Shown here: positions 1 through 64,000 of the stretch, piece by piece
Layout of the letters: every line of letters begins with the position of its first letter
How positions within the stretch are numbered: position 1 is the first letter of the stretch
Source of the DNA: Clostridiales bacterium
Lineage (GTDB): Bacteria > Bacillota > Clostridia > Christensenellales > UBA1242
DNA: 64,000 nt
Direction: 5' to 3'
Assembly: GCA_015055605.1 (NCBI GenBank)
Contig: SVHV01000001.1
Span: 315,026 to 379,025 of the forward strand
Notes under the pieces: model-generated
Told to the model about the DNA's origin: nothing
Databases searched by the model: none
The model's input: the letters and a program-made list of their open reading frames with translations, nothing else
Program-made: the position numbers and the translations under genes

Positions 1-1086
1 AAGTCTCCTTTGACATTTGCTCTAGGAAAAGACATTACAAACGAGTGTAAAGTTGCTTGTGTTGATAAATTAGTACACACACTTGTAGCAGGTGCTACTG
101 GTGCAGGTAAATCTGTATGTTTAAATACATTATTAATTAGTCTACTATACAAAGCATCTCCTGCAGACTTAAGGTTACTCCTTATTGACCCAAAAACACT
201 CGAATTTAGTTCATTTAATAATCTGCCGCACATGCTTATACCTCATAGCATTACTGAATGTGAAAAAGCAGTTGATGCCCTTGATTGGTTAGTAAAAGAA
301 ATGGACAATAGATATAGACGAATGGATTCATTGGGTGTTAAAAAGATTAGCGAGTACAATGACACTAATGAGGTTAGATCTGGAGCTGTTGAAAAGATGT
401 ACTATATCGTTGTAGTATTTGATGAAGTTGGAGATTTCATGGCAAGGGCTAAGAAAGATATTGAAGAAAAAATTAGACTCCTTGCTGCAAAATCAAGAGC
501 TTGTGGTATACACTTGATTTTAGCAACACAGAGACCAACTGTTGATGTTATTACAGGTACAATTAAAGCTAACCTTCCTAGTAGAATTGCATTTACAGTA
601 AACTCAGCTATTGATAGTAAAACTATTCTTGAAAGTTCTGGTGCAGAATTCCTATTAGGTATGGGTGATATGTTATATTCACCTTATGGCTCAAATGATC
701 TTGAGAGAATTCAGGGCTGTTTTGCAGACAATGACGAAGTAAAAGCTGTTTTAGCTTATGTAAAAGAACATAATGAGGCTGTATTTGATGAATCAATTGA
801 GGATGCTATGTTTAATAAACAAGACGCATTTGATTCTAATAATTCAGCAGATACTGCATTTGATCCTCTACTTAAAGACTGTTTGAAATTCTTTATCAAA
901 ACTAAGAGGACTAGTTCATCTTCATTACAATCAAACTTTGGTATAGGGTATCCTAGAGCTAATAAGATTGTTATGCAAATGGAAAAAGCATCTTTCCTTT
1001 CTCCAGTAGATAGCAAAGGTAGAAGAAATATTTATATTTCACCTGAAGAATTTGCTTCGAAATTTGGGGAGGAGATAGACGAATGA
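1..1086 (+). CDS. FtsK/SpoIIIE DNA translocase, C-terminal part (5' end outside window)
   Basis: This ATP-driven double-stranded DNA pump moves chromosomes through the closing septum or into the forespore. The frame is open to base 1 (K-S-P-L before the first listed Met), and the N-terminal membrane part lies upstream, so the gene is cut by the window edge. The motor domain is clear: Walker A GATGAGKS, the 'LLLIDPKTLEFS' strand, Walker B 'VVVFDEVGDFM', and the 'ATQRPTVDVITGTIKANLPSR' block typical of FtsK/SpoIIIE. After an acidic, Asp/Asn-rich linker, the last ~70 residues ('DPLLKDCLKFFIK...') form the winged-helix gamma domain that reads polar DNA motifs. The TGA stop overlaps the rimO ATG (ATGA), so the two are translationally coupled. 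Whether it is the division or the sporulation paralogue cannot be told from this part. Confidence 0.95.
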   Translation, partial: KSPLTFALGKDITNECKVACVDKLVHTLVAGATGAGKSVCLNTLLISLLYKASPADLRLLLIDPKTLEFSSFNNLPHMLIPHSITECEKAVDALDWLVKEMDNRYRRMDSLGVKKISEYNDTNEVRSGAVEKMYYIVVVFDEVGDFMARAKKDIEEKIRLLAAKSRACGIHLILATQRPTVDVITGTIKANLPSRIAFTVNSAIDSKTILESSGAEFLLGMGDMLYSPYGSNDLERIQGCFADNDEVKAVLAYVKEHNEAVFDESIEDAMFNKQDAFDSNNSADTAFDPLLKDCLKFFIKTKRTSSSSLQSNFGIGYPRANKIVMQMEKASFLSPVDSKGRRNIYISPEEFASKFGEEIDE

Positions 1087-2399
1087 CACTAGAAGAATTT
1101 AAAAATAAAAAAATAGGTTTTATTGCTCTAGGTTGTGATAAAAATAGAGTTGACCTAGAAAAAATGATTTATAAATGTAAGGCTTATGGTCTAAAGATAG
1201 TTAACGACCCAAGCCTTGCAAATATAATTATTGTTAATACATGTTCGTTCTTAGAATCTGCAAGGCTAGAGTCTATAGAGAATATTATTGAGATGAGTTC
1301 ATACAAAGGAAACAATCTAGAAAAACTAGTTGTGACTGGTTGTTTAAATGAATTAGGATATGCCGATCTAGATTCGAGTTTGCCAGAGGTTGATAAGTTT
1401 GTAAGAATAAGTGACAATGGTAATATAGTTAAAATTCTCGCTCAGCTATATGGTTTAGATATTGAGAATGAATTAGCTGAGGGTAGGGTATTAACTACTG
1501 CTAATCACTATGGTTACCTAAAAATTGCAGATGGTTGTAACAATTTTTGTTCGTACTGTCTGATACCGTACATAAGAGGCAGAAATAAATCTGTTGATAT
1601 CGACATCTTATATAATGAGGCAGTCGACTTAAGCAATAAGGGCGTCAAAGAATTAATTTTAGTTGCACAAGATGTTACTAAGTATGGCCTTGATTTATAT
1701 GGTAAAAGGTCTATTGTAGACCTGCTTAGAAAATTGTCAACTATTGATACTATTGATGGAATTAGGCTCTTATATTGTTATCCTGAGGAAATGAGTGATG
1801 AATTGATTGAGGAGATTGCTACTAATCCAAAGATTATTAAATATCTTGATATTCCTCTACAACATGTATCTGATTCGGTCCTAAAAAATATGAATAGAAG
1901 GTCTACAAAGGCATCTATTTTTGAACTATTTAATAAACTTCAAACTAAAATTCCTGATATTGTTCTTAGAACAACATTTATACTAGGATTTCCTGGTGAG
2001 ACAAATGAAAATATTGAGGAAATAAAAGAGTTCTTGCTCAAATTTAAACTTCAGAATGTTGGCTTCTTTACTTATAGTAGAGAAGAGGGTACTAGAGCAT
2101 ATAATTTTGACAACCAAATTGAGGAAAGTATTAAGCAAGAAAGACTACAGTACTTATCTCAAGTACAATACGAAATCCAATTAGAATACAATGATAGTTT
2201 AATAGGTAAAGTTTTAGATGTTGTTGTAGACTATGTTGATGGTAATACATCATGCTGTAGATATTATGGTCAAGCACCACTAATTGACTCAGTAGTATAT
2301 GTAAATGAACCCCTAGAAATAGGAAAAAACTATAAAATAAAAATTACAAATAAATCAGATTATGATTTAGAAGGAGAAAGATATGAATTTACCAAATAA
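1083..2399 (+). CDS. rimO: Ribosomal protein S12 methylthiotransferase RimO
   Basis: RimO is a radical-SAM enzyme that adds a methylthio group to an Asp of ribosomal protein S12. The N-terminal UPF0004 domain carries three cluster cysteines ('ALGCDKNRVD', 'NTCSF', 'VTGCLNE'). The radical-SAM CxxxCxxC is at about residues 152-159 ('GCNNFCSYC', then LIPYIRGR), and a short TRAM-like beta domain ends the protein. 'GCDKNRVDLE' corresponds to the RimO signature GCPKNLVDSE and separates it from MiaB (FGCQMN), which is encoded separately at 7.8 kb. The length of 438 aa is normal. The start overlaps the ftsK stop by four bases and the end overlaps pgsA by 17 bases, so these are one operon. Confidence 0.93.
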   Translation: MTLEEFKNKKIGFIALGCDKNRVDLEKMIYKCKAYGLKIVNDPSLANIIIVNTCSFLESARLESIENIIEMSSYKGNNLEKLVVTGCLNELGYADLDSSLPEVDKFVRISDNGNIVKILAQLYGLDIENELAEGRVLTTANHYGYLKIADGCNNFCSYCLIPYIRGRNKSVDIDILYNEAVDLSNKGVKELILVAQDVTKYGLDLYGKRSIVDLLRKLSTIDTIDGIRLLYCYPEEMSDELIEEIATNPKIIKYLDIPLQHVSDSVLKNMNRRSTKASIFELFNKLQTKIPDIVLRTTFILGFPGETNENIEEIKEFLLKFKLQNVGFFTYSREEGTRAYNFDNQIEESIKQERLQYLSQVQYEIQLEYNDSLIGKVLDVVVDYVDGNTSCCRYYGQAPLIDSVVYVNEPLEIGKNYKIKITNKSDYDLEGERYEFTK

Positions 2400-3096
2400 A
2401 ATTAGTTTAGCTAGAATTATTGCAATGCCAGTATTTATGCTATTCTTCTTACTTAATTTCCCTGGTTCAAAGTTTATTGCACTAGGTGTATTTATTTTAG
2501 CAACAATCAGTGATGCTGTTGATGGACACATTGCTAGAAAATATAATTTAATTACAGACTTAGGAAAATTCTTAGATCCTATTGCAGATAAATTACTCGC
2601 TACAACAGGACTAATTTTCTTAATTGTAGGTGAATCACCTATTATTCCTAATCCATTTGGCGCAATCTTTATGTTTATCATGATTCAAAGAGATTATGTT
2701 GTAACAGGTCTTAGACAAATTGCACAACTCAAAGGTGTAATTATTGCTGCAGATAAATGGGCAAAAATCAAAGCAAACTTCTTATATGCAAGTTTAATCT
2801 ATGGTCTACTTATTGCATCTCTTTGTGACTTTACAGTTATTGCAGAATCTGGATTTATGACAGTATTTAAAATCGTGTTCTATGTAGTAGTAGGCATTAC
2901 AGCAATTCTAATTATTAATTCTGAAGTAATCTACTTAGCTCATAATTTCCATGTATTCAAAGAGAAAAAAGAAGATACAAAGGTAGAGGCTCCTGCTGAA
3001 ACTACAGAAGAAAAAGTAGAAGAGAAAAAAGCCCCTGTTGCTAAAAAATCTGCTCCAAAAAAATCTACAGTAACAGCAAAGAAAGTAGCAAAGTAA
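2383..3096 (+). CDS. pgsA: CDP-diacylglycerol-glycerol-3-phosphate 3-phosphatidyltransferase PgsA
   Basis: PgsA is a membrane enzyme that makes phosphatidylglycerophosphate, the committed step to phosphatidylglycerol and cardiolipin. The complete CDP-alcohol phosphatidyltransferase motif D-x2-DG-x2-AR-x8-G-x3-D-x3-D is present at residues 44-69 (DAVDGHIAR...GKFLDPIAD), with hydrophobic helices around it. The first ~190 residues match the usual family length. They are followed by an unusual ~45-residue low-complexity tail rich in Lys, Glu, Ala and Pro ('EKVEEKKAPVAKKSAPKK'), probably a disordered cytoplasmic extension. The start ATG lies inside the rimO 3' end and is preceded by AGGAGA. The order pgsA-cinA-recA is the classic Bacillota arrangement. 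Confidence 0.93.
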   Translation: MNLPNKISLARIIAMPVFMLFFLLNFPGSKFIALGVFILATISDAVDGHIARKYNLITDLGKFLDPIADKLLATTGLIFLIVGESPIIPNPFGAIFMFIMIQRDYVVTGLRQIAQLKGVIIAADKWAKIKANFLYASLIYGLLIASLCDFTVIAESGFMTVFKIVFYVVVGITAILIINSEVIYLAHNFHVFKEKKEDTKVEAPAETTEEKVEEKKAPVAKKSAPKKSTVTAKKVAK

Positions 3097-3110
3097 TTTA
3101 AAATAGTATT

Positions 3111-4307
3111 ATGAAATTTTCTTGTGTTGCCTTAAATTCCAACTCAATAAATACTCAGAATCAAAGTAAAATAATTGATTATCTGAAGGTTAAATTATAT
3201 GAAATAGGGGAGTCTTTATCCCTTATTTCATATTTTGATAATTCACTAGATAATCTGAAAACCTTTAATATTGAGAAGAGTGACTTTGTCTTTGTGATAG
3301 GAACATCTTCTACAATATACAATAATAATATTAAAGAAAATCTGTGTAGAATATTTTCTGATAAACTTGATAACTTTGATGCTAGTACAAATGCACTTAA
3401 AAAGTATTGTTTAGACAACAATATTCCTTTTGCTATGCAAGAAGAGATGGAGACGCAACTGCCAAAAGAAAGCATACCTTTATGTTCGACAGATTATTAC
3501 AATAATGGTTTTATGTACAAATATAATAATACATATCTAGTGTATTTGCCTGAAAATCTAGCATTTGCGACTGAAATGTATGGAAGATATGTATTACCCC
3601 TTATTAATGATCTAATAGGCTTTAAGAAGGAGTCTGTGGTGTTAAAATGCTTTGGTATACTAGAGAAGGATATTAGGGCTGTATTGACCGATTATTTTGA
3701 TAATCAAGACATTAATATTCAAATTAGGTCAGACGACCTTGATAATGCGATTTATATTCGTTATGATGTAAATATTAAAAAATCAATTATACAGGATATT
3801 GTTTCTGATATTTGTAATAAACTTAAGAAATTTATATATGCTACTGATGATATAAGTATATATGATATGGCATTAGATTTACTTTCTATTAGAGGTAAAA
3901 AAATTATTCTAGCCGAAACATTGACCTTTGGTAATGTTACGAAAAGGCTATCAGTAAGACCAGAAAAAAGGATTACTGATTCATTTATCTTTACTAATAA
4001 AGAAAGTCTTGTGAAGTGTACTAAAATCAATCCTAAGGTAATAGAGACACATGGTATGTACTCGGTAAATACAGTGTATGAGTTGGCTAATTCACTATTA
4101 GAATTATCTAATGCTGATATATCCGTATTTATATTAGGAGATACCAATGAAAGTGATATATGTTATATAGCTATAGGTGATGTAGATGGTATACATGTTT
4201 ACAAAAATAAAATTAATGACAAAAGCGATAATCTTATAGAAAATATATCGAAAACTGCAATTTTTTATTTAATAAAAAAACTTAAGCGAAATGATTTGCA
4301 AATATAA
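3111..4307 (+). CDS. CinA-like protein, highly divergent, probably catalytically dead
   Basis: The 398-aa protein sits exactly where cinA lies in Bacillota (pgsA-cinA-recA) and has the two-domain length of CinA: an N-terminal MoaB/MoCF-like domain and a C-terminal PncC-like NMN deamidase domain. Local likeness survives at 'LPENLAFATEMYGRYVLPLI' (the P-E-M...vLP region) and 'GKKIILAETLTFGNVTKRLS', which aligns with the family's 'TAESCTGG..a.rl'. The catalytic signatures are lost: the MoCF GGxGPTxDD becomes 'GTSSTIYNNN', the deamidase ESCTGG becomes 'ETLTFGN' without the nucleophilic Ser, and the SGxAGP loop becomes 'LGDTNES'. It reads as an intact frame, not a pseudogene. The CinA assignment rests on synteny plus weak similarity. 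The recA promoter lies at its 3' end. Confidence 0.62.
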   Translation: MKFSCVALNSNSINTQNQSKIIDYLKVKLYEIGESLSLISYFDNSLDNLKTFNIEKSDFVFVIGTSSTIYNNNIKENLCRIFSDKLDNFDASTNALKKYCLDNNIPFAMQEEMETQLPKESIPLCSTDYYNNGFMYKYNNTYLVYLPENLAFATEMYGRYVLPLINDLIGFKKESVVLKCFGILEKDIRAVLTDYFDNQDINIQIRSDDLDNAIYIRYDVNIKKSIIQDIVSDICNKLKKFIYATDDISIYDMALDLLSIRGKKIILAETLTFGNVTKRLSVRPEKRITDSFIFTNKESLVKCTKINPKVIETHGMYSVNTVYELANSLLELSNADISVFILGDTNESDICYIAIGDVDGIHVYKNKINDKSDNLIENISKTAIFYLIKKLKRNDLQI

Positions 4308-4324
4308 TAAAAAACAAGTATAAT
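4296..4324 (+). promoter_or_regulatory. recA promoter (TTGCAA-17-TATAAT)
   Basis: The -35 is TTGCAA (4296-4301) and the -10 is a perfect TATAAT (4319-4324), with an optimal 17-base spacer. The -35 lies inside the last codons of the cinA-like gene, so recA can be expressed independently of the upstream operon. Confidence 0.75.
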
Positions 4325-4330
4325 CATATA

Positions 4331-4344
4331 AAACAAATGTTTGA
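4331..4344. promoter_or_regulatory. Putative LexA (SOS) operator of recA
   Basis: AAACAAATGTTTGA lies just downstream of the recA -10, where bound LexA would block transcription. Its core AAACAAATGTT is identical to the site in front of lexA (16568-16582), and both fit the Gram-positive pattern GAAC-N4-GTTC with small deviations. Confidence 0.7.
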
Positions 4345-4361
4345 TAAAGGAACAAAAAACT

Positions 4362-5345
4362 ATGGACGAGAATAAAAGAAAACAACTAGAACAAGCGATT
4401 TCTCAGATTGAGAAACAATTTGGTAAAGGTTCTATAATGAAACTTGGTGATGAAGTTCAGAAGGGTATAGATGTTATCTCTACAGGATGTATGACCCTTG
4501 ACCATGCTCTAGGAATCGGTGGTGTACCTAAGGGAAGAATTGTTGAAATATATGGACCAGAGAGTTCTGGTAAAACAACACTTACATTACATATTTTAGC
4601 AGAGGCTCAGAAGGCTGGTGGTACTGCAGCATTTATTGATGCAGAACATGCGTTAGACCCTGTTTATGCTAGTAAATTAGGTGTTGATATCAATAACTTA
4701 CTTATATCACAGCCAGACACCGGAGAACAGGCTCTTGAGATATGTGAGGCACTTGTTAGAAGTGGTGCAGTTGACTGCGTTATTATAGATAGTGTTGCAG
4801 CGCTTACTCCTAAGGCTGAGATTGATGGTGAGATGGGTGATAGCTTTATGGGTGTTCAAGCTAGACTTATGAGTCAGGCATTAAGAAAACTAACTGCTAT
4901 TATTAATAAGTCAAATGCTTGTGTAATATTTATCAACCAACTTAGAGATAAGATTGGTGTTATGTATGGTAACCCAGAGACTACAACTGGTGGTAAAGCA
5001 CTAAAGTTCTACTCTTCAATTAGAATGGATATCAGAAAAACAGATGTTATCAAAGATGGTTCTGACATTATAGGTAATAGAACCAAAGTTAAGATTGTTA
5101 AAAATAAACTTGCTCCTCCATTCAGAACTGCAGAATTTGATATCATGTATGGAACAGGAATCAATAATGAGGGCTGTGTAATTGATATGGCTATTGAACT
5201 AGAAATTGTTCAAAAGAGTGGCTCATGGTATAGTTATAATGGAGATAAGATCGGTCAAGGTAAAGACAATGTAAGAATCTTCCTTCAATCTAATCCAGAT
5301 ATATATGAAGAAGTTAAGAAACAAATTAACGAAAAACTTAGATAA
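4362..5345 (+). CDS. recA: Recombinase RecA
   Basis: RecA forms the strand-exchange filament on single-stranded DNA and stimulates LexA self-cleavage. The first listed start (TTG, 4341) lies in the putative SOS operator. The ATG at 4362 is chosen because AAAGG precedes it and because M-D-E-N-K-R-K-Q-L matches normal RecA starts, giving 327 aa. The Walker A GPESSGKT is at about residues 65-72, followed by '[13 protein letters not shown]', '[12 protein letters not shown]', loop L1 '[22 protein letters not shown]', '[24 protein letters not shown]' and the C-terminal '[15 protein letters not shown]'. The gene has its own promoter and operator and ends in a strong hairpin terminator shared with the convergent PBP gene. 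Confidence 0.98.
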
Positions 5346-5350
5346 TAAAA

Positions 5351-5378
5351 AATCCTATCAGTTAGATAGGATTTTTTT
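5351..5378. terminator. Bidirectional terminator between recA and the PBP gene
   Basis: A perfect 9-bp stem, AATCCTATC / GATAGGATT, closes a 5-nt AGTTA loop and is followed by a T run on the + strand. On the - strand it is preceded by A residues that give a matching U tract. It overlaps the last codon of the convergent PBP gene by two bases. Confidence 0.9.
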
Positions 5379-7686
5379 ATGCAAAAAGCCAACTATAGTT
5401 ATCTACTATTTCTAGTTCATTTAAATATTTGTTGTGAGCGTCATTAGAATAATATACACTCTTACTTTCTGTAATAAAACTTTCGTCTGAAATACTATTA
5501 TAGCAGACCAAATAGTAGGTGTATTTCTTGCCGTCTAATAGATTATTATCTATATATTTTATTTCTTCATTTTTATTTTTAAAAGTATCTAATAGTGTAT
5601 CAACATTGTTATATTTTCTATATAATTTGTACTCACTGTATTTATTTGCTGTAAAACATATTGTGATATTTTTATCACATTTTTTTATCGACAAATTAGG
5701 TGAAAGATTGTACTTGTGTGACGCTTTTTCAGGTATATGACTCTTTGAAAATATTTCTTTAATTTTATACCTTTCAGGGAGTTTTTCATCTGCCAAATAA
5801 ACCTTATGCTCTTCAGTTAATTTAATAGAATCTATATCGCATTCTATAATAGATTCAGGCTTAGAAAAGTTTTTCGGTGGGGTGTTTTTATATAATTTAT
5901 CACATAAGCTTTTTAGCACTTCAGTGGCATAAGTCCCACCATTATTTGAGCCCTCTAAGTGGTGTTCTTTGTCCATAGAATAATTACCAAACCATACTGC
6001 CATTCTGTGTTTAGTAGTGTAAGCTAAGCTATATGCGTCAGTATTAAAATTTGTATTAGGGATACCAACTGTACCTGTTTTTCCTGCTATGTCATATTGT
6101 AAATTTGCTAATTTTTTAGATGTTCCATTTTTTGTTGAATATTTGAGCATATCTGTCATTATATACGCCGTATCTATACTATACACATTTCTTTCTGACA
6201 CTTTATTATTATATATTGTCATATTCTTATTATTTTTAATTAATTTTACAAAATTTGATTTTGAATAAAATCCTTCAAAAACTAATGTAGAATATGCATC
6301 TAAAATTGTTTGAATTGTAAAACCTTTTGTTGTGCCACCTAGTGCTAAAGCATATCCTGAATCTTCTTTTGCAAGATTGAATCCACATTTTTTAGCGTAT
6401 AATTTACACTTATCTAGACCTACCATGTCACATACTTTTACTGCTGGAATATTTAAACTTTTTGATATTGCATCTTTTATCGAAATATAATCATTAGACA
6501 CCCCACTAGCATTATTTGGGGAGTATCCTTTATAGTTAATTTCTCCGTCATATATTTGTGTCATAGGATTTACAATTCCCTCTTCTATAGCAGGAGCATA
6601 CACTAGCAAGGGTTTAATTAAACTACCAGGCTGACGCTCTAAATCCACAAGGTTATAATCACTCTTTCCAGATACTGCCACAACCATATTTGTCTCATTA
6701 TCTATTATCATAGAAAGACTGTCTGCTTTATTTTCGTAACTATTCTTATGATAGTATTTTTCATTATTAATAATTTCATCTAGTGTCTGTTGTGTATCAC
6801 TATTTTTACCTGTAAAAATTTTGTATTTATTTCTATATATCTCGTCAACACTGATACCTAATTTTTTAGATGCTTCATTAATAGCAAATTGATCGTACAA
6901 ATCTATTTCAGTAGTAAGTTCTTTTTCGTGTAGCAGAATGTCCGACTGTGTCGTTACTTTATACTCTTCATCTGTTATATAACCATCTTTATTCATTTCT
7001 TTTAAAACTAAATTTCTCCTCTCAGTACACTTCTCTATATTATTAATCGGAGAATATGTAGTGGGGGAATTTATAACACTAGCAAGGACACAACTTTCAC
7101 TAAGACTTAGCTCACTCGCACTTTTTGAAAAGTATCTAAGACTGGCATTTTCTATTCCATAAGCACCATGACCATAGTATATTGTATTTAAATATGACTC
7201 TAATATCTCGTCCTTTGTGTATTGACTTTCTATCTTTTTTGCTAAATATATTTCTTGAACTTTTCTTTTGATTGTTTTGTCATTATTTAAAAATTTGTTT
7301 TTTACGAGTTGTTGAGTTATAGTACTGCCTCCTGCAATAATTTTTCCAGATAATATATTGTCTAGTGTTGACTTTACTATCCTGATTAGATTAATTCCAT
7401 TATGTTCATAGAATTTTTTATCCTCAATTGACAAAAATGCCTTAATTGTATAATCATTTAACTGTGATATTTTAATAGGTTTATTATTTTCACGAGATAT
7501 TTTTTTCATATTATTTTCATCATCAAATATGTAACAGCAATTATTAGTATTTGTACCTAAAGATATGTCTGTACATTTTACATCTTTTAAGTAGATGTTT
7601 ATCCAAATAGCAATAATAGATAGAACTATCACTAGAGTTATTAGTATAATCATAAAAATTTGTTTTATCGCTAGTTTATTTTTCAA
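5377..7686 (-). CDS. Class A penicillin-binding protein (bifunctional transglycosylase/transpeptidase)
   Basis: This enzyme polymerises and cross-links peptidoglycan outside the membrane. Residues 8-31 form an uncleaved membrane anchor. The GT51 transglycosylase domain follows, with catalytic Glu88 in 'SIEDKKFYEHNGIN' and the 'GGSTITQQLVKN' motif. The transpeptidase domain has S355-x-x-K358 in 'QPGSLIKP', S410-L-N and K536-T-G ('AGKTGT'). The C-terminal ~90 residues ('YKLYRKYNN...KYTYYLVCYNSIS') look like a fibronectin type III domain, as in several Clostridia PBPs. The length of 769 aa is typical of PBP1a/2c. It is divergent from miaB and convergent with recA. No obvious -35/-10 was found upstream. 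Confidence 0.95.
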   Translation of the reverse strand: MKNKLAIKQIFMIILITLVIVLSIIAIWINIYLKDVKCTDISLGTNTNNCCYIFDDENNMKKISRENNKPIKISQLNDYTIKAFLSIEDKKFYEHNGINLIRIVKSTLDNILSGKIIAGGSTITQQLVKNKFLNNDKTIKRKVQEIYLAKKIESQYTKDEILESYLNTIYYGHGAYGIENASLRYFSKSASELSLSESCVLASVINSPTTYSPINNIEKCTERRNLVLKEMNKDGYITDEEYKVTTQSDILLHEKELTTEIDLYDQFAINEASKKLGISVDEIYRNKYKIFTGKNSDTQQTLDEIINNEKYYHKNSYENKADSLSMIIDNETNMVVAVSGKSDYNLVDLERQPGSLIKPLLVYAPAIEEGIVNPMTQIYDGEINYKGYSPNNASGVSNDYISIKDAISKSLNIPAVKVCDMVGLDKCKLYAKKCGFNLAKEDSGYALALGGTTKGFTIQTILDAYSTLVFEGFYSKSNFVKLIKNNKNMTIYNNKVSERNVYSIDTAYIMTDMLKYSTKNGTSKKLANLQYDIAGKTGTVGIPNTNFNTDAYSLAYTTKHRMAVWFGNYSMDKEHHLEGSNNGGTYATEVLKSLCDKLYKNTPPKNFSKPESIIECDIDSIKLTEEHKVYLADEKLPERYKIKEIFSKSHIPEKASHKYNLSPNLSIKKCDKNITICFTANKYSEYKLYRKYNNVDTLLDTFKNKNEEIKYIDNNLLDGKKYTYYLVCYNSISDESFITESKSVYYSNDAHNKYLNELEIVDNYSWLFA

Positions 7687-7729
7687 AATACACCCCTTAT
7701 ATTTGCACTAATCAATCTAAAAAAATAAC

Positions 7730-7758
7730 TTGAAATTTTAACATAAATAATATATACT
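7730..7758 (+). promoter_or_regulatory. Promoter of the miaB-mutS-mutL-miaA operon
   Basis: TTGAAA (7730-7735), a 17-base spacer and TATACT (7753-7758) form a sigma-A-like promoter about 37 bases before the miaB start. The miaB ribosome binding site AGGTG is at 7786-7790. Confidence 0.7.
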
Positions 7759-7795
7759 TATCTTGTACAATTTTATTTAATATATAGGTGAATAT

Positions 7796-9115
7796 ATGTT
7801 TTATTATATAAAGACTTTTGGATGTCAAATGAATGTTCATGAATCTGAGAAATTAGCTGGAATGCTAGTATCTTTAGGATATACAAAAACAGAAGATATG
7901 AAATTTGCAGATGTTATTGTATTTAATACTTGTAGCATTAGGGATGGCGTTGATCAAAAAATCATGGGCAATATCGGAGCTACTAAAAAACTTAAGAAAA
8001 ATAAGCCTAGCTTAGTCATAGCAGTATGTGGTTGTATGACCCAAGCAGATGGTGCTAGTGAAAAAGTATCAGAAAAGTTTCCTTTTGTTGATATTATTTT
8101 TGGCACACACAATATTCATCTATTTAAAGAATATTTACTCAAACACAAAGATTCTAAAAAGAAAATTAGAGATGTATGGGAGAAGGAAAAGGGCATATTT
8201 GAAACAGTTGAGATGCTTAGAGATAATTTGTTTTCAAATGCATGGGTGAATATTAACTATGGGTGTAATAATTTCTGCTCCTATTGTATTGTTCCTTATG
8301 TAAGGGGCAGGGAGAGAAGTAGGTCTCCAGAGGATATAATTGTAGAAGTTAAAGGTCTTATCAATGACGGCTATAAATATATCACTTTATTAGGACAGAA
8401 TGTAAACAGTTATGGAAATGACTTTGAAGATAAGTCAATAAACTTTGCATATTTACTTAAAACCCTTAATGAGCTTGAGGGGGATTTTAGACTTAAGTTT
8501 ATGACTTCCCACCCAAAGGATTTGAGTGAAGACTTAATCAAGGTTATTGCTGAGGGAGATAAAATATCTAAATATATTCATCTTCCTATTCAATCGGGAA
8601 ACAATAAAGTTCTAAGAGAAATGAATAGAAAATATACTCGTGAACATTATTTGTGTTTAATTGATATGATTAGGAAATATATGCCTGATGCATATATATC
8701 AACTGATATCATTGTAGGCTTCCCAGGTGAAACTGAAGATGAATTTTTAGATACCAAAGATATTATAGAAAAAGTTAGATATGATGGTGTATTTGCATTT
8801 ATGTACTCTAGAAGAAAGGGTACAGTTGCTGATAAAATGGAGAATCAGGTTGATGAAGACACAAAGAAGGATAGAATCCATAGACTTCTTCAGGTGTCTA
8901 AGTCAATTACTAAAGATAAAAACAAAGAATTAGTAGGCAAAAAACTCAATGTAATAGCAGTAAAAAATACAGAAGATGGCTTTGAAACAATGTCAGACAG
9001 TGGTAAGACTATATTTGTAGAAAATACAGACTTGAATGTGAATAATTTTTATACTGTTGAGATTACTAGATTTACAAAAAATAAACTTTTTGCCACTCTT
9101 ACAAAAGGAGAATAA
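7796..9115 (+). CDS. miaB: tRNA-2-methylthio-N6-dimethylallyladenosine synthase MiaB
   Basis: MiaB is a radical-SAM methylthiotransferase acting on i6A37 of tRNAs that read UNN codons. The N-terminal UPF0004 domain shows the MiaB signature 'FGCQMNVHESEK' and cysteines in 'NTCSIRD' and 'VCGCMTQ'. The radical-SAM motif C157-N-N-F-C161-S-Y-C164 is followed by 'IVPYVRGRERSR', and a TRAM domain ends the protein. The length of 439 aa is normal. The gene leads an operon with mutS (3-base gap), mutL and miaA. MiaA makes the i6A substrate that MiaB then thiolates, so both enzymes of the pathway are co-transcribed. Confidence 0.96.
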   Translation: MFYYIKTFGCQMNVHESEKLAGMLVSLGYTKTEDMKFADVIVFNTCSIRDGVDQKIMGNIGATKKLKKNKPSLVIAVCGCMTQADGASEKVSEKFPFVDIIFGTHNIHLFKEYLLKHKDSKKKIRDVWEKEKGIFETVEMLRDNLFSNAWVNINYGCNNFCSYCIVPYVRGRERSRSPEDIIVEVKGLINDGYKYITLLGQNVNSYGNDFEDKSINFAYLLKTLNELEGDFRLKFMTSHPKDLSEDLIKVIAEGDKISKYIHLPIQSGNNKVLREMNRKYTREHYLCLIDMIRKYMPDAYISTDIIVGFPGETEDEFLDTKDIIEKVRYDGVFAFMYSRRKGTVADKMENQVDEDTKKDRIHRLLQVSKSITKDKNKELVGKKLNVIAVKNTEDGFETMSDSGKTIFVENTDLNVNNFYTVEITRFTKNKLFATLTKGE

Positions 9116-9118
9116 TTT

Positions 9119-11734
9119 ATGGCTATATCACCTATGATGAGTCATTATTTGGAGACAAAAACTAAATATCCTGATGCAGTTTTATTTTATAGATTAGGTG
9201 ACTTCTATGAAATGTTTTTTGAGGATGCAGAGCTTTGTGCTAGGGAGTTAGAATTAACTCTTACAGGTAAAGATTGTGGATTAGAGAAAAGAGCTCCAAT
9301 GTGTGGTATTCCTCATCATGCTGCTGAAGGATATATTGCAAGATTACTAGATAAAGGTTATAAAGTTGCAGTTTGTGAGCAATTAACCGAACCTAAGAAA
9401 GGCGTTAAAATAGTAGAAAGAGATGTTGTGAGAGTAATTACGCCCGGCACAATCATAGATTCATCTATGCTAGATGAAAATAAGAATAACTATATCGCTT
9501 CTATTTACAAAGAGAAGGACAATATCGGTATCTCAATTATTGATATATCTACAGGAAAATTTATTGTCACAGAATTTACAGGTGACAATATTCTTTCACA
9601 AACTAATGACTATCTAGTGAGTGTTAGGCCTAGTGAGGTAATACTTAATAATGAAATGAAATCGTACTATGATATGTTACCTGGCGTTGTTGCACAGTTT
9701 TTACCAATTTCACAAATTTATGATGACGAACATTATGAATATGATAATAGCCTTTCTATACTAAAAAAACAACTCAATACTGATTCTCTTAAGAAGTATA
9801 ATATTAACAATAGACAATACTCTATAACTAGTGCAGGTGCATTGCTTGACTACATTACTGAGACTCAAAAGAGATTGCTTACACATATAAATGATGTTGA
9901 ATTCTTCGCTATGAATAATTACATGCAAATAGATGCTAATTCTAGGCGAAATCTAGAACTTTTAGAAAACTTTAAAGACAGAAAAAAGAAAGGTTCTTTA
10001 TTTTGGATACTTAACAAAACAAAGACTTCCATGGGCTCTAGATTATTAAAAACATATATTGAACAACCTCTATTTAATGATAAACTTATCAATTATAGAT
10101 TAAATGCAGTAGAGGAACTTGTAAAAAATATTGTTATTAGAGAAAAAATCGGAGACATATTATACAATATCTATGATATAGAGAGATTGTGTGGCAGAAT
10201 TAGTTATAATAATCTTGTTGCTAGTGACTGTATAATCCTAAAAAATTCTCTAAGAGCCTTGCCTGAACTTAAGGATTTACTTAGTAAATTTACATCAACA
10301 GGACTAACAAATATCAGAGAAAATATCTATGAATTTAACGATATTGTTGATTTGCTTGAGAGAGCAATTGTAGATAAGAATAATGAGAAAATGTCTAAAA
10401 AAGACATGGAAATTATCAAATACGGATACAACAAAGAGCTTGATGAATATATTGACATTGCCAAGTCTGGTAAAGTATGGATAAGTGAACTTGAGGCTAA
10501 AGAAAAACAACTAACTAATATTAAAAACCTAAAAGTGTCTTATAACAAAGTATTTGGATATTATATCGAAGTACCTAATTCTCAAGCATCAAGTATACCT
10601 TATCACTATATTCGTAGACAAACTCTTGCTAATGCAGAAAGATATGTCACAGATGAGTTAAAACAAATTGAAGAAAAAATAATCAATGCAGAATCTTTAA
10701 AAATTTCCTTAGAAAAGCAATTATTTGACGAGATAAGAAATGTGTTACTCGCAAAAATTGATACAATGAAAATAACTGCAAAAGCAGTGGCTGAACTGGA
10801 TACATTCTTATCATTTGCCACCATTGCAGTTGAGAGGAATTATTGTAAACCTATCATTAATAAAAATATTAAAAATATTGAAATTTTAGGTGGAAGACAC
10901 CCAGTTATTGAGATTACAAACAAGTCTGAAGACTTTATACCTAATGACACCATTCTCAATAGTGAAGATAGTAGAACAATGATAATAACTGGACCTAATA
11001 TGGCTGGTAAAAGTACATATATGAGACAGGTGGCCTTAATAACTCTACTTGCTCATATCGGTTCATTTGTTCCTGCAACTTCTGCAAAAATCTGTCTAAC
11101 TGATAGAATATTTACTAGAATAGGTGCTAGTGATGACCTATCTATGGGTCAAAGTACATTTATGGTGGAAATGAGTGAGGTTAGCCATATTCTTAAAAAT
11201 GCCACAAATGATAGTTTGATTATCTTAGATGAAGTAGGTAGGGGAACATCTACATTTGATGGTTTAAGTATTGCATGGGCAGTTATAGAACACATTTCTA
11301 AAAATCTCAAGGCAAAGACACTATTCTCTACTCACTATCACGAACTAACAGAACTCGAAGGTCTACTAGACGGAGTAAAGAACTACAAGATTTCTGTAAA
11401 AGAATTTAATAATAGCATTATTTTCCTCAGAAAAATTGTTAGAGGTGGTGCTAGTAGAAGTTTTGGTATTGAGGTTGCGTCCCTTGCAGGACTTCCTACT
11501 TCCGTTCTAGATAGGGCAAGGTCAATCTTACATATTCTTGAGCAAAATGACCTAACTAGAGAAAATCATTTAACTTCAAATTTAGATGAAAACTATGCCC
11601 AAAAGAATATAGAAAATAACAAAAATATAAAGAAAATTACTGGAATTTTAGGGGATTTAGATGTAAATACACTTACACCTCTAAATGCCTTTGATATCCT
11701 AATTCAACTAAAAAATTACTTAAAGAAGGAATAA
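9119..11734 (+). CDS. mutS: DNA mismatch repair protein MutS
   Basis: MutS is the mismatch-recognition ATPase. The N-terminal 'PDAVLFYRLGDFYEMF' contains the Phe-x-Glu mismatch-reading motif (F-Y-E). The connector, lever ('ENFKDRKKKGSLFWILNKTKTSMGSRLL') and clamp regions follow. The ATPase has Walker A 'GPNMAGKSTYMRQ' at about residues 625-637, 'RIGASDDLSMGQSTFMVEM', Walker B 'LIILDEVGRGTSTFDG' and 'STHYHELTELE'. The C-terminal segment 'LTPLNAFDILIQLKNYLKKE' is the usual helix-turn-helix dimer region. The length of 871 aa is standard for MutS1. AAAGGAG precedes the ATG. It is three bases from miaB and one base from mutL. Confidence 0.98.
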   Translation: MAISPMMSHYLETKTKYPDAVLFYRLGDFYEMFFEDAELCARELELTLTGKDCGLEKRAPMCGIPHHAAEGYIARLLDKGYKVAVCEQLTEPKKGVKIVERDVVRVITPGTIIDSSMLDENKNNYIASIYKEKDNIGISIIDISTGKFIVTEFTGDNILSQTNDYLVSVRPSEVILNNEMKSYYDMLPGVVAQFLPISQIYDDEHYEYDNSLSILKKQLNTDSLKKYNINNRQYSITSAGALLDYITETQKRLLTHINDVEFFAMNNYMQIDANSRRNLELLENFKDRKKKGSLFWILNKTKTSMGSRLLKTYIEQPLFNDKLINYRLNAVEELVKNIVIREKIGDILYNIYDIERLCGRISYNNLVASDCIILKNSLRALPELKDLLSKFTSTGLTNIRENIYEFNDIVDLLERAIVDKNNEKMSKKDMEIIKYGYNKELDEYIDIAKSGKVWISELEAKEKQLTNIKNLKVSYNKVFGYYIEVPNSQASSIPYHYIRRQTLANAERYVTDELKQIEEKIINAESLKISLEKQLFDEIRNVLLAKIDTMKITAKAVAELDTFLSFATIAVERNYCKPIINKNIKNIEILGGRHPVIEITNKSEDFIPNDTILNSEDSRTMIITGPNMAGKSTYMRQVALITLLAHIGSFVPATSAKICLTDRIFTRIGASDDLSMGQSTFMVEMSEVSHILKNATNDSLIILDEVGRGTSTFDGLSIAWAVIEHISKNLKAKTLFSTHYHELTELEGLLDGVKNYKISVKEFNNSIIFLRKIVRGGASRSFGIEVASLAGLPTSVLDRARSILHILEQNDLTRENHLTSNLDENYAQKNIENNKNIKKITGILGDLDVNTLTPLNAFDILIQLKNYLKKE

Positions 11735-11735
11735 T

Positions 11736-13691
11736 ATGTCTGTAATTAATATTTTAGATAAGTCTGTTTTTAATAAAATTGCTGCTGGAGAAGTAGTAGA
11801 AAAACCTGCTAGTGTTGTAAAAGAACTAGTAGAAAATAGTATAGATGCTGGTGCTTCTAGTATAAGTATAGAAATCTTAGATGGGGGTATTACCTATATC
11901 AAAGTTAGCGATAATGGTAAGGGAATTGCTTATGATGATTTTGATAAGGTATTTTTACCTCACGCAACTAGTAAAGTAAAAACTGTTGATGATTTATCTA
12001 AAATAGGTACTTTAGGTTTCAGGGGAGAAGCTCTTAGTTCTATTTCTTCTGTGTCAAGGGTAACTATGGCATCTAAAACCGGAGATGACGATTCCGGGTA
12101 CCAAATCAAAGTAAGTGGTGGTGACTTAGGAGAGATTATACCTATAGGCGCAACACAGGGTACTTATATGATGATAGAGGACCTTTTCTACAATATTCCT
12201 GCTAGAAAAAAATTCTTAAGAAAGCCTAAATTAGAGGAAAATGATATTACTAATTATATTGCTAGACTAATTATGGCAAATCCAAATATCAGCATTAAAT
12301 ATTCAGCAGATAACAAGGTTATATATCAATCATTTGGTACTGGTGTATTTGATGCTATATATGCTGTATATGGTAAAAATATTGTAGATAATATTGCAGA
12401 ATTTTCATTTGAAAAGGGCGATTATAAATTTAGTGGATATTTAGGAAAGCCTACTTTTTCTAAACCAAATAGAACATATCAAACACTTATTGTCAATGGT
12501 AGATATGTCATAAATCAGACAATTTCTACAGCTGTATATAAAGCTTATGAAAACTTCCTAATGAAGGGAAATTTTCCGTTTTATGTAATTTATCTAGATA
12601 TTCCACTAGATAAAATTGATGTAAATGTGCACCCAAATAAACTTGATGTAAAGTTCGAAGATAGTAATCAATTATTTGGTATTGTATACAATGGAGTTAT
12701 TGATTTTTTATATAATCTAAATAATACTAAAACAATTTCTTTAGAAGTAGAAGATGATGAACCTGAAGTTGATAAGAGTAAACTTCAAATTCTTAGCGAC
12801 TTTACTAAGAATATTGTTCAAAATTTTAATTCACAAACAACAAACATTAATGATGACAATGTGGTTCAAGAAGTAAATCTTTCTAAGAGTGTTGAGTACG
12901 AAATCAATAAGGAAGAACGAGAAAATAATGAGTTTGTTTCAAGTGTGATGAATTCTTCTGCAGACATAGAAACTGTCGAAAAAATTATTCCATTCTTTAC
13001 TGATAGTACACTTGATTTTAAAGTACAATCTCCTCATCATAACGAGATAAAAGAAGTAGAATTAGATGTATTTCAAAAAGTTGAAACTGAAAATATTTCT
13101 ATACTAGAAGATAATACAGATATAAAGATTGTTGGTACTTTATTTGATACATACATTTTGATTGAAAAAGAAGGAAAACTTATTATTATTGATCAACATG
13201 CAGGTCACGAAAGACTATTGTTTGATAAATTTACTTCAGAACTTAATAGCAAAGAGGTGGCAATTCAACCACTTTTAGTTCCTTATATTTTAGAAACAAA
13301 TTATCAAGAAAATCTATTTATCAATGACAACCTTGACAACATCAAAGAATTAGGCTTTGATATAGAAGACTTCGGCGATAATTCGTACAAAATTAGTACC
13401 GTACCATTACTATTTAGAGATGTAAATGTTAATGAATTTTTTGATAATATTTTATCTGATTTGGACAATAAAATTATTGTATCTAAAGACCAGACAATTA
13501 GAGAGTATCTTGCAAAATCTGCCTGTAAAGCAGCAGTCAAGGGCAATGATAAACTAAGTGAAAATGAGATTAAAAAATTGGTTATTGAATTACATAAGCC
13601 AAATCAAGTATTGCTTTGTCCTCATGGTAGACCTATATTTATTGAATTTACACAGAAAGAAATTGAAAAATGGTTCAAAAGGATAGTCTAA
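11736..13691 (+). CDS. mutL: DNA mismatch repair protein MutL (endonuclease type)
   Basis: This GHKL ATPase couples mismatch recognition to nicking. ATP-binding motifs are 'VVKELVENSIDAGAS', 'DNGKGI' and 'GTLGFRGEALSSI'. The variable linker (~residues 340-470) is acidic and low in complexity. The C-terminal domain carries nuclease motifs: 'DQHAGHERLLFD' from residue 486 (family DQHAx2Ex4E), 'ACKAAVKGNDKL' and 'CPHGRPIFIEF'. The last acidic residue of the first motif is Asp rather than the usual Glu, a conservative change still able to bind metal. Together these mark the nicking type of MutL found in bacteria without MutH. The length of 651 aa is normal. Confidence 0.97.
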   Translation: MSVINILDKSVFNKIAAGEVVEKPASVVKELVENSIDAGASSISIEILDGGITYIKVSDNGKGIAYDDFDKVFLPHATSKVKTVDDLSKIGTLGFRGEALSSISSVSRVTMASKTGDDDSGYQIKVSGGDLGEIIPIGATQGTYMMIEDLFYNIPARKKFLRKPKLEENDITNYIARLIMANPNISIKYSADNKVIYQSFGTGVFDAIYAVYGKNIVDNIAEFSFEKGDYKFSGYLGKPTFSKPNRTYQTLIVNGRYVINQTISTAVYKAYENFLMKGNFPFYVIYLDIPLDKIDVNVHPNKLDVKFEDSNQLFGIVYNGVIDFLYNLNNTKTISLEVEDDEPEVDKSKLQILSDFTKNIVQNFNSQTTNINDDNVVQEVNLSKSVEYEINKEERENNEFVSSVMNSSADIETVEKIIPFFTDSTLDFKVQSPHHNEIKEVELDVFQKVETENISILEDNTDIKIVGTLFDTYILIEKEGKLIIIDQHAGHERLLFDKFTSELNSKEVAIQPLLVPYILETNYQENLFINDNLDNIKELGFDIEDFGDNSYKISTVPLLFRDVNVNEFFDNILSDLDNKIIVSKDQTIREYLAKSACKAAVKGNDKLSENEIKKLVIELHKPNQVLLCPHGRPIFIEFTQKEIEKWFKRIV

Positions 13692-13694
13692 TTT

Positions 13695-14615
13695 ATGTAT
13701 GATTCAATTATTATTATAGGGGCAACTGCTACAGGCAAAACCGATATAAGTATTAAACTGGCAAAAAAACTATCAACTGAAGTCATTAATGCTGATAGTA
13801 TGTATATCTATAAAAATCTTAATATAGGTACTGCTAAACCAACAGAAGAAGAAATGGCAGGTGTTAAACATCATTTAATCAGCATTGTTGAAGAGAAAGA
13901 CTCGTTTAATGTATCAGAATATAGAGAACTTGCCAAAGCCAAAATTGAACAGTTTAGGTCCAGAGAACTGACTCCCATTATAGTTGGTGGTACTGGTTTT
14001 TATATAGACAGCCTTATTAAAAACTATTCTTATGGTGAAACAGGCTCAAATAACGAATTAAGGGAGCAATTGCAGGCAGATTTAGATAAATACGGTAAAG
14101 AATATATATACAAGCAATTAGAGGCTCTAGACCCCGTTTCCGCATCAAAACTACATATTAACGATACGGTTAGGGTGATTAGGGCGATAGAGATTGCAAA
14201 ATCATCATCTAGAAGCAAGTCTGAAATAATTAATAACGAGTGTCCAATTTTGCAAAAACCTCTCCTAATAGGCTTAAATACTGATAGAGAGGTTCTCTAT
14301 GATAGAATCAATAGAAGAGTTGATATTATGCTAAAAAATGGTCTAATAGATGAGGTAAAGTCTTTATATGACCAAGGATATACTCCTGAAGAATGTCAGT
14401 GTATGAAGGGTATAGGGTATAAAGAAATCGTTGATTATCTAAGAGGAAACACGACATTAGATGATTCTATAGAAAAAATTAAACAACACACTAGAAACTA
14501 TGCAAAAAGGCAAATTACATGGTTTAAAAGAAATAAAGATATTATTTGGTTTGATTCTGTAAAAACAGATAAAGATGAAATCGTAAACGAAATCATAAAG
14601 TTGTATAATATTTAA
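13695..14615 (+). CDS. miaA: tRNA dimethylallyltransferase MiaA
   Basis: MiaA transfers the dimethylallyl group to N6 of A37 in UNN-reading tRNAs, the step before MiaB. The P-loop GATATGKT is at residues 9-16, followed by 'INADSMYIYKNLNIGTAKP' (the family's DSxQvYkgldIGTAKP), 'IVGGTGFYIDSLI', 'RVIRAIEI' and 'HTRNYAKRQITWFKR'. The length of 306 aa is normal. It is the last gene of the miaB-mutS-mutL-miaA operon, three bases after mutL, and is followed by a hairpin terminator. Confidence 0.97.
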   Translation: MYDSIIIIGATATGKTDISIKLAKKLSTEVINADSMYIYKNLNIGTAKPTEEEMAGVKHHLISIVEEKDSFNVSEYRELAKAKIEQFRSRELTPIIVGGTGFYIDSLIKNYSYGETGSNNELREQLQADLDKYGKEYIYKQLEALDPVSASKLHINDTVRVIRAIEIAKSSSRSKSEIINNECPILQKPLLIGLNTDREVLYDRINRRVDIMLKNGLIDEVKSLYDQGYTPEECQCMKGIGYKEIVDYLRGNTTLDDSIEKIKQHTRNYAKRQITWFKRNKDIIWFDSVKTDKDEIVNEIIKLYNI

Positions 14616-14626
14616 TTAAAAAAGAG

Positions 14627-14656
14627 AAATTGAGATAGTATATCTCAATTTTTTTT
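14627..14656 (+). terminator. Terminator of the miaB-mutS-mutL-miaA operon
   Basis: A perfect 11-bp stem, AAATTGAGATA / TATCTCAATTT, has a 3-nt loop and is followed by a T run, eleven bases after the miaA stop. Confidence 0.9.
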
Positions 14657-14690
14657 ATATGACATATCTTTATAATTCATAAAATTAATA

Positions 14691-14707
14691 CTTGAAAAAC
14701 TTTCAAG
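14691..14707. repeat. Inverted repeat CTTGAAA-AAC-TTTCAAG upstream of the XRE gene
   Basis: A perfect 7-bp inverted repeat with a 3-base centre lies about 23 bases upstream of the -35 of the next gene. It has no T run, so it is more likely a protein-binding site than a terminator. The neighbouring HTH protein is an obvious candidate ligand, but this is inference. Confidence 0.5.
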
Positions 14708-14729
14708 TTACATATTACTAAAAAACGAA

Positions 14730-14757
14730 TTACATTTTAAAATTTGTATGCTATAAT
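14730..14757 (+). promoter_or_regulatory. Promoter of the XRE membrane regulator (extended -10)
   Basis: TTACAT, a 16-base spacer and TGC-TATAAT (extended -10) lie 29 bases before the ATG at 14787. The RBS is AGAGGAG. Confidence 0.65.
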
Positions 14758-14786
14758 CAAACCGAAATCAATAGAGGAGATTTATT

Positions 14787-15842
14787 ATGGAAAATACTTT
14801 TGGTGAGTTTTTAAAACAAAAAAGACTCGAAAAAAGTTTAACACAAAAACAGATAGCTGAAATATTATTTGTATCTGAGTCAGCAGTTAGTAAGTGGGAA
14901 AAGAATATTGCCCATCCAGATATTACATTACTACCTAAATTGTCTGAATTATTAGGTGTAACCGAACATGAACTCATTACTGCTAGTATAGATAAGCAGA
15001 CTAGGGAAGACAAAGTACAAGCAAAGAAATGGAGAGTCTTCTCAATGTCTTGGAGTTTGTTTTTCTATATTTCCTACACTGTAGCGCTTATACCATGTTT
15101 TATATGTAATTTAGCAATAAATAAGACACTTAGTTGGTTTTGGATTGTTCTATCTGCACTTATTCTTTCATTTACTTTTACAAATCTACCTAAACTCATT
15201 AAGAAATATAAACTTCTACTGATACCTTTATCTATGTATCTAGCATTGTGTTTGTTATTAGGTGTGTGTTGTATTTATACTAAAGGAACATGGTTCTGGA
15301 TTGCAAGTATATCAGTATTATTATTCTTGTTTATAATATTTTTACCTATCTATATTGCTAAATATAAGGTTTTTTCAAAAATTAAAAAATATAACGATTT
15401 TGTATCAGTATTTATTGACTTTATAGTTCTACATATATTACTCATTGTTATACATAGTTTTACACAAGCAAATGGATTTAGCCATTCTAACTGGTATCTA
15501 AAAATTGCTCTTCCTATCGTGGTAGGGGCTTATCTATTACTCAACCTATTCTTAGGAGTTAGATTCCTAAAAATTAATAGACTAATAAAAACAAGTTTAA
15601 TTTTATTCGTATTTGTAATTATGTATTTAGTAATACCATTTTTAAAAGTATCAAATACTTATGTTCAAACAGAATTAGATGATTTAAATATATTTAAAGC
15701 CAACTTTTCTTCATGGGTACCAGGGGTCTCAATAGAACAAAATATCCATTTCATTATATGCTTATCTTTACTAGCAATTTCATTAGGATTTTTAATTAGT
15801 GGCCTAATAATACATTTTAAAAGAAAGAAACAATCTCGTTAA
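14787..15842 (+). CDS. XRE-family HTH regulator with C-terminal multi-pass membrane domain
   Basis: Residues 4-62 form a Cro/C1-type helix-turn-helix ('LKQKRLEKSLTQKQIAEILF', 'ESAVSKWEKNIAHPDI', 'LPKLSELLGVTEHEL'). After a short charged linker the rest (~residues 85-345) is hydrophobic, with about eight predicted membrane helices, ending in a basic tail (KRKKQSR). Such membrane-tethered XRE proteins are common in Clostridia and are often annotated as sensors of envelope or stress signals. The ligand and targets here are unknown. It is monocistronic, with its own promoter, an upstream inverted repeat and a bidirectional terminator. No phage genes surround it. Confidence 0.85.
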   Translation: MENTFGEFLKQKRLEKSLTQKQIAEILFVSESAVSKWEKNIAHPDITLLPKLSELLGVTEHELITASIDKQTREDKVQAKKWRVFSMSWSLFFYISYTVALIPCFICNLAINKTLSWFWIVLSALILSFTFTNLPKLIKKYKLLLIPLSMYLALCLLLGVCCIYTKGTWFWIASISVLLFLFIIFLPIYIAKYKVFSKIKKYNDFVSVFIDFIVLHILLIVIHSFTQANGFSHSNWYLKIALPIVVGAYLLLNLFLGVRFLKINRLIKTSLILFVFVIMYLVIPFLKVSNTYVQTELDDLNIFKANFSSWVPGVSIEQNIHFIICLSLLAISLGFLISGLIIHFKRKKQSR

Positions 15843-15849
15843 AAAATAA

Positions 15850-15882
15850 AAACACTTTATTAAGACAATAAAGTGTTTTTTT
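15850..15882. terminator. Bidirectional terminator between the XRE gene and lexA
   Basis: The 11-bp stem AAACACTTTAT / ATAAAGTGTTT has T tracts on both strands and sits between two convergent genes. Confidence 0.88.
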
Positions 15883-15885
15883 ATA

Positions 15886-16512
15886 TTAAAACTTTCTAAC
15901 TAGTCCTACAACTTTACCTAAAATTGTTACATTATCTACAATAATAGGGGACATTGTATCATTCTCAGGCTGAAGTCTATAGTGATTATTTTCTTTATAA
16001 AATCTTTTAATGGTAGCAGAATCATCTATGAGTGCTGCAACAATATCTCCATTATCTGCATAAGATTGTTGTTTTAATACGATTTTGTCTCCATCATATA
16101 TTCCTGCATTTATCATACTCTCGCCTTTAGCTGTTAGCATAAATAAATCTTCGCCTTTGAATAATGTTGGGGACACCATAAAATACTCTTCCGAGGTTTG
16201 AACTGCTAGAATTGGATCGCCACAAGTAACAGTTCCTAATACAGGAATTCTAGTTAAATTTTCTGAATAATCATTGGTAATAGTTTTAATAGAAGCTATA
16301 TTAGAATCAACTATCTCAAGCGCTCTATTTTTATTAGGATTTTTCTTGATTTTATTAGAATTTTCTAATTTATTTAGATAATAGAAAATTGTACTGGTAG
16401 AGCTAACCTTGATTGCCTTACACATTTCTCTTACAGTAGGGGGAAATCCAAACTCGTTTTGATACGATTTGATAAAGTCTAGTAGTTGTTCTTCTTTAGA
16501 AAATTTAGCCAT
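15886..16512 (-). CDS. lexA: SOS repressor LexA
   Basis: LexA represses SOS genes and cleaves itself when RecA is activated. The N-terminal winged helix (~residues 1-66: 'FPPTVREMCKAIKVSSTSTIFYYLNKLEN') is followed by the S24 peptidase domain. The cleavage site is 'GTVTCGDP', placing a Cys97-Gly98 bond where most LexA proteins have Ala-Gly. The catalytic dyad is Ser132 ('GESMINAG') and Lys169 ('DDSATIKRF'). The length of 208 aa is typical. The start follows AGGAGAG. Its own promoter has an overlapping SOS box, so it is autoregulated. It lies 81 bases downstream of the tyrosine recombinase on the same strand. Confidence 0.97.
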   Translation of the reverse strand: MAKFSKEEQLLDFIKSYQNEFGFPPTVREMCKAIKVSSTSTIFYYLNKLENSNKIKKNPNKNRALEIVDSNIASIKTITNDYSENLTRIPVLGTVTCGDPILAVQTSEEYFMVSPTLFKGEDLFMLTAKGESMINAGIYDGDKIVLKQQSYADNGDIVAALIDDSATIKRFYKENNHYRLQPENDTMSPIIVDNVTILGKVVGLVRKF

Positions 16513-16542
16513 TTTTCTCTCCTATAATTTTTTTACATAGAC

Positions 16543-16571
16543 ATAATAACACACCATATCACAAAAGTCAA
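16543..16571 (-). promoter_or_regulatory. lexA promoter (TTGACT-17-TATTAT)
   Basis: On the minus strand the -35 is TTGACT (16566-16571) and the -10 is TATTAT (16543-16548), with a 17-base spacer. The -35 is overlapped by the SOS box. Confidence 0.8.
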
Positions 16572-16582
16572 ACAAATGTTCT
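16568..16582. promoter_or_regulatory. LexA (SOS) operator of lexA
   Basis: AGAACATTTGTTTGA (minus strand) overlaps the lexA -35. It matches the Bacillota box GAAC-N4-GTTY and shares the 11-base core AACATTTGTTT with the recA site. Confidence 0.8.
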
Positions 16583-16593
16583 AAGTTTTTTAT

Positions 16594-17655
16594 TTAGTTT
16601 TCGATATCGTCTTTTTCTCTAAATCTAACTCTCTTAGCAGCATTTTTTCTAATATCATCAGAGATTGCTGCATAGTGTTTTCTGGTTGTATTTACATCTT
16701 TGTGTCCTAAAAAATCTGCAACCACATAAATATCACCAGTCTCTCTATATAGGTTAGTACCAAAGGTACTTCTTAGTTTGTGTGGGGTAATTTTCTTAAG
16801 TGGATTTACTAATTTGCTGTATTTTTTTACTAGTAATTGGACTGCTCTTACAGATATTCTTTTATTTTGCATACTTAAAAATAATGCTTTTTCGTGTCCA
16901 GGTTGTGTCTTTACCATTCTGCGCTCAAGTATATAATTTTGTAGGGCATCTGAGACTTCTTCGTTAAAGTATAAAATAACTCTGTTGCCACCTTTTCTGG
17001 TAATTTTAAAAGCATTCTGTTTAAAATCAAAATCATCTATATCTAATCCAACACATTCTGAAATACGAATTCCTGTACCCAAAAAAAGTGATAACATAGC
17101 ATAGTCTCTGGCTCTAGTATGCTCATGAAAACCCTTCTGCATATTAGTCATGTCTTCGCCAGTTTCAGCAATATCTAGAACCCTCTCAACCTCATCTAAC
17201 TCAAGTCGAATAATCTCTTTGTCATGAATCTTGGGTGTTTCTATTTTATTAGCAATATTAGTCTTAATCATATCTTTCTTATAAAAATACTTAAGCATTG
17301 CTCTAATACTACTAAGTTTTCTAGCTTTTGCACGATCTTGATTTTTATGGATTTTACCATCAGCTTTATAAAGTTCTACATACTCAAGAAACATTTCTAG
17401 ATGGGTAGAGGTTAGTCTATCTAAGTCTGTAATATCTAACTCAGTCACTTTCTTAGAAGAAAACTCGCTAACTTCCATAACTAAAAATTCAAAGAAAAGT
17501 TTTAGGTCTCTAGCATATCCTAGTTGAGTGAGGGGGGTTGTATTCTGTGCAACACCTCTAAAGAAATCACCGAGGAATGGTGGTAGAAACTTCCTTATCT
17601 CTCTAATTTTAAATTTGTTTTCATCATCTCTTTGTGTAAAATAATCTACAGGCAT
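16594..17655 (-). CDS. Tyrosine recombinase, XerS/XerC-like
   Basis: This is a site-specific recombinase of the phage-integrase family. The N-terminal SAM-like core-binding domain (~residues 30-135) contains 'LGYARDLKLFFEFLV' and 'RAKARKLSSIRAMLKYFYKK'. The catalytic set is complete: Arg197 ('GTGIRISE'), Lys221 ('RKGGNR'), His292 and Arg295 ('TPHKLRSTFGT'), His318 ('FLGHKD') and Tyr328 ('TRKHYAAI'). The length of 353 aa, with extra residues before the core-binding domain and an insertion after it, resembles the single-recombinase XerS type more than ~300-aa XerC/D, but this was judged by eye. No excisionase or phage genes are nearby and lexA is next to it, so chromosome dimer resolution is more likely than prophage integration. 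A dif-like palindrome lies 1.3 kb upstream. Confidence 0.88.
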   Translation of the reverse strand: MPVDYFTQRDDENKFKIREIRKFLPPFLGDFFRGVAQNTTPLTQLGYARDLKLFFEFLVMEVSEFSSKKVTELDITDLDRLTSTHLEMFLEYVELYKADGKIHKNQDRAKARKLSSIRAMLKYFYKKDMIKTNIANKIETPKIHDKEIIRLELDEVERVLDIAETGEDMTNMQKGFHEHTRARDYAMLSLFLGTGIRISECVGLDIDDFDFKQNAFKITRKGGNRVILYFNEEVSDALQNYILERRMVKTQPGHEKALFLSMQNKRISVRAVQLLVKKYSKLVNPLKKITPHKLRSTFGTNLYRETGDIYVVADFLGHKDVNTTRKHYAAISDDIRKNAAKRVRFREKDDIEN

Positions 17656-17690
17656 ATTTTAAACCCCTACTAGTATTTTGCGAATAATTT

Positions 17691-17720
17691 ATTATATCAA
17701 AAAATTGTACTATTGTGCAA
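17691..17720 (-). promoter_or_regulatory. Putative promoter of the tyrosine recombinase
   Basis: On the minus strand, TTGCAC (17715-17720), an 18-base spacer and TGA-TATAAT (17691-17696, extended -10) lie 35 bases before the recombinase start. Confidence 0.55.
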
Positions 17721-17826
17721 ACAAAATAGGTAATGATATTGAGTGTAATCTTAATCAATATAAATGACAAATATGGTATATTGTGTTAAAATGTACTTAT
17801 GATAAATACTATAGAGTGGTGATTTT

Positions 17827-18708
17827 ATGTATATTGCAAATGACCTAAAAAGAGAATTTTTACTTCCAAAAGGTGACGAGTATAGAGCTGGTTTTGGAAA
17901 CATTGTATTTGAAATATTAGAGAGATTCATTGAAGACAAACCAATGTTTACAATGGATAACTTTACGCTTATGTACTGTGATGAGTTTTCAATGAAGACA
18001 TCATGTCACAAAGATATATTCTCAACAATGTACTTAGAGATTAATCAACCTAATAATTACAAACCAAAGAAAATCTCTCTTACTGATAAGAAGAAAGATA
18101 AGATTGAAATACCAGAATTGTACTTCAGTTTAGAAGACTTTAAAAAATCATTCTTTGAAACAGCTGTACAGTATCTAGATGGAAACAATTTAATCTGGGT
18201 AGAGAAGAATTCTATCTGTATCAAAGCAACGGTATATGATGAGGATATAGGCATACAACCATACTACTTAAGAATAATTCCTTGTCTCACATTCTTTAAT
18301 AAAGAAAATGAACGAGGTGTTATGTACTATGCAGGTAGAGATATAGAAATTGAATATCCATTACAAGCTGTAGCAAATTATGAGAGCAAAAATACTCTGA
18401 CTGGTGATGTATACAGACAGACATGTTTGATATTTAAAAACATTCTTCTCAAAGAAAAAAATATCGATAGACTTCCTAGTGAGATAATAGAAACAGTCTT
18501 ATATAATGTTCCAACAGAGATGTACTTAGATGATAAACATACAACTATGCTAAGCATTGTAAACTATTTAAGAAATAAAAATGTAAAAGAATTTGTGACA
18601 CTAGATGAACAAGATTATGCTTTTACTAGTCTATATAGGTCAATGTCACTTTTCTATGTAAAACATATTCTAAAGATAATAGAGAAATATTTAGAGAGGG
18701 CAAGATAA
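17827..18708 (+). CDS. Uncharacterised protein, possible degenerate OAS/CD-NTase-like nucleotidyltransferase fold
   Basis: I do not firmly recognise this 293-aa soluble protein. The second half recalls the nucleotidyltransferase/OAS-like layout: 'YYLRIIPCLTFFN' where those enzymes have a 'vdvVPa' strand, 'YPLQAVANYESKNTLTGDVYRQTCLIFKNIL' like the 'hP..H..n...kn..t...yr...R.lK' helix, and 'LPSEIIETVLYNVPTEMYLDD' like the 'ipSyllE.l.ynvP...f' helix. The active site is not recognisable: where hG[GS]...[DE]h[DE]h should be there is 'MYCDEFSMKTSCHKDIFSTMYLEI'. If the fold call is right, it is probably a non-catalytic relative. It stands alone, divergent from the recombinase, with a weak RBS (GTGGTG) and its own terminator. 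No effector gene typical of an anti-phage CBASS system is adjacent. Confidence 0.4.
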   Translation: MYIANDLKREFLLPKGDEYRAGFGNIVFEILERFIEDKPMFTMDNFTLMYCDEFSMKTSCHKDIFSTMYLEINQPNNYKPKKISLTDKKKDKIEIPELYFSLEDFKKSFFETAVQYLDGNNLIWVEKNSICIKATVYDEDIGIQPYYLRIIPCLTFFNKENERGVMYYAGRDIEIEYPLQAVANYESKNTLTGDVYRQTCLIFKNILLKEKNIDRLPSEIIETVLYNVPTEMYLDDKHTTMLSIVNYLRNKNVKEFVTLDEQDYAFTSLYRSMSLFYVKHILKIIEKYLERAR

Positions 18709-18723
18709 TTCTTGCTCTTTTTA
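18695..18723 (+). terminator. Terminator of the NTase-like gene
   Basis: The stem AGAGGGCAAG / CTTGCTCTTT (with G-U pairs) has a 6-nt loop and is followed by T residues. It overlaps the last codons of the gene. Confidence 0.7.
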
Positions 18724-18909
18724 TTTGCAATATGGTACTACGCAAAATACTATGCAAGTAAATTAGTGTATTTTGCATAATATCAAAATATTGCTTTTTT
18801 ACGAACTTTTTTAACACTTTGCAATATTACTCAAAGTGATACAAGTTTGATAATTACAATATATAATAATAATCCATATATTATATCAAAATCTAGGTTA
18901 AAATATGCC
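18724..18909. other. Non-coding repeat-rich spacer
   Basis: No plausible gene is present. The stretch contains recurring short motifs: TTTGCAATAT twice (18724 and about 18825), and a 9-bp inverted repeat GCAAAATAC (18742-18750) / GTATTTTGC (18768-18776). Together with the palindrome at 18910-18945 and the TATTTTGCGAATA copy in the recombinase leader (about 17680-17692), it forms a family of related sites around the recombinase and the NTase-like gene. Confidence 0.5.
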
Positions 18910-18945
18910 AAACTATTCGCAAAACTAGGCTTTTGCGAATAGTTT
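18910..18945. repeat. Perfect 15-bp palindrome with 6-base centre (dif-like geometry or bidirectional terminator)
   Basis: AAACTATTCGCAAAA and TTTTGCGAATAGTTT flank the centre CTAGGC. Its inner 28 bases are two perfect 11-mers, TATTCGCAAAA and TTTTGCGAATA, around six bases, the 11-6-11 layout of Xer/dif recombination sites. A short T run follows, so it could also act as a terminator. However, both flanking convergent genes appear to have their own terminators (18695-18723 and 18985-19039). Confidence 0.6.
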
Positions 18946-18984
18946 TTGTATCTCAAAAATGAGATTTTGACCTTATATTTTCAT

Positions 18985-19123
18985 AAAAAAGCACCTCAGC
19001 CAACAAGTAAATACTTATTTACTCATTAACTTTAGGTGCATTATTTCTACTCTCCCCTTGATTATAGATGGGCACACTACTGAGATTTGGACTAAACAAT
19101 TTTACCCAACCCTATCTATATAG
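18985..19123 (-). ncRNA. Candidate structured RNA 3' of the YgjP gene, ending in a branched terminator
   Basis: Read on the minus strand, a 10-bp stem with one bulge joins TATAGATAGGG (which includes the YgjP stop codon) to CCCATCTATA (19063-19072), enclosing a possible TTGG/CCAA inner helix. After a purine-rich joint comes an outer stem GCACCT (19039-19034) / AGGTGC (18996-18991) followed directly by six U. Inside it sits a perfect 8-bp hairpin, AGTAAATA-AG-TATTTACT. At the least the second part is the YgjP terminator. Whether the whole is an independent or processed RNA is inference. I recognise no known family. Confidence 0.4.
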
Positions 19124-19783
19124 ACTGAGGACATAATCGTACTCTTTAAGAATCCTCTGTTGTAGTTTATATGATGGTTGAACTAGTGATATTATTTTAT
19201 AAAAATCTTTAGAGTGATTGAACTCCACTATGTGTGTCAGCTCATGCACAATGACATAATCGACTGCATTGTGTGGAAGCATCACTAGTCTAAAATTTAA
19301 TTTGATATTTCTATCCTTGTCACAACTACCCCATCTAGTCTTACTATTGGTGATGGTTAGTTTACCATAGTCTATCTGCATCATCTGACCAAAGAACTCT
19401 AGTCTATCTGCAAGAATCTTCTTAGCGTTACTAATATACCATCTCTTAATTTTCGGAACAATTTCTTTATCTTCAATTTTAGATGGTAATGCTAGTTGTG
19501 TATCGGATAGTTCAATTTTCTTTAGACCATTTATCTTAGTTACTTTATATTTATTACCTAAGAACAGTATCTCTTTATATGATATAACATCTTTATTTAT
19601 ATTTAGTTTGTTCTCTATCTCTTTTTGCTTAGTTCTGATCCACTTTTCTTTTTCTGAAACATATTTCATAATTTCACTAAGTTTTAGTTTCTTAGGCGCA
19701 TGTATTACCAACTTACCCTCTTTGGTGATTGTAATTGACAAACTGCGTCTGTGGGTCCTAACTATTAAATCTGGATTTACCAT
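19112..19783 (-). CDS. YgjP-like zinc metallopeptidase domain protein (DUF45/M48-type)
   Basis: The 223-aa protein carries the YgjP/SprT-like signature 'TRWGSCDKDRNIKLNFRLVMLPHNAVDYVIVHELTHI', in which HELTH is the zinc-binding HExxH. 'EFNHSKDFYKII' supplies the third ligand region. The N-terminal beta domain ('RSLSITITKEGKLVIHAPKKL') and 'KEKWIRTKQKEI' helix are also typical. Proteins of this family are predicted cytosolic metalloproteases. Some occur next to type I restriction genes, but none are seen here. The RBS AGGAGA and a minus-strand promoter precede it. It stands alone. Confidence 0.9.
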   Translation of the reverse strand: MVNPDLIVRTHRRSLSITITKEGKLVIHAPKKLKLSEIMKYVSEKEKWIRTKQKEIENKLNINKDVISYKEILFLGNKYKVTKINGLKKIELSDTQLALPSKIEDKEIVPKIKRWYISNAKKILADRLEFFGQMMQIDYGKLTITNSKTRWGSCDKDRNIKLNFRLVMLPHNAVDYVIVHELTHIVEFNHSKDFYKIISLVQPSYKLQQRILKEYDYVLSLYR

Positions 19784-19812
19784 CTAAATCTCCTGTCCAT
19801 TTTACTGCAATT

Positions 19813-19842
19813 ATTATATCAAATTATAATATATTTAACCAA
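19813..19842 (-). promoter_or_regulatory. Putative promoter of the YgjP-like gene
   Basis: On the minus strand, TTGGTT (19837-19842), an 18-base spacer and TGA-TATAAT (19813-19818) lie 29 bases before the ATG. The -10 context TTTGATATAATAA is the same as that of the recombinase promoter. Confidence 0.55.
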
Positions 19843-19893
19843 CTAATAATGGCGAAAATAGTAGTATATTTTGTAGAGTGCATAGTATTTTAT

Positions 19894-19922
19894 TTGACTA
19901 ATTATGTATTATTATATAATAT
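19894..19922 (+). promoter_or_regulatory. Putative promoter of the PadR-membrane fusion gene
   Basis: TTGACT (19894-19899), a 17-base spacer and TAATAT (19917-19922) lie in very AT-rich DNA; an overlapping TATAAT starts two bases earlier. The RBS GGAG precedes the ATG at 19959. Confidence 0.55.
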
Positions 19923-19958
19923 AAATATATATGTACTATAATATCTTTTGGAGTTTGT

Positions 19959-21953
19959 ATGGCTAAAAGAAGAAGAAAAAGAATTGCATCAAGGGGTTCA
20001 GTTAACAATACAATACTAAAAACCCTAATTAATGGCGATAAATATGGATATGAAATTATCAAAGAGGTTGAAGAATTTTCTGATGGAAAAATCAAATTAA
20101 AACAACCTAGCTTATATAGTAGTCTATCTAGATTTGAAGAAAAAGGTTTCGTTACTTCATACTGGGGCGACAGTGATATTGGTGGTAGAAGACACTACTA
20201 CCATCTTACTGAGTCTGGTATACAATACTACGAAAAAGAAGTTCTCAAACTTGGCAGAGACGAAGATGTTGAAAATGAGGAAGAGGAAGAAGTTATTGCA
20301 GAAAACATTGAAAGCGAAGATGAAGACGAAGAAATCGTCTTAACAGAAGTAGATGAAACTGAGATTCCTAGTATAGCCACCTTCCCTGACAAAGAGGAAG
20401 AGGTTGTCATTCCTGACCATCAATTCTACAAACAAACACCTATTGAAAAACATATTCCTCAAAGCGATAGATTTGAAGAACAATATGTGTTAAAGAAGGC
20501 AGCAACATTTGATTCTGCACCTATTACAATATCTGCCACCCCAACCCCTACTAATATCCAACCTACTCCAGCAGACTCAATTATGAAAGAGGTATCGCCT
20601 TGGAAAATACAAGCTGCTCAAGCAAAAGAAAGCAATACTAAAGTATACAACACTGCGCTTAGAAAATTACATTATGTTAAGGTAGAAGGTATAGAAGAAA
20701 AACCAGAAGATAATGTAGAAGAAATAATAGAAGAAAAAGTGCCAGAAGTAATTGAAGAAACAACAATTACTCCTGAGCCAGTGATAGAGCCTGAGGTGAT
20801 AGAAGAAACACCACAACCTATCACATCTAATTCCAAAATTATTATTAAAGATAAAGATGGTATCTTCAAACTTAGGGACTCTAATTACGACCCTAATAAA
20901 CCTGTTGAAAAGAGTAAACCAGTTATAATTGATAATGTTATCAAGAGAAGAAATCCAAACAATGTATTTGGTTATACAGCTTATTCCGAACAAACCAACA
21001 AAACCCCTACCCCCAAATCAACTATTGAAATATCTGATGAGGAAAGAAAGCAAAGAAACGAAAACTTTGTTGAAAAATTCAATAGCATATCTAGAACTAA
21101 GCAACAAGATAAAGCAGAAGAAGATTTATCAAAAACTTATATACATAAACTTGATATGTTAAGAGTATCAGGAGAAAGAGACGACACGCCTCCTCCACCA
21201 CCTCGTAATTTTGAGCCTATCATTACCAGGTCAATCCTTGACGAAGAAGACGAGGAAGAGGAAGAAGAGTATCTCACACCTCAAGAACCTGAAATAGAAC
21301 AAAACAATATGTTTGAATATGTTGACGAAGAAGACAACATTGTTGACTTAGAAGAGGAAACAGTAGAAGATAATATTGTAGACCTAGAGCCAGAACAATT
21401 CGAGACTAGGAACGACAATAAACAATATATAGAAGAAATCTCCAACTATTCAGCACCGAAAGAAACACTTAAAATGAATAGGTATGAGAATAAAACTACT
21501 GCTATTTTATCCGATAAAACCTATGTACTAATCAATAAAGTTAAGTTTGTCTTTGGATTATTACTAGCAATAATTATGGTGGCTGAATTACTCGGCACAT
21601 TTGTATTACTAAGAGACAGAGGATTAATCATTGATAATGACAATACACTATTTGTAGTTAGCTATGCCATCACAGGCTTCTTAGCACTAATATACATACT
21701 CCCTGTAATCTTTAATGCCAATGAACATAGACTAAATAACTTTAAAATGAAATATGCAATTATATTCGGTATACTAACATTCTTAGTTTCTATGATACTT
21801 ATATATTGCGTAAATACTCTATTAGGCTTTAAGTTAGACAACTTTGAATTCTTTGCTACAAAAATTATAGTTCCTGCAGTTATGGTATTTAACTTTGTTA
21901 TTTTACCACCTATCTATGGACTATTACTTAAATCAAAGAAATTCTATGACTAA
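19959..21953 (+). CDS. PadR-type winged-helix regulator fused to acidic linker and membrane domain
   Basis: Residues ~14-95 are a PadR winged helix ('TILKTLINGDKYGYEIIKEVEEFSDGKIKLKQPSLYSSLSRFEEKGFV', then 'GGRRHYYHLTESGIQYYE'). Ordinary PadR proteins end soon after. Here a ~425-residue disordered linker follows, very rich in Glu, Asp, Pro and Thr ('ENEEEEEVIAENIESEDEDEE', 'PPPPP'). From about residue 525 there are four membrane helices ('KFVFGLLLAIIMVAELLG', 'VVSYAITGFLALIYILPVIF', 'YAIIFGILTFLVSMILIY', 'IIVPAVMVFNFVILPPIYGLLL'). The N terminus is very basic (AKRRRKRIASR). This suggests a DNA-binding head tethered to the membrane, either a one-component sensor or a DNA-membrane anchor. The function is unknown. 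It is monocistronic; the TVP38 gene ends two bases away on the other strand. Confidence 0.85.
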   Translation: MAKRRRKRIASRGSVNNTILKTLINGDKYGYEIIKEVEEFSDGKIKLKQPSLYSSLSRFEEKGFVTSYWGDSDIGGRRHYYHLTESGIQYYEKEVLKLGRDEDVENEEEEEVIAENIESEDEDEEIVLTEVDETEIPSIATFPDKEEEVVIPDHQFYKQTPIEKHIPQSDRFEEQYVLKKAATFDSAPITISATPTPTNIQPTPADSIMKEVSPWKIQAAQAKESNTKVYNTALRKLHYVKVEGIEEKPEDNVEEIIEEKVPEVIEETTITPEPVIEPEVIEETPQPITSNSKIIIKDKDGIFKLRDSNYDPNKPVEKSKPVIIDNVIKRRNPNNVFGYTAYSEQTNKTPTPKSTIEISDEERKQRNENFVEKFNSISRTKQQDKAEEDLSKTYIHKLDMLRVSGERDDTPPPPPRNFEPIITRSILDEEDEEEEEEYLTPQEPEIEQNNMFEYVDEEDNIVDLEEETVEDNIVDLEPEQFETRNDNKQYIEEISNYSAPKETLKMNRYENKTTAILSDKTYVLINKVKFVFGLLLAIIMVAELLGTFVLLRDRGLIIDNDNTLFVVSYAITGFLALIYILPVIFNANEHRLNNFKMKYAIIFGILTFLVSMILIYCVNTLLGFKLDNFEFFATKIIVPAVMVFNFVILPPIYGLLLKSKKFYD

Positions 21954-21955
21954 GA

Positions 21956-22837
21956 TTATTTATTAGATTCTCGAGTCTTACTTTTATTCAAGAATTTACC
22001 TAATATAAAGTTTTGTAGCGGCTCTTGATATTTATAAATAATAAAAACAAAAGATGTGGTAATTACTAAAATGACTAGCCACACATATACTCCCCAGCCA
22101 GTAAATGGAATTAGTTGTCCACTGCCAAAAAATGACATACAGACAACTCCAATGGGTCTTACAAGTATCGTTACCCAAGAGAATGATAACAAAGACATAT
22201 TAGTAATACCAGCAATCAAACAAAGAATATCATCTGGAAACATAGGAAGTAAAAAAGCTATACTTAAGAAAAACGAACCTCTCTTTAGAATCATAGAAGA
22301 ATATTTATCACAATTATTCTTCCCCACTATCCAAGAGACAATTCGATAACCACAAGTCCTTCCTATGTAAAAAGATATAAAAGAACCTATTAAAACACCT
22401 ATACTACAATATATTCCACCCATTAGTGGTCCATATATTAGACTTCCTACTATACATATTACTGCTGCTGGTATAGGTAAAATAACTACTTGTGCTATTT
22501 GTATCAAAATATATACTAATACACCCTTTTCTTTAGTAGATAGGATATATTCTTTAAGAGAAGACACTGAAGAAAAGAGAGAAATTATATTTAGTTTCAA
22601 TAAAATAAAAAAAGACACAATCACTACAAAACATAATATATAAATAACATACAGCAACCTACTTATACTTTGTTTTTTACTAAAAATATAGGCAAAAACA
22701 AGTAAAGATATGGAGGTTATGATTATAATAAGTTTATATGGTAGTGCTAGATACTGATTATCAATTTTTAGTGTAAAATAGATAATTGACAACAATATTA
22801 TAAAATTTAAAAAAAATTTTAAAGACTTTTTGAACAT
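21956..22837 (-). CDS. TVP38/TMEM64 (VTT/DedA-related) membrane protein
   Basis: This is a polytopic inner-membrane protein of the VTT domain family, related to DedA and implicated in lipid handling. The signature is 'VVILPIPAAVICIVGSLIYGPLMGG', 'GVLIGSFISFYIGRTCGYRIVSWIVG' and 'LLPMFPDDILCLIAGITNMSLLSFSW'. The ORF track starts 86 codons too early: that part is antisense to the ABC ATPase. The ATG at 22837, preceded by AGGTG, gives 293 aa with two or three N-terminal helices before the VTT domain. It is divergent from the ABC operon (88-base gap) and convergent with the PadR fusion. The substrate is unknown. Confidence 0.88.
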   Translation of the reverse strand: MFKKSLKFFLNFIILLSIIYFTLKIDNQYLALPYKLIIIITSISLLVFAYIFSKKQSISRLLYVIYILCFVVIVSFFILLKLNIISLFSSVSSLKEYILSTKEKGVLVYILIQIAQVVILPIPAAVICIVGSLIYGPLMGGIYCSIGVLIGSFISFYIGRTCGYRIVSWIVGKNNCDKYSSMILKRGSFFLSIAFLLPMFPDDILCLIAGITNMSLLSFSWVTILVRPIGVVCMSFFGSGQLIPFTGWGVYVWLVILVITTSFVFIIYKYQEPLQNFILGKFLNKSKTRESNK

Positions 22838-22925
22838 ATTTGCACCTGATAAGTAAATATATTCAAATATATTACGAACAAAATAAATATATAACCTAAA
22901 AAAACAAAGAAAAAGGAGAAATATT

Positions 22926-23864
22926 TTGAGTAGAGTCATCCTTGATGTATCAAATGTAACAAAGGTATTTGGTAATAGAGTAGCTGTAAATAATGTTTCC
23001 TTCTCAATCAGAGAGGGAGAGATTTTTGGTTTCTTAGGACCAAATGGTGCTGGTAAAACTACCACTATGAAAATGATTTGTGGACTCTCAGGCATTACAA
23101 AAGGTACAATTAGAATATGTAATTACGATATGCCAAAAGAACAAGAAAAGGCACTTGCAAATATCGGAGCACTAATTGAAAATCCCCTAATGTATCCTAA
23201 TATGACAGGTCTAGACAATCTAAAATATTATGCTAGTCTTTATAAAAATATTAAAAAAGAAGACATTATCAAATATGCTAGAGTTGTTGGTCTAGAGCAT
23301 AGACTAAAAGATAAGGTAAAAACATACTCTTTGGGTATGAAACAGAGATTAGGTATTGCACAAGCCCTACTCCACTCTCCTAAGCTTCTTATTCTAGACG
23401 AACCACTAAGTGGTCTTGACCCAAATGGCGTAAAAGAAATGAGGGATTTCCTAAGGATTCTCGCCAAAAACTACAAGATTGCTATTTTAATTTCTAGTCA
23501 CATGTTAGCCGATATGGAACAAATATGCGATACAGTGGGAATTATTAATAACGGTCAATTACTTGAGATTAAATCTATTAATAATCTAAAAGAGAGTATC
23601 GGTGGTACTAAGCGTTTACAAATCAAAGTAGACTACCCTAACTATGCAGGTAAAATTGTAGTAAACGAGCTAAGACTCAAGGCTGAGGTTGCCGGTAATA
23701 GAGTTCTAGTTCATGCAGACCAAGACCAAGTTGGAAAAGTATCCCAAACCTTAATAAAATATGGTATCAATATATTTGGTATAGATATTGTATCTAAATC
23801 ACTAGAGGCAATATTCCTAGATATAATCAATAATAAACAAAAAGGTAAAACTAGTATAGTATAG
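22926..23864 (+). CDS. ABC transporter ATP-binding protein
   Basis: This is the ATPase subunit of an ABC-2 type exporter, in the BcrA/CcmA-like group. Walker A GPNGAGKTT is at about residues 38-46, the signature 'YSLGMKQRLGIAQALL' at about 133, Walker B 'LLILDEPLSGLDP' and the H-loop 'LISSHMLADMEQICD' follow. The C-terminal ~90 residues form the usual accessory domain. The start is TTG, supported by AAGGAG seven bases upstream and by the absence of a suitable ATG. It lies 12 bases before the permease, so the two form one operon and presumably one complex. The substrate cannot be inferred. Confidence 0.94.
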   Translation: MSRVILDVSNVTKVFGNRVAVNNVSFSIREGEIFGFLGPNGAGKTTTMKMICGLSGITKGTIRICNYDMPKEQEKALANIGALIENPLMYPNMTGLDNLKYYASLYKNIKKEDIIKYARVVGLEHRLKDKVKTYSLGMKQRLGIAQALLHSPKLLILDEPLSGLDPNGVKEMRDFLRILAKNYKIAILISSHMLADMEQICDTVGIINNGQLLEIKSINNLKESIGGTKRLQIKVDYPNYAGKIVVNELRLKAEVAGNRVLVHADQDQVGKVSQTLIKYGINIFGIDIVSKSLEAIFLDIINNKQKGKTSIV

Positions 23865-23876
23865 AGGAGGAAAAAA

Positions 23877-25982
23877 ATGACAAGCACTTTTAGGCTAACA
23901 TCTGCTGAGTTTAAAAAGATATTCAAAAGACCTAGCATATTCATTATGGCCATATTATTAGTTATTGCAGTATTTATTTCTTTATATACATTCAACCCTA
24001 ATAGTAGAGTTGATAATACAGTTGACTACTCACTCGATAATTCTCTGCAATACTATACAACATTTTATTCTGGTAGCACAGAACAAACTAAAAGCGATAT
24101 CGATAATAGTTTCTTAGCAACAGATGAAATTATTAACTATTATAAACTATATAATGATAGAAATTCTAAATTAAATAGCTACTATAATGACATTTATTCG
24201 GCAATTAGAAAGGTAGAATCAGAAACTAGTGCTCAACTAAAAGCATCTAAGTTTAATGATGTTATAGAAGCACTAGAGGACTTTAAGAGAATATTTGTTT
24301 CATTTGATGAATTTGTTGATATGAATAATGCACAATATGATTTTATTACTATTACAACAACTTCACAGGAAATAAGTGGCAAGACATCTTATACATATTT
24401 AGACAACTCCCTAGCTAGTTTAGATTATCTCATAGATTATGCAAAATCTCATACTTATCATGAATTTATTGATATGTTTAACCTAGCCGGAAACGGACAC
24501 AAGACAAAGCTTGAAAAAGTATTACATCATGGTCTTGATTACATCCAAACAACTTTCTTAGGCATATCTCAAACTATTGCTAAAAATTATTCTGCTTATG
24601 AAGCTTCAGTTGAAAGTTCAAAAACAGACAATTCAATTAGAATTGGTAATAGAAATGCACTAAAGACAGCTTTAGAAACATATCAAACATATTTTAAACT
24701 TGTTCTTGATAATGACTACCCTCTAGTTTTAGTAAATAAAGATAAAAAGGTTGCAATAGAAGAATTAATTATATCTGCTATTGATACTATCTCTATTCCA
24801 GTTTCTGAAGAAAAACTATATAATAGTCATAAAACTGCGTTTGAAAATTTAGCAAAACTAAATATTATAAACAATATAAATACATTTACAAATAATGAAA
24901 TTTCTCAGTTTGAAGTAGATAACTATCTAATCAATGACTACACAAATTACCAAAAGAAAGTTAATGATAATAGAACTGCAATTCTTACAAAAATCGATAA
25001 TCTAAAAAATGATGAGGCAGTGAGCAATATACAATTTGCCATTACAGAATACTACCTACTCAGTGAAGCATATCACAATTATATTTACGATAAAACAATT
25101 ATATCTGTTACTGATTCTTACGAAAAAACACAATATGTAGATTTTTACAAATACAAATTAGATGAGTTTAATAGATATCAAGTTAACGAAGCGTTAACTA
25201 CAAATAAGTATTATATTGATAATAATGTATACGAAAATTCATATTTAACAAATTTTGCATTTAATCAAAAATCAGGAAATGGCGATACCAACCTATTTGA
25301 CTTTATGTACTTTGCACTTGAGCTATGTGCTGTGATTATTATGGTATTTGCAGTAATGCTTGTATGTAGTTTGATTACAGGAGAATCAGAGAGTGGTACT
25401 ATAAAGTTATTATTAGTTAGACCATACAAAAGAGGCAAAATTATTACTGCTAAATTATTAGCAACTCTATTCTTTGCCCTAACATTTATGATATTCTCAT
25501 TTATCATTACATTTGTTGGTGGCTACTTCTTATTCGGTATGCCTACACAGAATGTTTTAGCCGTATTTAACGCCACTACAGCCTTTGAAATTAATCCTTT
25601 AGGACTTATGGGTATCAATGCCCTATCGCTCCTTTTAGACATAGTTTTCTTCGTTGTTTTAGCATTAATGATTTCTATATTGTGTAAGAACTATGCTGCA
25701 TCTATTTCTGCTGTATTAGTAGTTATAATACTAAATTATGCACTAAATGTTGTATTTGGAGGTACATTCTGGTATACTGTACTTCCTGGAATGAATCTGC
25801 ACATCTTTAAATACTTTGGTAATGCATTTACCTCAGTTGGTGATGGAATGATACTACAAACCCTACTACTCACATCTATTGAGAGTTCAATGACATTTGT
25901 GTTTAGTGTTCTAGCAAACCTATCATATATGGTGATTGCACTTGCAATATCATATTCAGTATTTGCAAAGAGAGATTTCTAA
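23877..25982 (+). CDS. ABC-2 type transporter permease with large extracytoplasmic domain
   Basis: The 701-aa membrane subunit partners the ATPase. One helix near the N terminus (~residues 20-40, 'IFIMAILLVIAVFISLYTF') is followed by ~430 residues of polar, helical, Tyr/Asn/Asp-rich sequence predicted outside the membrane. Five or six helices then follow from about residue 470 ('ALELCAVIIMVFAVMLVCSLI', 'LLATLFFALTFMIFSFIITF', 'LLLDIVFFVVLALMISIL', 'ISAVLVVIILNYALNVVF' and a last pair). 'GESESGTIKLLLVRPYKRGKIITAKL' is the conserved ABC-2 cytoplasmic loop. The RBS AGGAGG is strong. A hairpin terminator follows the stop. Confidence 0.9.
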   Translation: MTSTFRLTSAEFKKIFKRPSIFIMAILLVIAVFISLYTFNPNSRVDNTVDYSLDNSLQYYTTFYSGSTEQTKSDIDNSFLATDEIINYYKLYNDRNSKLNSYYNDIYSAIRKVESETSAQLKASKFNDVIEALEDFKRIFVSFDEFVDMNNAQYDFITITTTSQEISGKTSYTYLDNSLASLDYLIDYAKSHTYHEFIDMFNLAGNGHKTKLEKVLHHGLDYIQTTFLGISQTIAKNYSAYEASVESSKTDNSIRIGNRNALKTALETYQTYFKLVLDNDYPLVLVNKDKKVAIEELIISAIDTISIPVSEEKLYNSHKTAFENLAKLNIINNINTFTNNEISQFEVDNYLINDYTNYQKKVNDNRTAILTKIDNLKNDEAVSNIQFAITEYYLLSEAYHNYIYDKTIISVTDSYEKTQYVDFYKYKLDEFNRYQVNEALTTNKYYIDNNVYENSYLTNFAFNQKSGNGDTNLFDFMYFALELCAVIIMVFAVMLVCSLITGESESGTIKLLLVRPYKRGKIITAKLLATLFFALTFMIFSFIITFVGGYFLFGMPTQNVLAVFNATTAFEINPLGLMGINALSLLLDIVFFVVLALMISILCKNYAASISAVLVVIILNYALNVVFGGTFWYTVLPGMNLHIFKYFGNAFTSVGDGMILQTLLLTSIESSMTFVFSVLANLSYMVIALAISYSVFAKRDF

Positions 25983-25991
25983 ATATACATC

Positions 25992-26023
25992 AAAAAACAC
26001 AGGAACAATACCTGTGTTTTTTT
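25992..26023 (+). terminator. Terminator of the ABC exporter operon
   Basis: The stem AACACAGG / CCTGTGTT has a 7-nt loop, A residues before it and a run of seven or more T after it, nine bases downstream of the permease stop. Confidence 0.88.
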
Positions 26024-26040
26024 AACTATCCATATAAACA

Positions 26041-26076
26041 AAAAAAAGACTATATCTAAATGATATAGCCTTTTTT
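26041..26076 (-). terminator. Terminator of the giant surface-protein gene
   Basis: On the minus strand, GGCTATATC / GATATAGTC (one G-U pair) has a 5-nt loop and a U run, immediately after the giant gene's stop codon. Confidence 0.88.
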
Positions 26077-26077
26077 C

Positions 26078-29000
26078 TTACATATTAGAAGATGAATTAT
26101 GTAACCAGTATTCATAAGGTTTATTTACTGTAATATCTATTACAATATCTCTTGAGATTGTATCTAGATTAAATGAACCTATATAATTGAATGCAACATT
26201 ACTATTGTTAATAGTAGCATAATTATCATAATAATCACTATCTGCATTTAATGTATAACTGAATGCCGACACCTCAGTTGTACATGCTGCATTAGTATAT
26301 AATTTTGATGTTCCTATCGTGGTTGTTGTATCAATATAATATGTCACTCCACCGATAATTACAGTATTATCAGCAGTAATATTATAGTAATATCCAGCAT
26401 AATCTCCAGAAGTAACTTTTACTCTTGAGATTGTAGGATTATATGTAATATTTGCATTAGTAATTGTTGTCTTGTCTGTTTCGTTAACATAGAACATAGG
26501 ATAGTACAAATATACACTCCATGTACCATAATCATCTACTGTAAAGTCATAGTCAACACCAGCATAAGTGTAAGTATATACTGAGTCAAGAACTCCATTA
26601 AATATGTTAGCAAATGTGTAGGTTTCATTATTCTTCATATCAATAGAGTATGCATAGTCTACAATACCTGCACTATTAGTATGAACTAGTACCACTGTTA
26701 CAAAGTCATCATCTTGTACACCATCTGTTCCCGCGTCAGCAGTAAGGGTTGAATTAAGTGTTAGATTGAATTCTCTATATTCGTAAGTTATTACAAGTCC
26801 ATAAGTCTCTGCGACTAATTCTTCGTGTATATGAATATCGTTATTTGTGTTATCTGTATACTTATCATAATATGTAATAGTTTCGTGTGTTCCATCCCCT
26901 CTAATAATCTCACCGAATAGAACTGAAGACACAAGTCCATTAGAAGTATTAGAAATCATTACATCTATATAGTCAGAAGCCATAATAGAATATGTAAATT
27001 CTATTACAGAAGTATCAGCATATTCAGACGCTACAATATCTGCATAATTACTAACCACTTCATTGCTTGCATTCTTATAGAAGATTGAATCAATACCTCT
27101 ATCTTCATGGTCTAAGCTACCCATGTATAGATTACCTAATTGAACAGTTGGAGCACCGTTTTTGTAAGGATTATATACTACTACATCAATCTCTACAGCA
27201 TTTCTGCCATAAATTGATCTTAGTACAGGATAATCCCAGTTAATGTGATAGATATAAGTCCAAATATTTGAGAAATCCCATGTAGACTTATTCTTAAATG
27301 CTTGTTGAGATACAAGTTCTTCAGTAGTAATACTCTCAATCATATCAGTTGCTGTGATTGTGAATCCACCAGTATTATTTCTAACTGCACCAGCCATATA
27401 ATTACCCATCTGTGGGTCTTTACGACTGTCTACTAGATAGTAGTTTTTAGAAATTTCTAATGAACTATCATAGATATTGTTAACAACATAAACCGAACCA
27501 GTTCCTGCCTTGAAAATTATCTCATTTGCAGAATAGTTATTCTTCATTATTGTATGCCAATTAATTTCATGAATAATAGATGCTACATTTGTAACATTAT
27601 ACGATACAATTTTACCTTTAGAATAATTATCTTTAATGGTAGTTTCTGATGCTGTATACACCAAACCAGAAACCGAACTATTCTCAATAGGTGCTCCTGC
27701 ACTACTATAGCCAGTAAGTATTCCGTTGAAATAATTTTCATTAACAGCATAATCTATTCCATCTATATTCAAAGGATTATAATTATAACCAACTAGACCA
27801 GCAATGTGTGTACCAACACCTAATCCAACAATATTTCCACCGTAATCATCACCGATTGCATAAGTGCTATGTAATTCTCCTTCTGCATTATATCCAGTAA
27901 CTGTAGATGCTGTGAGTTTAGACTCCCACAACCATCCTACTAATCCTGCAACGACTGGGTAATTATAATGATTAGAAGAATATCCTCTAACAGAACCGGA
28001 GATATAATTAACATTACTAATAATTGTAGAATTTTCAGCATCTGATACCACTACTGCTAAAATATTTCCAGTACCGGCAATGTTAACACTCTCAAAATCA
28101 AGACCCTTAATATTAGAATGAGTTGTATAACTAATAAATGCTGATTCGCCCATATTATACCATCTGTTTTCATTACCTATTGTCATACCAGAGATAGTAA
28201 TATTATCTGTTGCTACATCATGTTTAAGATCATCTGCAATTACTTCGTCAATACTATCTTTATCAATACCATAAATGCTAATACTATCATTAAATCTTTG
28301 AGAATTAATAGGAGTCCAGTATCTACCAGATAAATCAATATCGTTAATAATTACAAAGTTCTTTCCAATTAGTTCTGGATTTCTGTAAGAAGTTGCCCTA
28401 CTTAACCATGCTAATTGATAAACATTTTCAATACCATAAGCATCAATGCTTGAATTATAAGGAAGGTCACTGAGTGAAATATCTGCTACATTATTAGTGC
28501 CATCATTATATTCAATCCAAAGGCCTGTATCTTTGACTGTTTCTGTAGAAGAATAGTCATTAATACCTAAAGTAAAGTGACCTTGTACCTCAGTAAACTT
28601 AAGTACAGGATAAGTGTATGAGCCAGTACCCATTGACCAATCGGTCATGAAGTCAAATCCTACAAAACTATTTTCATCAGACATTTGAGCAGTTGTTAAT
28701 GGGACTGCAGATGATGCTATAGAACTTGTATTGTTACTAGATAAGTAATAAATATTTTCTATAATTGAACCTGCTTCTTTATGAGTAATTTCATAAGAAT
28801 TGGAACCACTCTCAGATAACAATTTTCCAACATTATATGCGTTTTTCAAGATACCATAAGTAACCCTACTGATACCAGAAGCATCCTTTCTTCCTGCAAT
28901 GATCTCACCACTATTGTAAGCATTAATAATAGTACCTGCATTATTGTATATAATACCAGCAGCATAATATACTTCATTATTAATTGTACCTGTATTTGCA

Positions 29001-32000
29001 AGATTATATCCTATACCATTACCGAATGATACAACACTAATACCTGCAGCAAATATATAGCCTCTCTTATTTGTATGATTAGCGAGTACGCTTACATTAC
29101 CATTATTAATTACATTATAAATTGTAGATGAAACAGTCTCGTTTACATCATTTTTTGCAACAATACCTGCAACATATATTTCTGAACAATCTATAGAAGA
29201 ATTGTCCATATAATATTTTATATCTGCATTATTAATAATATTACTAATTGTTCCACCATTACTATATGCTGCAACAGGTGCAAACAATCTAACATATTGA
29301 TCAGCACCAGCAACTAAATTATAGTTCGCATAATTAGTAAATGAAGAATTATCGTTAATTGTAATATTGTTAATTAGTCCATAATGTGCTGAAACTAAAC
29401 CTACATCTGCGTAAACACTCTTATCAGAAGAAATAGATGATGCCATTGCAGATTTAAATACTAAATTATCGAATACTAAATCTGAAATCGAACCATTTAA
29501 TCTATTAATTAAACCATACTGATATGTTTCTAATGTTGCATTGCTATAAATGCATGTTGCCATACCATAGTGATAGGTTGACTTATTCTCATCAGAAGTA
29601 TTTACTTCTCTGCTAGTCTCACCAACTAAGAGATAACTATCAAGAAGCATATTCTTAAATGTAAATCCATTACCGAAGATTTTTCCTTCAAATCTTGCAA
29701 TGCTAGGAGTATACCTACTCTGGAAGTCAATATCATTAGTTACAATGAAATATGAATCTGTATAGTAATTATTTGTACTTCTGGAAGTATTAACAATATA
29801 ACCCCAATCGCTTGCTTTGGAAATCTTATATGGATTTTCATAAGAACCATCACCTAAGATACTTGTACCTGTTGGAATTTCTGTACCCAACTTATCTACT
29901 GTTGTATCTGTGTCATTCCAATAATATCTAATATATTTAACATGTAATTCAATATTACCGTAAACATTTGTTAGAGTAATTGTATGACCATAGTTATTAT
30001 CTCCTGTTAGATTTCCATCAGCATCAGTGACAGCATATAGCTTAGAATTTCTAGTCATATTAGTAGCAATCTCTACTAATTCACCATCTTGATACTTATT
30101 GATAACAGGAAGATAATTTGTGGTAATTGTATCTTTGTTACCTGTTGTTATGGTGTAGTTTTCACCATTGTAATATACTCTATTATCCATTGTATCTTCT
30201 TTAGTTACATCTTTGAGTCTATATGTATAATAAGTAATATTTACTTCGTCATAGATATATTTCTCATCTGGATTTAGAGTAATTTGAATAGAACGACCAT
30301 GTCTAACTGTACTTACAATATCTATACCTGTTAGATATGTTCCCTCTTCGTTAGGAATAAACTCATCTGCAGTTACTGTACCATTGTATGCATTGATTCC
30401 ATTCTGTTGGTCGTAGTCGTCATCATCTGACTCATGTCCGTTATCAACTATTACATTGATATTATAGTTGCTAGGGATATAGTTAGCAATAATTGCACTT
30501 TGACCAGAATATGAATATTCTACACTATCTACCCTATAGGTATATAGCTCAAGAACATCAGGACCAACACCTATTGTATACTCTGTAACATCTGGGTTAA
30601 TACCTAAGTCAAGATATTTGCCTTGAGTTTCGTTCCATTGAGTGAATGCTGTAAACTTATAAACACCTCTATTATATGTACTGAAGTTTATAGGAGCAAA
30701 GCTATCTACATAGATTTTTGCAATAAACCTCTCGTCTACATAATCTACTGTGTCTATTACAGAACCTTCTGCACCATAATCATACATTGTACCAACTAAC
30801 TTATAAGAACCCTTATCTGTTTGTCCTGTTGCTAGTAAAGATGTTGTAGGATTAATAGAAGTATAATTCTTTAGGTTATAATTCTTTGCACTTACTTTAG
30901 AGTCTTCACTAATAGCTAGAACTTCTTGATTAAATTCATAAGCTGTTGGAGATGAATAATTCTGTCCAGCACTTGCTACAGGAATTTCTTCGTAGCCACT
31001 TAAGTATCCGATAGGATATTCAATACCAATATCAATAGAAATGTCTAATTGCAATTCTACCAACCACTGTTTAACTAGAGTTACTATATATTCACCACTA
31101 GTTTGTGGAGTGGCAATGAATGAAATGCTAATCTTATCATTATCTATAATGTAATCCTGTGGTGTGTATGGTGAGTTATCTTTGTTTAGAGTATAATAAT
31201 TGCCGATATTATATATTCCATTCAAGTCATACTCATCAGAAACAGAATTTGTAATGGTCTTGTCGCCATCTAGATAATTGTAACCATCGCCATCAGAAGT
31301 AATATCATCATCTTTTAATGACCATGAATCAATTCTGATATTTGTTGTAGCACCTGTGCCTAACAATGCAGAGTTTAGAGTAACTGTGATTGTTACAGTA
31401 TCACCATAGTAGATACCTGCTAAGGTTGTTTTCTTATCTACAGATAAGTCATTATTGCTAGAAGTTAGTGGGTTTGCACCTCTAGAAGCAATTACAATGT
31501 TGCTAATTAAGTTTTCATTCTCAACTGATGTAATTTGTTCTTTACTAGCAGATACCTCATAAGTATCTATATCATTAGAAATAGTGATGTAATAATCAAA
31601 TCTATTTCTACTATACATATTATAATTGCCATCATTACCAAGAACTGTTGCATTAGGTGTCATAACGAAGTTCACACCTGACTTGATACCTAATTCGTTG
31701 CTATCTGAGTTTTCACTATGAATGTCATCTAACATAGTATAGTCACTGCTACTACCTGAAACGCCAGTAACTAGTGAGTTTAGTTCAATTCTAGTAATAT
31801 GAGAGTATATTGCAGCAGTTACATTTATAGTAACACTTGCACCTCTATATACATAGATTGTACCGTCATCATTAATTACAACATTTTCAATTTCTATACC
31901 ATTGTCTTCTGAAACTGAATTATCATTGTTAATCTCGATAACATATAGATATTCATCTGTCTTGATGTATACAAACTTCCTATTCTCCTCTCTTGCATAA

Positions 32001-35000
32001 GAGAAATATTCATCAGCAAGTAATGTTGACATCATGTATGTATAATTTTCTCCTTGTGGGAGTTCTACAATATAATCATTGAAATACTTAAATACTGGTA
32101 AACCATTGTTCTCTTCAGCATATATAGACCATATATTACTATAATCCCAGTTATTTGCATTAAATGAACTACTTGTATTAGTTAAATCACTAGAAGTTCT
32201 TTCATTTACTTGAACATAGTATTCACATGGTGTACCTATGATTGCTGAGTATGAGATATTGATGAGACCATCAACATTGGTTGTATTTAGTACTGTTGCA
32301 CCACTAATATAGTTAGAATAGTAGCCATGTACTATTGTTCCATCAGTAGGAGCAATAGCTAATGCTGCCAACTCAACATTGTATATATAGTTGGTTAATA
32401 GAATTTTACCTGCAAAGTAATTATTAGTAAATGATAAATGTAGGTTAGTTGTACTTTGGATTAATCCACTCAACCTATATACCCTATCATCTCTATCTGC
32501 CATCTTAAGTATGCCAGTAGAATATAAGTTATTATGAGTAACTATATCATAAGTGAATTCAGTAACCTGACTAGTATGAGCATTATCTGTATAGATTTTG
32601 CCTTCATAGATAGTACCTGCAGTCTGATAGTAATATGTAATACCACCGATTATAACAGTATCGTCTGTTGTAATTGTAAAGTATCTACCAGCAAATTCGC
32701 CAGATAGAACTTTTACATGAGGTAGTGCTTGAGTTTCTGCAATAATAGAAGAAACATAATTGAAACCAGAAACTATAGCATTATTACCTATTGAGATGTT
32801 TACAGAGTCGCTAGTTGCTACACCTATAACGCCACCTGTATACTCTCTACCGATAACTACACCATCATTAATGATTGTATCTGCTACTCCATTATTTTTA
32901 CCTATTACATTACCAGTGTACTTAGCAGTACTAATGATATCTCCATTGTATGATACTTTTCTGATAGTTCCGTTGTTTATACCAACCAAACCAGCAGTAT
33001 AAGAATCACCTCTAGTAGAGAATGTTCCAACTACTAATGCATCTTTTATAAACAGTTTCTCAATAACACCACTATTTGTATTGATTAATGATACATTGTC
33101 TACAGCATCAGATTTAATATAGTAATTAGAAATTGTATGCTCATCACCATCAAGATTTGCCTTAAAGTCTATGATACTATCTACCATAATGCCTGATAGG
33201 TCAATATCTGCTTTAAGTACAAAGTATTTACTTGCATAATTATATGTATTATATTCTGTAGCGTTAATCTGTTCTATGAAGAATAAGAAATCACCAACAG
33301 TTTTAATCTGGTATGGATTATACTTAGTACCTGCACCAGATAGAGATACAACTGTGATTGTAGTATCAGATATAACTGGATTAAATGCCAAGTGTCCTAG
33401 TACAGATTGATTATTTTCGTTAAATTTCCAAATCCTTACAAAGTCTAAACCAGCAAGTGCTAACTTAATATTATCTTTAGTTAAGCTAGTAGCTTGTTTA
33501 AATGTGGCATCAGGTACAGAAATACTTGATGTGTAGATTATGTAATTATTGTTATAATTAGCCTCAATATCATCTGCATCTACTGCATTAGTGAAATAGA
33601 TATGCTCAGTTGACACTGTACCATATAACTCAAATACGCTATAGAATACTGCCAAAGCCTCACCGATTGCAAATGAAATTTCCTCATACTCAAGATCAGT
33701 TTCCTCATAGTGAGTTCTGGTTGCATAAGCATAAGTATTGTAAATATTTGCAAAGTGTGCTTCGTAAATATCTGTTGATGTATCTGGATAGTAACTAGTG
33801 TTACCTAAGATTGCACCAACATTATTATGTGAAGAGATAAATTCTGCTCCCACATAACATTCGTTAACTGTAGTATTGTATAATGCTAAACCAACTAAAC
33901 CACCTAGTCCAACATTTTTGTCAGAATCTACAGATGTAGTTTGATATAGTCTAGCTGACTCTATTGAAATAGAATCAAATGTTGTATGTTTAGATTCACC
34001 TACAACTAGTCCAACTGTTGTCGCAATACCAGAAACAATTGTTGGGTTTACAAATTTGATATTTGTAAATTGTGCATAGTCAGATTTTGCTATAAATCCA
34101 TTAGCTGTATACTTACCTGCATCTAAATCTGCATTTGTTACATTTGCATAAGTAAGTTCAATATATAGGTCTTCGATTTGACCAACTGAATCACCCTCGC
34201 CAATAGTAAACATAACACCGGTAAACTCAGGTATAGGCATCCAGAATTTGTCTGACATATCTAGTTTACCTAAGATTTGATAATAAGCATCACTAAATCT
34301 ATATTCTTCATCACTATAGATATATGTTGCTGTAGGATAATTGCATAGTACATAGTCTAACCATGCTAATTTGAATGTTGAGTCGATTACAAATGCAGTT
34401 TCTCTACTCAAACCATTTGCTCCAGCAGAAGCCTCACCACCAATGTCAACAAATTGAATAGATGATAAATATGAATCTAATGAGCCAGTCATATTAGTTG
34501 CAACTGTATTAGTAAATGAATTTGATGTCACTCCACTAATTGATTGACTGTAATACTCTGGTATATATGTTGTTTCACCCATCTGGTCAAAATATGAGAA
34601 GTAATCTTTCTTGTATGTTAACTCAATTAATGCATTAGCATCAACCTGAGACAACTTGCCATATTTATATGTATAAACATAATCATGACTTGTAGATGTG
34701 GTATTAAGTGTATATGTTAGAACACCTAATCCTTGCATTCTATAAGTAAATGCTGTTACCAAAGTAGTACAAGACTCATTAGTATAGAGTTTTGAAGAAC
34801 CTTCAGCTGATTGAGGATTAATATAATATGTTGTACCACCTATCACAACTGAATTTCCAGTAATATCAAAGTATTGACCATTATAGTCGCCACTAGTTAC
34901 AGTTACTCTAGAAGATGCTGTATAACTAGTATACTTAACACCATCTGTATCATATCCTGTATTGTCTGCATTTGGAACTAGAAGAGAACTAACTTTGATT

Positions 35001-38000
35001 GCATCAGTCTCATCTGTGAGACGGTACTTATCAATAGCAGTCATCTCAATTACTGGATAATACCCATCAGGCATCTTTAGAATTGCCATAATACCCATAT
35101 CAACACTATATGCAATCTCACCGTATAGATGTATACCAAATGCGAATAAATCTATAGGTTGGCCTGTGTAATCGGTATTTAGGTCAATCTCTGCACCAGA
35201 TGATACAGAATATTTCATAATTCCATTATCATTGATAATTGAATATAGTATTACAGAAGAGCTACCATCTGCCTTATTAGATAGTTTAACATCAACTCTT
35301 TCGTTGACATCAGGATTCTTTAAATGAAGTGTAATATCATATAATTTGTCGTTCATGTGGAATGAATATATACCGAAAGTATTTTCAGCAAGAACGAAAC
35401 TGATATTAATATCATAACCAAGACCTGTCTCTGATAGAACTGAGTTATTAATCAAATATGTTAATGTGTAAGCGCCAGTGATATCTGTTAATGTATTATC
35501 TGCCCTATTCCAATCATATACTTTCTCGATGAAACTAGAATCTTCTTCAAGTTTATATATATGAGTCTTTTCAACTGGATTAGCAGGGTCTGTAATGTCA
35601 AGGAATGTTCTAGTAAACCAGTCAATTCTTGAACCAGACCTAGCATTTAGAATATCAATTCTAACTCTCTCTTTCTCACTAATTAAATTACCAGGAGCGA
35701 AGTTTCCACCACCCTTGCTTTGTGGAGTATATACATAAGTGCTGTATTGTACAGGAGAAAGTTCGTTTGTACCAAACCAGATGGTAGAACCACTATCCTC
35801 TATACATAATTCATCACATATATGTCCAGGCATATCAGGACAATTTAGATTTACTCCTTCATCAAAGCAATCAGTTTCACTATGAGTATGATAGTGTAAG
35901 TCACCATCAAGACCACTCATATATACATACTCAACCCATGGATGATAACTACCAGCAGTTACAGCTGCAACTGATACTGTGATAGAACCACTATTTACAT
36001 AAGTATAAGCAGTATTTCCTGTTGGAAGACTTCTAGTAACAGAATTAGCAGTTAGACTAACATAATATGTTCCACTCTTATTAGGAATAGACGAACCATA
36101 ATAATAATCGGTAGGATCAACTACAGTATCTTCACCATTATTCATAATGCCGATTAAATATGGGAAGTTACTTGTATTAGAATAATCAAGTTTAGCATTA
36201 TTATTTGGAACAGATGCACTAAATGTTTGGCTTGAACCATAAGGTAAGAATACCCAACCTTTTAGTCTAACACCGATATAGTAGTTGTCACTTAACTGAT
36301 ACTCATTTGGAGTAAATGTATAAGTTACTGTACTATTTGTAAATTGTGCATCAACACCTGCTTTTGGAGTACCATCATCATCAAGTATTGAGTTCTGATA
36401 GTAGAACTTAGCATAATCTGAATTGATTGTCCAAGCATTCTCTGTCGGATTATTATTATAGTATGTTGTATTGCTATAGACTCTGTTATTATATGAGTCT
36501 CTCTGTGTATAATCAACAGTAATAGTTCCGTATTTATTATTAGCAGCACTATTTGAACCATTGATTACACTATTTAGATAATAAATATCTTTACTAAATA
36601 TAACTTTAATTTCGTTGTCATTAGTTTGAGCTACCTGAACACTAAATCCAGTTAATCCATTTACTAATTGAGTATTAACACTGAAATCGTTATATGTAGT
36701 CTTGTAACTATTGCCCATTGAAGCATTAGTTTCATATTGATTACCAGAAGCAGCAACTATACCATTTACAAGAATTGCTACAATATGATAACCAGTGTTA
36801 GCAGCAAAGCTCAATGTATAATATGGAGCACCTGTTGCTAAATCATGTGTAACTTTTACATAGTAGTCAATTGAATAATAATTTGGCTCAGTATCAGGAG
36901 TTTTCTCATACTTAATTCCTGTAGAAATCTGATGGAATTCAGAATTATTTGTGAATACACCACCATTATCTGCAGTTTCTCCAGCTACATGTCTAACACC
37001 TTCTGTTTCAATAGTAACCTTAATATCATTTGATTTAATGTTACCGATAAGAACAGGATAAGTATAACCATCTGTTGTAACTGTATCGAAATACCAAATA
37101 TTACTATCTTTAAATCCATTTAGTCCAGCAGTAGATAATTGCAAGTCAGATGCATTTGTAACACCTGAAGGACTGCCTGAATATGTTCCACTTAGCATAT
37201 ATGCATAATTTGTTATGAATGTGCTATTTGTGAATCCATTATTTGATAGTTTATAGAATGTTGCAGATGAATAGAAATTATTAATACTTAAAGCTGAAGC
37301 ATCATTCTGACCAGCAAGAGCATAAGCTGTTGATGGATTTGAAGAGCTCTTTTCGTACTCATTAATTTCTGCAAGGAATTTAGAACCTGCTTTGTTACCA
37401 AAGTATGCATCAGTAACTTCTGTAATTGTGCTACCAGCTCTACCTATTAATCCACCATATAGTTGATTAGCATGTACTCTCTGTGTATGACCATAAGACT
37501 TAATTACTGCTGATGAATGTGCTTTGTAAATATTAGAGTGAGCATATCCAACTACGCCACCAACAAACAATACATCAGCTGTAGACTTAGTAGCAAAGTA
37601 TGAATTATTGATTTTACCAGTAAACTCTACTTCGTAGATTGGTATATCTGCATCAATTTTACCAACTAAACCACCAACATAAGAATCTTTATAGTTCACA
37701 ATAGTAGAGATATCAATCAATGAATCGTTAACATATACTTGATACATATCTGCCATGTCACCAGCCATATTTCTAGCAACAAATCCGAAGTATTGAATAT
37801 CTGTTGTATCTTCATCACCATTAACAAACATGTATGAATTAGTAATATATAGATTTCTAATTACACCATAGTTGTTATTAATTAATGATGCCGAGTTGTA
37901 GTTACCATACCAGAAGTCTTTTAAATATAGACCAGATAATTTAAATCCACCACCGTTTAAAGTATAACCTCTAGGTAAATCGTAACTTATCCAAATATCA

Positions 38001-41000
38001 TTACCGAAATCAATATCGGATACAATTCTAAATTCTACATATTCAAGTGTTTTGTTTGCATCTTGATTAGCTGAATATAGATATGTTGCAAGTTCTGTTG
38101 CAGTAGAGATTGTATATACTTTATTACTAATGATACCATTTGTATTCGAACCACTTTCAAGAGTAACAACAGCACCAACTGATTGTCTAGCCATTGTCAT
38201 AATTCTAGGAACTCTATCAATAGTTGCGATTGAATACCATCTATTATTATCTTCAAATGATGCACTACTATAGGAAGCCGTTGTAGTAATCATTTGTTTA
38301 ACATAGATATTATTTAGACTTAAGTTAGAAACGATATCAGCAATTGCATAATTATCACCACTAGCAGAACAAATACCGGTTACATTTACATAAATATCAT
38401 GTAATGTAGCAGTTAGTACATTTGTACCAACAGTGCCTATAACACCACTAGATAGGATATTAATATTTAGATTGTCTTTTGCAAAGCTATTACTAATATA
38501 CATTGAAACAGCCTCATTTGACTCTGTCTTAATGCCAGGATTTTTGTCTCCATATAAATTTGCACCAACAAATTGACCAAATACTAATTCACTACCAACT
38601 AATGAATAATTCACATTTGCTTCATAAATACCAGAATTATTAATTGATATACCAGATGCATTAGAAGAATCTGTTGTGTCATAGTTGTATGTAGTCGCAA
38701 TATACTTAGATTCAATAGAATAAGCCTCTGCACCACCTACAAATAAACCAGTTCTAACTAGACTACTTGCATTTTGCATAGCATTTAGATCACCAGAAGC
38801 AACGCCTGTAGTTGGATTATCATCTATATCTTCTGTCATATCAAATCCACTAGCAAAACTATCTCTCTCATAACCCATGCTAAAGTTAATACTTTCACCT
38901 AATAGGATATAACATTTGTCTAAAGATGAATCTACAAAATATCCACCAATTACACCATTTGCTTTACCAATACCATTATAATAATAACCATTGAATCCAA
39001 AGATGTTTAAGTTATTAATACTAGCATGAATTGCATAAGGAATAAGTGCCATACCCTGAAGTTCATGTAAGTTTCTGTATGTTACATAAGTAGTAGTACC
39101 ATCGCTAGTATAACCATTTGCTTTACCAATAACATTGACAAATGAACCAGTTTGAACAACACCATCTGCAGGAGCATTAGTATATGCAGTTGAATATATC
39201 ATATCTCTAGAAGCTGTTATTTCTATTCCAGAAATTATATGACCATTACCTTCAAATGTTCCAACGAATGCATCAATGTAAGGAATCCATAATTTACCAC
39301 CTAGTGATATATCATTCTTTAAGTTAATTACTGCATTTCTATCAGATACAATATTAGAATTTGACAATACAAATGCTAATTGTTCTGGAGTAGAAATATC
39401 ATAAATATTCTTACCACCCACTATTCTAGCAGAAACTTCTGAAGCAGAATGACTCCATGTATCATTTGTTACAAATGCAAGAGTTACATTAGTTGTAACC
39501 TGCAAGTAGTCAAAGTCAACACTTACAGTCTTTATAGAATAAATAAAGTAATTATCTTGTAACAATCTATCGTCAGTAAATTTGAATCCGTCACCTGCCT
39601 CTGGATAGAATGCAGAAACAGATGCAAGGCTGGCATAAGGACCAGGGAATGCTCTGATAACAATATACTTATAGCCCTGGTAAGTTAAGCTATCTGTATC
39701 TCTATCAATCTCAGTTGTTAGTTCATTATACAATTGATTCTCAAATATGGTATTAATACTACCTATAACATTATTAATTTGAGATTCTTTTGAATATCCA
39801 AACTGGAAGTATCCGTTACCTTTAATATTAATAATATCTTTTGACTGAGCATCAAGTTTGTATTTTGCAACTAAGAAGTTTGTTCCCATGCCTGGCATGT
39901 AATTCAATGTGTAACCATTAGTAATAATAGTTGCACCACCATCAGTTGTAAATGTTCTATTTGATACGGCTATATAATAAAGTTTCAATGTTGTTGACTC
40001 TATTATATAAGAAAGGTTTGTTGCCTTAATTGTTTTAGCTGCATCAGTATATAATTCACCTTCTTTTACATAGTAAACAGTTTCTCTAATAGTTACTTGA
40101 TTACTTGAAATTGTATAGGTTTCATATATTAGATTTGAGCCGTCAGTAAATCCAACAAAATTATACTGACTATTATTTGATGTTCCTAAACTAATATTTT
40201 CAGCAAATAATGTAATCTCTACATCTGCTTGGAAGTTTGAATTAATTGAATTTGCTATAGATGTAGCATTATCCAAATAAACATGATTTCCAATATATTC
40301 GTTAGAAACTATATTTCCTCTAGGAGTTGTTTTGCTTAGAGGTTTACTACTTTCATTAGCAGGAATAGTTGTATCGATAGTAATCTGTGACATTGATACA
40401 ATAGGTTGAACTTGTGGACTCATGTATCCAGGTTGAATATCAAGAGTAACAGTTGCCTTCTTCATGAAGTAGTATGCGATATAGAACATATCTTTGTCTG
40501 GATATAAATTTGTAGGAATATTAAATGAAATATCTACACCATTATATTCAAACATTGCTCTTGTAACTGTAGGTACGCCTGCAGTATACATGATTGTCTC
40601 TGTATATAAACCGTACAAGTTAGAATTAGAAATATCTAATTTTCCTTGATATGTTTGATTTACAAGAGCGTGAACGTTCTCAAAATATTCGGTTTCAAGC
40701 ACTTGAATAGGTGTTTGAATATCGATTTTCATAAATCCAGCTGTACTAGATTCTTCAATTACAAATGTTTCTATTTTGATAGTATACTCTCTAGCAAATG
40801 TACCAGAAACAGCATGATTACTATTAACGATAAGGTCTTCGGCTGCAACAGTAGTAGAATTTACTTCAAGAGTTTTATTTACATACAACTCTCTGTAAGA
40901 TTCATAACTACCAGGAGCTACTGCATCATATTCATGGTCGTTGCCATCAACTTCAACAGTATGCTTAATTACCTTCATATCATTTCCATAATACAAATAT

Positions 41001-44000
41001 GTTGGAATATATCTTTCGGTAATCTTGTACTGAGCTGTATCTGCATAGTATGGAGTCGACACAACCGTATAAGTTGTATCATGTACTGTAGCATCTGAAG
41101 TAAGTTCTGTATAACTTCCTACAACATAAACTGCTGTATAGTTTGCGTTTGTATGACTCTTAGCAATCTCAACACCAGTTGCTGATGCATAAGTAGAATT
41201 ATAAGAAATTTCAGATGCTCTAGTAGACAATTGAGCAAGAGTATAATCAAGGACATTGTATACACCATTTACAGTATTTTCAGATGCATTTTGAGTAGTT
41301 AATGCTGAAATACTATATGTTGTATATCTAAAGTCAGTTGATACATTTGTTGTAATTGTTCCCTTACCTGTTGTTACAGGTTCAAGCATTACTTCGTATA
41401 TAGGTATATAATAAATAACTATATCGGAATTTGCCCTAATAGATGACAATATATATGTGATATGTTGTTCACCATCTTTCGTTGCAATATTTGTAGTTAA
41501 TAACAGGTCAGCATCGTTCAAGTCAATCATTATATATCGATAACCCTTAAGGTAAACACCAGAAGAATATGAAGGTTCAACAAACATGTGACTATCAAAT
41601 GAAATAGTTCCATTGAATGTAATAGAATAAACTCTGTATGCTGTATAACCATCATCTGTTAATGTATAACCGTCTGTACCAAAATCATTGTCGAAGTTAT
41701 TAGTTCTAAGAGCAAGAACATCATCATCAACAGATTTAAAGTTTACAGTTACATTTGGATTGTATGAGAATAAAGCAATTACATGAATTGTGCCAGTATG
41801 AATTGTAGCTGGAGTAGTATCAAGAGCATCTTTTAATCTCTCAGTACCCCAGTCGGTCATAGCACCAACATTTAGAGCCTCTTTATCATTCTCATAAGTA
41901 TAAATCTTATAAGTAAATGTATTAACAGGCTGTGTAAATGAACTATCAAAATATAATGTTGTACCATTTACATAGAATGTTTTATTAGTAACTCCATTTG
42001 TTGCAGTAATAGAATTTCCACTTACAACATACTGTCCCTTGTATTCACCTGCAGTGATACATACAATAGGTTTACCATTTAAGAAATTATTATCAACAGT
42101 GTAACCTACTGTGTCTGCATTTAAGAAACTATGGAAGTAGTATCCTATAGTACGAGTATTTTCTACAAATTCACCAGTTTCTGAGTCAAAAGACCATCTT
42201 TCTACTTGAGCTTTAATTGAAAGTTCGCCGAAGTATCCAATATAACACTCATTACCAGAGTCTGACTCTAAACGCTCCATATACACATATTTTTGTAGGA
42301 ATTCGTTACCATCTTCACCACAAATATAGTGATCAGCAAGTGCTGCTCTATCAGCAACAGTTAATCTTTCATTAAATGTGTCAGCCTTTATCCAGATAAT
42401 TGATTCAACATTATTTTCAATTCCTTCTGGAGAGCCATAACCTTGATAGTATGTAACACTATTAATAGTAACCTGTCTATTAATAATGTCATAGTAATTC
42501 AAATAATTATCTTTCTTATCAAATGTTAATACTTTTCCATTAGAATGATAAGTATACGCATAAGGATACTCTCTAGCATGCGATGGTTCTAAATATGCCT
42601 TACTATTATGAATATGTAATGGAGTTTCTAAATTATCAACCCTATTACCATCAATAATACCAAAACCATAAGTATAAGCAGTATTTACATATATGAATTT
42701 TGTACAATATATATATGTCATTACAAATGGTAAGTCAGCTAAATTTAATAAACCATTATGCCCGTAACTAGGGTCTCCGTATAGTAAACGGCCACCAGCA
42801 TCTTCAACTACTGTAATAGTATAGGTTTTGTCAGTGCCTGTTGCAACATCATAATACTTAATTTGAACACTACCATTCTGATTAATATAATAACCAGGAT
42901 AAGCATAACTACTATTACTTGAATCAAGTTTTTGAGTAATGCAGATTGCAGGTTTATTTACAAACTCATAAGCAAATCCTGCCTCAATTGTATATGATGA
43001 ATCTAGATAAATCTTATTATTTGATGAATTAAAGTAATAAGGAATATTTATATGAGCAACTCCATCTTCAACCAAGAAGAATTCATTACCAATTTGAACA
43101 GATTCACCACCAACAACTTCATGTCTAAAGTCTTCATTTGTAACAGGAATTGTTCTTGTTGCATCTTTATAGATAACATTCTTAAGACCATAACCACCAC
43201 CATCACTAGTATCAGCAACAACGGCAGTTGTAATATTAACATTAACTTTTTGCTCTGCAACAACTAATTTAATTGCAATTTCTTGTCCAGCTGTATCATC
43301 TAAGAAGAAGTCGGTTGTGTCATAAATTAACTTATAACTCTCTTGTGGAATATATTGGTTGCCACCCTCATCATAGATATCCCAGAATGAGAACTCAAAA
43401 CCTTCACAAATTTCTGTAACTTCTGCATAGACAGTAGAATATCTATCTACATATAAACTACCACCATAGTTAAATACATTAAGACCACCAGTAGTATTAC
43501 CCATAGTAGGAGACATGATTTGGTTGCTAGCATTTTTACCAGTCATTACTCCGATTGTATATGTGCCACCCTGGAAGTTTTCTGAATTTGCTAAGCCTGT
43601 TGCACTATAGAATCTCTTAACAGTTTCATGCTCTGCAAGTTCAATGGTATTAGCAAAATCAATGTAGTATGTTGTAGTAGTATCAACATTTGTTGTGAAA
43701 TTAAATAACACATTTTTCTTATCATAGTTAAATCCATTATTATATGCATATAAGTGTGTTCCAGAAGTTCCTGATGTAAATTTACCCTGATAATGTGCTT
43801 TGTAATCATCAATCTCAAGGAGTCCTTTATCATATCCAGGTCTAGTAACTCTTATAATTCTATAAGGATTAGGACTAGTAATTGTTACAGATGAATTGTA
43901 TGCATAAGGAGCTAAAGCATATACATAAATCTCTGTATTATACTTAACTCTAATTGATGTACCATCTATACCAACTAGTTTAGATTCGTCATTGTCATAA

Positions 44001-47000
44001 GCAGTCTTACCTACATACATCATCTTGATACAGTCAAATAAGTCTTCATCTCCAGAATTCGACTCTAAATCAATTAGATTATAAGCGCCAGCCTCATATT
44101 GTCTATACTTAAATTCAACAGTATAAACTTGGTCAAAGAACATTTTAATTGCTGAATGTAATGGATTATTGCTCGTAAATTCTGAGTTATAAACAACATA
44201 TCCAGTATCTGTTCCTTGGTCAGCAGTATAGTATCTGAGGTTAGAACCTGTATAACCGATTTTCACGTATTTTTCTGAACTAGTTGATGTATCCCAACCA
44301 ACATATTTTTGCCAGTTTGCTAGTTCCCAAGAATTGATAACATCTTGTCCATAGTTAAACTCAAAGTACAAGTGAGGAGCAGAAACGAAGCATCCACCCA
44401 CTGCAATATTACCACTAGCATTCAAAGGATTTCCACTAAGCCCTGCTGTTGTATACACACCAACAGTTCCTAGACTTGTGACAATCACATTATCAGCATT
44501 GCCAGAAGCTTTTGGAGTTGGAGTATAAGTTGTATTTCTTTGATATTTATCTGGATTAGAACCAATCAGAGTTCCAATATTTTGGTCACTATACTCTACA
44601 GTCTCAATTTGTAATTGCATACTATCTGTAAAGAATGTAACAAGGTGAATATCTGTAACATTACCTAAGTTATTATTTCCAGTAGGATAACTACTTTCAA
44701 TTATAGCTTTTGGATTATTAGTAATATCATTTGCAGTACCTATTAGAGAGAAATTACTTGCATAATTAGTTGAATTAGAGTATTTCGCTCTCATTGTGTC
44801 ATCGTTAATTAATGACACCCTGCTACTGCCAGAATAACTACCTGTAAATCTTGTAACGCTATATGGAAGAAGTTGATATCCATCAGTATAAGAACCAGAC
44901 TGAAGTTTAAATTCAATAGAATCACCTTCTCTAACATAACTGATTTTATATCCAACATCACTTGTTGAGCCAGAAACATAGTCAATATAGTAGAACTGAC
45001 TGCCAACTGTATATGTAGCAGGTTTTACTTTTGAATCTTTAAGAACATGTGTGACTTTTGAAACATTTATAGTTTCAATATACACTTCTCTATATAAATC
45101 AAAATATGTAAAGAAGTAGAAGTCACTTGATGAATAAGGCACAGGGTCTGTATCCCTAATATCAATCTTATACTCAGCTTTATCATAAGTTGCTCTAGCA
45201 CCAGCATCACTATAAGTGGTATTAACATTAATAAGTTTTAATGAGTTACCTCTATAGCCATGTACTTCTGTTGCATCTGGCTGAGCATAATCTGTACTAG
45301 TTGTTCCTCCTGCAATAACTGAACTTATTGTTTCTGTAGGTCTAAATGGAGAATTTGCATCTTTATCCTCAGAACTACTAGAATAAGCTGATTGAATTGA
45401 ATAATATTTAGCAGGAGTTGATGTTTCAAGTACAGTTATGGTAATTGTTTCACCAACAACCGAGGCAACAACACCAGAACTATTACCAGTGAGCGTTGAT
45501 GTAGACATAAGCTCAATAGTAGCAATATCCTTACTATTATGAGTAAGCATATATTTTAGAGATTTAGCTTTTACAGATGTTGTTCCACTTGCTATATTTT
45601 GCCAGTTACCACTAGCATCAGTTGATTGATATAACCTTATTGCAACATCATTTATTGCAGAAATAGTAGTTGAATTACTATATCTATTAGCAAAGTTGAG
45701 TAGATGAATCTTAAATGATGTTCTATATTTCTGATAAATATTAGTTGTATAGTCGGAATTAACAGCGACAGCAACATTTGGATTAATAACAAAGAATATA
45801 AATTTCTCTCCATTGAAAGGAGTGAATGTATTGTTTGTCATATTTTCCAAAAGTGTCTTTTCGGTATTATTCCACTGTCCATACATACCGTAAGTATATG
45901 TTATATTACTACCATTAGTTGTAATAGCAGTATCTCTTACAACCCATGTACCAGAACCATAACTATTATCTGCAGGTGTTGTTGCTTCAACTGCCACATA
46001 GGTATAGAAACCAACTACAAACTCAGCATAGTTATAGTTATAGAAGCCTTTTTGTGTAGAACCACTAGTTGTACCAAATCTAGTACCTTTAAGTGTTTTA
46101 TCTGTACCAACAACTGAACTGTTTGTTGTGTCAAATAATGACTTAGGAAGAATTGTACTACCAGTTGCCACAGAGATTTCACTTGATGCCATTGTAGGAG
46201 ATGCCGTACCATTAATTGTTACTGTTTGTGATTTTGCACTAGTAGTATACTGTGTAATAGTTGTACCACTATGTGATGCTAGATTAATTGTAGCTAGACA
46301 ACCAGTATAATCTGTACTAGTAGCATTTACCTGCATAGTTTTAGCAGTATAGCCTAATGTTGTATATACATATAAGATACCTTTACCAGAACAATCAGTA
46401 CATGTTGATAGATTACAGCCATGACCAATTGAATGAGTATAAGTTCTTTCTCTTAAATAAATTTTAAGAGTATATGTATTTCCACTAGCACTAATTGTTG
46501 TCTTACTAGCATTTGTAGTAAATGGACTACTTTCAGAGTAAGTTGTATCTACAACATCACTAACAGCAAGTGTTCCAGCTGAACTAATCAACTCTAGTTT
46601 AACAACTTCATAACCTAAAGGAGTTACATTAGGAACATTTGTGAAGCTAAATGACAAGTTGTTTCTGTTTCCCCCAGCAGGTTTACCATAATCGGTTGTG
46701 CCAGAGAATGACATATACCTACCCCTACTAGACTGAGTGAGTAGAGATGTATGCTCTATCTTACTAATTACAGCTTGAACTTGAGCAGCAGTTATTGTAG
46801 CATTTAAGCTCACTGTACTTAAGTCAACTCTATAATCGTTACTTATTTTTAGGAAATATTTTGAATCAATTGTGAAAGTATGAGGCGATGCTACTAGACT
46901 ACAGTTAACACCGTCAGCAGTAGTTTGAGTAACATTTGTACCATTTGCAATAAACTCAAAGTCAGTTGCTCTCACTTGAGCACTAGTTCCATTTATTGTC

Positions 47001-50000
47001 ATATTTTCAACAAATTGATCGATAGGAGTAATAAATTGAAGATTATACAATTGATAAGTCTTCATGCCTGTCAAGTACTCATTTGGAGTAGAACTACTAG
47101 GATAATTATTAAGAGCAGAAGCCCTAAATATCTGTAGACTCACATCATAGTTACTTAACAAGTCAGATTTAAGTGCAGAAGCACTAGCAAGAGCTGAAGT
47201 TCTGGTATACTTAATACCTAAATATTTAGTTTCAGAATTAGTAGCAATATCTAGAATCACCTTTCTGCTACCACTAGAAGTAACAGTAGGAGTAATAGAT
47301 TGTGCACTAAATGTAGCATTGTATGCAGTTACATCAATAGAATAGTTCGCCATATTGTTAACTAATCTATATGTCTTACCAGAAACAACTGGAATCATAC
47401 TACCTATTGTTACACTTGCAACACTAGTTGAGAATGAACTATTAGCAGCAAATGTATTATTTGATGCCCCTGTTGCTGTTATATTTAGATGGTTATCAGG
47501 AACAAAGTCAATAACCTTAGTAGCTGTATACGCTCCCTCGATATATTTATCGTAGATAGTATACCATGTGGACTTATCTGTAGATAAGTATGCAGAATCA
47601 TACAAATAACTAGCATTATATGGAATAATTATCTTAGATATTGTACGAGCAGCACCTAAGTCAAATGTGATGTAGTAATACTCATATAGGCTATCGCCCT
47701 CAACATTGTATCTTAGACTCTCATATCCTGAATAGTTACCAGACTTGTCAACAATATTACTATTCTTTAGTTGAACGGCAGTTCCATCATAATATACTGT
47801 TGGATAATAACTATCACCTAAAGCATTAGTAACTGTATTACTATATAACCTTAAATATCTAGCACTAATTGTGTTCTGAACAGGTAAAGCATTTGTGCTA
47901 GTGTATGCTTTGATTACATCAACCTTTTCTACAATGAAAGGTGCTACAGTAAACTTATAGTATTGACTATAGAAGTTACTGTAAGTATTTGTCCAAGTAT
48001 TAGACTGGCTCTTAGAAGCATCATATATCTGGATACTTAAACTTGTATCATTAGAAGAAACTTTGAATGTTCCCCATGAAGTGCTATTACCAGAATTTAA
48101 GTGTCTAACTGTTGCACCACCAGTAAGAGATGTTCCAGTATATGTTGTAGAAGAACCAGGCGCTACATAATATGTAGCAGTAGCAGTAGTTGATGTACCA
48201 GCAAATACTTTCAATACATAATACTTGATTTTATAATTACTATCAGAGATAGCGAATGAAATCGACTTATTACCAGCAGATGCTCCTGATGGAGTCTTTG
48301 TTGGTGTAACAGTAACTGTACCATTTTGGGCACCTACTCTTTGTAAAGTATGTGTTTCGTTATCAATGGTATTTCTTCCAACAAATTCAATATTAATATT
48401 AAATTTAGGTACATTACTGAAGTAATCTGCAGCAAGAGCCTGCGTCCTTGTTTTAGAAGAAGTCTCATCTGAACCTGCAGTCACAACACTGTATGTTCCA
48501 TTACTACTAGATGTATGAGTAAACTTTTGAATAGCAAAAGTAGATGCAGGAGTTGCTTTCATAACAAGTATAGTATAGTAGTATGCCTTAAAGTATTTAG
48601 TATCTGCTCTACCATCAAATGTATAATCAGCAGCAGCTATCAATGTCTGAGTATGAGTACTATAAGTATCCTTTAACTCAAAGTTACCATTACCATATAT
48701 TGTAACGATACCACCATTGTCAACATTACCATCATTGTATAATTGTCTTTCAGACACTTCAGGAAAGAATGAAGTATTTAAGAATCCACTAGAATAAGCA
48801 TCATCATACATTGTCTTATCAAAGTAAATAACAATAGTTGATTGTGTACCATCATTCTTAGTGGTAATATCATAAAATCCAGAACTACTTGCAGTAGTAT
48901 TGCCTGTTGTAGTTGTTGTGCTAGGGCCACCTTGAGGACCAATTAACGAACCATTACCTACACCAGTATACCAACCATTAAAGACATATCCTGTCTGTAC
49001 ATCCACAACAACAGTGAGAACTAATTGACGTGCTGTGGTTGTATCAACAAGGTCATAAGTGTATTGATGGTTAGTTGTGTCTGATTTAATAATATATTTA
49101 TTATCACCAGGTGTTGTCCAACTATTCGTATCTGACCACTTAGTAGATACAGTAATACTTGTAATACCTACTAAGCTAGAATTATGAATAGCCTGCATTG
49201 AATATTCATGAATCATATCAGCACGATAGAGACTCACAGTAACAAATGGAGCATAAGTAAATACAACAGTTCCACTTTCTGATTCTCCAATTTTACCTCT
49301 AATATATACAGGTTCAGTATCTCTACCGTTAAATGCACCTGTTACAGAAGAAACATTACCAATGAAACAAGAACCCTCTAATGAAACCAGTCTTTTTTGG
49401 TTTTCAATAACAGTTGTACTTGTATCACCTCTTGTAAATTTAAGATTATTACCATAACATGTATATAGATTGTAATAATGTATCAAGTTTCCACTAGAAG
49501 CAGAACCTGTTGTACTAGAAGTATAAGTAATTAAACTATAAGTACTAGCTGTATCTTTGATAGTAACCTTTGTAGTACCTGTTTGAGTTAGTCTGTGATT
49601 ATCACTAAAGGCAGTACCATTTAGTTTATAGAACATCACATAAGGTCTTTCATCTTGTAATGATGGATTTTCAATATTTACAGCGATAGGCTTCCTATTA
49701 ATATCAATCTTAGGACATATTGTTGCATTAATAGTAACTGTATAGTTGTCTGAATTAGTACACTGCCCAACTTTTGAACCAGATGAATTTAAGACATGAG
49801 ATGCATTCGCTGTAAATAATTTACTCTTCTCAATATCTGTATCTACATTTCCCGATGTATCTACCACAAACTTAAATGTACCATTATAGTCTATATATAA
49901 CGAATCACCATTTGCCCATGCAAACGAATTAACAGGATTTCTTGTGTCCTTTATTGCTGTAGTACTATTAGATGTTGTGCTTATAGTATATGACGCTCTA

Positions 50001-53000
50001 GCACTCTTTTCTGTGAATGCAGAAGAATAATAAGTTACACCATCATAGGTACTATTGTAAATATTACCATCTGCAAAGTCTTGATTTACTTTCATTTGCT
50101 GAATGCTATAAATCTTGTATGTAAGAGAATTAGTAGGAATTGTCTTACTAAATTCATCATCATCACCGCTAACAACAGCATCATTTGGTGCAGTATAATT
50201 AGGACCTTCTAAAATTACAAACCTATAATAATAACTGCCAACTTTGTATACAGTAAAGCCCTTAGAGTCAGTAGATGTACTAGCTGTTTCTAAAGAGAAT
50301 GTGTATGTTTGAGAAATCAAACAACTGAATGTAGCAGTCGTACTAGTGCTAGTTAGAGATATAGATGATGTACCATCGGTGATACTAAATCCACTAGCTT
50401 TAGTAGAACCAATACTACTACTATATTCGTAGATAAATGTAACCTCAACAGCACTCTCAGTAGTACCTATATAGATAGGTATACCATCTGGATAACTAGA
50501 CGCACTAATATTTGCAGTACCACTATTATCATAAATAGTAACTGTTGTTATGCCACTCTTAGCAAAGGTCATTTTATTATTTGCATGCTCATAAGTAAAT
50601 GTACCACTTGTACCAGAAATACCATCATACTGATTAGTTGCGCCATCATATAATGATGCACCACCAAAGTATAATGAATATAATCTTAATGGATTATTAG
50701 CATCAACAACTTGAATTTTACAGTTATTTAATGTGCTTTCACTAATAAATACTTGTGAGTAATCGTTTCCACTAGTTGAATCAATAGATGCTAACTGCGT
50801 TCCACTACTATTGAGTAATTTTAGAGTAAATCCACTATCTGAAGGCTTGGTTAATTTAACATGATAGTATTTATCTGTGAAAGATAACACAAGCACATCT
50901 TTGTCATTACTTGCCCTATTTCCAAATGTTGATAAATTCACAATAGTAGCATTATTTGTAGTATCACTTAGCGAAGCTGTAGGAACTGTAGTTGTACTAG
51001 CAACTTTCAACTCCTCTGCATAAGCAATATTTTCCCTGACTGAGAAACTAGTTGCATAAGTGCCAGTAGCCCCCTTGTATCTACCATTAGAATCACCAAA
51101 GATGTCTAGTGTTTCTAGTGCATTACTTGTAGTAGAATCATATCTAACAACTAGGTCTTTGTATCTTATATTATCTACGGTTTCACCAACATTTATAGTA
51201 AAGTTAGTTACACCAAATACAAAGTAAACAGTCTTGCTAGATAGAAGTGTTGTACTAGAGGTTCCTAAATAATAAGGAGATTTAGCTAAATTATTTGAAA
51301 TAGCAGCACCTGCTTGCTCAACATATACTGCAGGAGTTATGAAATAGAACTTAACTTTCTTACCATTACTATCATCAAAGTTAGATAATGTATAGTTGTA
51401 TGGTCCTGCCGCAGTATTATATTTGAATGTTGAGGACATTGTTACTGCTGTGCCACTAGAATTTGTTACAGAAATATCTGTCGTGCCATATTTAACACTA
51501 ATTAATCTTAGTGGAGCAGAAAACATTTCAAGTGAAACTATAATGTCCTGACCAGTAACATTAGATATACCAATTTTAGTCTTGAATGCATTAGCATTTG
51601 ATGATGCAGTTGTACCAGTATTGTATTTTAGGTACTTCTCAGTTGAACTACTAGAAACATTAAGCTTGTGTGTAGTAGTAGTAGAAGTTATCAATGTATC
51701 ATTTACATAAAACTCGATAAGGTCAGAAGTCAATGTAGATACATCAACACCATCATTAATAAGTAGAGGGAATCCCCTATTGTATTGATGATACTTCATT
51801 CCACAAGTACCACCTCCACTATGGTATCTACCACCAGTTCCACAATCTTCGTCAAAGAACCATATTGAGCCAAATGAGAAACCAGAGAAACTACTTTTCT
51901 CTTTCATCTGGGCAACAGTTAATCTTGTTCCCTGAGAAGCAGTAAGTGTATGTTGTGTAGCAGATGTTCCACCAGAATGAATATCTCCATAGTAGAATGA
52001 ATAATAATTCTTTGCTGTAGCAATTGTACCAGTATTTGTCTTAGCAAATGTATGGAACTTAAGTGGATAAGTCGTTCTAGTCCATGCTGTAAATACAGAT
52101 GCAGAATAACAATACTCTATTGTTCCACTATTTGTAATGGCTGCACCACTATAATAAACATTTCGTGTACCTACTGAACTATCAAATATATTTGGCTCAG
52201 AAACTACACTATAACAATTCTGAATTTTTCCTTTGTTATTATATGCTATAGCACCTATTGTGATATCATAAGGGTTATTATTCCACAAATTATGCCTAAT
52301 ATCAATTGAGCATCTCTCAATAATTCCAGATGTTTCATTAGTTGCTGCGAAATAACCCCAATAAGAGTTATCATGAGAAGAAGAAATTGTATGATATGTT
52401 TCATATATACCACACATGGTTATCTTACCATAATTAGTTCTTACAAAAATAGATTGAACCTGATGGCTAGCGAGATACTCCGTAGCAGTCTGTCCCTTAT
52501 AATTATTAAATAGAACAGTATTCGCCAAAGCAACACTATGGAAATACAATCCAGAAATTATTGCACTAGAATTAAGTGTATTAATAAATGGATTTAATGT
52601 GTTATTAAAGTTCACATCATACAATCTATGGTTGTTTCCATCTATATGCCCACTAAACTGATTCATTTGTGGGAAAATATATTCATCATAATCCCCCAAA
52701 TTAAAATCCAACACGTTATTAGCATTTACAAGCCTAGCATTATATGCAGTAGTACTATCAGCACCTATAGCAAACAATGCGAATTCCATAGGAGTAGAAA
52801 TCAGATAGTAACCATCTGTATCCGTTTCTAATTTTGAAAGTGCCTGTCCTGCACCAGTCAGATCTGGATGAGCAGCCCTTGCTAAATCTTCCCATGAAAA
52901 TGTATACCATACAAAATCAATTCTAGTCGTTCCACTAGGATTAATATCAAATGACAGTTCTACACCACTAGAACCTATAGCGCATATTTTGAATCCATAG

Positions 53001-56000
53001 GACTGAGGAGAACTAGACTCACCCGGATTGGAGGTGTAGTTTAATGCATTTAAATTAGGATTAAGGTCATTAGTAAAATAATATGTATAAGATGTACCAC
53101 CATTGAAAGTAAACTCAAGATAATGCGGTGCACTAGATATAGTACCTATAGTAATCTTATTATTTTTATAATGCGCACTGTTATAAGTAGCAGTTTTTGT
53201 AACTGTATATGTACTAGTAATAAAGCTATATGCACCAGTTTCATTACTATTATTCAAATCAATTAATGCAGACCTACCCTGATTTCCAGGAGTACCATCA
53301 GAAACCAAATTAACTGAATATGTCCTCTCAGTTAGATATGCAGTAATATAAATCGGATAGAACGCACTGAAACAATTATCATCAGTACCATCAGAATAAC
53401 TATCAGCATCCCAGTATTCAGTATAACACTCTAACACCATAGAGTATCCTTTGGATAAAGAATTACTAACAGAAGGACCTAATCCTAGTGATGCACCGCC
53501 TTCAGAAGGAGATTCTTGATAAGCATCAACATAGCTTACTAGATTGCCATTAGGCGGTTCTATTCGAAAGTCTAAGTATGTCTCAGAACCATAATAGTGC
53601 GCCCGACCACCCCAAGATAGGAAGAATTCAGCTTCCATAGGACCATATTCATCTTCTTGTCTATCGTCTAATATATAGGCAACGGCTGGAAATGATTCAT
53701 AAGTACCATCAAAATCGGTTCCACCAGTAGCCTGACAAATTATCTTAGTATATATGACATCTTCTACCGCTGTAGTACCATCATTATAAAGATAAAATGA
53801 ATCACTACCTGCAGGGTCATAACAAGCAACATGATAGTAATCATAAGATATAACAATACATGCAATACCCGCATTAGCAATGGTTGCATAAGTACTAGAT
53901 GATGTTAGATTTAAAGTAGAGGAAGTAGATAAATAACCAGTGCTGTTAGAGGTATAATGAGTCAAGGTTTTAGTCGCGCCCGTGGAACTAGAAGTAAATT
54001 CACTTGACGACAGATAGGAATAACCAACCTGTGAACAACTCGTAGAATGTATACCATAATACATTATATTCCAATCACATATTTCAGCTCCATACCAAAA
54101 ATACTGATTAGTCATTAAGTAATTTCTATTAGCGAACTTCGTTCCATTAATATTGATGGCAGTATAAGACCAGTCAACAGGGTCCGTATATTGTATAGTA
54201 TAAGAAGAATTTGATTTTAAGCCAGTTATTTTATATAGAGTAAGTTCAAATTCATTATAATAATTTGATAATAAAGTGTATAAGTTACTATTAGCTGTTC
54301 CACTTGTGCCTACCCACGAAGACGAAGGACTCAATGTTCTAACTTTTGTAACAGTACAATTTGCTTGTGATACGGTAAAATCATTTATAGTCTTGTCTGT
54401 AGCACCAGGATTGTCCTTGTATTGAGCAACGACGAAATATCTCTGAGCAGGTGAATGGACTGTATCAATCTGAATGAAATTATCAGATTCTGTAGTTGTA
54501 GACTGATATATTTGATGGTTATTACCATAGTAATACCAGTAACAAGTTGTACCCGAACTGGAACTAGTAGGCACCATTACAAAGTTTGGAGCGTGGGTTG
54601 CTTTTGAATTTCCAAGATATGTACCAGCATAAGTGCTACTACTATTTAAAGATGGTATTTTTTCATCTATTAAATACTCTGTCCTTGTCCTATAGCTCGT
54701 ACCGGTAACAGGAGTAGTAATATAATGAGTGGTAAAATATTCTGGATTGTATTCTTTTAGGAAAGCTACACCATTATACCTCGAACTGTAATAACCATAA
54801 GGCGAATAAATAGGGAAAATATTAGAGGTTGCATGATTTGCCCTACTATAAATTCTCTTTCCATTGTATGCAGTGTATGAAGAAGTGGTAGTTATAGTAG
54901 AGAAAGTTATAGTACCACTTGAGTTAATCTGAGGAATAATTGACGAAGAATTGCTAGCCAATGACTGTGCAGGGAATACACCATTAGCAGCTAAATTTGT
55001 AACAGAATTATCTGAGTTTAGTATCGCGTAAGAAGTGGTTACCAGCCTAAATAACCATAAAGTAATACCGCCCTTAACATAATACTCATAGTATTCATAA
55101 CCATCACCATAATCTACAGGGACTTCCTCAGTAATTTCATACGAAACTTGATAATAATAACCACCTTTCGTATACATATAATCATTTACATTGTTACAAT
55201 AATCTACTCCCCAAATATGGAGGTAATTACCATTACAAATATTTCTAATAAGGGTATTAAAACTTGATAAATTTGAAGAAATAGATTCTTGTCTAACAAT
55301 CCTATAAGATGTACTAATAGTCGGTAGTGATTGTGAAGATGAATATGTACCTAATGTATCATAATAACTAATTGCATTTGTTACAGCTTGATATGAGTTA
55401 CTAGACCCACTACTACTATTACTCGTAAAATAGTGTGTAAATCCTGCAAAGTATGTATTATCTGCTAATTCCATCAAATCACTAGGAATAGCGATTGAAG
55501 TGGATTTTCGATTATTATAGGACCCAATTTGGTCCATGGTAACTTTGCATGAAGAATTCATCTTACCAACAAAGACGGATAATTTAAAATTATTGGAGGT
55601 ATTAGTACCATCCATATTATATTTAAGAGAGCGCACAGGAATAGTATAATTACTATATACCGCAACACCCACCATACTAAAGCTGGCATTTCCCAATCCA
55701 ACAACATTACCATAAATCAAACTACTATGAATGGTATTAGTAAAAGAGGCATTAGTTATCGGGTTTGTAGTATTTATACCACAATAACCCCACGAATAGT
55801 ATATGTGTGAATTAGTAATCTTGACATCTTCTATCTTTACATTAGAGCCAGTAACAGCTCCTGCCAGTGTACCACAATACTGCATTCTAGAGGAAAAATT
55901 AATTTCCATTCTTGTATAAGAAAGAGTTAGGTTTCGAACAATAGCATTAGCACCTAATTGACCAAAAAAACCATAATAATCTATATCATTATTATCCACA

Positions 56001-58150
56001 TAATCTCTGTCAAAGATAGTATGAATATACAAATTCTTTATCGTATATCCATTACCATCAAATGTGCCTTGGAAATTTACAAAAGGAATCCATATTTTTC
56101 CTGACATATCAATATCATTCATTAATTTTATTGTTTGACCAGAAAAATTACTTTCGTAATAACACAAAAGGCCTAGTTCATCAGGAGTAGTAACCTCAAT
56201 AACATCAGCATAGTCATCACAAAAAACATTTGAATCATCATACTGATCCCACCATGTCATAGGATATGCACTACCAGAGAAAGAAGCTAACATTGAATAT
56301 GCTACCTTACCAGTCGTAGTACCTACGGATATCGAACCCGTGCCACTACTATTTGTCGAAGCATTGACATAGCCAGTTTCTCGATATCTACCATAGGTAT
56401 AAGATGTTGTACTTGGATTTGAAGTAGAATTTTGATTAAACCATGAGTACTTAGATATAGCGACATTACCACCTGTATATGTTAAGAACGCCGCTTTAAA
56501 ATAAGCATTATATGTACTTGTCTTCGTACTAGAACTATAAACATTACTTATGGAGTAAAGCCTTAAAGTGCCATAAGCCGCATTATAAGAAGCATTGATT
56601 GCTGTCGTTGAATCGGCTAAAAGATTTCCCAATCTCGCAAAAGCACCATTAAATGTAGATGCAGAAGCAGATTCGTTTGACCACGGATAACTCGACATCG
56701 TAATTGGATTGACTAAACAATACCTTACATTAAATCGCTTTACTAGACCCGACCCCTGATATCTGTGAGCAAAAAGACCACATAAGTCGATAGCCTTTGA
56801 CCACTTAGTTAGATGGAAACCTGATATAGAGTTAGTTGAACCATAGTCAATCTCAAATTGAATAGTTGAGGTACAATTAGTAATATATACGGTTGATACA
56901 TCTGATGTAGGATTGACATGTGTTGACCTATAAGCATCTCCCCAACCAGAACCAATGATACCGGCAACTGTAATTCTATAATCACTAGTACACTGTCCTC
57001 GGTGATAGCCATTACTAGCACCAGCTGTGCCATTATTATCTATCGTACCACAAACCCATGCACCAGCTGCCTGATTAAATATCCAAATTCGCCCTTTAAA
57101 GTGACAATTAGTTATGTAGAGCGAATTATACTGGTCATCTTTGATATCACAGCCACCCACAATACCACCAACATTCATATACTGTCTAAGCATAATCTCA
57201 AAATGTCTGCCGGTAACCGAACAATTTATGATAGATGTTTGATTAGGCGCACCGTCATCATCAGTGTTCATAACATACCCAACGAGGATACCATAATGTC
57301 CAATGTACTGATATCTCTCAGTATCATTATAATAGCCTGGCTTGTAACTACTATATCCATCATAAGTACCTACGGTCACTGTACCACCATTGACAGCACT
57401 ACCATATAGGTTTTTCGCAAAATTATCCCAAACCTGATAAAGAACTGGTCCATAACTATTTGTTTTACTAGTTCCCACCTTAGTAAAATCAAGATGACAG
57501 TTAGACACTAAGGTATTTGAACACAGTACATCAATAAAGAATGACCTATGTCTAAGAGATGCGTTGTCATCTTCTGAACTAAATGTACACATTCTCTTAA
57601 GGTTTGTATTAGTATATCTGACTGTAACATTAGCAATAACAGAATTTCTTCTAACATATTGAAACAAAGGAACAACAAAACCAGAAGCACTACCATCATC
57701 AGTAACATGACCATAGTTTACAGTTATTGTGTGTCCATCTCCATCAAAAACTCCTTGAAACCAATAAACATAAGCATATAAATTAGTTGCACCAGATGTG
57801 CTAGAATTATATACATTAGTACCATTGACCCAGTATGTAGTTAAATTACGAGAAATAGTGATGTCTTTGGTAAGTTTAAAATACATTGACACGTTATAAG
57901 CTCTCTGCAATGCAACAAACTTCTCCCAGTCGTCAATTAAGAAAGGATTAGCACGAGAACCATCACCACCTGTGTACAAAGAAGATAGAGCAACAGAGGC
58001 TGCATCTACCTTATTGTCGTCTTTGAAGTAATTGTAAAGACTCAAAGAACCGATACCACAAACAAGTAGCAAGATTCCAAACACAATACTCTTCCACAAA
58101 TGTGCGAAAGGGTGTTTTACTTTGAAATTTGGTTTTTGTAATTTAAACAT
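26078..58150 (-). CDS. Giant exported repeat protein, about 10,690 aa (putative surface adhesin)
   Basis: One uninterrupted frame of 32 kb, roughly 1.1-1.2 MDa. The listed ORF begins 46 codons too early: the ATG at 58150 has an AGGAG site and starts a signal/anchor (basic residues 1-20, hydrophobic 'SIVFGILLLVCGIGSLSLYNYF', possible cleavage near VDA-AS). The mature part is rich in Ser, Thr, Tyr, Asn, Asp and Gly. Nine modules of the type 'NPYxI...F.L..DIDLSG..W.P...F.GxFDGxGHTI' are followed by GLUG-like beta-helix repeats ('GGLVGK', 'TAGLVGINNGTIRKVSYNG'). There is also a discoidin-like region (~47.5-47.9 kb), a Listeria-Bacteroides-type 'GYVFNGWYTG' (~49.0 kb), and a dispersed ~58-residue module near the C terminus. 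No LPXTG, GW, SLH or C-terminal membrane helix is visible; it ends 'YEYWLHNSSSNM'. It is a single-gene transcription unit. Adhesion, or host or glycan binding, is inferred from these domain types only. Confidence 0.93.
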   Translation of the reverse strand: MFKLQKPNFKVKHPFAHLWKSIVFGILLLVCGIGSLSLYNYFKDDNKVDAASVALSSLYTGGDGSRANPFLIDDWEKFVALQRAYNVSMYFKLTKDITISRNLTTYWVNGTNVYNSSTSGATNLYAYVYWFQGVFDGDGHTITVNYGHVTDDGSASGFVVPLFQYVRRNSVIANVTVRYTNTNLKRMCTFSSEDDNASLRHRSFFIDVLCSNTLVSNCHLDFTKVGTSKTNSYGPVLYQVWDNFAKNLYGSAVNGGTVTVGTYDGYSSYKPGYYNDTERYQYIGHYGILVGYVMNTDDDGAPNQTSIINCSVTGRHFEIMLRQYMNVGGIVGGCDIKDDQYNSLYITNCHFKGRIWIFNQAAGAWVCGTIDNNGTAGASNGYHRGQCTSDYRITVAGIIGSGWGDAYRSTHVNPTSDVSTVYITNCTSTIQFEIDYGSTNSISGFHLTKWSKAIDLCGLFAHRYQGSGLVKRFNVRYCLVNPITMSSYPWSNESASASTFNGAFARLGNLLADSTTAINASYNAAYGTLRLYSISNVYSSSTKTSTYNAYFKAAFLTYTGGNVAISKYSWFNQNSTSNPSTTSYTYGRYRETGYVNASTNSSGTGSISVGTTTGKVAYSMLASFSGSAYPMTWWDQYDDSNVFCDDYADVIEVTTPDELGLLCYYESNFSGQTIKLMNDIDMSGKIWIPFVNFQGTFDGNGYTIKNLYIHTIFDRDYVDNNDIDYYGFFGQLGANAIVRNLTLSYTRMEINFSSRMQYCGTLAGAVTGSNVKIEDVKITNSHIYYSWGYCGINTTNPITNASFTNTIHSSLIYGNVVGLGNASFSMVGVAVYSNYTIPVRSLKYNMDGTNTSNNFKLSVFVGKMNSSCKVTMDQIGSYNNRKSTSIAIPSDLMELADNTYFAGFTHYFTSNSSSGSSNSYQAVTNAISYYDTLGTYSSSQSLPTISTSYRIVRQESISSNLSSFNTLIRNICNGNYLHIWGVDYCNNVNDYMYTKGGYYYQVSYEITEEVPVDYGDGYEYYEYYVKGGITLWLFRLVTTSYAILNSDNSVTNLAANGVFPAQSLASNSSSIIPQINSSGTITFSTITTTSSYTAYNGKRIYSRANHATSNIFPIYSPYGYYSSRYNGVAFLKEYNPEYFTTHYITTPVTGTSYRTRTEYLIDEKIPSLNSSSTYAGTYLGNSKATHAPNFVMVPTSSSSGTTCYWYYYGNNHQIYQSTTTESDNFIQIDTVHSPAQRYFVVAQYKDNPGATDKTINDFTVSQANCTVTKVRTLSPSSSWVGTSGTANSNLYTLLSNYYNEFELTLYKITGLKSNSSYTIQYTDPVDWSYTAININGTKFANRNYLMTNQYFWYGAEICDWNIMYYGIHSTSCSQVGYSYLSSSEFTSSSTGATKTLTHYTSNSTGYLSTSSTLNLTSSSTYATIANAGIACIVISYDYYHVACYDPAGSDSFYLYNDGTTAVEDVIYTKIICQATGGTDFDGTYESFPAVAYILDDRQEDEYGPMEAEFFLSWGGRAHYYGSETYLDFRIEPPNGNLVSYVDAYQESPSEGGASLGLGPSVSNSLSKGYSMVLECYTEYWDADSYSDGTDDNCFSAFYPIYITAYLTERTYSVNLVSDGTPGNQGRSALIDLNNSNETGAYSFITSTYTVTKTATYNSAHYKNNKITIGTISSAPHYLEFTFNGGTSYTYYFTNDLNPNLNALNYTSNPGESSSPQSYGFKICAIGSSGVELSFDINPSGTTRIDFVWYTFSWEDLARAAHPDLTGAGQALSKLETDTDGYYLISTPMEFALFAIGADSTTAYNARLVNANNVLDFNLGDYDEYIFPQMNQFSGHIDGNNHRLYDVNFNNTLNPFINTLNSSAIISGLYFHSVALANTVLFNNYKGQTATEYLASHQVQSIFVRTNYGKITMCGIYETYHTISSSHDNSYWGYFAATNETSGIIERCSIDIRHNLWNNNPYDITIGAIAYNNKGKIQNCYSVVSEPNIFDSSVGTRNVYYSGAAITNSGTIEYCYSASVFTAWTRTTYPLKFHTFAKTNTGTIATAKNYYSFYYGDIHSGGTSATQHTLTASQGTRLTVAQMKEKSSFSGFSFGSIWFFDEDCGTGGRYHSGGGTCGMKYHQYNRGFPLLINDGVDVSTLTSDLIEFYVNDTLITSTTTTHKLNVSSSSTEKYLKYNTGTTASSNANAFKTKIGISNVTGQDIIVSLEMFSAPLRLISVKYGTTDISVTNSSGTAVTMSSTFKYNTAAGPYNYTLSNFDDSNGKKVKFYFITPAVYVEQAGAAISNNLAKSPYYLGTSSTTLLSSKTVYFVFGVTNFTINVGETVDNIRYKDLVVRYDSTTSNALETLDIFGDSNGRYKGATGTYATSFSVRENIAYAEELKVASTTTVPTASLSDTTNNATIVNLSTFGNRASNDKDVLVLSFTDKYYHVKLTKPSDSGFTLKLLNSSGTQLASIDSTSGNDYSQVFISESTLNNCKIQVVDANNPLRLYSLYFGGASLYDGATNQYDGISGTSGTFTYEHANNKMTFAKSGITTVTIYDNSGTANISASSYPDGIPIYIGTTESAVEVTFIYEYSSSIGSTKASGFSITDGTSSISLTSTSTTATFSCLISQTYTFSLETASTSTDSKGFTVYKVGSYYYRFVILEGPNYTAPNDAVVSGDDDEFSKTIPTNSLTYKIYSIQQMKVNQDFADGNIYNSTYDGVTYYSSAFTEKSARASYTISTTSNSTTAIKDTRNPVNSFAWANGDSLYIDYNGTFKFVVDTSGNVDTDIEKSKLFTANASHVLNSSGSKVGQCTNSDNYTVTINATICPKIDINRKPIAVNIENPSLQDERPYVMFYKLNGTAFSDNHRLTQTGTTKVTIKDTASTYSLITYTSSTTGSASSGNLIHYYNLYTCYGNNLKFTRGDTSTTVIENQKRLVSLEGSCFIGNVSSVTGAFNGRDTEPVYIRGKIGESESGTVVFTYAPFVTVSLYRADMIHEYSMQAIHNSSLVGITSITVSTKWSDTNSWTTPGDNKYIIKSDTTNHQYTYDLVDTTTARQLVLTVVVDVQTGYVFNGWYTGVGNGSLIGPQGGPSTTTTTGNTTASSSGFYDITTKNDGTQSTIVIYFDKTMYDDAYSSGFLNTSFFPEVSERQLYNDGNVDNGGIVTIYGNGNFELKDTYSTHTQTLIAAADYTFDGRADTKYFKAYYYTILVMKATPASTFAIQKFTHTSSSNGTYSVVTAGSDETSSKTRTQALAADYFSNVPKFNINIEFVGRNTIDNETHTLQRVGAQNGTVTVTPTKTPSGASAGNKSISFAISDSNYKIKYYVLKVFAGTSTTATATYYVAPGSSTTYTGTSLTGGATVRHLNSGNSTSWGTFKVSSNDTSLSIQIYDASKSQSNTWTNTYSNFYSQYYKFTVAPFIVEKVDVIKAYTSTNALPVQNTISARYLRLYSNTVTNALGDSYYPTVYYDGTAVQLKNSNIVDKSGNYSGYESLRYNVEGDSLYEYYYITFDLGAARTISKIIIPYNASYLYDSAYLSTDKSTWYTIYDKYIEGAYTATKVIDFVPDNHLNITATGASNNTFAANSSFSTSVASVTIGSMIPVVSGKTYRLVNNMANYSIDVTAYNATFSAQSITPTVTSSGSRKVILDIATNSETKYLGIKYTRTSALASASALKSDLLSNYDVSLQIFRASALNNYPSSSTPNEYLTGMKTYQLYNLQFITPIDQFVENMTINGTSAQVRATDFEFIANGTNVTQTTADGVNCSLVASPHTFTIDSKYFLKISNDYRVDLSTVSLNATITAAQVQAVISKIEHTSLLTQSSRGRYMSFSGTTDYGKPAGGNRNNLSFSFTNVPNVTPLGYEVVKLELISSAGTLAVSDVVDTTYSESSPFTTNASKTTISASGNTYTLKIYLRERTYTHSIGHGCNLSTCTDCSGKGILYVYTTLGYTAKTMQVNATSTDYTGCLATINLASHSGTTITQYTTSAKSQTVTINGTASPTMASSEISVATGSTILPKSLFDTTNSSVVGTDKTLKGTRFGTTSGSTQKGFYNYNYAEFVVGFYTYVAVEATTPADNSYGSGTWVVRDTAITTNGSNITYTYGMYGQWNNTEKTLLENMTNNTFTPFNGEKFIFFVINPNVAVAVNSDYTTNIYQKYRTSFKIHLLNFANRYSNSTTISAINDVAIRLYQSTDASGNWQNIASGTTSVKAKSLKYMLTHNSKDIATIELMSTSTLTGNSSGVVASVVGETITITVLETSTPAKYYSIQSAYSSSSEDKDANSPFRPTETISSVIAGGTTSTDYAQPDATEVHGYRGNSLKLINVNTTYSDAGARATYDKAEYKIDIRDTDPVPYSSSDFYFFTYFDLYREVYIETINVSKVTHVLKDSKVKPATYTVGSQFYYIDYVSGSTSDVGYKISYVREGDSIEFKLQSGSYTDGYQLLPYSVTRFTGSYSGSSRVSLINDDTMRAKYSNSTNYASNFSLIGTANDITNNPKAIIESSYPTGNNNLGNVTDIHLVTFFTDSMQLQIETVEYSDQNIGTLIGSNPDKYQRNTTYTPTPKASGNADNVIVTSLGTVGVYTTAGLSGNPLNASGNIAVGGCFVSAPHLYFEFNYGQDVINSWELANWQKYVGWDTSTSSEKYVKIGYTGSNLRYYTADQGTDTGYVVYNSEFTSNNPLHSAIKMFFDQVYTVEFKYRQYEAGAYNLIDLESNSGDEDLFDCIKMMYVGKTAYDNDESKLVGIDGTSIRVKYNTEIYVYALAPYAYNSSVTITSPNPYRIIRVTRPGYDKGLLEIDDYKAHYQGKFTSGTSGTHLYAYNNGFNYDKKNVLFNFTTNVDTTTTYYIDFANTIELAEHETVKRFYSATGLANSENFQGGTYTIGVMTGKNASNQIMSPTMGNTTGGLNVFNYGGSLYVDRYSTVYAEVTEICEGFEFSFWDIYDEGGNQYIPQESYKLIYDTTDFFLDDTAGQEIAIKLVVAEQKVNVNITTAVVADTSDGGGYGLKNVIYKDATRTIPVTNEDFRHEVVGGESVQIGNEFFLVEDGVAHINIPYYFNSSNNKIYLDSSYTIEAGFAYEFVNKPAICITQKLDSSNSSYAYPGYYINQNGSVQIKYYDVATGTDKTYTITVVEDAGGRLLYGDPSYGHNGLLNLADLPFVMTYIYCTKFIYVNTAYTYGFGIIDGNRVDNLETPLHIHNSKAYLEPSHAREYPYAYTYHSNGKVLTFDKKDNYLNYYDIINRQVTINSVTYYQGYGSPEGIENNVESIIWIKADTFNERLTVADRAALADHYICGEDGNEFLQKYVYMERLESDSGNECYIGYFGELSIKAQVERWSFDSETGEFVENTRTIGYYFHSFLNADTVGYTVDNNFLNGKPIVCITAGEYKGQYVVSGNSITATNGVTNKTFYVNGTTLYFDSSFTQPVNTFTYKIYTYENDKEALNVGAMTDWGTERLKDALDTTPATIHTGTIHVIALFSYNPNVTVNFKSVDDDVLALRTNNFDNDFGTDGYTLTDDGYTAYRVYSITFNGTISFDSHMFVEPSYSSGVYLKGYRYIMIDLNDADLLLTTNIATKDGEQHITYILSSIRANSDIVIYYIPIYEVMLEPVTTGKGTITTNVSTDFRYTTYSISALTTQNASENTVNGVYNVLDYTLAQLSTRASEISYNSTYASATGVEIAKSHTNANYTAVYVVGSYTELTSDATVHDTTYTVVSTPYYADTAQYKITERYIPTYLYYGNDMKVIKHTVEVDGNDHEYDAVAPGSYESYRELYVNKTLEVNSTTVAAEDLIVNSNHAVSGTFAREYTIKIETFVIEESSTAGFMKIDIQTPIQVLETEYFENVHALVNQTYQGKLDISNSNLYGLYTETIMYTAGVPTVTRAMFEYNGVDISFNIPTNLYPDKDMFYIAYYFMKKATVTLDIQPGYMSPQVQPIVSMSQITIDTTIPANESSKPLSKTTPRGNIVSNEYIGNHVYLDNATSIANSINSNFQADVEITLFAENISLGTSNNSQYNFVGFTDGSNLIYETYTISSNQVTIRETVYYVKEGELYTDAAKTIKATNLSYIIESTTLKLYYIAVSNRTFTTDGGATIITNGYTLNYMPGMGTNFLVAKYKLDAQSKDIINIKGNGYFQFGYSKESQINNVIGSINTIFENQLYNELTTEIDRDTDSLTYQGYKYIVIRAFPGPYASLASVSAFYPEAGDGFKFTDDRLLQDNYFIYSIKTVSVDFDYLQVTTNVTLAFVTNDTWSHSASEVSARIVGGKNIYDISTPEQLAFVLSNSNIVSDRNAVINLKNDISLGGKLWIPYIDAFVGTFEGNGHIISGIEITASRDMIYSTAYTNAPADGVVQTGSFVNVIGKANGYTSDGTTTYVTYRNLHELQGMALIPYAIHASINNLNIFGFNGYYYNGIGKANGVIGGYFVDSSLDKCYILLGESINFSMGYERDSFASGFDMTEDIDDNPTTGVASGDLNAMQNASSLVRTGLFVGGAEAYSIESKYIATTYNYDTTDSSNASGISINNSGIYEANVNYSLVGSELVFGQFVGANLYGDKNPGIKTESNEAVSMYISNSFAKDNLNINILSSGVIGTVGTNVLTATLHDIYVNVTGICSASGDNYAIADIVSNLSLNNIYVKQMITTTASYSSASFEDNNRWYSIATIDRVPRIMTMARQSVGAVVTLESGSNTNGIISNKVYTISTATELATYLYSANQDANKTLEYVEFRIVSDIDFGNDIWISYDLPRGYTLNGGGFKLSGLYLKDFWYGNYNSASLINNNYGVIRNLYITNSYMFVNGDEDTTDIQYFGFVARNMAGDMADMYQVYVNDSLIDISTIVNYKDSYVGGLVGKIDADIPIYEVEFTGKINNSYFATKSTADVLFVGGVVGYAHSNIYKAHSSAVIKSYGHTQRVHANQLYGGLIGRAGSTITEVTDAYFGNKAGSKFLAEINEYEKSSSNPSTAYALAGQNDASALSINNFYSSATFYKLSNNGFTNSTFITNYAYMLSGTYSGSPSGVTNASDLQLSTAGLNGFKDSNIWYFDTVTTDGYTYPVLIGNIKSNDIKVTIETEGVRHVAGETADNGGVFTNNSEFHQISTGIKYEKTPDTEPNYYSIDYYVKVTHDLATGAPYYTLSFAANTGYHIVAILVNGIVAASGNQYETNASMGNSYKTTYNDFSVNTQLVNGLTGFSVQVAQTNDNEIKVIFSKDIYYLNSVINGSNSAANNKYGTITVDYTQRDSYNNRVYSNTTYYNNNPTENAWTINSDYAKFYYQNSILDDDGTPKAGVDAQFTNSTVTYTFTPNEYQLSDNYYIGVRLKGWVFLPYGSSQTFSASVPNNNAKLDYSNTSNFPYLIGIMNNGEDTVVDPTDYYYGSSIPNKSGTYYVSLTANSVTRSLPTGNTAYTYVNSGSITVSVAAVTAGSYHPWVEYVYMSGLDGDLHYHTHSETDCFDEGVNLNCPDMPGHICDELCIEDSGSTIWFGTNELSPVQYSTYVYTPQSKGGGNFAPGNLISEKERVRIDILNARSGSRIDWFTRTFLDITDPANPVEKTHIYKLEEDSSFIEKVYDWNRADNTLTDITGAYTLTYLINNSVLSETGLGYDINISFVLAENTFGIYSFHMNDKLYDITLHLKNPDVNERVDVKLSNKADGSSSVILYSIINDNGIMKYSVSSGAEIDLNTDYTGQPIDLFAFGIHLYGEIAYSVDMGIMAILKMPDGYYPVIEMTAIDKYRLTDETDAIKVSSLLVPNADNTGYDTDGVKYTSYTASSRVTVTSGDYNGQYFDITGNSVVIGGTTYYINPQSAEGSSKLYTNESCTTLVTAFTYRMQGLGVLTYTLNTTSTSHDYVYTYKYGKLSQVDANALIELTYKKDYFSYFDQMGETTYIPEYYSQSISGVTSNSFTNTVATNMTGSLDSYLSSIQFVDIGGEASAGANGLSRETAFVIDSTFKLAWLDYVLCNYPTATYIYSDEEYRFSDAYYQILGKLDMSDKFWMPIPEFTGVMFTIGEGDSVGQIEDLYIELTYANVTNADLDAGKYTANGFIAKSDYAQFTNIKFVNPTIVSGIATTVGLVVGESKHTTFDSISIESARLYQTTSVDSDKNVGLGGLVGLALYNTTVNECYVGAEFISSHNNVGAILGNTSYYPDTSTDIYEAHFANIYNTYAYATRTHYEETDLEYEEISFAIGEALAVFYSVFELYGTVSTEHIYFTNAVDADDIEANYNNNYIIYTSSISVPDATFKQATSLTKDNIKLALAGLDFVRIWKFNENNQSVLGHLAFNPVISDTTITVVSLSGAGTKYNPYQIKTVGDFLFFIEQINATEYNTYNYASKYFVLKADIDLSGIMVDSIIDFKANLDGDEHTISNYYIKSDAVDNVSLINTNSGVIEKLFIKDALVVGTFSTRGDSYTAGLVGINNGTIRKVSYNGDIISTAKYTGNVIGKNNGVADTIINDGVVIGREYTGGVIGVATSDSVNISIGNNAIVSGFNYVSSIIAETQALPHVKVLSGEFAGRYFTITTDDTVIIGGITYYYQTAGTIYEGKIYTDNAHTSQVTEFTYDIVTHNNLYSTGILKMADRDDRVYRLSGLIQSTTNLHLSFTNNYFAGKILLTNYIYNVELAALAIAPTDGTIVHGYYSNYISGATVLNTTNVDGLINISYSAIIGTPCEYYVQVNERTSSDLTNTSSSFNANNWDYSNIWSIYAEENNGLPVFKYFNDYIVELPQGENYTYMMSTLLADEYFSYAREENRKFVYIKTDEYLYVIEINNDNSVSEDNGIEIENVVINDDGTIYVYRGASVTINVTAAIYSHITRIELNSLVTGVSGSSSDYTMLDDIHSENSDSNELGIKSGVNFVMTPNATVLGNDGNYNMYSRNRFDYYITISNDIDTYEVSASKEQITSVENENLISNIVIASRGANPLTSSNNDLSVDKKTTLAGIYYGDTVTITVTLNSALLGTGATTNIRIDSWSLKDDDITSDGDGYNYLDGDKTITNSVSDEYDLNGIYNIGNYYTLNKDNSPYTPQDYIIDNDKISISFIATPQTSGEYIVTLVKQWLVELQLDISIDIGIEYPIGYLSGYEEIPVASAGQNYSSPTAYEFNQEVLAISEDSKVSAKNYNLKNYTSINPTTSLLATGQTDKGSYKLVGTMYDYGAEGSVIDTVDYVDERFIAKIYVDSFAPINFSTYNRGVYKFTAFTQWNETQGKYLDLGINPDVTEYTIGVGPDVLELYTYRVDSVEYSYSGQSAIIANYIPSNYNINVIVDNGHESDDDDYDQQNGINAYNGTVTADEFIPNEEGTYLTGIDIVSTVRHGRSIQITLNPDEKYIYDEVNITYYTYRLKDVTKEDTMDNRVYYNGENYTITTGNKDTITTNYLPVINKYQDGELVEIATNMTRNSKLYAVTDADGNLTGDNNYGHTITLTNVYGNIELHVKYIRYYWNDTDTTVDKLGTEIPTGTSILGDGSYENPYKISKASDWGYIVNTSRSTNNYYTDSYFIVTNDIDFQSRYTPSIARFEGKIFGNGFTFKNMLLDSYLLVGETSREVNTSDENKSTYHYGMATCIYSNATLETYQYGLINRLNGSISDLVFDNLVFKSAMASSISSDKSVYADVGLVSAHYGLINNITINDNSSFTNYANYNLVAGADQYVRLFAPVAAYSNGGTISNIINNADIKYYMDNSSIDCSEIYVAGIVAKNDVNETVSSTIYNVINNGNVSVLANHTNKRGYIFAAGISVVSFGNGIGYNLANTGTINNEVYYAAGIIYNNAGTIINAYNSGEIIAGRKDASGISRVTYGILKNAYNVGKLLSESGSNSYEITHKEAGSIIENIYYLSSNNTSSIASSAVPLTTAQMSDENSFVGFDFMTDWSMGTGSYTYPVLKFTEVQGHFTLGINDYSSTETVKDTGLWIEYNDGTNNVADISLSDLPYNSSIDAYGIENVYQLAWLSRATSYRNPELIGKNFVIINDIDLSGRYWTPINSQRFNDSISIYGIDKDSIDEVIADDLKHDVATDNITISGMTIGNENRWYNMGESAFISYTTHSNIKGLDFESVNIAGTGNILAVVVSDAENSTIISNVNYISGSVRGYSSNHYNYPVVAGLVGWLWESKLTASTVTGYNAEGELHSTYAIGDDYGGNIVGLGVGTHIAGLVGYNYNPLNIDGIDYAVNENYFNGILTGYSSAGAPIENSSVSGLVYTASETTIKDNYSKGKIVSYNVTNVASIIHEINWHTIMKNNYSANEIIFKAGTGSVYVVNNIYDSSLEISKNYYLVDSRKDPQMGNYMAGAVRNNTGGFTITATDMIESITTEELVSQQAFKNKSTWDFSNIWTYIYHINWDYPVLRSIYGRNAVEIDVVVYNPYKNGAPTVQLGNLYMGSLDHEDRGIDSIFYKNASNEVVSNYADIVASEYADTSVIEFTYSIMASDYIDVMISNTSNGLVSSVLFGEIIRGDGTHETITYYDKYTDNTNNDIHIHEELVAETYGLVITYEYREFNLTLNSTLTADAGTDGVQDDDFVTVVLVHTNSAGIVDYAYSIDMKNNETYTFANIFNGVLDSVYTYTYAGVDYDFTVDDYGTWSVYLYYPMFYVNETDKTTITNANITYNPTISRVKVTSGDYAGYYYNITADNTVIIGGVTYYIDTTTTIGTSKLYTNAACTTEVSAFSYTLNADSDYYDNYATINNSNVAFNYIGSFNLDTISRDIVIDITVNKPYEYWLHNSSSNM
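26248..26421 (-). repeat. Dispersed 58-residue module, copy A (C-terminal)
   Basis: The encoded segment runs from 'VKVTSGDYAGYYYNIT' through 'VIIGGVTYYID' to 'SKLYTNAACTTEVSAFSYTL'. It shares the pattern SGxYxGxYxxI-xVxIGGxTYYI-xKLYTxxxxTxxVxxFxYxx with copies B and C. Confidence 0.75.
28160..28460 (-). repeat. Beta-helix entry module 9 (GLUG-associated)
   Basis: 'YGIENVYQLAWLSRA', 'NFVIINDIDLSGRYWTPINS' and 'ITISGMTIGNENR' encode the module that opens the last GLUG-like block. Boundaries are approximate. Confidence 0.65.
29640..29860 (-). repeat. Beta-helix entry module 8 (GLUG-associated)
   Basis: 'GDGSYENPYKISKASDWGYI', 'YFIVTNDIDFQSRYTPSIAR' and 'FEGKIFGNGFTFKNMLL' fit the module pattern. 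Boundaries are approximate. Confidence 0.7.
32538..32715 (-). repeat. Dispersed 58-residue module, copy C
   Basis: 'VKVLSGEFAGRYFTITTDD', 'VIIGGITYYYQTAG' and 'GKIYTDNAHTSQVTEFTYDI' align throughout with copies A and B. Confidence 0.75.
33110..33340 (-). repeat. Beta-helix entry module 7 (GLUG-associated)
   Basis: 'GAGTKYNPYQIKTVGDFLFF', 'YFVLKADIDLSGIMVDSI' and 'ANLDGDEHTISNYYI' are followed by GLUG-like 'TAGLVGINNGTIRKVSYNG'. Confidence 0.75.
34200..34410 (-). repeat. Beta-helix entry module 6 (GLUG-associated, divergent)
   Basis: 'LSRETAFVIDSTFKLAWLDY', 'YYQILGKLDMSDKFWMPIPE' and 'FTGVMFTIGEGD' keep the module layout with substitutions in the FDGxGH turn. Confidence 0.6.
34733..34906 (-). 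repeat. Dispersed 58-residue module, copy B
   Basis: 'VTVTSGDYNGQYFDITGNS', 'VVIGGTTYYINPQ' and 'SKLYTNESCTTLVTAFTYRM' align with copy A, including the conserved Cys-Thr-Thr. Confidence 0.75.
37915..38130 (-). repeat. Beta-helix entry module 5 (GLUG-associated)
   Basis: 'NKVYTISTATELATYLYSAN', 'EFRIVSDIDFGNDIWISYDL' and 'LNGGGFKLSGLYL' are followed by 'YVGGLVGKIDADIPIYEVEF' and further GLUG-like units. Confidence 0.7.
39200..39420 (-). repeat. Beta-helix entry module 4 (GLUG-associated)
   Basis: 'KNIYDISTPEQLAFVLSNSN', 'VINLKNDISLGGKLWIPYID' and 'FVGTFEGNGHIISGIEI' are a close match to the module pattern. Confidence 0.75.
47480..47900 (-). other. Discoidin-like (F5/8 type C) region of the giant protein
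   Basis: 'ARYLRLYSNTV' (first strand), 'YYYITFDLGAARTISKIIIP' and 'SAYLSTDKSTWYTIYDKY' match the discoidin hallmarks: a DLG-x-x-xTIxKI strand and a 'vSxDgxxWt.i' strand. The fold commonly binds glycans or lipids. Boundaries are approximate and the assignment is by eye. Confidence 0.6.
52600..52820 (-). repeat. Beta-helix entry module 3 (GLUG-associated)
   Basis: 'DGYYLISTPMEFALFAIGAD' and 'NQFSGHIDGNNHRLYDVNF' retain the start and FxGxxDGxxH turn of the module. Confidence 0.65.
56020..56220 (-). repeat. Beta-helix entry module 2 (GLUG-associated)
   Basis: 'IEVTTPDELGLLCYYESN', 'IKLMNDIDMSGKIWIPFVN' and 'FQGTFDGNGYTIKNLYI' are a near-consensus copy. Confidence 0.75.
57690..57990 (-). repeat. 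Beta-helix entry module 1 (N-terminal)
   Basis: Right after the signal/anchor come 'GGDGSRANPFLIDDWEKFVA', 'YFKLTKDITISRNLTTYW' and 'FQGVFDGDGHTITVNYG'. GLUG-like 'INCSVTGRHFE' and 'NVGGIVGGCDI' units follow. Confidence 0.75.
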
Positions 58151-58216
58151 ATTATTACTCCTAATAATTTTATTATATATTAATGTGAAAATTTTAATCT
58201 TTGTATTTTCACTATT

Positions 58217-58261
58217 GTCTATTCCTAACATTGAATCAATGTTGGTATTTAGGCAATAGAC
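58217..58261 (-). promoter_or_regulatory. Structured element in the leader of the giant gene
   Basis: An outer 12-bp stem with one bulged base (58217-58228 with 58249-58261; GTCTATTCCTAA / TTAGG-C-AATAGAC on the plus strand) encloses the 17-base palindrome AACATTGAATCAATGTT (58227-58243). It lies between promoter and start codon and has no U run. It could be an operator, an mRNA-stabilising fold or a control hairpin. Confidence 0.55.
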
Positions 58262-58328
58262 CATTGTTATTATGCAAATAAGTTTCACTACTCAAATTTA
58301 GTGTACTTGCCCTAACAACAAAATAAAA

Positions 58329-58344
58329 GTCGATACTTCGACTA
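58329..58344 (-). promoter_or_regulatory. Hairpin at the predicted 5' end of the giant mRNA
   Basis: The inverted repeat AGTCGA-4 nt-TCGACT begins a few bases after the predicted transcription start (~58348). A stem at the extreme 5' end is a known way to protect bacterial mRNAs from decay; its role here is inferred. Confidence 0.5.
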
Positions 58345-58355
58345 ATATTATATAT

Positions 58356-58384
58356 ATTATATATAATAGTCATACTGTAGTCAA
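58356..58384 (-). promoter_or_regulatory. Promoter of the giant surface-protein gene (TTGACT-17-TATAAT)
   Basis: On the minus strand the -35 is TTGACT (58379-58384), the spacer is 17 bases and the -10 is a perfect TATAAT (58356-58361). It predicts a leader of about 200 nt before the ATG at 58150. Confidence 0.8.
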
Positions 58385-58505
58385 ATACAAAACGAGATTT
58401 TTTGATAAAAAATGAAAAATATTTACATAAAACCACTCTTTAAACTCAGATACAGATGGCGACTCACTTTCGCCAATATTTTTAGTTAATTATGGCAAAT
58501 TCTTT
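58385..58505. other. Spacer between the giant gene's promoter and the rnhA promoter
   Basis: No gene is seen. The stretch holds a small perfect hairpin, TGGCGA-CTCACTT-TCGCCA (58457-58475), followed by a short T run, of unknown role. The rest is AT-rich without recognisable features. Confidence 0.5.
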
Positions 58506-58533
58506 TTGTTAAACAAAAAAACAATGCTACAAT
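58506..58533 (+). promoter_or_regulatory. rnhA promoter (extended -10)
   Basis: TTGTTA, a 16-base spacer and TGC-TACAAT lie 31 bases before the rnhA ATG. The RBS is AAGAGG. Confidence 0.6.
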
Positions 58534-58564
58534 ACTTAAATAAAAATCTCTAAAAGAGGAAAAT

Positions 58565-59011
58565 ATGAAGAAAGTTGAATTATATACTGATGGTGCTTGT
58601 AGTGGAAATCCTGGCAAAGGTGGATATGGTGGCATACTAATCTATCAAGGACACGAAAAAGAATATAGTGGCTACTCCCCTGAAACAACAAACAACCGTA
58701 TGGAAATAACAGCAGTAATAGAAGGACTAAAACTCCTAAAGGAAGATGTTGAGCTAGATATCTACTCAGATAGTGCCTATGTAGTCAATGCATTTGAACA
58801 GGGCTGGATAGAATCATGGCAAAATAACGGCTGGAGAACTGCTGGAAAGAAGCCTGTTCAAAATATTGAACTATGGCAAGAATTACTTACACTACTCTCC
58901 TCTCACAAAGTAACATGGAACAAAGTCAAAGGTCACGCAGACAATGTATACAATAATAGATGTGACAAACTAGCAACTGGAGAAATATCCAAACACTTAG
59001 CAGATATGTAA
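58565..59011 (+). CDS. rnhA: Ribonuclease HI
   Basis: RNase HI degrades the RNA strand of RNA-DNA hybrids (R-loops, Okazaki primers). All four catalytic acids are present: Asp9 ('YTDGACSGNPG'), Glu47 ('NNRMEITA'), Asp69 ('IYSDSAYV') and Asp134 ('NNRCDKLA'), plus His124 in 'VKGHADN'. The basic handle region 'SWQNNGWRTAGKKPVQN' is like E. coli RnhA, so it is the full-length type I enzyme (148 aa). It is monocistronic with its own promoter and terminator. Confidence 0.98.
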   Translation: MKKVELYTDGACSGNPGKGGYGGILIYQGHEKEYSGYSPETTNNRMEITAVIEGLKLLKEDVELDIYSDSAYVVNAFEQGWIESWQNNGWRTAGKKPVQNIELWQELLTLLSSHKVTWNKVKGHADNVYNNRCDKLATGEISKHLADM

Positions 59012-59036
59012 AAAGCCTAAATATAGGCTTTTTTAT
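59012..59036 (+). terminator. rnhA terminator
   Basis: The 8-bp stem AAAGCCTA / TAGGCTTT with a 4-nt loop and a T run directly abuts the rnhA stop codon. Confidence 0.9.
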
Positions 59037-59126
59037 TTTTTTATTTAAAATAAATCAACCACACCAAATATCTAGACAAAAAAACACAAAATATATAATA
59101 AAATAAATATACTTTTGAGATTTTTA

Positions 59127-59135
59127 TGCTATAAT
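59127..59135 (+). promoter_or_regulatory. Extended -10 of the pnuC promoter (TGC-TATAAT)
   Basis: A perfect TATAAT with the TGn extension lies 18 bases before the start codon. The -35 region is weak, as expected for an extended -10 promoter. Confidence 0.6.
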
Positions 59136-59152
59136 GACCTTAGGTGAAAATT

Positions 59153-59839
59153 ATGAAAAACTGGAAAGGATATAATATTTTAGACCTATTTCTAATAGGA
59201 TTAGGCGTCATAGTTGTAACAGTTGCAGGAATATGGTTTAACTCAAAATGGTATGTTATTATCAATACCCTACTCGGACTATTATGTGTATTTACACAAG
59301 CAAAAGGTAAGATTTCTACTCAATTTATCGGGATAATATACTTTTGCTTTTACATATTTATTTCTTACAAGCAACAATACTATGGCGAAGCAATACTTTA
59401 TCTAATAATAATGTTGCCACTCTACATATACGGAGTAATACACTGGCTTGCTAACAGAGACAAAAAAGACAATGTTGTAATAGTCAGAAGCAATTTATCA
59501 AAAAAAGAATGGCTCATATCGAGCCTATGTTTCATAATATTATCTATAGGCGTATATTTCCTCTTAAAAGTGCTAGATACTGCACAGTTATTGATAAGCA
59601 CCTTATCTTTTGTATCAATATTACCTGCAGTATATCTACTAATGCGAAGATGCAAATGGAATCAGGTCGCATTCTTAATAAATGACTTTATTGTGCCAAT
59701 TCTGTGGCTAATTTTAGTAATCAAGGGAGACCTATCATTCTTAACAATGTTTATATACTATATCTTCCAGGTAACTTATGACATATATGGTCTAATCGAA
59801 TGGATAAAACTAGAGAAAAAACAACAAGAAAACATTTAA
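59153..59839 (+). CDS. pnuC: Nicotinamide riboside transporter PnuC
   Basis: PnuC is an inner-membrane facilitator that brings in nicotinamide riboside for NAD salvage; trapping depends on phosphorylation inside the cell. Seven hydrophobic helices are visible, with family motifs 'YGVIHW', 'FLINDFIVPILWLI' and 'QVTYDIYGLIEW'. The ORF track begins at GTG 59144, but that codon lies in the RBS (AGGTG). ATG 59153 is preferred, giving 228 aa. It is monocistronic, with an extended -10 promoter and its own terminator. The vitamin specificity (NR versus related PnuX/PnuT substrates) is assumed from the motifs. Confidence 0.85.
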   Translation: MKNWKGYNILDLFLIGLGVIVVTVAGIWFNSKWYVIINTLLGLLCVFTQAKGKISTQFIGIIYFCFYIFISYKQQYYGEAILYLIIMLPLYIYGVIHWLANRDKKDNVVIVRSNLSKKEWLISSLCFIILSIGVYFLLKVLDTAQLLISTLSFVSILPAVYLLMRRCKWNQVAFLINDFIVPILWLILVIKGDLSFLTMFIYYIFQVTYDIYGLIEWIKLEKKQQENI

Positions 59840-59851
59840 TAATTAAAAAAG

Positions 59852-59882
59852 AAAGCCTTATCAAAACGATAAGGCTTTTTAT
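59852..59882 (+). terminator. pnuC terminator
   Basis: A perfect 11-bp stem, AAAGCCTTATC / GATAAGGCTTT, has a 5-nt loop and a T run. Confidence 0.9.
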
Positions 59883-59913
59883 ATTTTGAAAGGTTATTAC
59901 AGCGCTAAAAAAC

Positions 59914-59943
59914 AAAAAATCCGAAGGAATCTCCGGATTTTTT
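59914..59943 (-). terminator. Terminator downstream of tRNA-Trp
   Basis: The stem AAATCCG / CGGATTT closes a ~10-nt loop and has U tracts in both directions. It begins six bases after the CCA end of the tRNA on the minus strand. Confidence 0.8.
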
Positions 59944-59948
59944 ATATT

Positions 59949-60023
59949 TGGCAGGGGTGGTAGGACTCGAACCCACAACCGACGGTTTTGGAGACCGCTA
60001 CTCTACCATTGAGCCACACCCCT
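59949..60023 (-). tRNA. tRNA-Trp (anticodon CCA)
   Basis: The minus-strand sequence folds as a cloverleaf: acceptor AGGGGTG / CACCCCT, D-arm 'GCTCAATGGTAGAGT', anticodon stem GCGGT / ACCGT around loop CTCCAAA (anticodon CCA, reads UGG), and T-arm with GGTTCGAGTCC. The discriminator is G and the 3' CCA is encoded. It has its own TTGACA promoter and a terminator. Confidence 0.97.
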
Positions 60024-60027
60024 ATTG

Positions 60028-60062
60028 AAACACAATTAATTCTAAACCGATTAATTGTGTTT
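60028..60062. repeat. 13-bp inverted repeat overlapping the tRNA-Trp promoter
   Basis: AAACACAATTAAT and ATTAATTGTGTTT are perfect reverse complements with a 9-base centre. The repeat spans the -10, the spacer and the last base of the -35 of the tRNA promoter, and has no U run after it in the rny direction. It could be an operator, or a 3'-end or processing hairpin of the RNase Y mRNA. Confidence 0.6.
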
Positions 60063-60067
60063 GTCAA
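60039..60067 (-). promoter_or_regulatory. tRNA-Trp promoter (TTGACA-17-TAGAAT)
   Basis: A consensus -35 TTGACA (60062-60067), a 17-base spacer and TAGAAT (60039-60044) lie about 16 bases before the mature tRNA 5' end. Confidence 0.75.
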
Positions 60068-60102
60068 GTGAAAAATTTAAATATTTCGACTTATTTATAA
60101 AA

Positions 60103-61692
60103 TTACTTAGCGTAATCTACATTTCTAGTTTCTCTGATGACATTAACCTTGATTTGACCAGGATACTCCATTTCTTTTTCAACTTTTCTAGCAATATCCT
60201 TAGCCATAAATAATGCTTGTTCGTCAGAAACTTCTTCTGGTTTTACGATAATTCTAATCTCTCTACCAGCCTGAATAGCAAAGCTAGTCTCTACACCCTT
60301 AAAGCCATTAGCAATCTCTTCAAGTTGTGTAAGTCTCTTGATATAAGCCTCGATAGATTCCCTTCTAGCACCTGGTCTAGAACTACTAATAGCATCAGCA
60401 GTTTGAACCAAAATAGCCTCAAGACTCTCATACTCTACACCACCATGATGGGCAGCAATACAGTGAATAACCTCTTTTGACTCTTTATACTTAGTAGCGA
60501 GTTCAACACCGATAGTAACATGAGTACCCTCAGTCTCGTGGTCAATAGCTTTACCTATATCATGGAGCAATCCACCCCTCTTAGCTATCTGCACATTAGC
60601 ACCCACTTCTGCAGCAAGAAGTCCAGCAATATAGCCAACTTCTAGGCTATGTTTAAGAACATTTTGTCCGTAACTAGTACGATATTTTAGTCTACCTAAA
60701 ACCTTAATAAGTTCAGGGTGCATACCATGTACTCCTGCATCAAATACAGCAGCCTCACCCTCTTCTTTAATAGTGTTTTCGATATCTTTTGTAACTTTCT
60801 CGACCATCTCCTCGATTCTAGCAGGATGAATTCTGCCATCAAGAATAAGTTTCTCAAGAGATATTCTAGCAATCTCTCTCCTAACAGGGTCAAACGAAGA
60901 AAGTACAACTGCTTCTGGAGTATCATCAATAATCAAATCAACACCTGTAGCAGACTCTAATGCTCTAATATTTCTACCTTCTCTACCGATAATTCTACCC
61001 TTAACCTCATCATTAGGAAGTGGTACAGTAGATACTGTAATTTCGCTAGTATGGTCAACAGCAGTCTTTTGAATAGCAAGAGTAACTATTTCTTTGGCTT
61101 TTTTACTAGCTTCTTCTTTGGCTTGTGCCTCAATATTTCTAACAATTATTGCTGCATCTTTCTTAGCTTCTTCCTCATATTTGGATATGAGCTCTTTTTT
61201 AGCCTCTTCTCTAGAGAGTTTGGCTATTCTCTCTAGTTCTAAGTTCATTTTTTCTAAAACTTGATTTTGCTCATCAATTTTTTTCTGAACTTTTTGCTCT
61301 TTCTCTGCGAGTTCTTGTTTTGTTTTTTCAATAGCCTCGTTTTTCTTCTCTATAGTTTCCTCTTTTTTATCAAGGAACTCTTCTCTTTGGCTGATTCTAT
61401 TTTCAGCCCTCTGCATCTCAGCTCTTCTACTCTTTAATTCTTGGTCACACTCACTAGTCAATCTAAAAGCCTCTTCTTTTGCTTCAAGAACAGCCTCTTT
61501 TTTGAGATTTTTAGCCTCAAGTTTAGCCTCTTCTAACAATGATTTAGCTTTAGCATTGTCTTTGCCAAGTTTTTGTTTTTGCAAAAATTGTACAACAAAG
61601 TATGTACCAACTCCAGCAACAACGGCACCAATTAGGACACCGATTAGAGCAGAGCCCCATGCAGACATAAGCATTACGTTTATGTTTAACAT
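60103..61692 (-). CDS. rny: Ribonuclease Y
   Basis: RNase Y is the membrane-anchored endoribonuclease that starts mRNA decay in most Bacillota. An N-terminal anchor (~residues 10-37, '[23 protein letters not shown]') is followed by a long coiled coil (~40-205, mostly Lys/Glu/Ala). Next come a KH RNA-binding domain ('[18 protein letters not shown]') and an HD domain with metal ligands in '[12 protein letters not shown]' and '[14 protein letters not shown]', then '[13 protein letters not shown]' and '[21 protein letters not shown]'. The length of 529 aa is normal. The RBS is AGGAGAG, with a near-consensus promoter upstream. It is followed by the tRNA-Trp gene rather than placed next to recA as in many relatives. 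Confidence 0.97.
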
Positions 61693-61763
61693 TTCGCTCT
61701 CCTATATTATTTAATTTTATATTACAAATAGGTTTACACCTAATAACTTCATAATACTCTGCT

Positions 61764-61793
61764 ATTATACCCTAATAAAAAGTTGTTTGTCAA
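61764..61793 (-). promoter_or_regulatory. rny promoter (TTGACA-18-TATAAT)
   Basis: On the minus strand both hexamers are perfect consensus, TTGACA (61788-61793) and TATAAT (61764-61769), with an 18-base spacer, about 70 bases before the rny ATG. The rest of the 61.69-61.87 kb spacer shows nothing else. Confidence 0.8.
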
Positions 61794-61876
61794 ATAGATT
61801 ATAAAAAAATAATGTCACTTTAAGTACAAAAATATGATACATACTTGGAACCTTAATCAATGGTTACTTTAAAATG

Positions 61877-61902
61877 AAAAAAGCACTAAATCTAGTGCTT
61901 TT
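61877..61902 (-). terminator. Terminator of the desulfurase-thiI operon
   Basis: The minus-strand stem AAGCACTA / TAGTGCTT with a 4-nt loop and a U run lies two bases after the thiI stop. Confidence 0.88.
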
Positions 61903-61904
61903 AT

Positions 61905-63059
61905 TTATATTTCTACTACCTCAATATTTTCTAGTGCTTCTGCAATTAGGCTCTCAATATCCAACTTTGACTCTTCTTTTTCGCACTGAAATTTCTTTGG
62001 CTTGATAACAGGATGCTTAGGCAAGAACACTGTACAACAGTCTTCATAAGGCAAAATTGATGTCTCATAAGTATCAATTTTCTTAGAAATAGCAGTAATT
62101 TCTTCTTTGTCAAATGATATAAGAGGTCTAAATATAGGAATATTTTTTACAACATCATTTGTAACAGTCATACTCTCTACTGTTTGACTAGCAACCTGAC
62201 CCAAATTCTCCCCTGTTATAATTGACTGGATTTTATTTTGTTCTGATAATCTCTCAGCAATTCTATACATAATTCTACGCATAATAGTAATCATAAATTC
62301 ACTATTACACTTATGATGAATTTCCTCTTGAATCTTAGTAAATGAGCAGATATGAAGTTTAAATGAGCCAGTATATTTCTTGATTAATTTAGCAAGAGTG
62401 ATAACTTTTTCTTTTGCTGCCTCACTAGTATATGGATAACTATGGAAATGAAGAGCAGATATTCTCATTCCCCTTTTTGCCATCATATATCCTGCAACAG
62501 GACTATCTATACCACCAGAAAGAAGCAACATTCCTGTACCAGAAGAACCTATAGGCATACCTCCTACTGCAGGAATAACACTTGAGAATATAAATGTTGA
62601 GCCATTTTCTCTAATGTCAACAGACACCTCAACTTCTGGAGTATGCAAATCAACCTTGATTTTAGGATTGTTTTTAAGAATAATACCACCTAATTTAGCA
62701 GAATATTCGATAGAAGTCATAGGAAATCTCTTGTCTGCACGATTAAGTGTTACTCTAAATGTTTTTTCTTTTAGTTTAATGGTTGAAACATAGTCATTGA
62801 TTGCCTCAACACTAGTCTCAAGCATAACTGCAGGACTAATAGATGTTAGACCAAAAACGGTTTCTAGTGCAGACAAAATTTTCTTCTCTGCTCTATCCTC
62901 GTAACCTCTAACATAAAGTCTTTTATTGATAACAACTAACTCACAGTTAAAATCTTTGATTTTATCTTCAATATTTTCTTTTAGAAGTTTCTCAAAGTAA
63001 CCAAAATTTTTACCCTTAAGAAAAATCTCTCCGTATCTAATTAAAATTACCTTTTCCAT
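61905..63059 (-). CDS. thiI: tRNA 4-thiouridine synthase / thiamine sulfurtransferase ThiI
   Basis: ThiI adenylates U8 of tRNA and inserts sulfur delivered by a cysteine desulfurase. An N-terminal ferredoxin-like and THUMP region ('RYGEIFLKGKN', 'RVTLNRADKRFPMTSIEYSAKLGG') precedes the PP-loop ATPase with 'LLLSGGIDSPVAGYMMAKRG' at about residues 180-200 and 'ITGENLGQVASQT'. At 384 aa it lacks the C-terminal rhodanese domain of the E. coli protein, as is usual in Bacillota. Its start is ten bases after the desulfurase stop, and its RBS (AAAGGA) overlaps that stop region, so the two form a dedicated pair. Confidence 0.96.
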   Translation of the reverse strand: MEKVILIRYGEIFLKGKNFGYFEKLLKENIEDKIKDFNCELVVINKRLYVRGYEDRAEKKILSALETVFGLTSISPAVMLETSVEAINDYVSTIKLKEKTFRVTLNRADKRFPMTSIEYSAKLGGIILKNNPKIKVDLHTPEVEVSVDIRENGSTFIFSSVIPAVGGMPIGSSGTGMLLLSGGIDSPVAGYMMAKRGMRISALHFHSYPYTSEAAKEKVITLAKLIKKYTGSFKLHICSFTKIQEEIHHKCNSEFMITIMRRIMYRIAERLSEQNKIQSIITGENLGQVASQTVESMTVTNDVVKNIPIFRPLISFDKEEITAISKKIDTYETSILPYEDCCTVFLPKHPVIKPKKFQCEKEESKLDIESLIAEALENIEVVEI

Positions 63060-63069
63060 AGTATTTCCT

Positions 63070-64000
63070 TTATCTAACTTTTGCTAAATACTCTTTCACA
63101 ACATTAATAAGTATTGTAGCCATATTTTCAATTTCTTCTATAGTATTGTTTTTAGAAAAACTGATTCTAATATTACTCTCAATCTCATCTTTTGGACAGC
63201 CCATCGCCTCCAAAATTCTATTACCACTCTTTTTAGATGAACACGCTGAACCATTAGAAACCATAACACCCCTATCGCTTAGCATATTCAAGATAGTTTC
63301 TGCCCTACATCCAATAAAGCTAACCGATAGAACATAAGGAGATGCATTATCCTTAGAATGGATTACATAAACCAATCCACTATCCTCAAGAATATCAATT
63401 AAACGAGTTTTTAAACTTAAAACATATTCACTATTACTCTTAAGATTCTCAGTAGCAATTTCTAGAGCCCTAGACATAGAGTATATTCCTAAAGTGTTTT
63501 CTGTACCACTTCTGAGTCCACCCTCTTGTCCACCACCCAAAATTAATGGCTTTAGTTGGATATTTTTCTTAACATAGAGACCACCAACACCCTTCATACC
63601 ATGAATCTTGTGAGCAGACATTGTAAGCATATCCACCCCTAAGTCCTCCACATTGATATCAAACTTACCAACACCTTGCACAGCATCACAATGAAAAATT
63701 ACTTTAGGGTTAATATCTTTTGCAATTTCAACCAGCGTAGCAATGTCATTAATCGCACCTGTTTCATTACTGGTATACATGATTGATACAATATCAGTAT
63801 CTTCAGTCATATATTTCTCAAACATCTTCGCAGATACTGTGCCGTCCTTTTCTAGAGGAATAAACTCTACATTAAACCCTCTATTTTTGAGTTCAACACC
63901 GACATTATATACACTAGGATGCTCACCCATAGAAACAAGAATTTTTCTAGTATGTTTCTTAACAGTACCCATTAATGCCATATTATTAGCTTCAGTAGCT
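63070..64000 (-). CDS. Cysteine desulfurase, NifS/IscS family (5' end outside window)
   Basis: This PLP enzyme turns cysteine into alanine and an enzyme-bound persulfide. The frame stays open past the first listed Met to the window edge ('TEANN' precedes it, the usual NifS 'SGxTEANN'), so about 70 N-terminal residues are missing. Visible hallmarks are 'VIFHCDAVQGVGKFDIN' (PLP Asp and Gln), 'MLTMSAHKIHGMKGVGGLYV' (Schiff-base Lys in SAHKxHG) and 'VSNGSACSSKKSGNRIL' (catalytic Cys). It is directly upstream of thiI, so it most likely supplies sulfur for s4U in tRNA, as the NifZ-ThiI pair does in Bacillus, rather than for Fe-S clusters. Confidence 0.94.
   Translation of the reverse strand, partial: ATEANNMALMGTVKKHTRKILVSMGEHPSVYNVGVELKNRGFNVEFIPLEKDGTVSAKMFEKYMTEDTDIVSIMYTSNETGAINDIATLVEIAKDINPKVIFHCDAVQGVGKFDINVEDLGVDMLTMSAHKIHGMKGVGGLYVKKNIQLKPLILGGGQEGGLRSGTENTLGIYSMSRALEIATENLKSNSEYVLSLKTRLIDILEDSGLVYVIHSKDNASPYVLSVSFIGCRAETILNMLSDRGVMVSNGSACSSKKSGNRILEAMGCPKDEIESNIRISFSKNNTIEEIENMATILINVVKEYLAKVR

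Follow-up and report, generated by a model that had tools for sequence, protein, structure and literature searches.

Conserved boxes beside a likely dif site and at the promoter of a predicted integral-membrane PadR protein encoded at the replication terminus

How the terminus of the chromosome is held at the division site and released from it is known mainly from MatP of E. coli and from FtsK. The parts of FtsK and SpoIIIE are four membrane helices, a long linker that varies in length, and a DNA-binding region, and both proteins act at dif and at the septum (PMC5357621). MatP is a site-specific terminus protein tied to division; it contacts the membrane without being membrane-integral, and it has 23 matS sites (PMC6538776). 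In Streptococcus pneumoniae, RocS links chromosome and membrane through an N-terminal DNA-binding domain, a middle region, and a C-terminal membrane anchor (PMC11500499). LmrR and LftR, of the PadR-2 subfamily, are soluble, single-domain proteins of about 100-130 residues. The operator bound by LftR, a PadR-2 relative, is located upstream of the LftR coding region itself (PMC6457526).

The window, i.e., the whole stretch of 64,000 nucleotides that was analysed, encodes a protein, here named PadR-TM, which has features in common with each of these systems. Its ORF contains no internal stop (Table 1). The head matches the Pfam PadR family with 67.4 bits (E 1.1e-18, cut-off 27), and the nearest solved structures are of the LmrR type (E 7e-20 and about 1e-19). 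Both signature tyrosines of the PadR winged helix (PMC6457526) are present in an alignment of 34 sequences, within the motifs KYGYE and SLYSSL. Y53 of SLYSSL is invariant, and Y29 of KYGYE, the putative equivalent of the first signature tyrosine, is conserved in at least 90% of the sequences. AlphaFold2 predicts membrane helices at residues 525-553, 559-585, 597-621, and 626-658, with pLDDT mostly above 90 in head and tail and a mean of 90.8 for the tail modelled alone. PadR-TM is predicted to be an integral-membrane PadR. The tail matched no Pfam family and no solved structure (best E 0.8).

A PadR head, a long acidic chain, and four membrane helices in one ORF are what the original prediction had read from the DNA, and the Pfam match and the modelled helices bear it out. 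The linker, given there as 425 residues, measures 429, with 24.9% Asp and Glu, 11.7% Lys and Arg, 7.9% Pro, and a net charge of -57. It had also been described as disordered. This holds for most of its length, where pLDDT is below 50, but a helix is predicted at residues 360-403 (pLDDT about 70-83), as are short elements at 214-230 and 293-307; the linker is thus not entirely disordered.

Table 1. Coordinates of the PadR-TM gene, its parts, and the neighbouring genes and sites (positions in the window)
Feature	Position	Strand	Basis or remark
PadR-TM gene (head, acidic linker, four membrane helices)	19959..21953	+	664 aa, single ORF
PadR winged-helix head, aa 19-92	20013..20234	+	PF03551; LmrR-like solved structures
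Acidic, mostly disordered linker, aa 96-524	20244..21530	+	composition and AlphaFold2
Four-helix membrane tail, aa 525-658 (predicted)	21531..21932	+	AlphaFold2; kept in relatives
Predicted sigma-70 promoter TTGACT-17-TAATAT	19894..19922	+	consensus match alone
Promoter box, GTGCATAGTATTTT, immediately before the -35 (TTGACT) of PadR-TM	19878..19891	+	kept in the genus and in further genera
YgjP-like metallopeptidase, between dif and PadR-TM	19112..19783	-	
Candidate dif, ACTATTCGCAAAA-CTAGGC-TTTTGCGAATAGT	18912..18943	.	one copy per genome, skew switch, near Xer gene
Third, opposed half-box, TGCATAATAT	18774..18783	+	
Tandem boxes beside dif, TACTACGCAA-AA-TACTATGCAA	18736..18757	+	array pattern once in own genome
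Conserved protein, 3' end facing dif	17827..18708	+	weak match, anti-phage nucleotidyltransferase model
Tyrosine recombinase, XerS-like, presumed dif partner	16594..17655	-	

In its winged-helix head, its tyrosine motifs, and a putative autoregulatory operator, PadR-TM resembles LmrR and LftR, to which it adds the 429-residue linker and the membrane helices. Regulators of the PadR family bind palindromic operators, in many cases at the promoter of their own gene. A PadR-2 protein is a single small domain, about 100 residues long, in which the C-terminal helix serves dimerisation, whereas PadR-TM has 664 residues and a C-terminal head helix that is predicted to be short (residues 85-95, AlphaFold2); membership is claimed for the PadR fold family only. 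Compared to FtsK and SpoIIIE, the order of the parts is reversed, with the membrane part at the C-terminus and no motor ATPase, and no sequence relation to these proteins was found. By analogy, the plan resembles that of a motor-less FtsK turned end to end. A replacement of FtsK is ruled out, since FtsK is encoded separately. In coupling DNA to the envelope, PadR-TM would work like RocS (PMC11500499) or MatP (PMC6538776). The likeness to RocS is one of architecture, and membership is not claimed: RocS has DUF536, a coiled coil, an amphipathic helix, and an interaction with ParB, whereas PadR-TM has four membrane helices, and no dif-side array is described for RocS in the source cited. MatP, which brings the terminus to the division site, differs in its many sites, spread over the terminus region, and in not being membrane-integral, while the locus described here has one array beside dif and the protein has membrane helices. 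A MatP-like spread of sites over the terminus was not found in the genome scan, which gave one dif array and the own promoter. Literature searches that paired PadR with the replication terminus, or that asked for PadR proteins bound to the membrane or for the box sequence, returned nothing relevant, nor did they reveal a membrane-integral protein that has sites of its own next to dif.

The architecture is shared by relatives. A match was obtained in 86 of 99 related genomes, many of the order-level matches being short PadR proteins of the ordinary kind. The head, the linker, and three or four hydrophobic C-terminal helices share one ORF in most of about 58 loci, all from one order, and the linkers differ widely in length and sequence. 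A chance ORF or an assembly fusion is ruled out by this conservation. The original prediction had proposed a search for the architecture in relatives and had named loss of the fusion in all of them as the opposing outcome; the fusion is instead kept across the order. When a profile of the tail was run against 245 genomes of the class, nine were matched, eight from this order and one weakly and with a stop; among these genomes, the tail is practically confined to this order. A first scan of genome contigs returned merely an ordinary PadR of Lachnospiraceae. Some members of the family lack the gene, e.g., G032, which is 100% complete and gave no match. In another family of the order, a 994-aa protein of G074 (L190:3446-6430, minus strand) located beside dif keeps the membrane tail, and its N-terminal part matched no Pfam family.

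The PadR-TM locus is the replication terminus. Along contig C3 of the genome, in the stretch that contains the window, the GC skew changes from about +0.27 to -0.24, and the coding strand switches from nearly all plus to mostly minus. The same flip of skew and strand was seen in the flanks of eight of ten sampled relatives, G060 and G072 being the exceptions. The window starts with the C-terminal part of FtsK (10-1086), followed by RecA, a class A PBP, MutS, MutL, MiaA, LexA, Xer, an unknown protein, YgjP, PadR-TM, a VTT-domain (DedA-type) protein, and an ABC transporter; the identities of RecA, MutS, MutL, and MiaA were taken from sequence or Pfam. For Xer, XerS was the best of all models, with 184 bits, below the NCBIfam cut-off of 267. 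The conserved protein facing dif scored 46.9 bits against the anti-phage nucleotidyltransferase model, well under the cut-off of 350. A role of PadR-TM as regulator of the adjoining VTT/DedA and ABC genes is not favoured, as many relatives have the architecture without these neighbours. Beyond the PadR-TM locus, a predicted repeat-type surface protein of 10,736 residues is encoded on the minus strand (26078-58288), and close relatives encode very large proteins resembling it at the corresponding position; the genome has further ones at other places.

Published dif prediction relies on a single copy per genome and on nearness to the GC-skew switch (PMC3025954). The palindrome listed in Table 1, which consists of two inverted arms around a short centre, lies at the skew switch and near the Xer gene, and it is likely to be dif. 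Its 24-bp core, TTCGCAAAA-N6-TTTTGCGAA, is matched in 22 of 60 genomes, in each case by exactly one copy. The arms are nearly invariant and identical across families, and the six central bases vary, which is the pattern expected for recombination sites. The palindrome also scores as a terminator; a plain terminator is disfavoured by the identical arms, the variable centre, and the single copy. The XerS/difSL system likewise joins an XerS-like recombinase to a dif near its gene, with similar arms (difSL TTTCCGAAAA, PMC5357621, against TTCGCAAAA here), but the centre of difSL has 11 bp, compared to 6 bp between symmetric arms in the present candidate.

PadR-TM typically lies about 1 kb from the predicted dif. 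The distance is at most 2.5 kb in 15 of the 18 genomes having both, with coordinates hand-copied from two genome scans. When up to two mismatches were allowed, the site was found within 4 kb upstream of PadR-TM at 35 of 58 loci and never in shuffled sequence. Half of the palindrome, ATTCGCAAAAT, also occurs on the minus strand at 17675-17689, directly upstream of the Xer gene; this half-site recurs in many genera and perhaps serves Xer autoregulation.

A conserved box with the consensus TGCATAGTAY and the palindromic form TACTATGCATAGTA is found at two places in this region. At the PadR-TM promoter, the box GCATAGTAT sits immediately upstream of the -35 hexamer and is kept across species and genera. 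Beside dif, the box lies between two convergent genes at 130-210 bp from the palindrome, often as direct repeats, and the distance from array to dif is nearly fixed (150-208 bp) in the genus and near genera. In an alignment of five species, the box array and dif are practically the sole conserved blocks in the approximately 260 bp before dif. In G006, where dif is 7.7 kb from PadR-TM, the array is still about 0.2 kb from dif. Tandem arrays are rare: 10 were found in 60 genomes, of which seven are beside dif (two overlapping in G002). No known RNA was found in the intergenic region holding array and dif.

These sites stand out in quantitative scans. When the own genome was scanned with a matrix built from promoter sites, the second tandem copy (18744-18757, 172 bp from dif) came first and the own promoter third, and nearly all remaining sites were weaker or within coding sequence. 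Across the loci, the own promoters (11.8 kb) contained 34 boxes against 0.39 expected, the dif flanks (17.9 kb) 28 against 0.56, and the downstream control stretches (220 kb) 7 against 5.5. The promoter sites of the matrix were picked by eye, so that the promoter enrichment is partly circular. The enrichment in dif flanks (Fisher p 9e-18, computed over related, non-independent genomes) is free of this circularity since no dif-flank site entered the matrix. Beside dif, a box could not be recognised at about half of the loci that have a dif candidate, chiefly those of other genera and families. The array of the genus is situated between dif and the 3' end of the conserved protein gene, so that its link to dif is inseparable from a link to that gene; some other loci without such a neighbour have a box near dif all the same.

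The box is provisionally assigned to PadR-TM because of its position and because no other PadR-family protein was matched in the 1.33-Mb genome. It had been suggested at the outset that the protein could place specific DNA at the membrane. This idea has gained support, and a candidate for the DNA can now be named from the sequence, namely the box array beside the likely dif together with the own promoter.

The reading preferred here, to which a probability of just under one half is given, is that PadR-TM is a membrane-anchored, site-specific DNA-binding protein which tethers or organises the dif region and also regulates its own gene. The N-terminal head would bind the TACTATGCA/TGCATAGTA boxes. 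On the box next to the own -35, it would set the level of PadR-TM; the dif-side array controls no obvious promoter. With its length, the linker would allow the head to reach the DNA even though the C-terminal four-helix domain remains in the membrane. The dif region would thus be kept at the membrane. The most plausible place for this is close to the division septum, where the final step of chromosome separation involves FtsK and the Xer recombinase, and segregation or Xer recombination could be affected. If true, a transcription-factor fold would have become an anchor for the chromosome throughout an order of bacteria with small genomes. The tether makes sharp predictions: one array, a narrow range of distances to dif, and one protein. 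The presence of an FtsK gene at the start of the window is counted in its favour, beside the terminus position, the nearness to dif, and the box conservation described above. Several points speak against it. FtsK is present, and a tether is not obviously needed. A recognisable box beside dif is missing from about half of the loci with a dif candidate. The linkage to dif may be ordinary conservation of gene order, given that Xer, YgjP, and RNase H show linkage at a similar frequency. There is a single array per genome, unlike the 23 matS sites, and some relatives have the box near other genes while some family members have no PadR-TM.

Alternatively, PadR-TM may be a membrane-bound one-component transcription factor, the tail of which senses the envelope or membrane and the head of which regulates the PadR-TM gene itself along with a small group of envelope and sporulation genes that differs from species to species. 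This is considered rather unlikely, and the two readings are not mutually exclusive. That the protein might sense the state of the envelope had also been suggested in the original prediction. The position of the box directly upstream of the own -35 in many genera fits such a factor, as does the precedent of the LftR operator (PMC6457526), and boxes near envelope and sporulation genes in single relatives keep the idea alive. Both xer and yunB are preceded by boxes in G016. Clusters between spoIIIAB and spoIIIAC in two genera (G016 and G017; L183:4400-4480 and L185:4180-4280) suggest a link to sporulation genes in these genomes of about 1 Mb. In G020, a box precedes a class A PBP gene, and large putative surface proteins have a box upstream in G005 and nearby in G006. 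The own genome also encodes homologues of the spoIIIA operon and yunB, but its scan gave no strong box at their promoters or at any promoter other than that of PadR-TM. The best site, by dif, lies between convergent genes without a known RNA; the dif-side boxes would then have to control an unrecognised transcript or be a side effect of an old promoter. Moreover, the targets vary between species, whereas the own promoter and the dif flank recur. Even if the transcription factor proved true, it would define an order-wide family of membrane-bound PadR proteins with a tail that has no Pfam match.

A narrower version of the tether, counted separately and judged improbable, is that PadR-TM is an accessory factor or regulator of Xer recombination which, bound next to dif, would promote or restrain synapsis at the membrane instead of serving as a general anchor of the terminus. 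The nearly fixed spacing of array and dif in the genus and near genera and the box upstream of xer in G016 are consistent with this role, but FtsK, the usual activator, is present, and many families have no recognisable box by dif. The least probable of the readings is that PadR-TM is a membrane PadR of unrelated function, its terminus position and linkage to dif reflecting conserved gene order and the boxes belonging to another regulator. The similarly frequent linkage of Xer, YgjP, and RNase H would agree with this, and the assignment of the boxes to PadR-TM is a prediction from sequence. It is opposed by the occurrence of the box at two separate places, the own promoter and the flank of dif, by PadR-TM being the only PadR of the genome, and by the palindromic form of the box, which suits a dimeric regulator.

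Two motifs recur in the linkers of other genera. Y[KR]x[IVL][LM][GAC]x[LI], typically IDYKNILGDLY, was found in 14 of 58 linkers (0.0 expected from shuffles), and Q[YVMES]x[LM]F, e.g., QYDLF, in 14 of 58 (0.6 expected). The latter resembles the sliding-clamp motif Q-aliphatic-x-[L/M]-[F/L] (PMC11139829). In an extended version of the tether, which is given a slightly lower probability than the tether itself, PadR-TM would represent a new class of terminus protein, i.e., a membrane-integral PadR that recognises a dedicated direct-repeat array and keeps dif at the membrane (septum) so that final segregation and Xer recombination can take place, the linkers of some genera carrying conserved docking motifs, one of them sliding-clamp-like. 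The linker of the window protein has just QNNMF, and the closest sister species lack the Gln; the clamp reading is therefore not made for the window protein. The motif-bearing linkers, which are otherwise divergent, include those of L039, L040, L042, L044-L048, L067, L082, and others.

Follow-up and report, generated by a model that had tools for sequence, protein, structure and literature searches.

Bacterial surface proteins are usually seen to gain domains through tandem repeats or by swaps at their ends. The Rickettsia palindromic elements are palindromic DNA sequences that are dispersed among many genes. In-frame insertions of these elements within genes have been described (for an example, see PMC5656822). 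Giant1 to Giant5 of Apilactobacillus kunkeei, a gut bacterium with a small genome, are Asn-rich extracellular proteins of several thousand residues with β-solenoid parts; they are built from an N-terminal β-solenoid, long internal repeats, and C-terminal DUF5776 domains (PMC12863079). The β-solenoid of Giant4 has short loop insertions that are absent from the other Giants, and these giants have been diversified by short intragenic recombination (PMC12863079). A literature search on giant genes and proteins found the Apilactobacillus work and nothing on the lineage described here.

We analyzed a window of 64,000 nucleotides from an uncultured gut bacterium of the Clostridiales (contig SVHV01000001.1 of GenBank assembly GCA_015055605.1), which contains the gene for a giant, predicted surface protein. 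Giant1 to Giant5 of A. kunkeei are the closest published counterpart of the encoded protein, which resembles them in its size of several thousand residues, predicted extracellular location, Asn richness, β-solenoid-type parts, and short insertions, and in coming from a gut bacterium with a small genome. In contrast to the Apilactobacillus proteins, it carries dispersed single modules. When the whole giant was scanned against Pfam in five segments, DUF5776 was absent and no model exceeded its cut-off, and self-comparison found no long internal repeat arrays, only dispersed pairs. The features of the locus are as follows.

60103 to 61692, minus strand: RNase Y, the upstream neighbor of the giant gene, syntenic in all five siblings
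26078 to 58288, minus strand: the giant gene for the predicted surface protein, with 10,736 codons when counted from the first GTG (from the ORF list)
58034 to 58099, minus strand: hydrophobic segment near the N terminus, residues 64 to 85 (from the sequence)
26081 to 26188, minus strand: conserved C-terminal end, DTxxRD...KxxExWLH, common to the orthologs, with the tail around EYWLH
23877 to 25982, plus strand: ABC-2 type membrane protein, which flanks the giant gene downstream, syntenic in all five siblings

The first GTG of the giant gene (58288) is probably not the start codon but lies 46 codons ahead of it. In the orthologs, the N termini begin close to the position of the ATG at 58150 (codon 47), which suggests that this ATG is the true start and that the protein has 10,690 residues. 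The hydrophobic segment is preceded by KPNF(K/R)V(K/Q)HP, which is common to all five orthologs, and the segment is probably a membrane anchor or signal, with the anchoring role predicted from sequence. The gene makes up 2.4% of the 1.33-Mb genome. Self-comparison shows a β-helix-like motif, NDIDxSG...FDGNGYTI, at several places in the giant, and in this the giant resembles GLUG-type surface proteins.

Orthologs of the giant, 9,610 to 10,526 residues long, were identified in five further genomes from the same genus. All five are flanked by RNase Y on one side and by ABC-2/VTT genes on the other, and this synteny on both sides secures the orthology of the giant genes. The siblings' RNase Y proteins are 83 to 86% identical to that of the window species, whereas the giants are only 26 to 32% identical to each other across species, which indicates that the giant is hypervariable. 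Its sequence conservation increases from the N-terminal toward the C-terminal part. In an unrooted tree of the giants, the window species (G000) is adjacent to G011 (split support, 89).

Two side observations concern the locus and its protein. The VTT-domain gene (21956 to 23095, minus strand) and an ORF at 22926 to 23864 (plus strand) overlap at 22926 to 23095, and both match siblings by tblastn; the start codon of one of them may be set too early. Short Cys/His-rich stretches, HYHTHSETDC...C...HICDELC and the like, lie at 35752 to 35920 of the window (giant residues ~7457 to 7512) and in the giants of G003 (residues 8859 to 8913) and G011 (residues 1246 to 1306), and in G003 and G011 they are species-specific insertions. 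These inserts are possibly metal-binding or cross-linking.

The sequence-only reading of the window had described three clear, dispersed copies of a module of a family that it did not recognize, and looser relatives of it. The clear copies proved to be real, and all of them lie in the one giant gene. Their positions are listed here; the bit scores are against a profile that was built from these same three copies.

26240 to 26422, minus strand: module copy 1, near the C terminus, residues 10623 to 10683 (profile match, 10620 to 10685), 114.8 bits
32537 to 32716, minus strand: module copy 2, within a β-helix-like repeat region, residues 8525 to 8584 (profile match, 8522 to 8587), 117.1 bits
34730 to 34906, minus strand: module copy 3, residues 7795 to 7853 (profile match, 7792 to 7855), 110.6 bits

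The three copies share one ORF, strand, and frame, and each scores above 110 bits. Across them, 22 of the 66 module columns are invariant, and protein identity between pairs is 42 to 58% (61 to 62 columns), while the best full-length pair is ~69% identical as DNA. A search of the whole 1.33-Mb genome found three module sites only, all inside the giant ORF. The copies are indeed dispersed, being scattered across 8.7 kb, or ~16 kb if the looser ones are included.

For the looser relatives, we ran the profile on the masked giant and compared the scores with those of ~40 null sequences, which were the five orthologs, forward and reversed, and 30 local shuffles.

41894 to 42067, minus strand: looser copy 4 (42 kb), residues 5408 to 5465, supported, above all of the ~40 nulls
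39995 to 40117, minus strand: looser copy 5 (40 kb), residues 6058 to 6098, borderline, C-terminal two-thirds of the module only
42962 to 43051, minus strand: the 43.0-kb candidate of the sequence-only reading, residues 5080 to 5109, within the null range

The stretch at 42 kb scores 6.4 versus a null maximum of 4.5 (15.3 versus 8.3 when uncorrected for composition), which supports its assignment as a copy of the module. The assignment of the 40-kb stretch is borderline, with a score of 3.5 versus a null maximum of 4.5 when corrected and of 8.9 versus 8.3 when uncorrected; this segment is missing from all five orthologs. The 43.0-kb stretch was rejected as a copy, since its score falls inside the null range.

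A search with copy 1 of 12 other genomes of the genus found nothing, and neither did a search of the five full giant orthologs with the module profile. At each clear site, the module adds ~60 residues in frame, and the sequences on either side align well with those of the siblings. In a local search around copy 2, for example, G011 matches query residues 3 to 425 and 490 to 827, skipping the module, and only 12 bp separate the two matches in G011. A multiple alignment of the giants shows the same skipping at copies 1 and 3 and at both looser sites. We measured insertion lengths as the number of residues between conserved anchors in the window species and in its five siblings. There are 67 residues between the anchors at the copy 3 site, versus 13 to 22 in siblings, and 74 at the copy 2 site, versus 14 to 20. 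The copy 1 site has 70 residues, versus 15 to 16 in G011 and G005. This site has 54 residues in G009, in which the extra sequence is a module of that species' own, and 42 in G003, which indicates that it is length-variable in any case. The 42-kb site has 91 residues, versus 30 to 53 in orthologs, and the 40-kb site has 54, versus 8 to 18. Over the five sites together, most of the sibling lengths fall between 8 and 36 residues. Because the sibling giants are very divergent, the boundaries of the insertion sites are known to within a few residues only. Each clear copy is a lineage-specific insertion relative to the sibling species, and based on the tree, the nearest relative, G011, is among those without the module.

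The family was described at first as unrecognized, and database searches bear this out. Scans of the module copies against Pfam, NCBIfam, and PHROGs found nothing significant. The PDB, searched with a sequence profile, was likewise negative, and GTDB genome contigs yielded no accepted relative when scanned. Profile searches of 297 genomes of the family (E ≤ 0.01) and of 396 genomes of the order and 391 of the class (both E ≤ 0.001) gave only weak matches, none above about 24 bits and most of them covering just a portion of the model. Most of these matches were inspected, and they were rejected as relatives because they covered a partial model or belonged to different protein types, among them short membrane proteins and a separate surface protein.

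The fold prediction that the sequence-only reading called for gave a confident small β-domain. AlphaFold modeled copy 1 alone with a pLDDT of 80 and the three aligned copies with a pLDDT of 90.6 and a pTM of 0.75; the aligned copies gave a compact β-domain with one short helix. In two Foldseek searches of the PDB, the top matches were almost all ribosomal uL24-type KOW proteins and none was significant (best E = 0.24), with TM scores of mostly 0.23 to 0.36 for superposition on uL24/KOW structures. One search of a viral Foldseek library found nothing below an E value of 0.13. The module might instead be an outlying representative of a fold family that is already established, for example the KOW/SH3-like barrels, in which case the domain itself would not be new. 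The uL24-type matches point in that direction, as does one of four copies that matches the Pfam KOW motif (PF00467) below its cut-off, with an E value of 0.14. The uL24-type small β-barrels and the module are alike in being small β-domains with a weak resemblance in sequence and structure, but no significant match links them: no Foldseek E value against the PDB is below 0.24, the TM scores are mostly 0.23 to 0.36, and no sequence match passes any threshold. We regard membership in an established family as unlikely and class the module as a small β-domain of ~60 residues that has no description so far and may be SH3/KOW-like.

Tiled-window self-comparison of the sibling giants revealed two other dispersed families. 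The G003 giant has a family of ~75 residues in six copies, at residues 2094, 3645, 4531, 4807, 5182, and 5987 (loci L033 and L034), with the pattern KLRGKVSSGT...TDGTTxTLTGK...ITYNSSR and it weakly resembles galactose-binding domains of the F5/8 type (E = 0.025); several of these copies are clean insertions. The G009 giant has a family of ~44 residues in three copies, at residues 4019, 4958, and 10158 (loci L031 and L032), with the pattern YxxTxDTxVxxGKxYY...NPxTxGYYE, and its third copy occupies the same site as module copy 1 of the window species. Each family is found in the genus in only a single species and gene if weak single matches are set aside; for the G003 family, these are one match in G011 and another in the window species. 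No dispersed private family was seen by tiled self-comparison in the giants of G011, G005, and G002. Kinship of the window module with the G003 or G009 family was rejected (hhalign probability, 2 to 3%). Giant ORFs from other genera of the bacterial family (G276, G236, G186, and G229) also contain dispersed modules of the G009 type, with several copies each in G276 and G236. The private families of the siblings suggest that each lineage adds modules of its own to the giant gene.

The module copies are closer to each other (42 to 58% identical) than the giant orthologs are between species (26 to 32%), which is consistent with spread after the species split. In all copy pairs, pN is lower than pS, although for copies 2 and 3 only slightly (0.42 versus 0.46), which indicates that the protein sequence of the module is maintained. 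At fourfold synonymous sites, the differences between copies are 0.51, versus 0.55 expected at random. This saturation means that the insertions are old and that their donor, their mechanism, and any empty-site junction at the DNA level are no longer readable. Dating the insertions by synonymous sites was dropped as uninformative for the same reason.

The age of the copies would also fit an ancestral domain that the common ancestor already had at these sites and that the other sampled species no longer carry, and because the species tree has no root, a single loss across the root is formally possible at each site. Such a history would need loss at three to five sites in every one of the five orthologs, including that of the nearest species, G011, and would have to account for copies that are more alike than the giants that carry them; the private families of the two siblings would require this pattern of losses to be repeated. 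We consider an ancestral origin quite improbable. We give similarly little credence to the idea that the copies were each acquired from outside, from other giant genes or phage tail proteins, rather than duplicated within the gene. The recurrence of the G009-type module in giants of several genera means that a shared pool of modules may exist, but for the window module the family, order, and class genomes returned weak scores only, and each copy is most closely related to the other copies. Phages, plasmids, and viral contigs contained no match to it, and a phage or plasmid origin was rejected on these grounds. It is very improbable that the module is a mobile DNA element which, like the Rickettsia palindromic elements, enters coding genes in-frame: the copies are short, in-frame, several in number, and restricted to a protein-coding gene of one species, but they all lie in a single gene on the same strand and in the same frame, show no unusual hairpin (z = -1.2, -1.4, and 0.0), no palindrome, and no flanking direct repeats or terminal inverted repeats, and are constrained in substitution at the protein level.

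Based on these comparisons, we consider it likely that a lineage-private domain was inserted in-frame and dispersed within one orthologous, hypervariable, giant adhesin-like protein. A compact, self-folding β-domain of ~60 residues would have entered a preexisting orthologous giant in the window lineage only, at three and probably four or five separate places. Duplication and dispersal within the gene is the simplest reading of how it multiplied, and we infer that the molecular route was nonhomologous or microhomology duplication rather than the action of a transposase. The insertions, which lie between segments that are conserved in siblings and include one in the β-helix-like stretch, would be extra domains on a scaffold that predates them. 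In two siblings, this gene appears to have gained unrelated-looking modules, so it may be a recurrent acceptor of small β-modules. Judging from its context, the module most plausibly adds a binding or shielding surface, an exposed decoration on an adhesin-like protein that is anchored in the membrane at its N terminus, and this surface may have been changed lineage by lineage under selection from host ligands, phages, or competitors.

More tentatively, giants throughout this bacterial family may accept lineage-private β-modules, with each lineage dispersing a different domain by a process that is confined to the gene, keeps the frame, and adds or replaces loops at recurrent sites. If true, this gene-confined dispersal would diversify proteins by a route other than tandem-repeat expansion, phase variation, diversity-generating retroelements, and transposons. 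One orthologous gene of ~10,000 codons has a separate dispersed domain family in three of six lineages, which adds domain families that are absent from current libraries. If this pattern is upheld with more genomes, the giants would form a natural series in which the manner, place, and rate of domain insertion could be measured, and would show which forces at the cell surface select for it.
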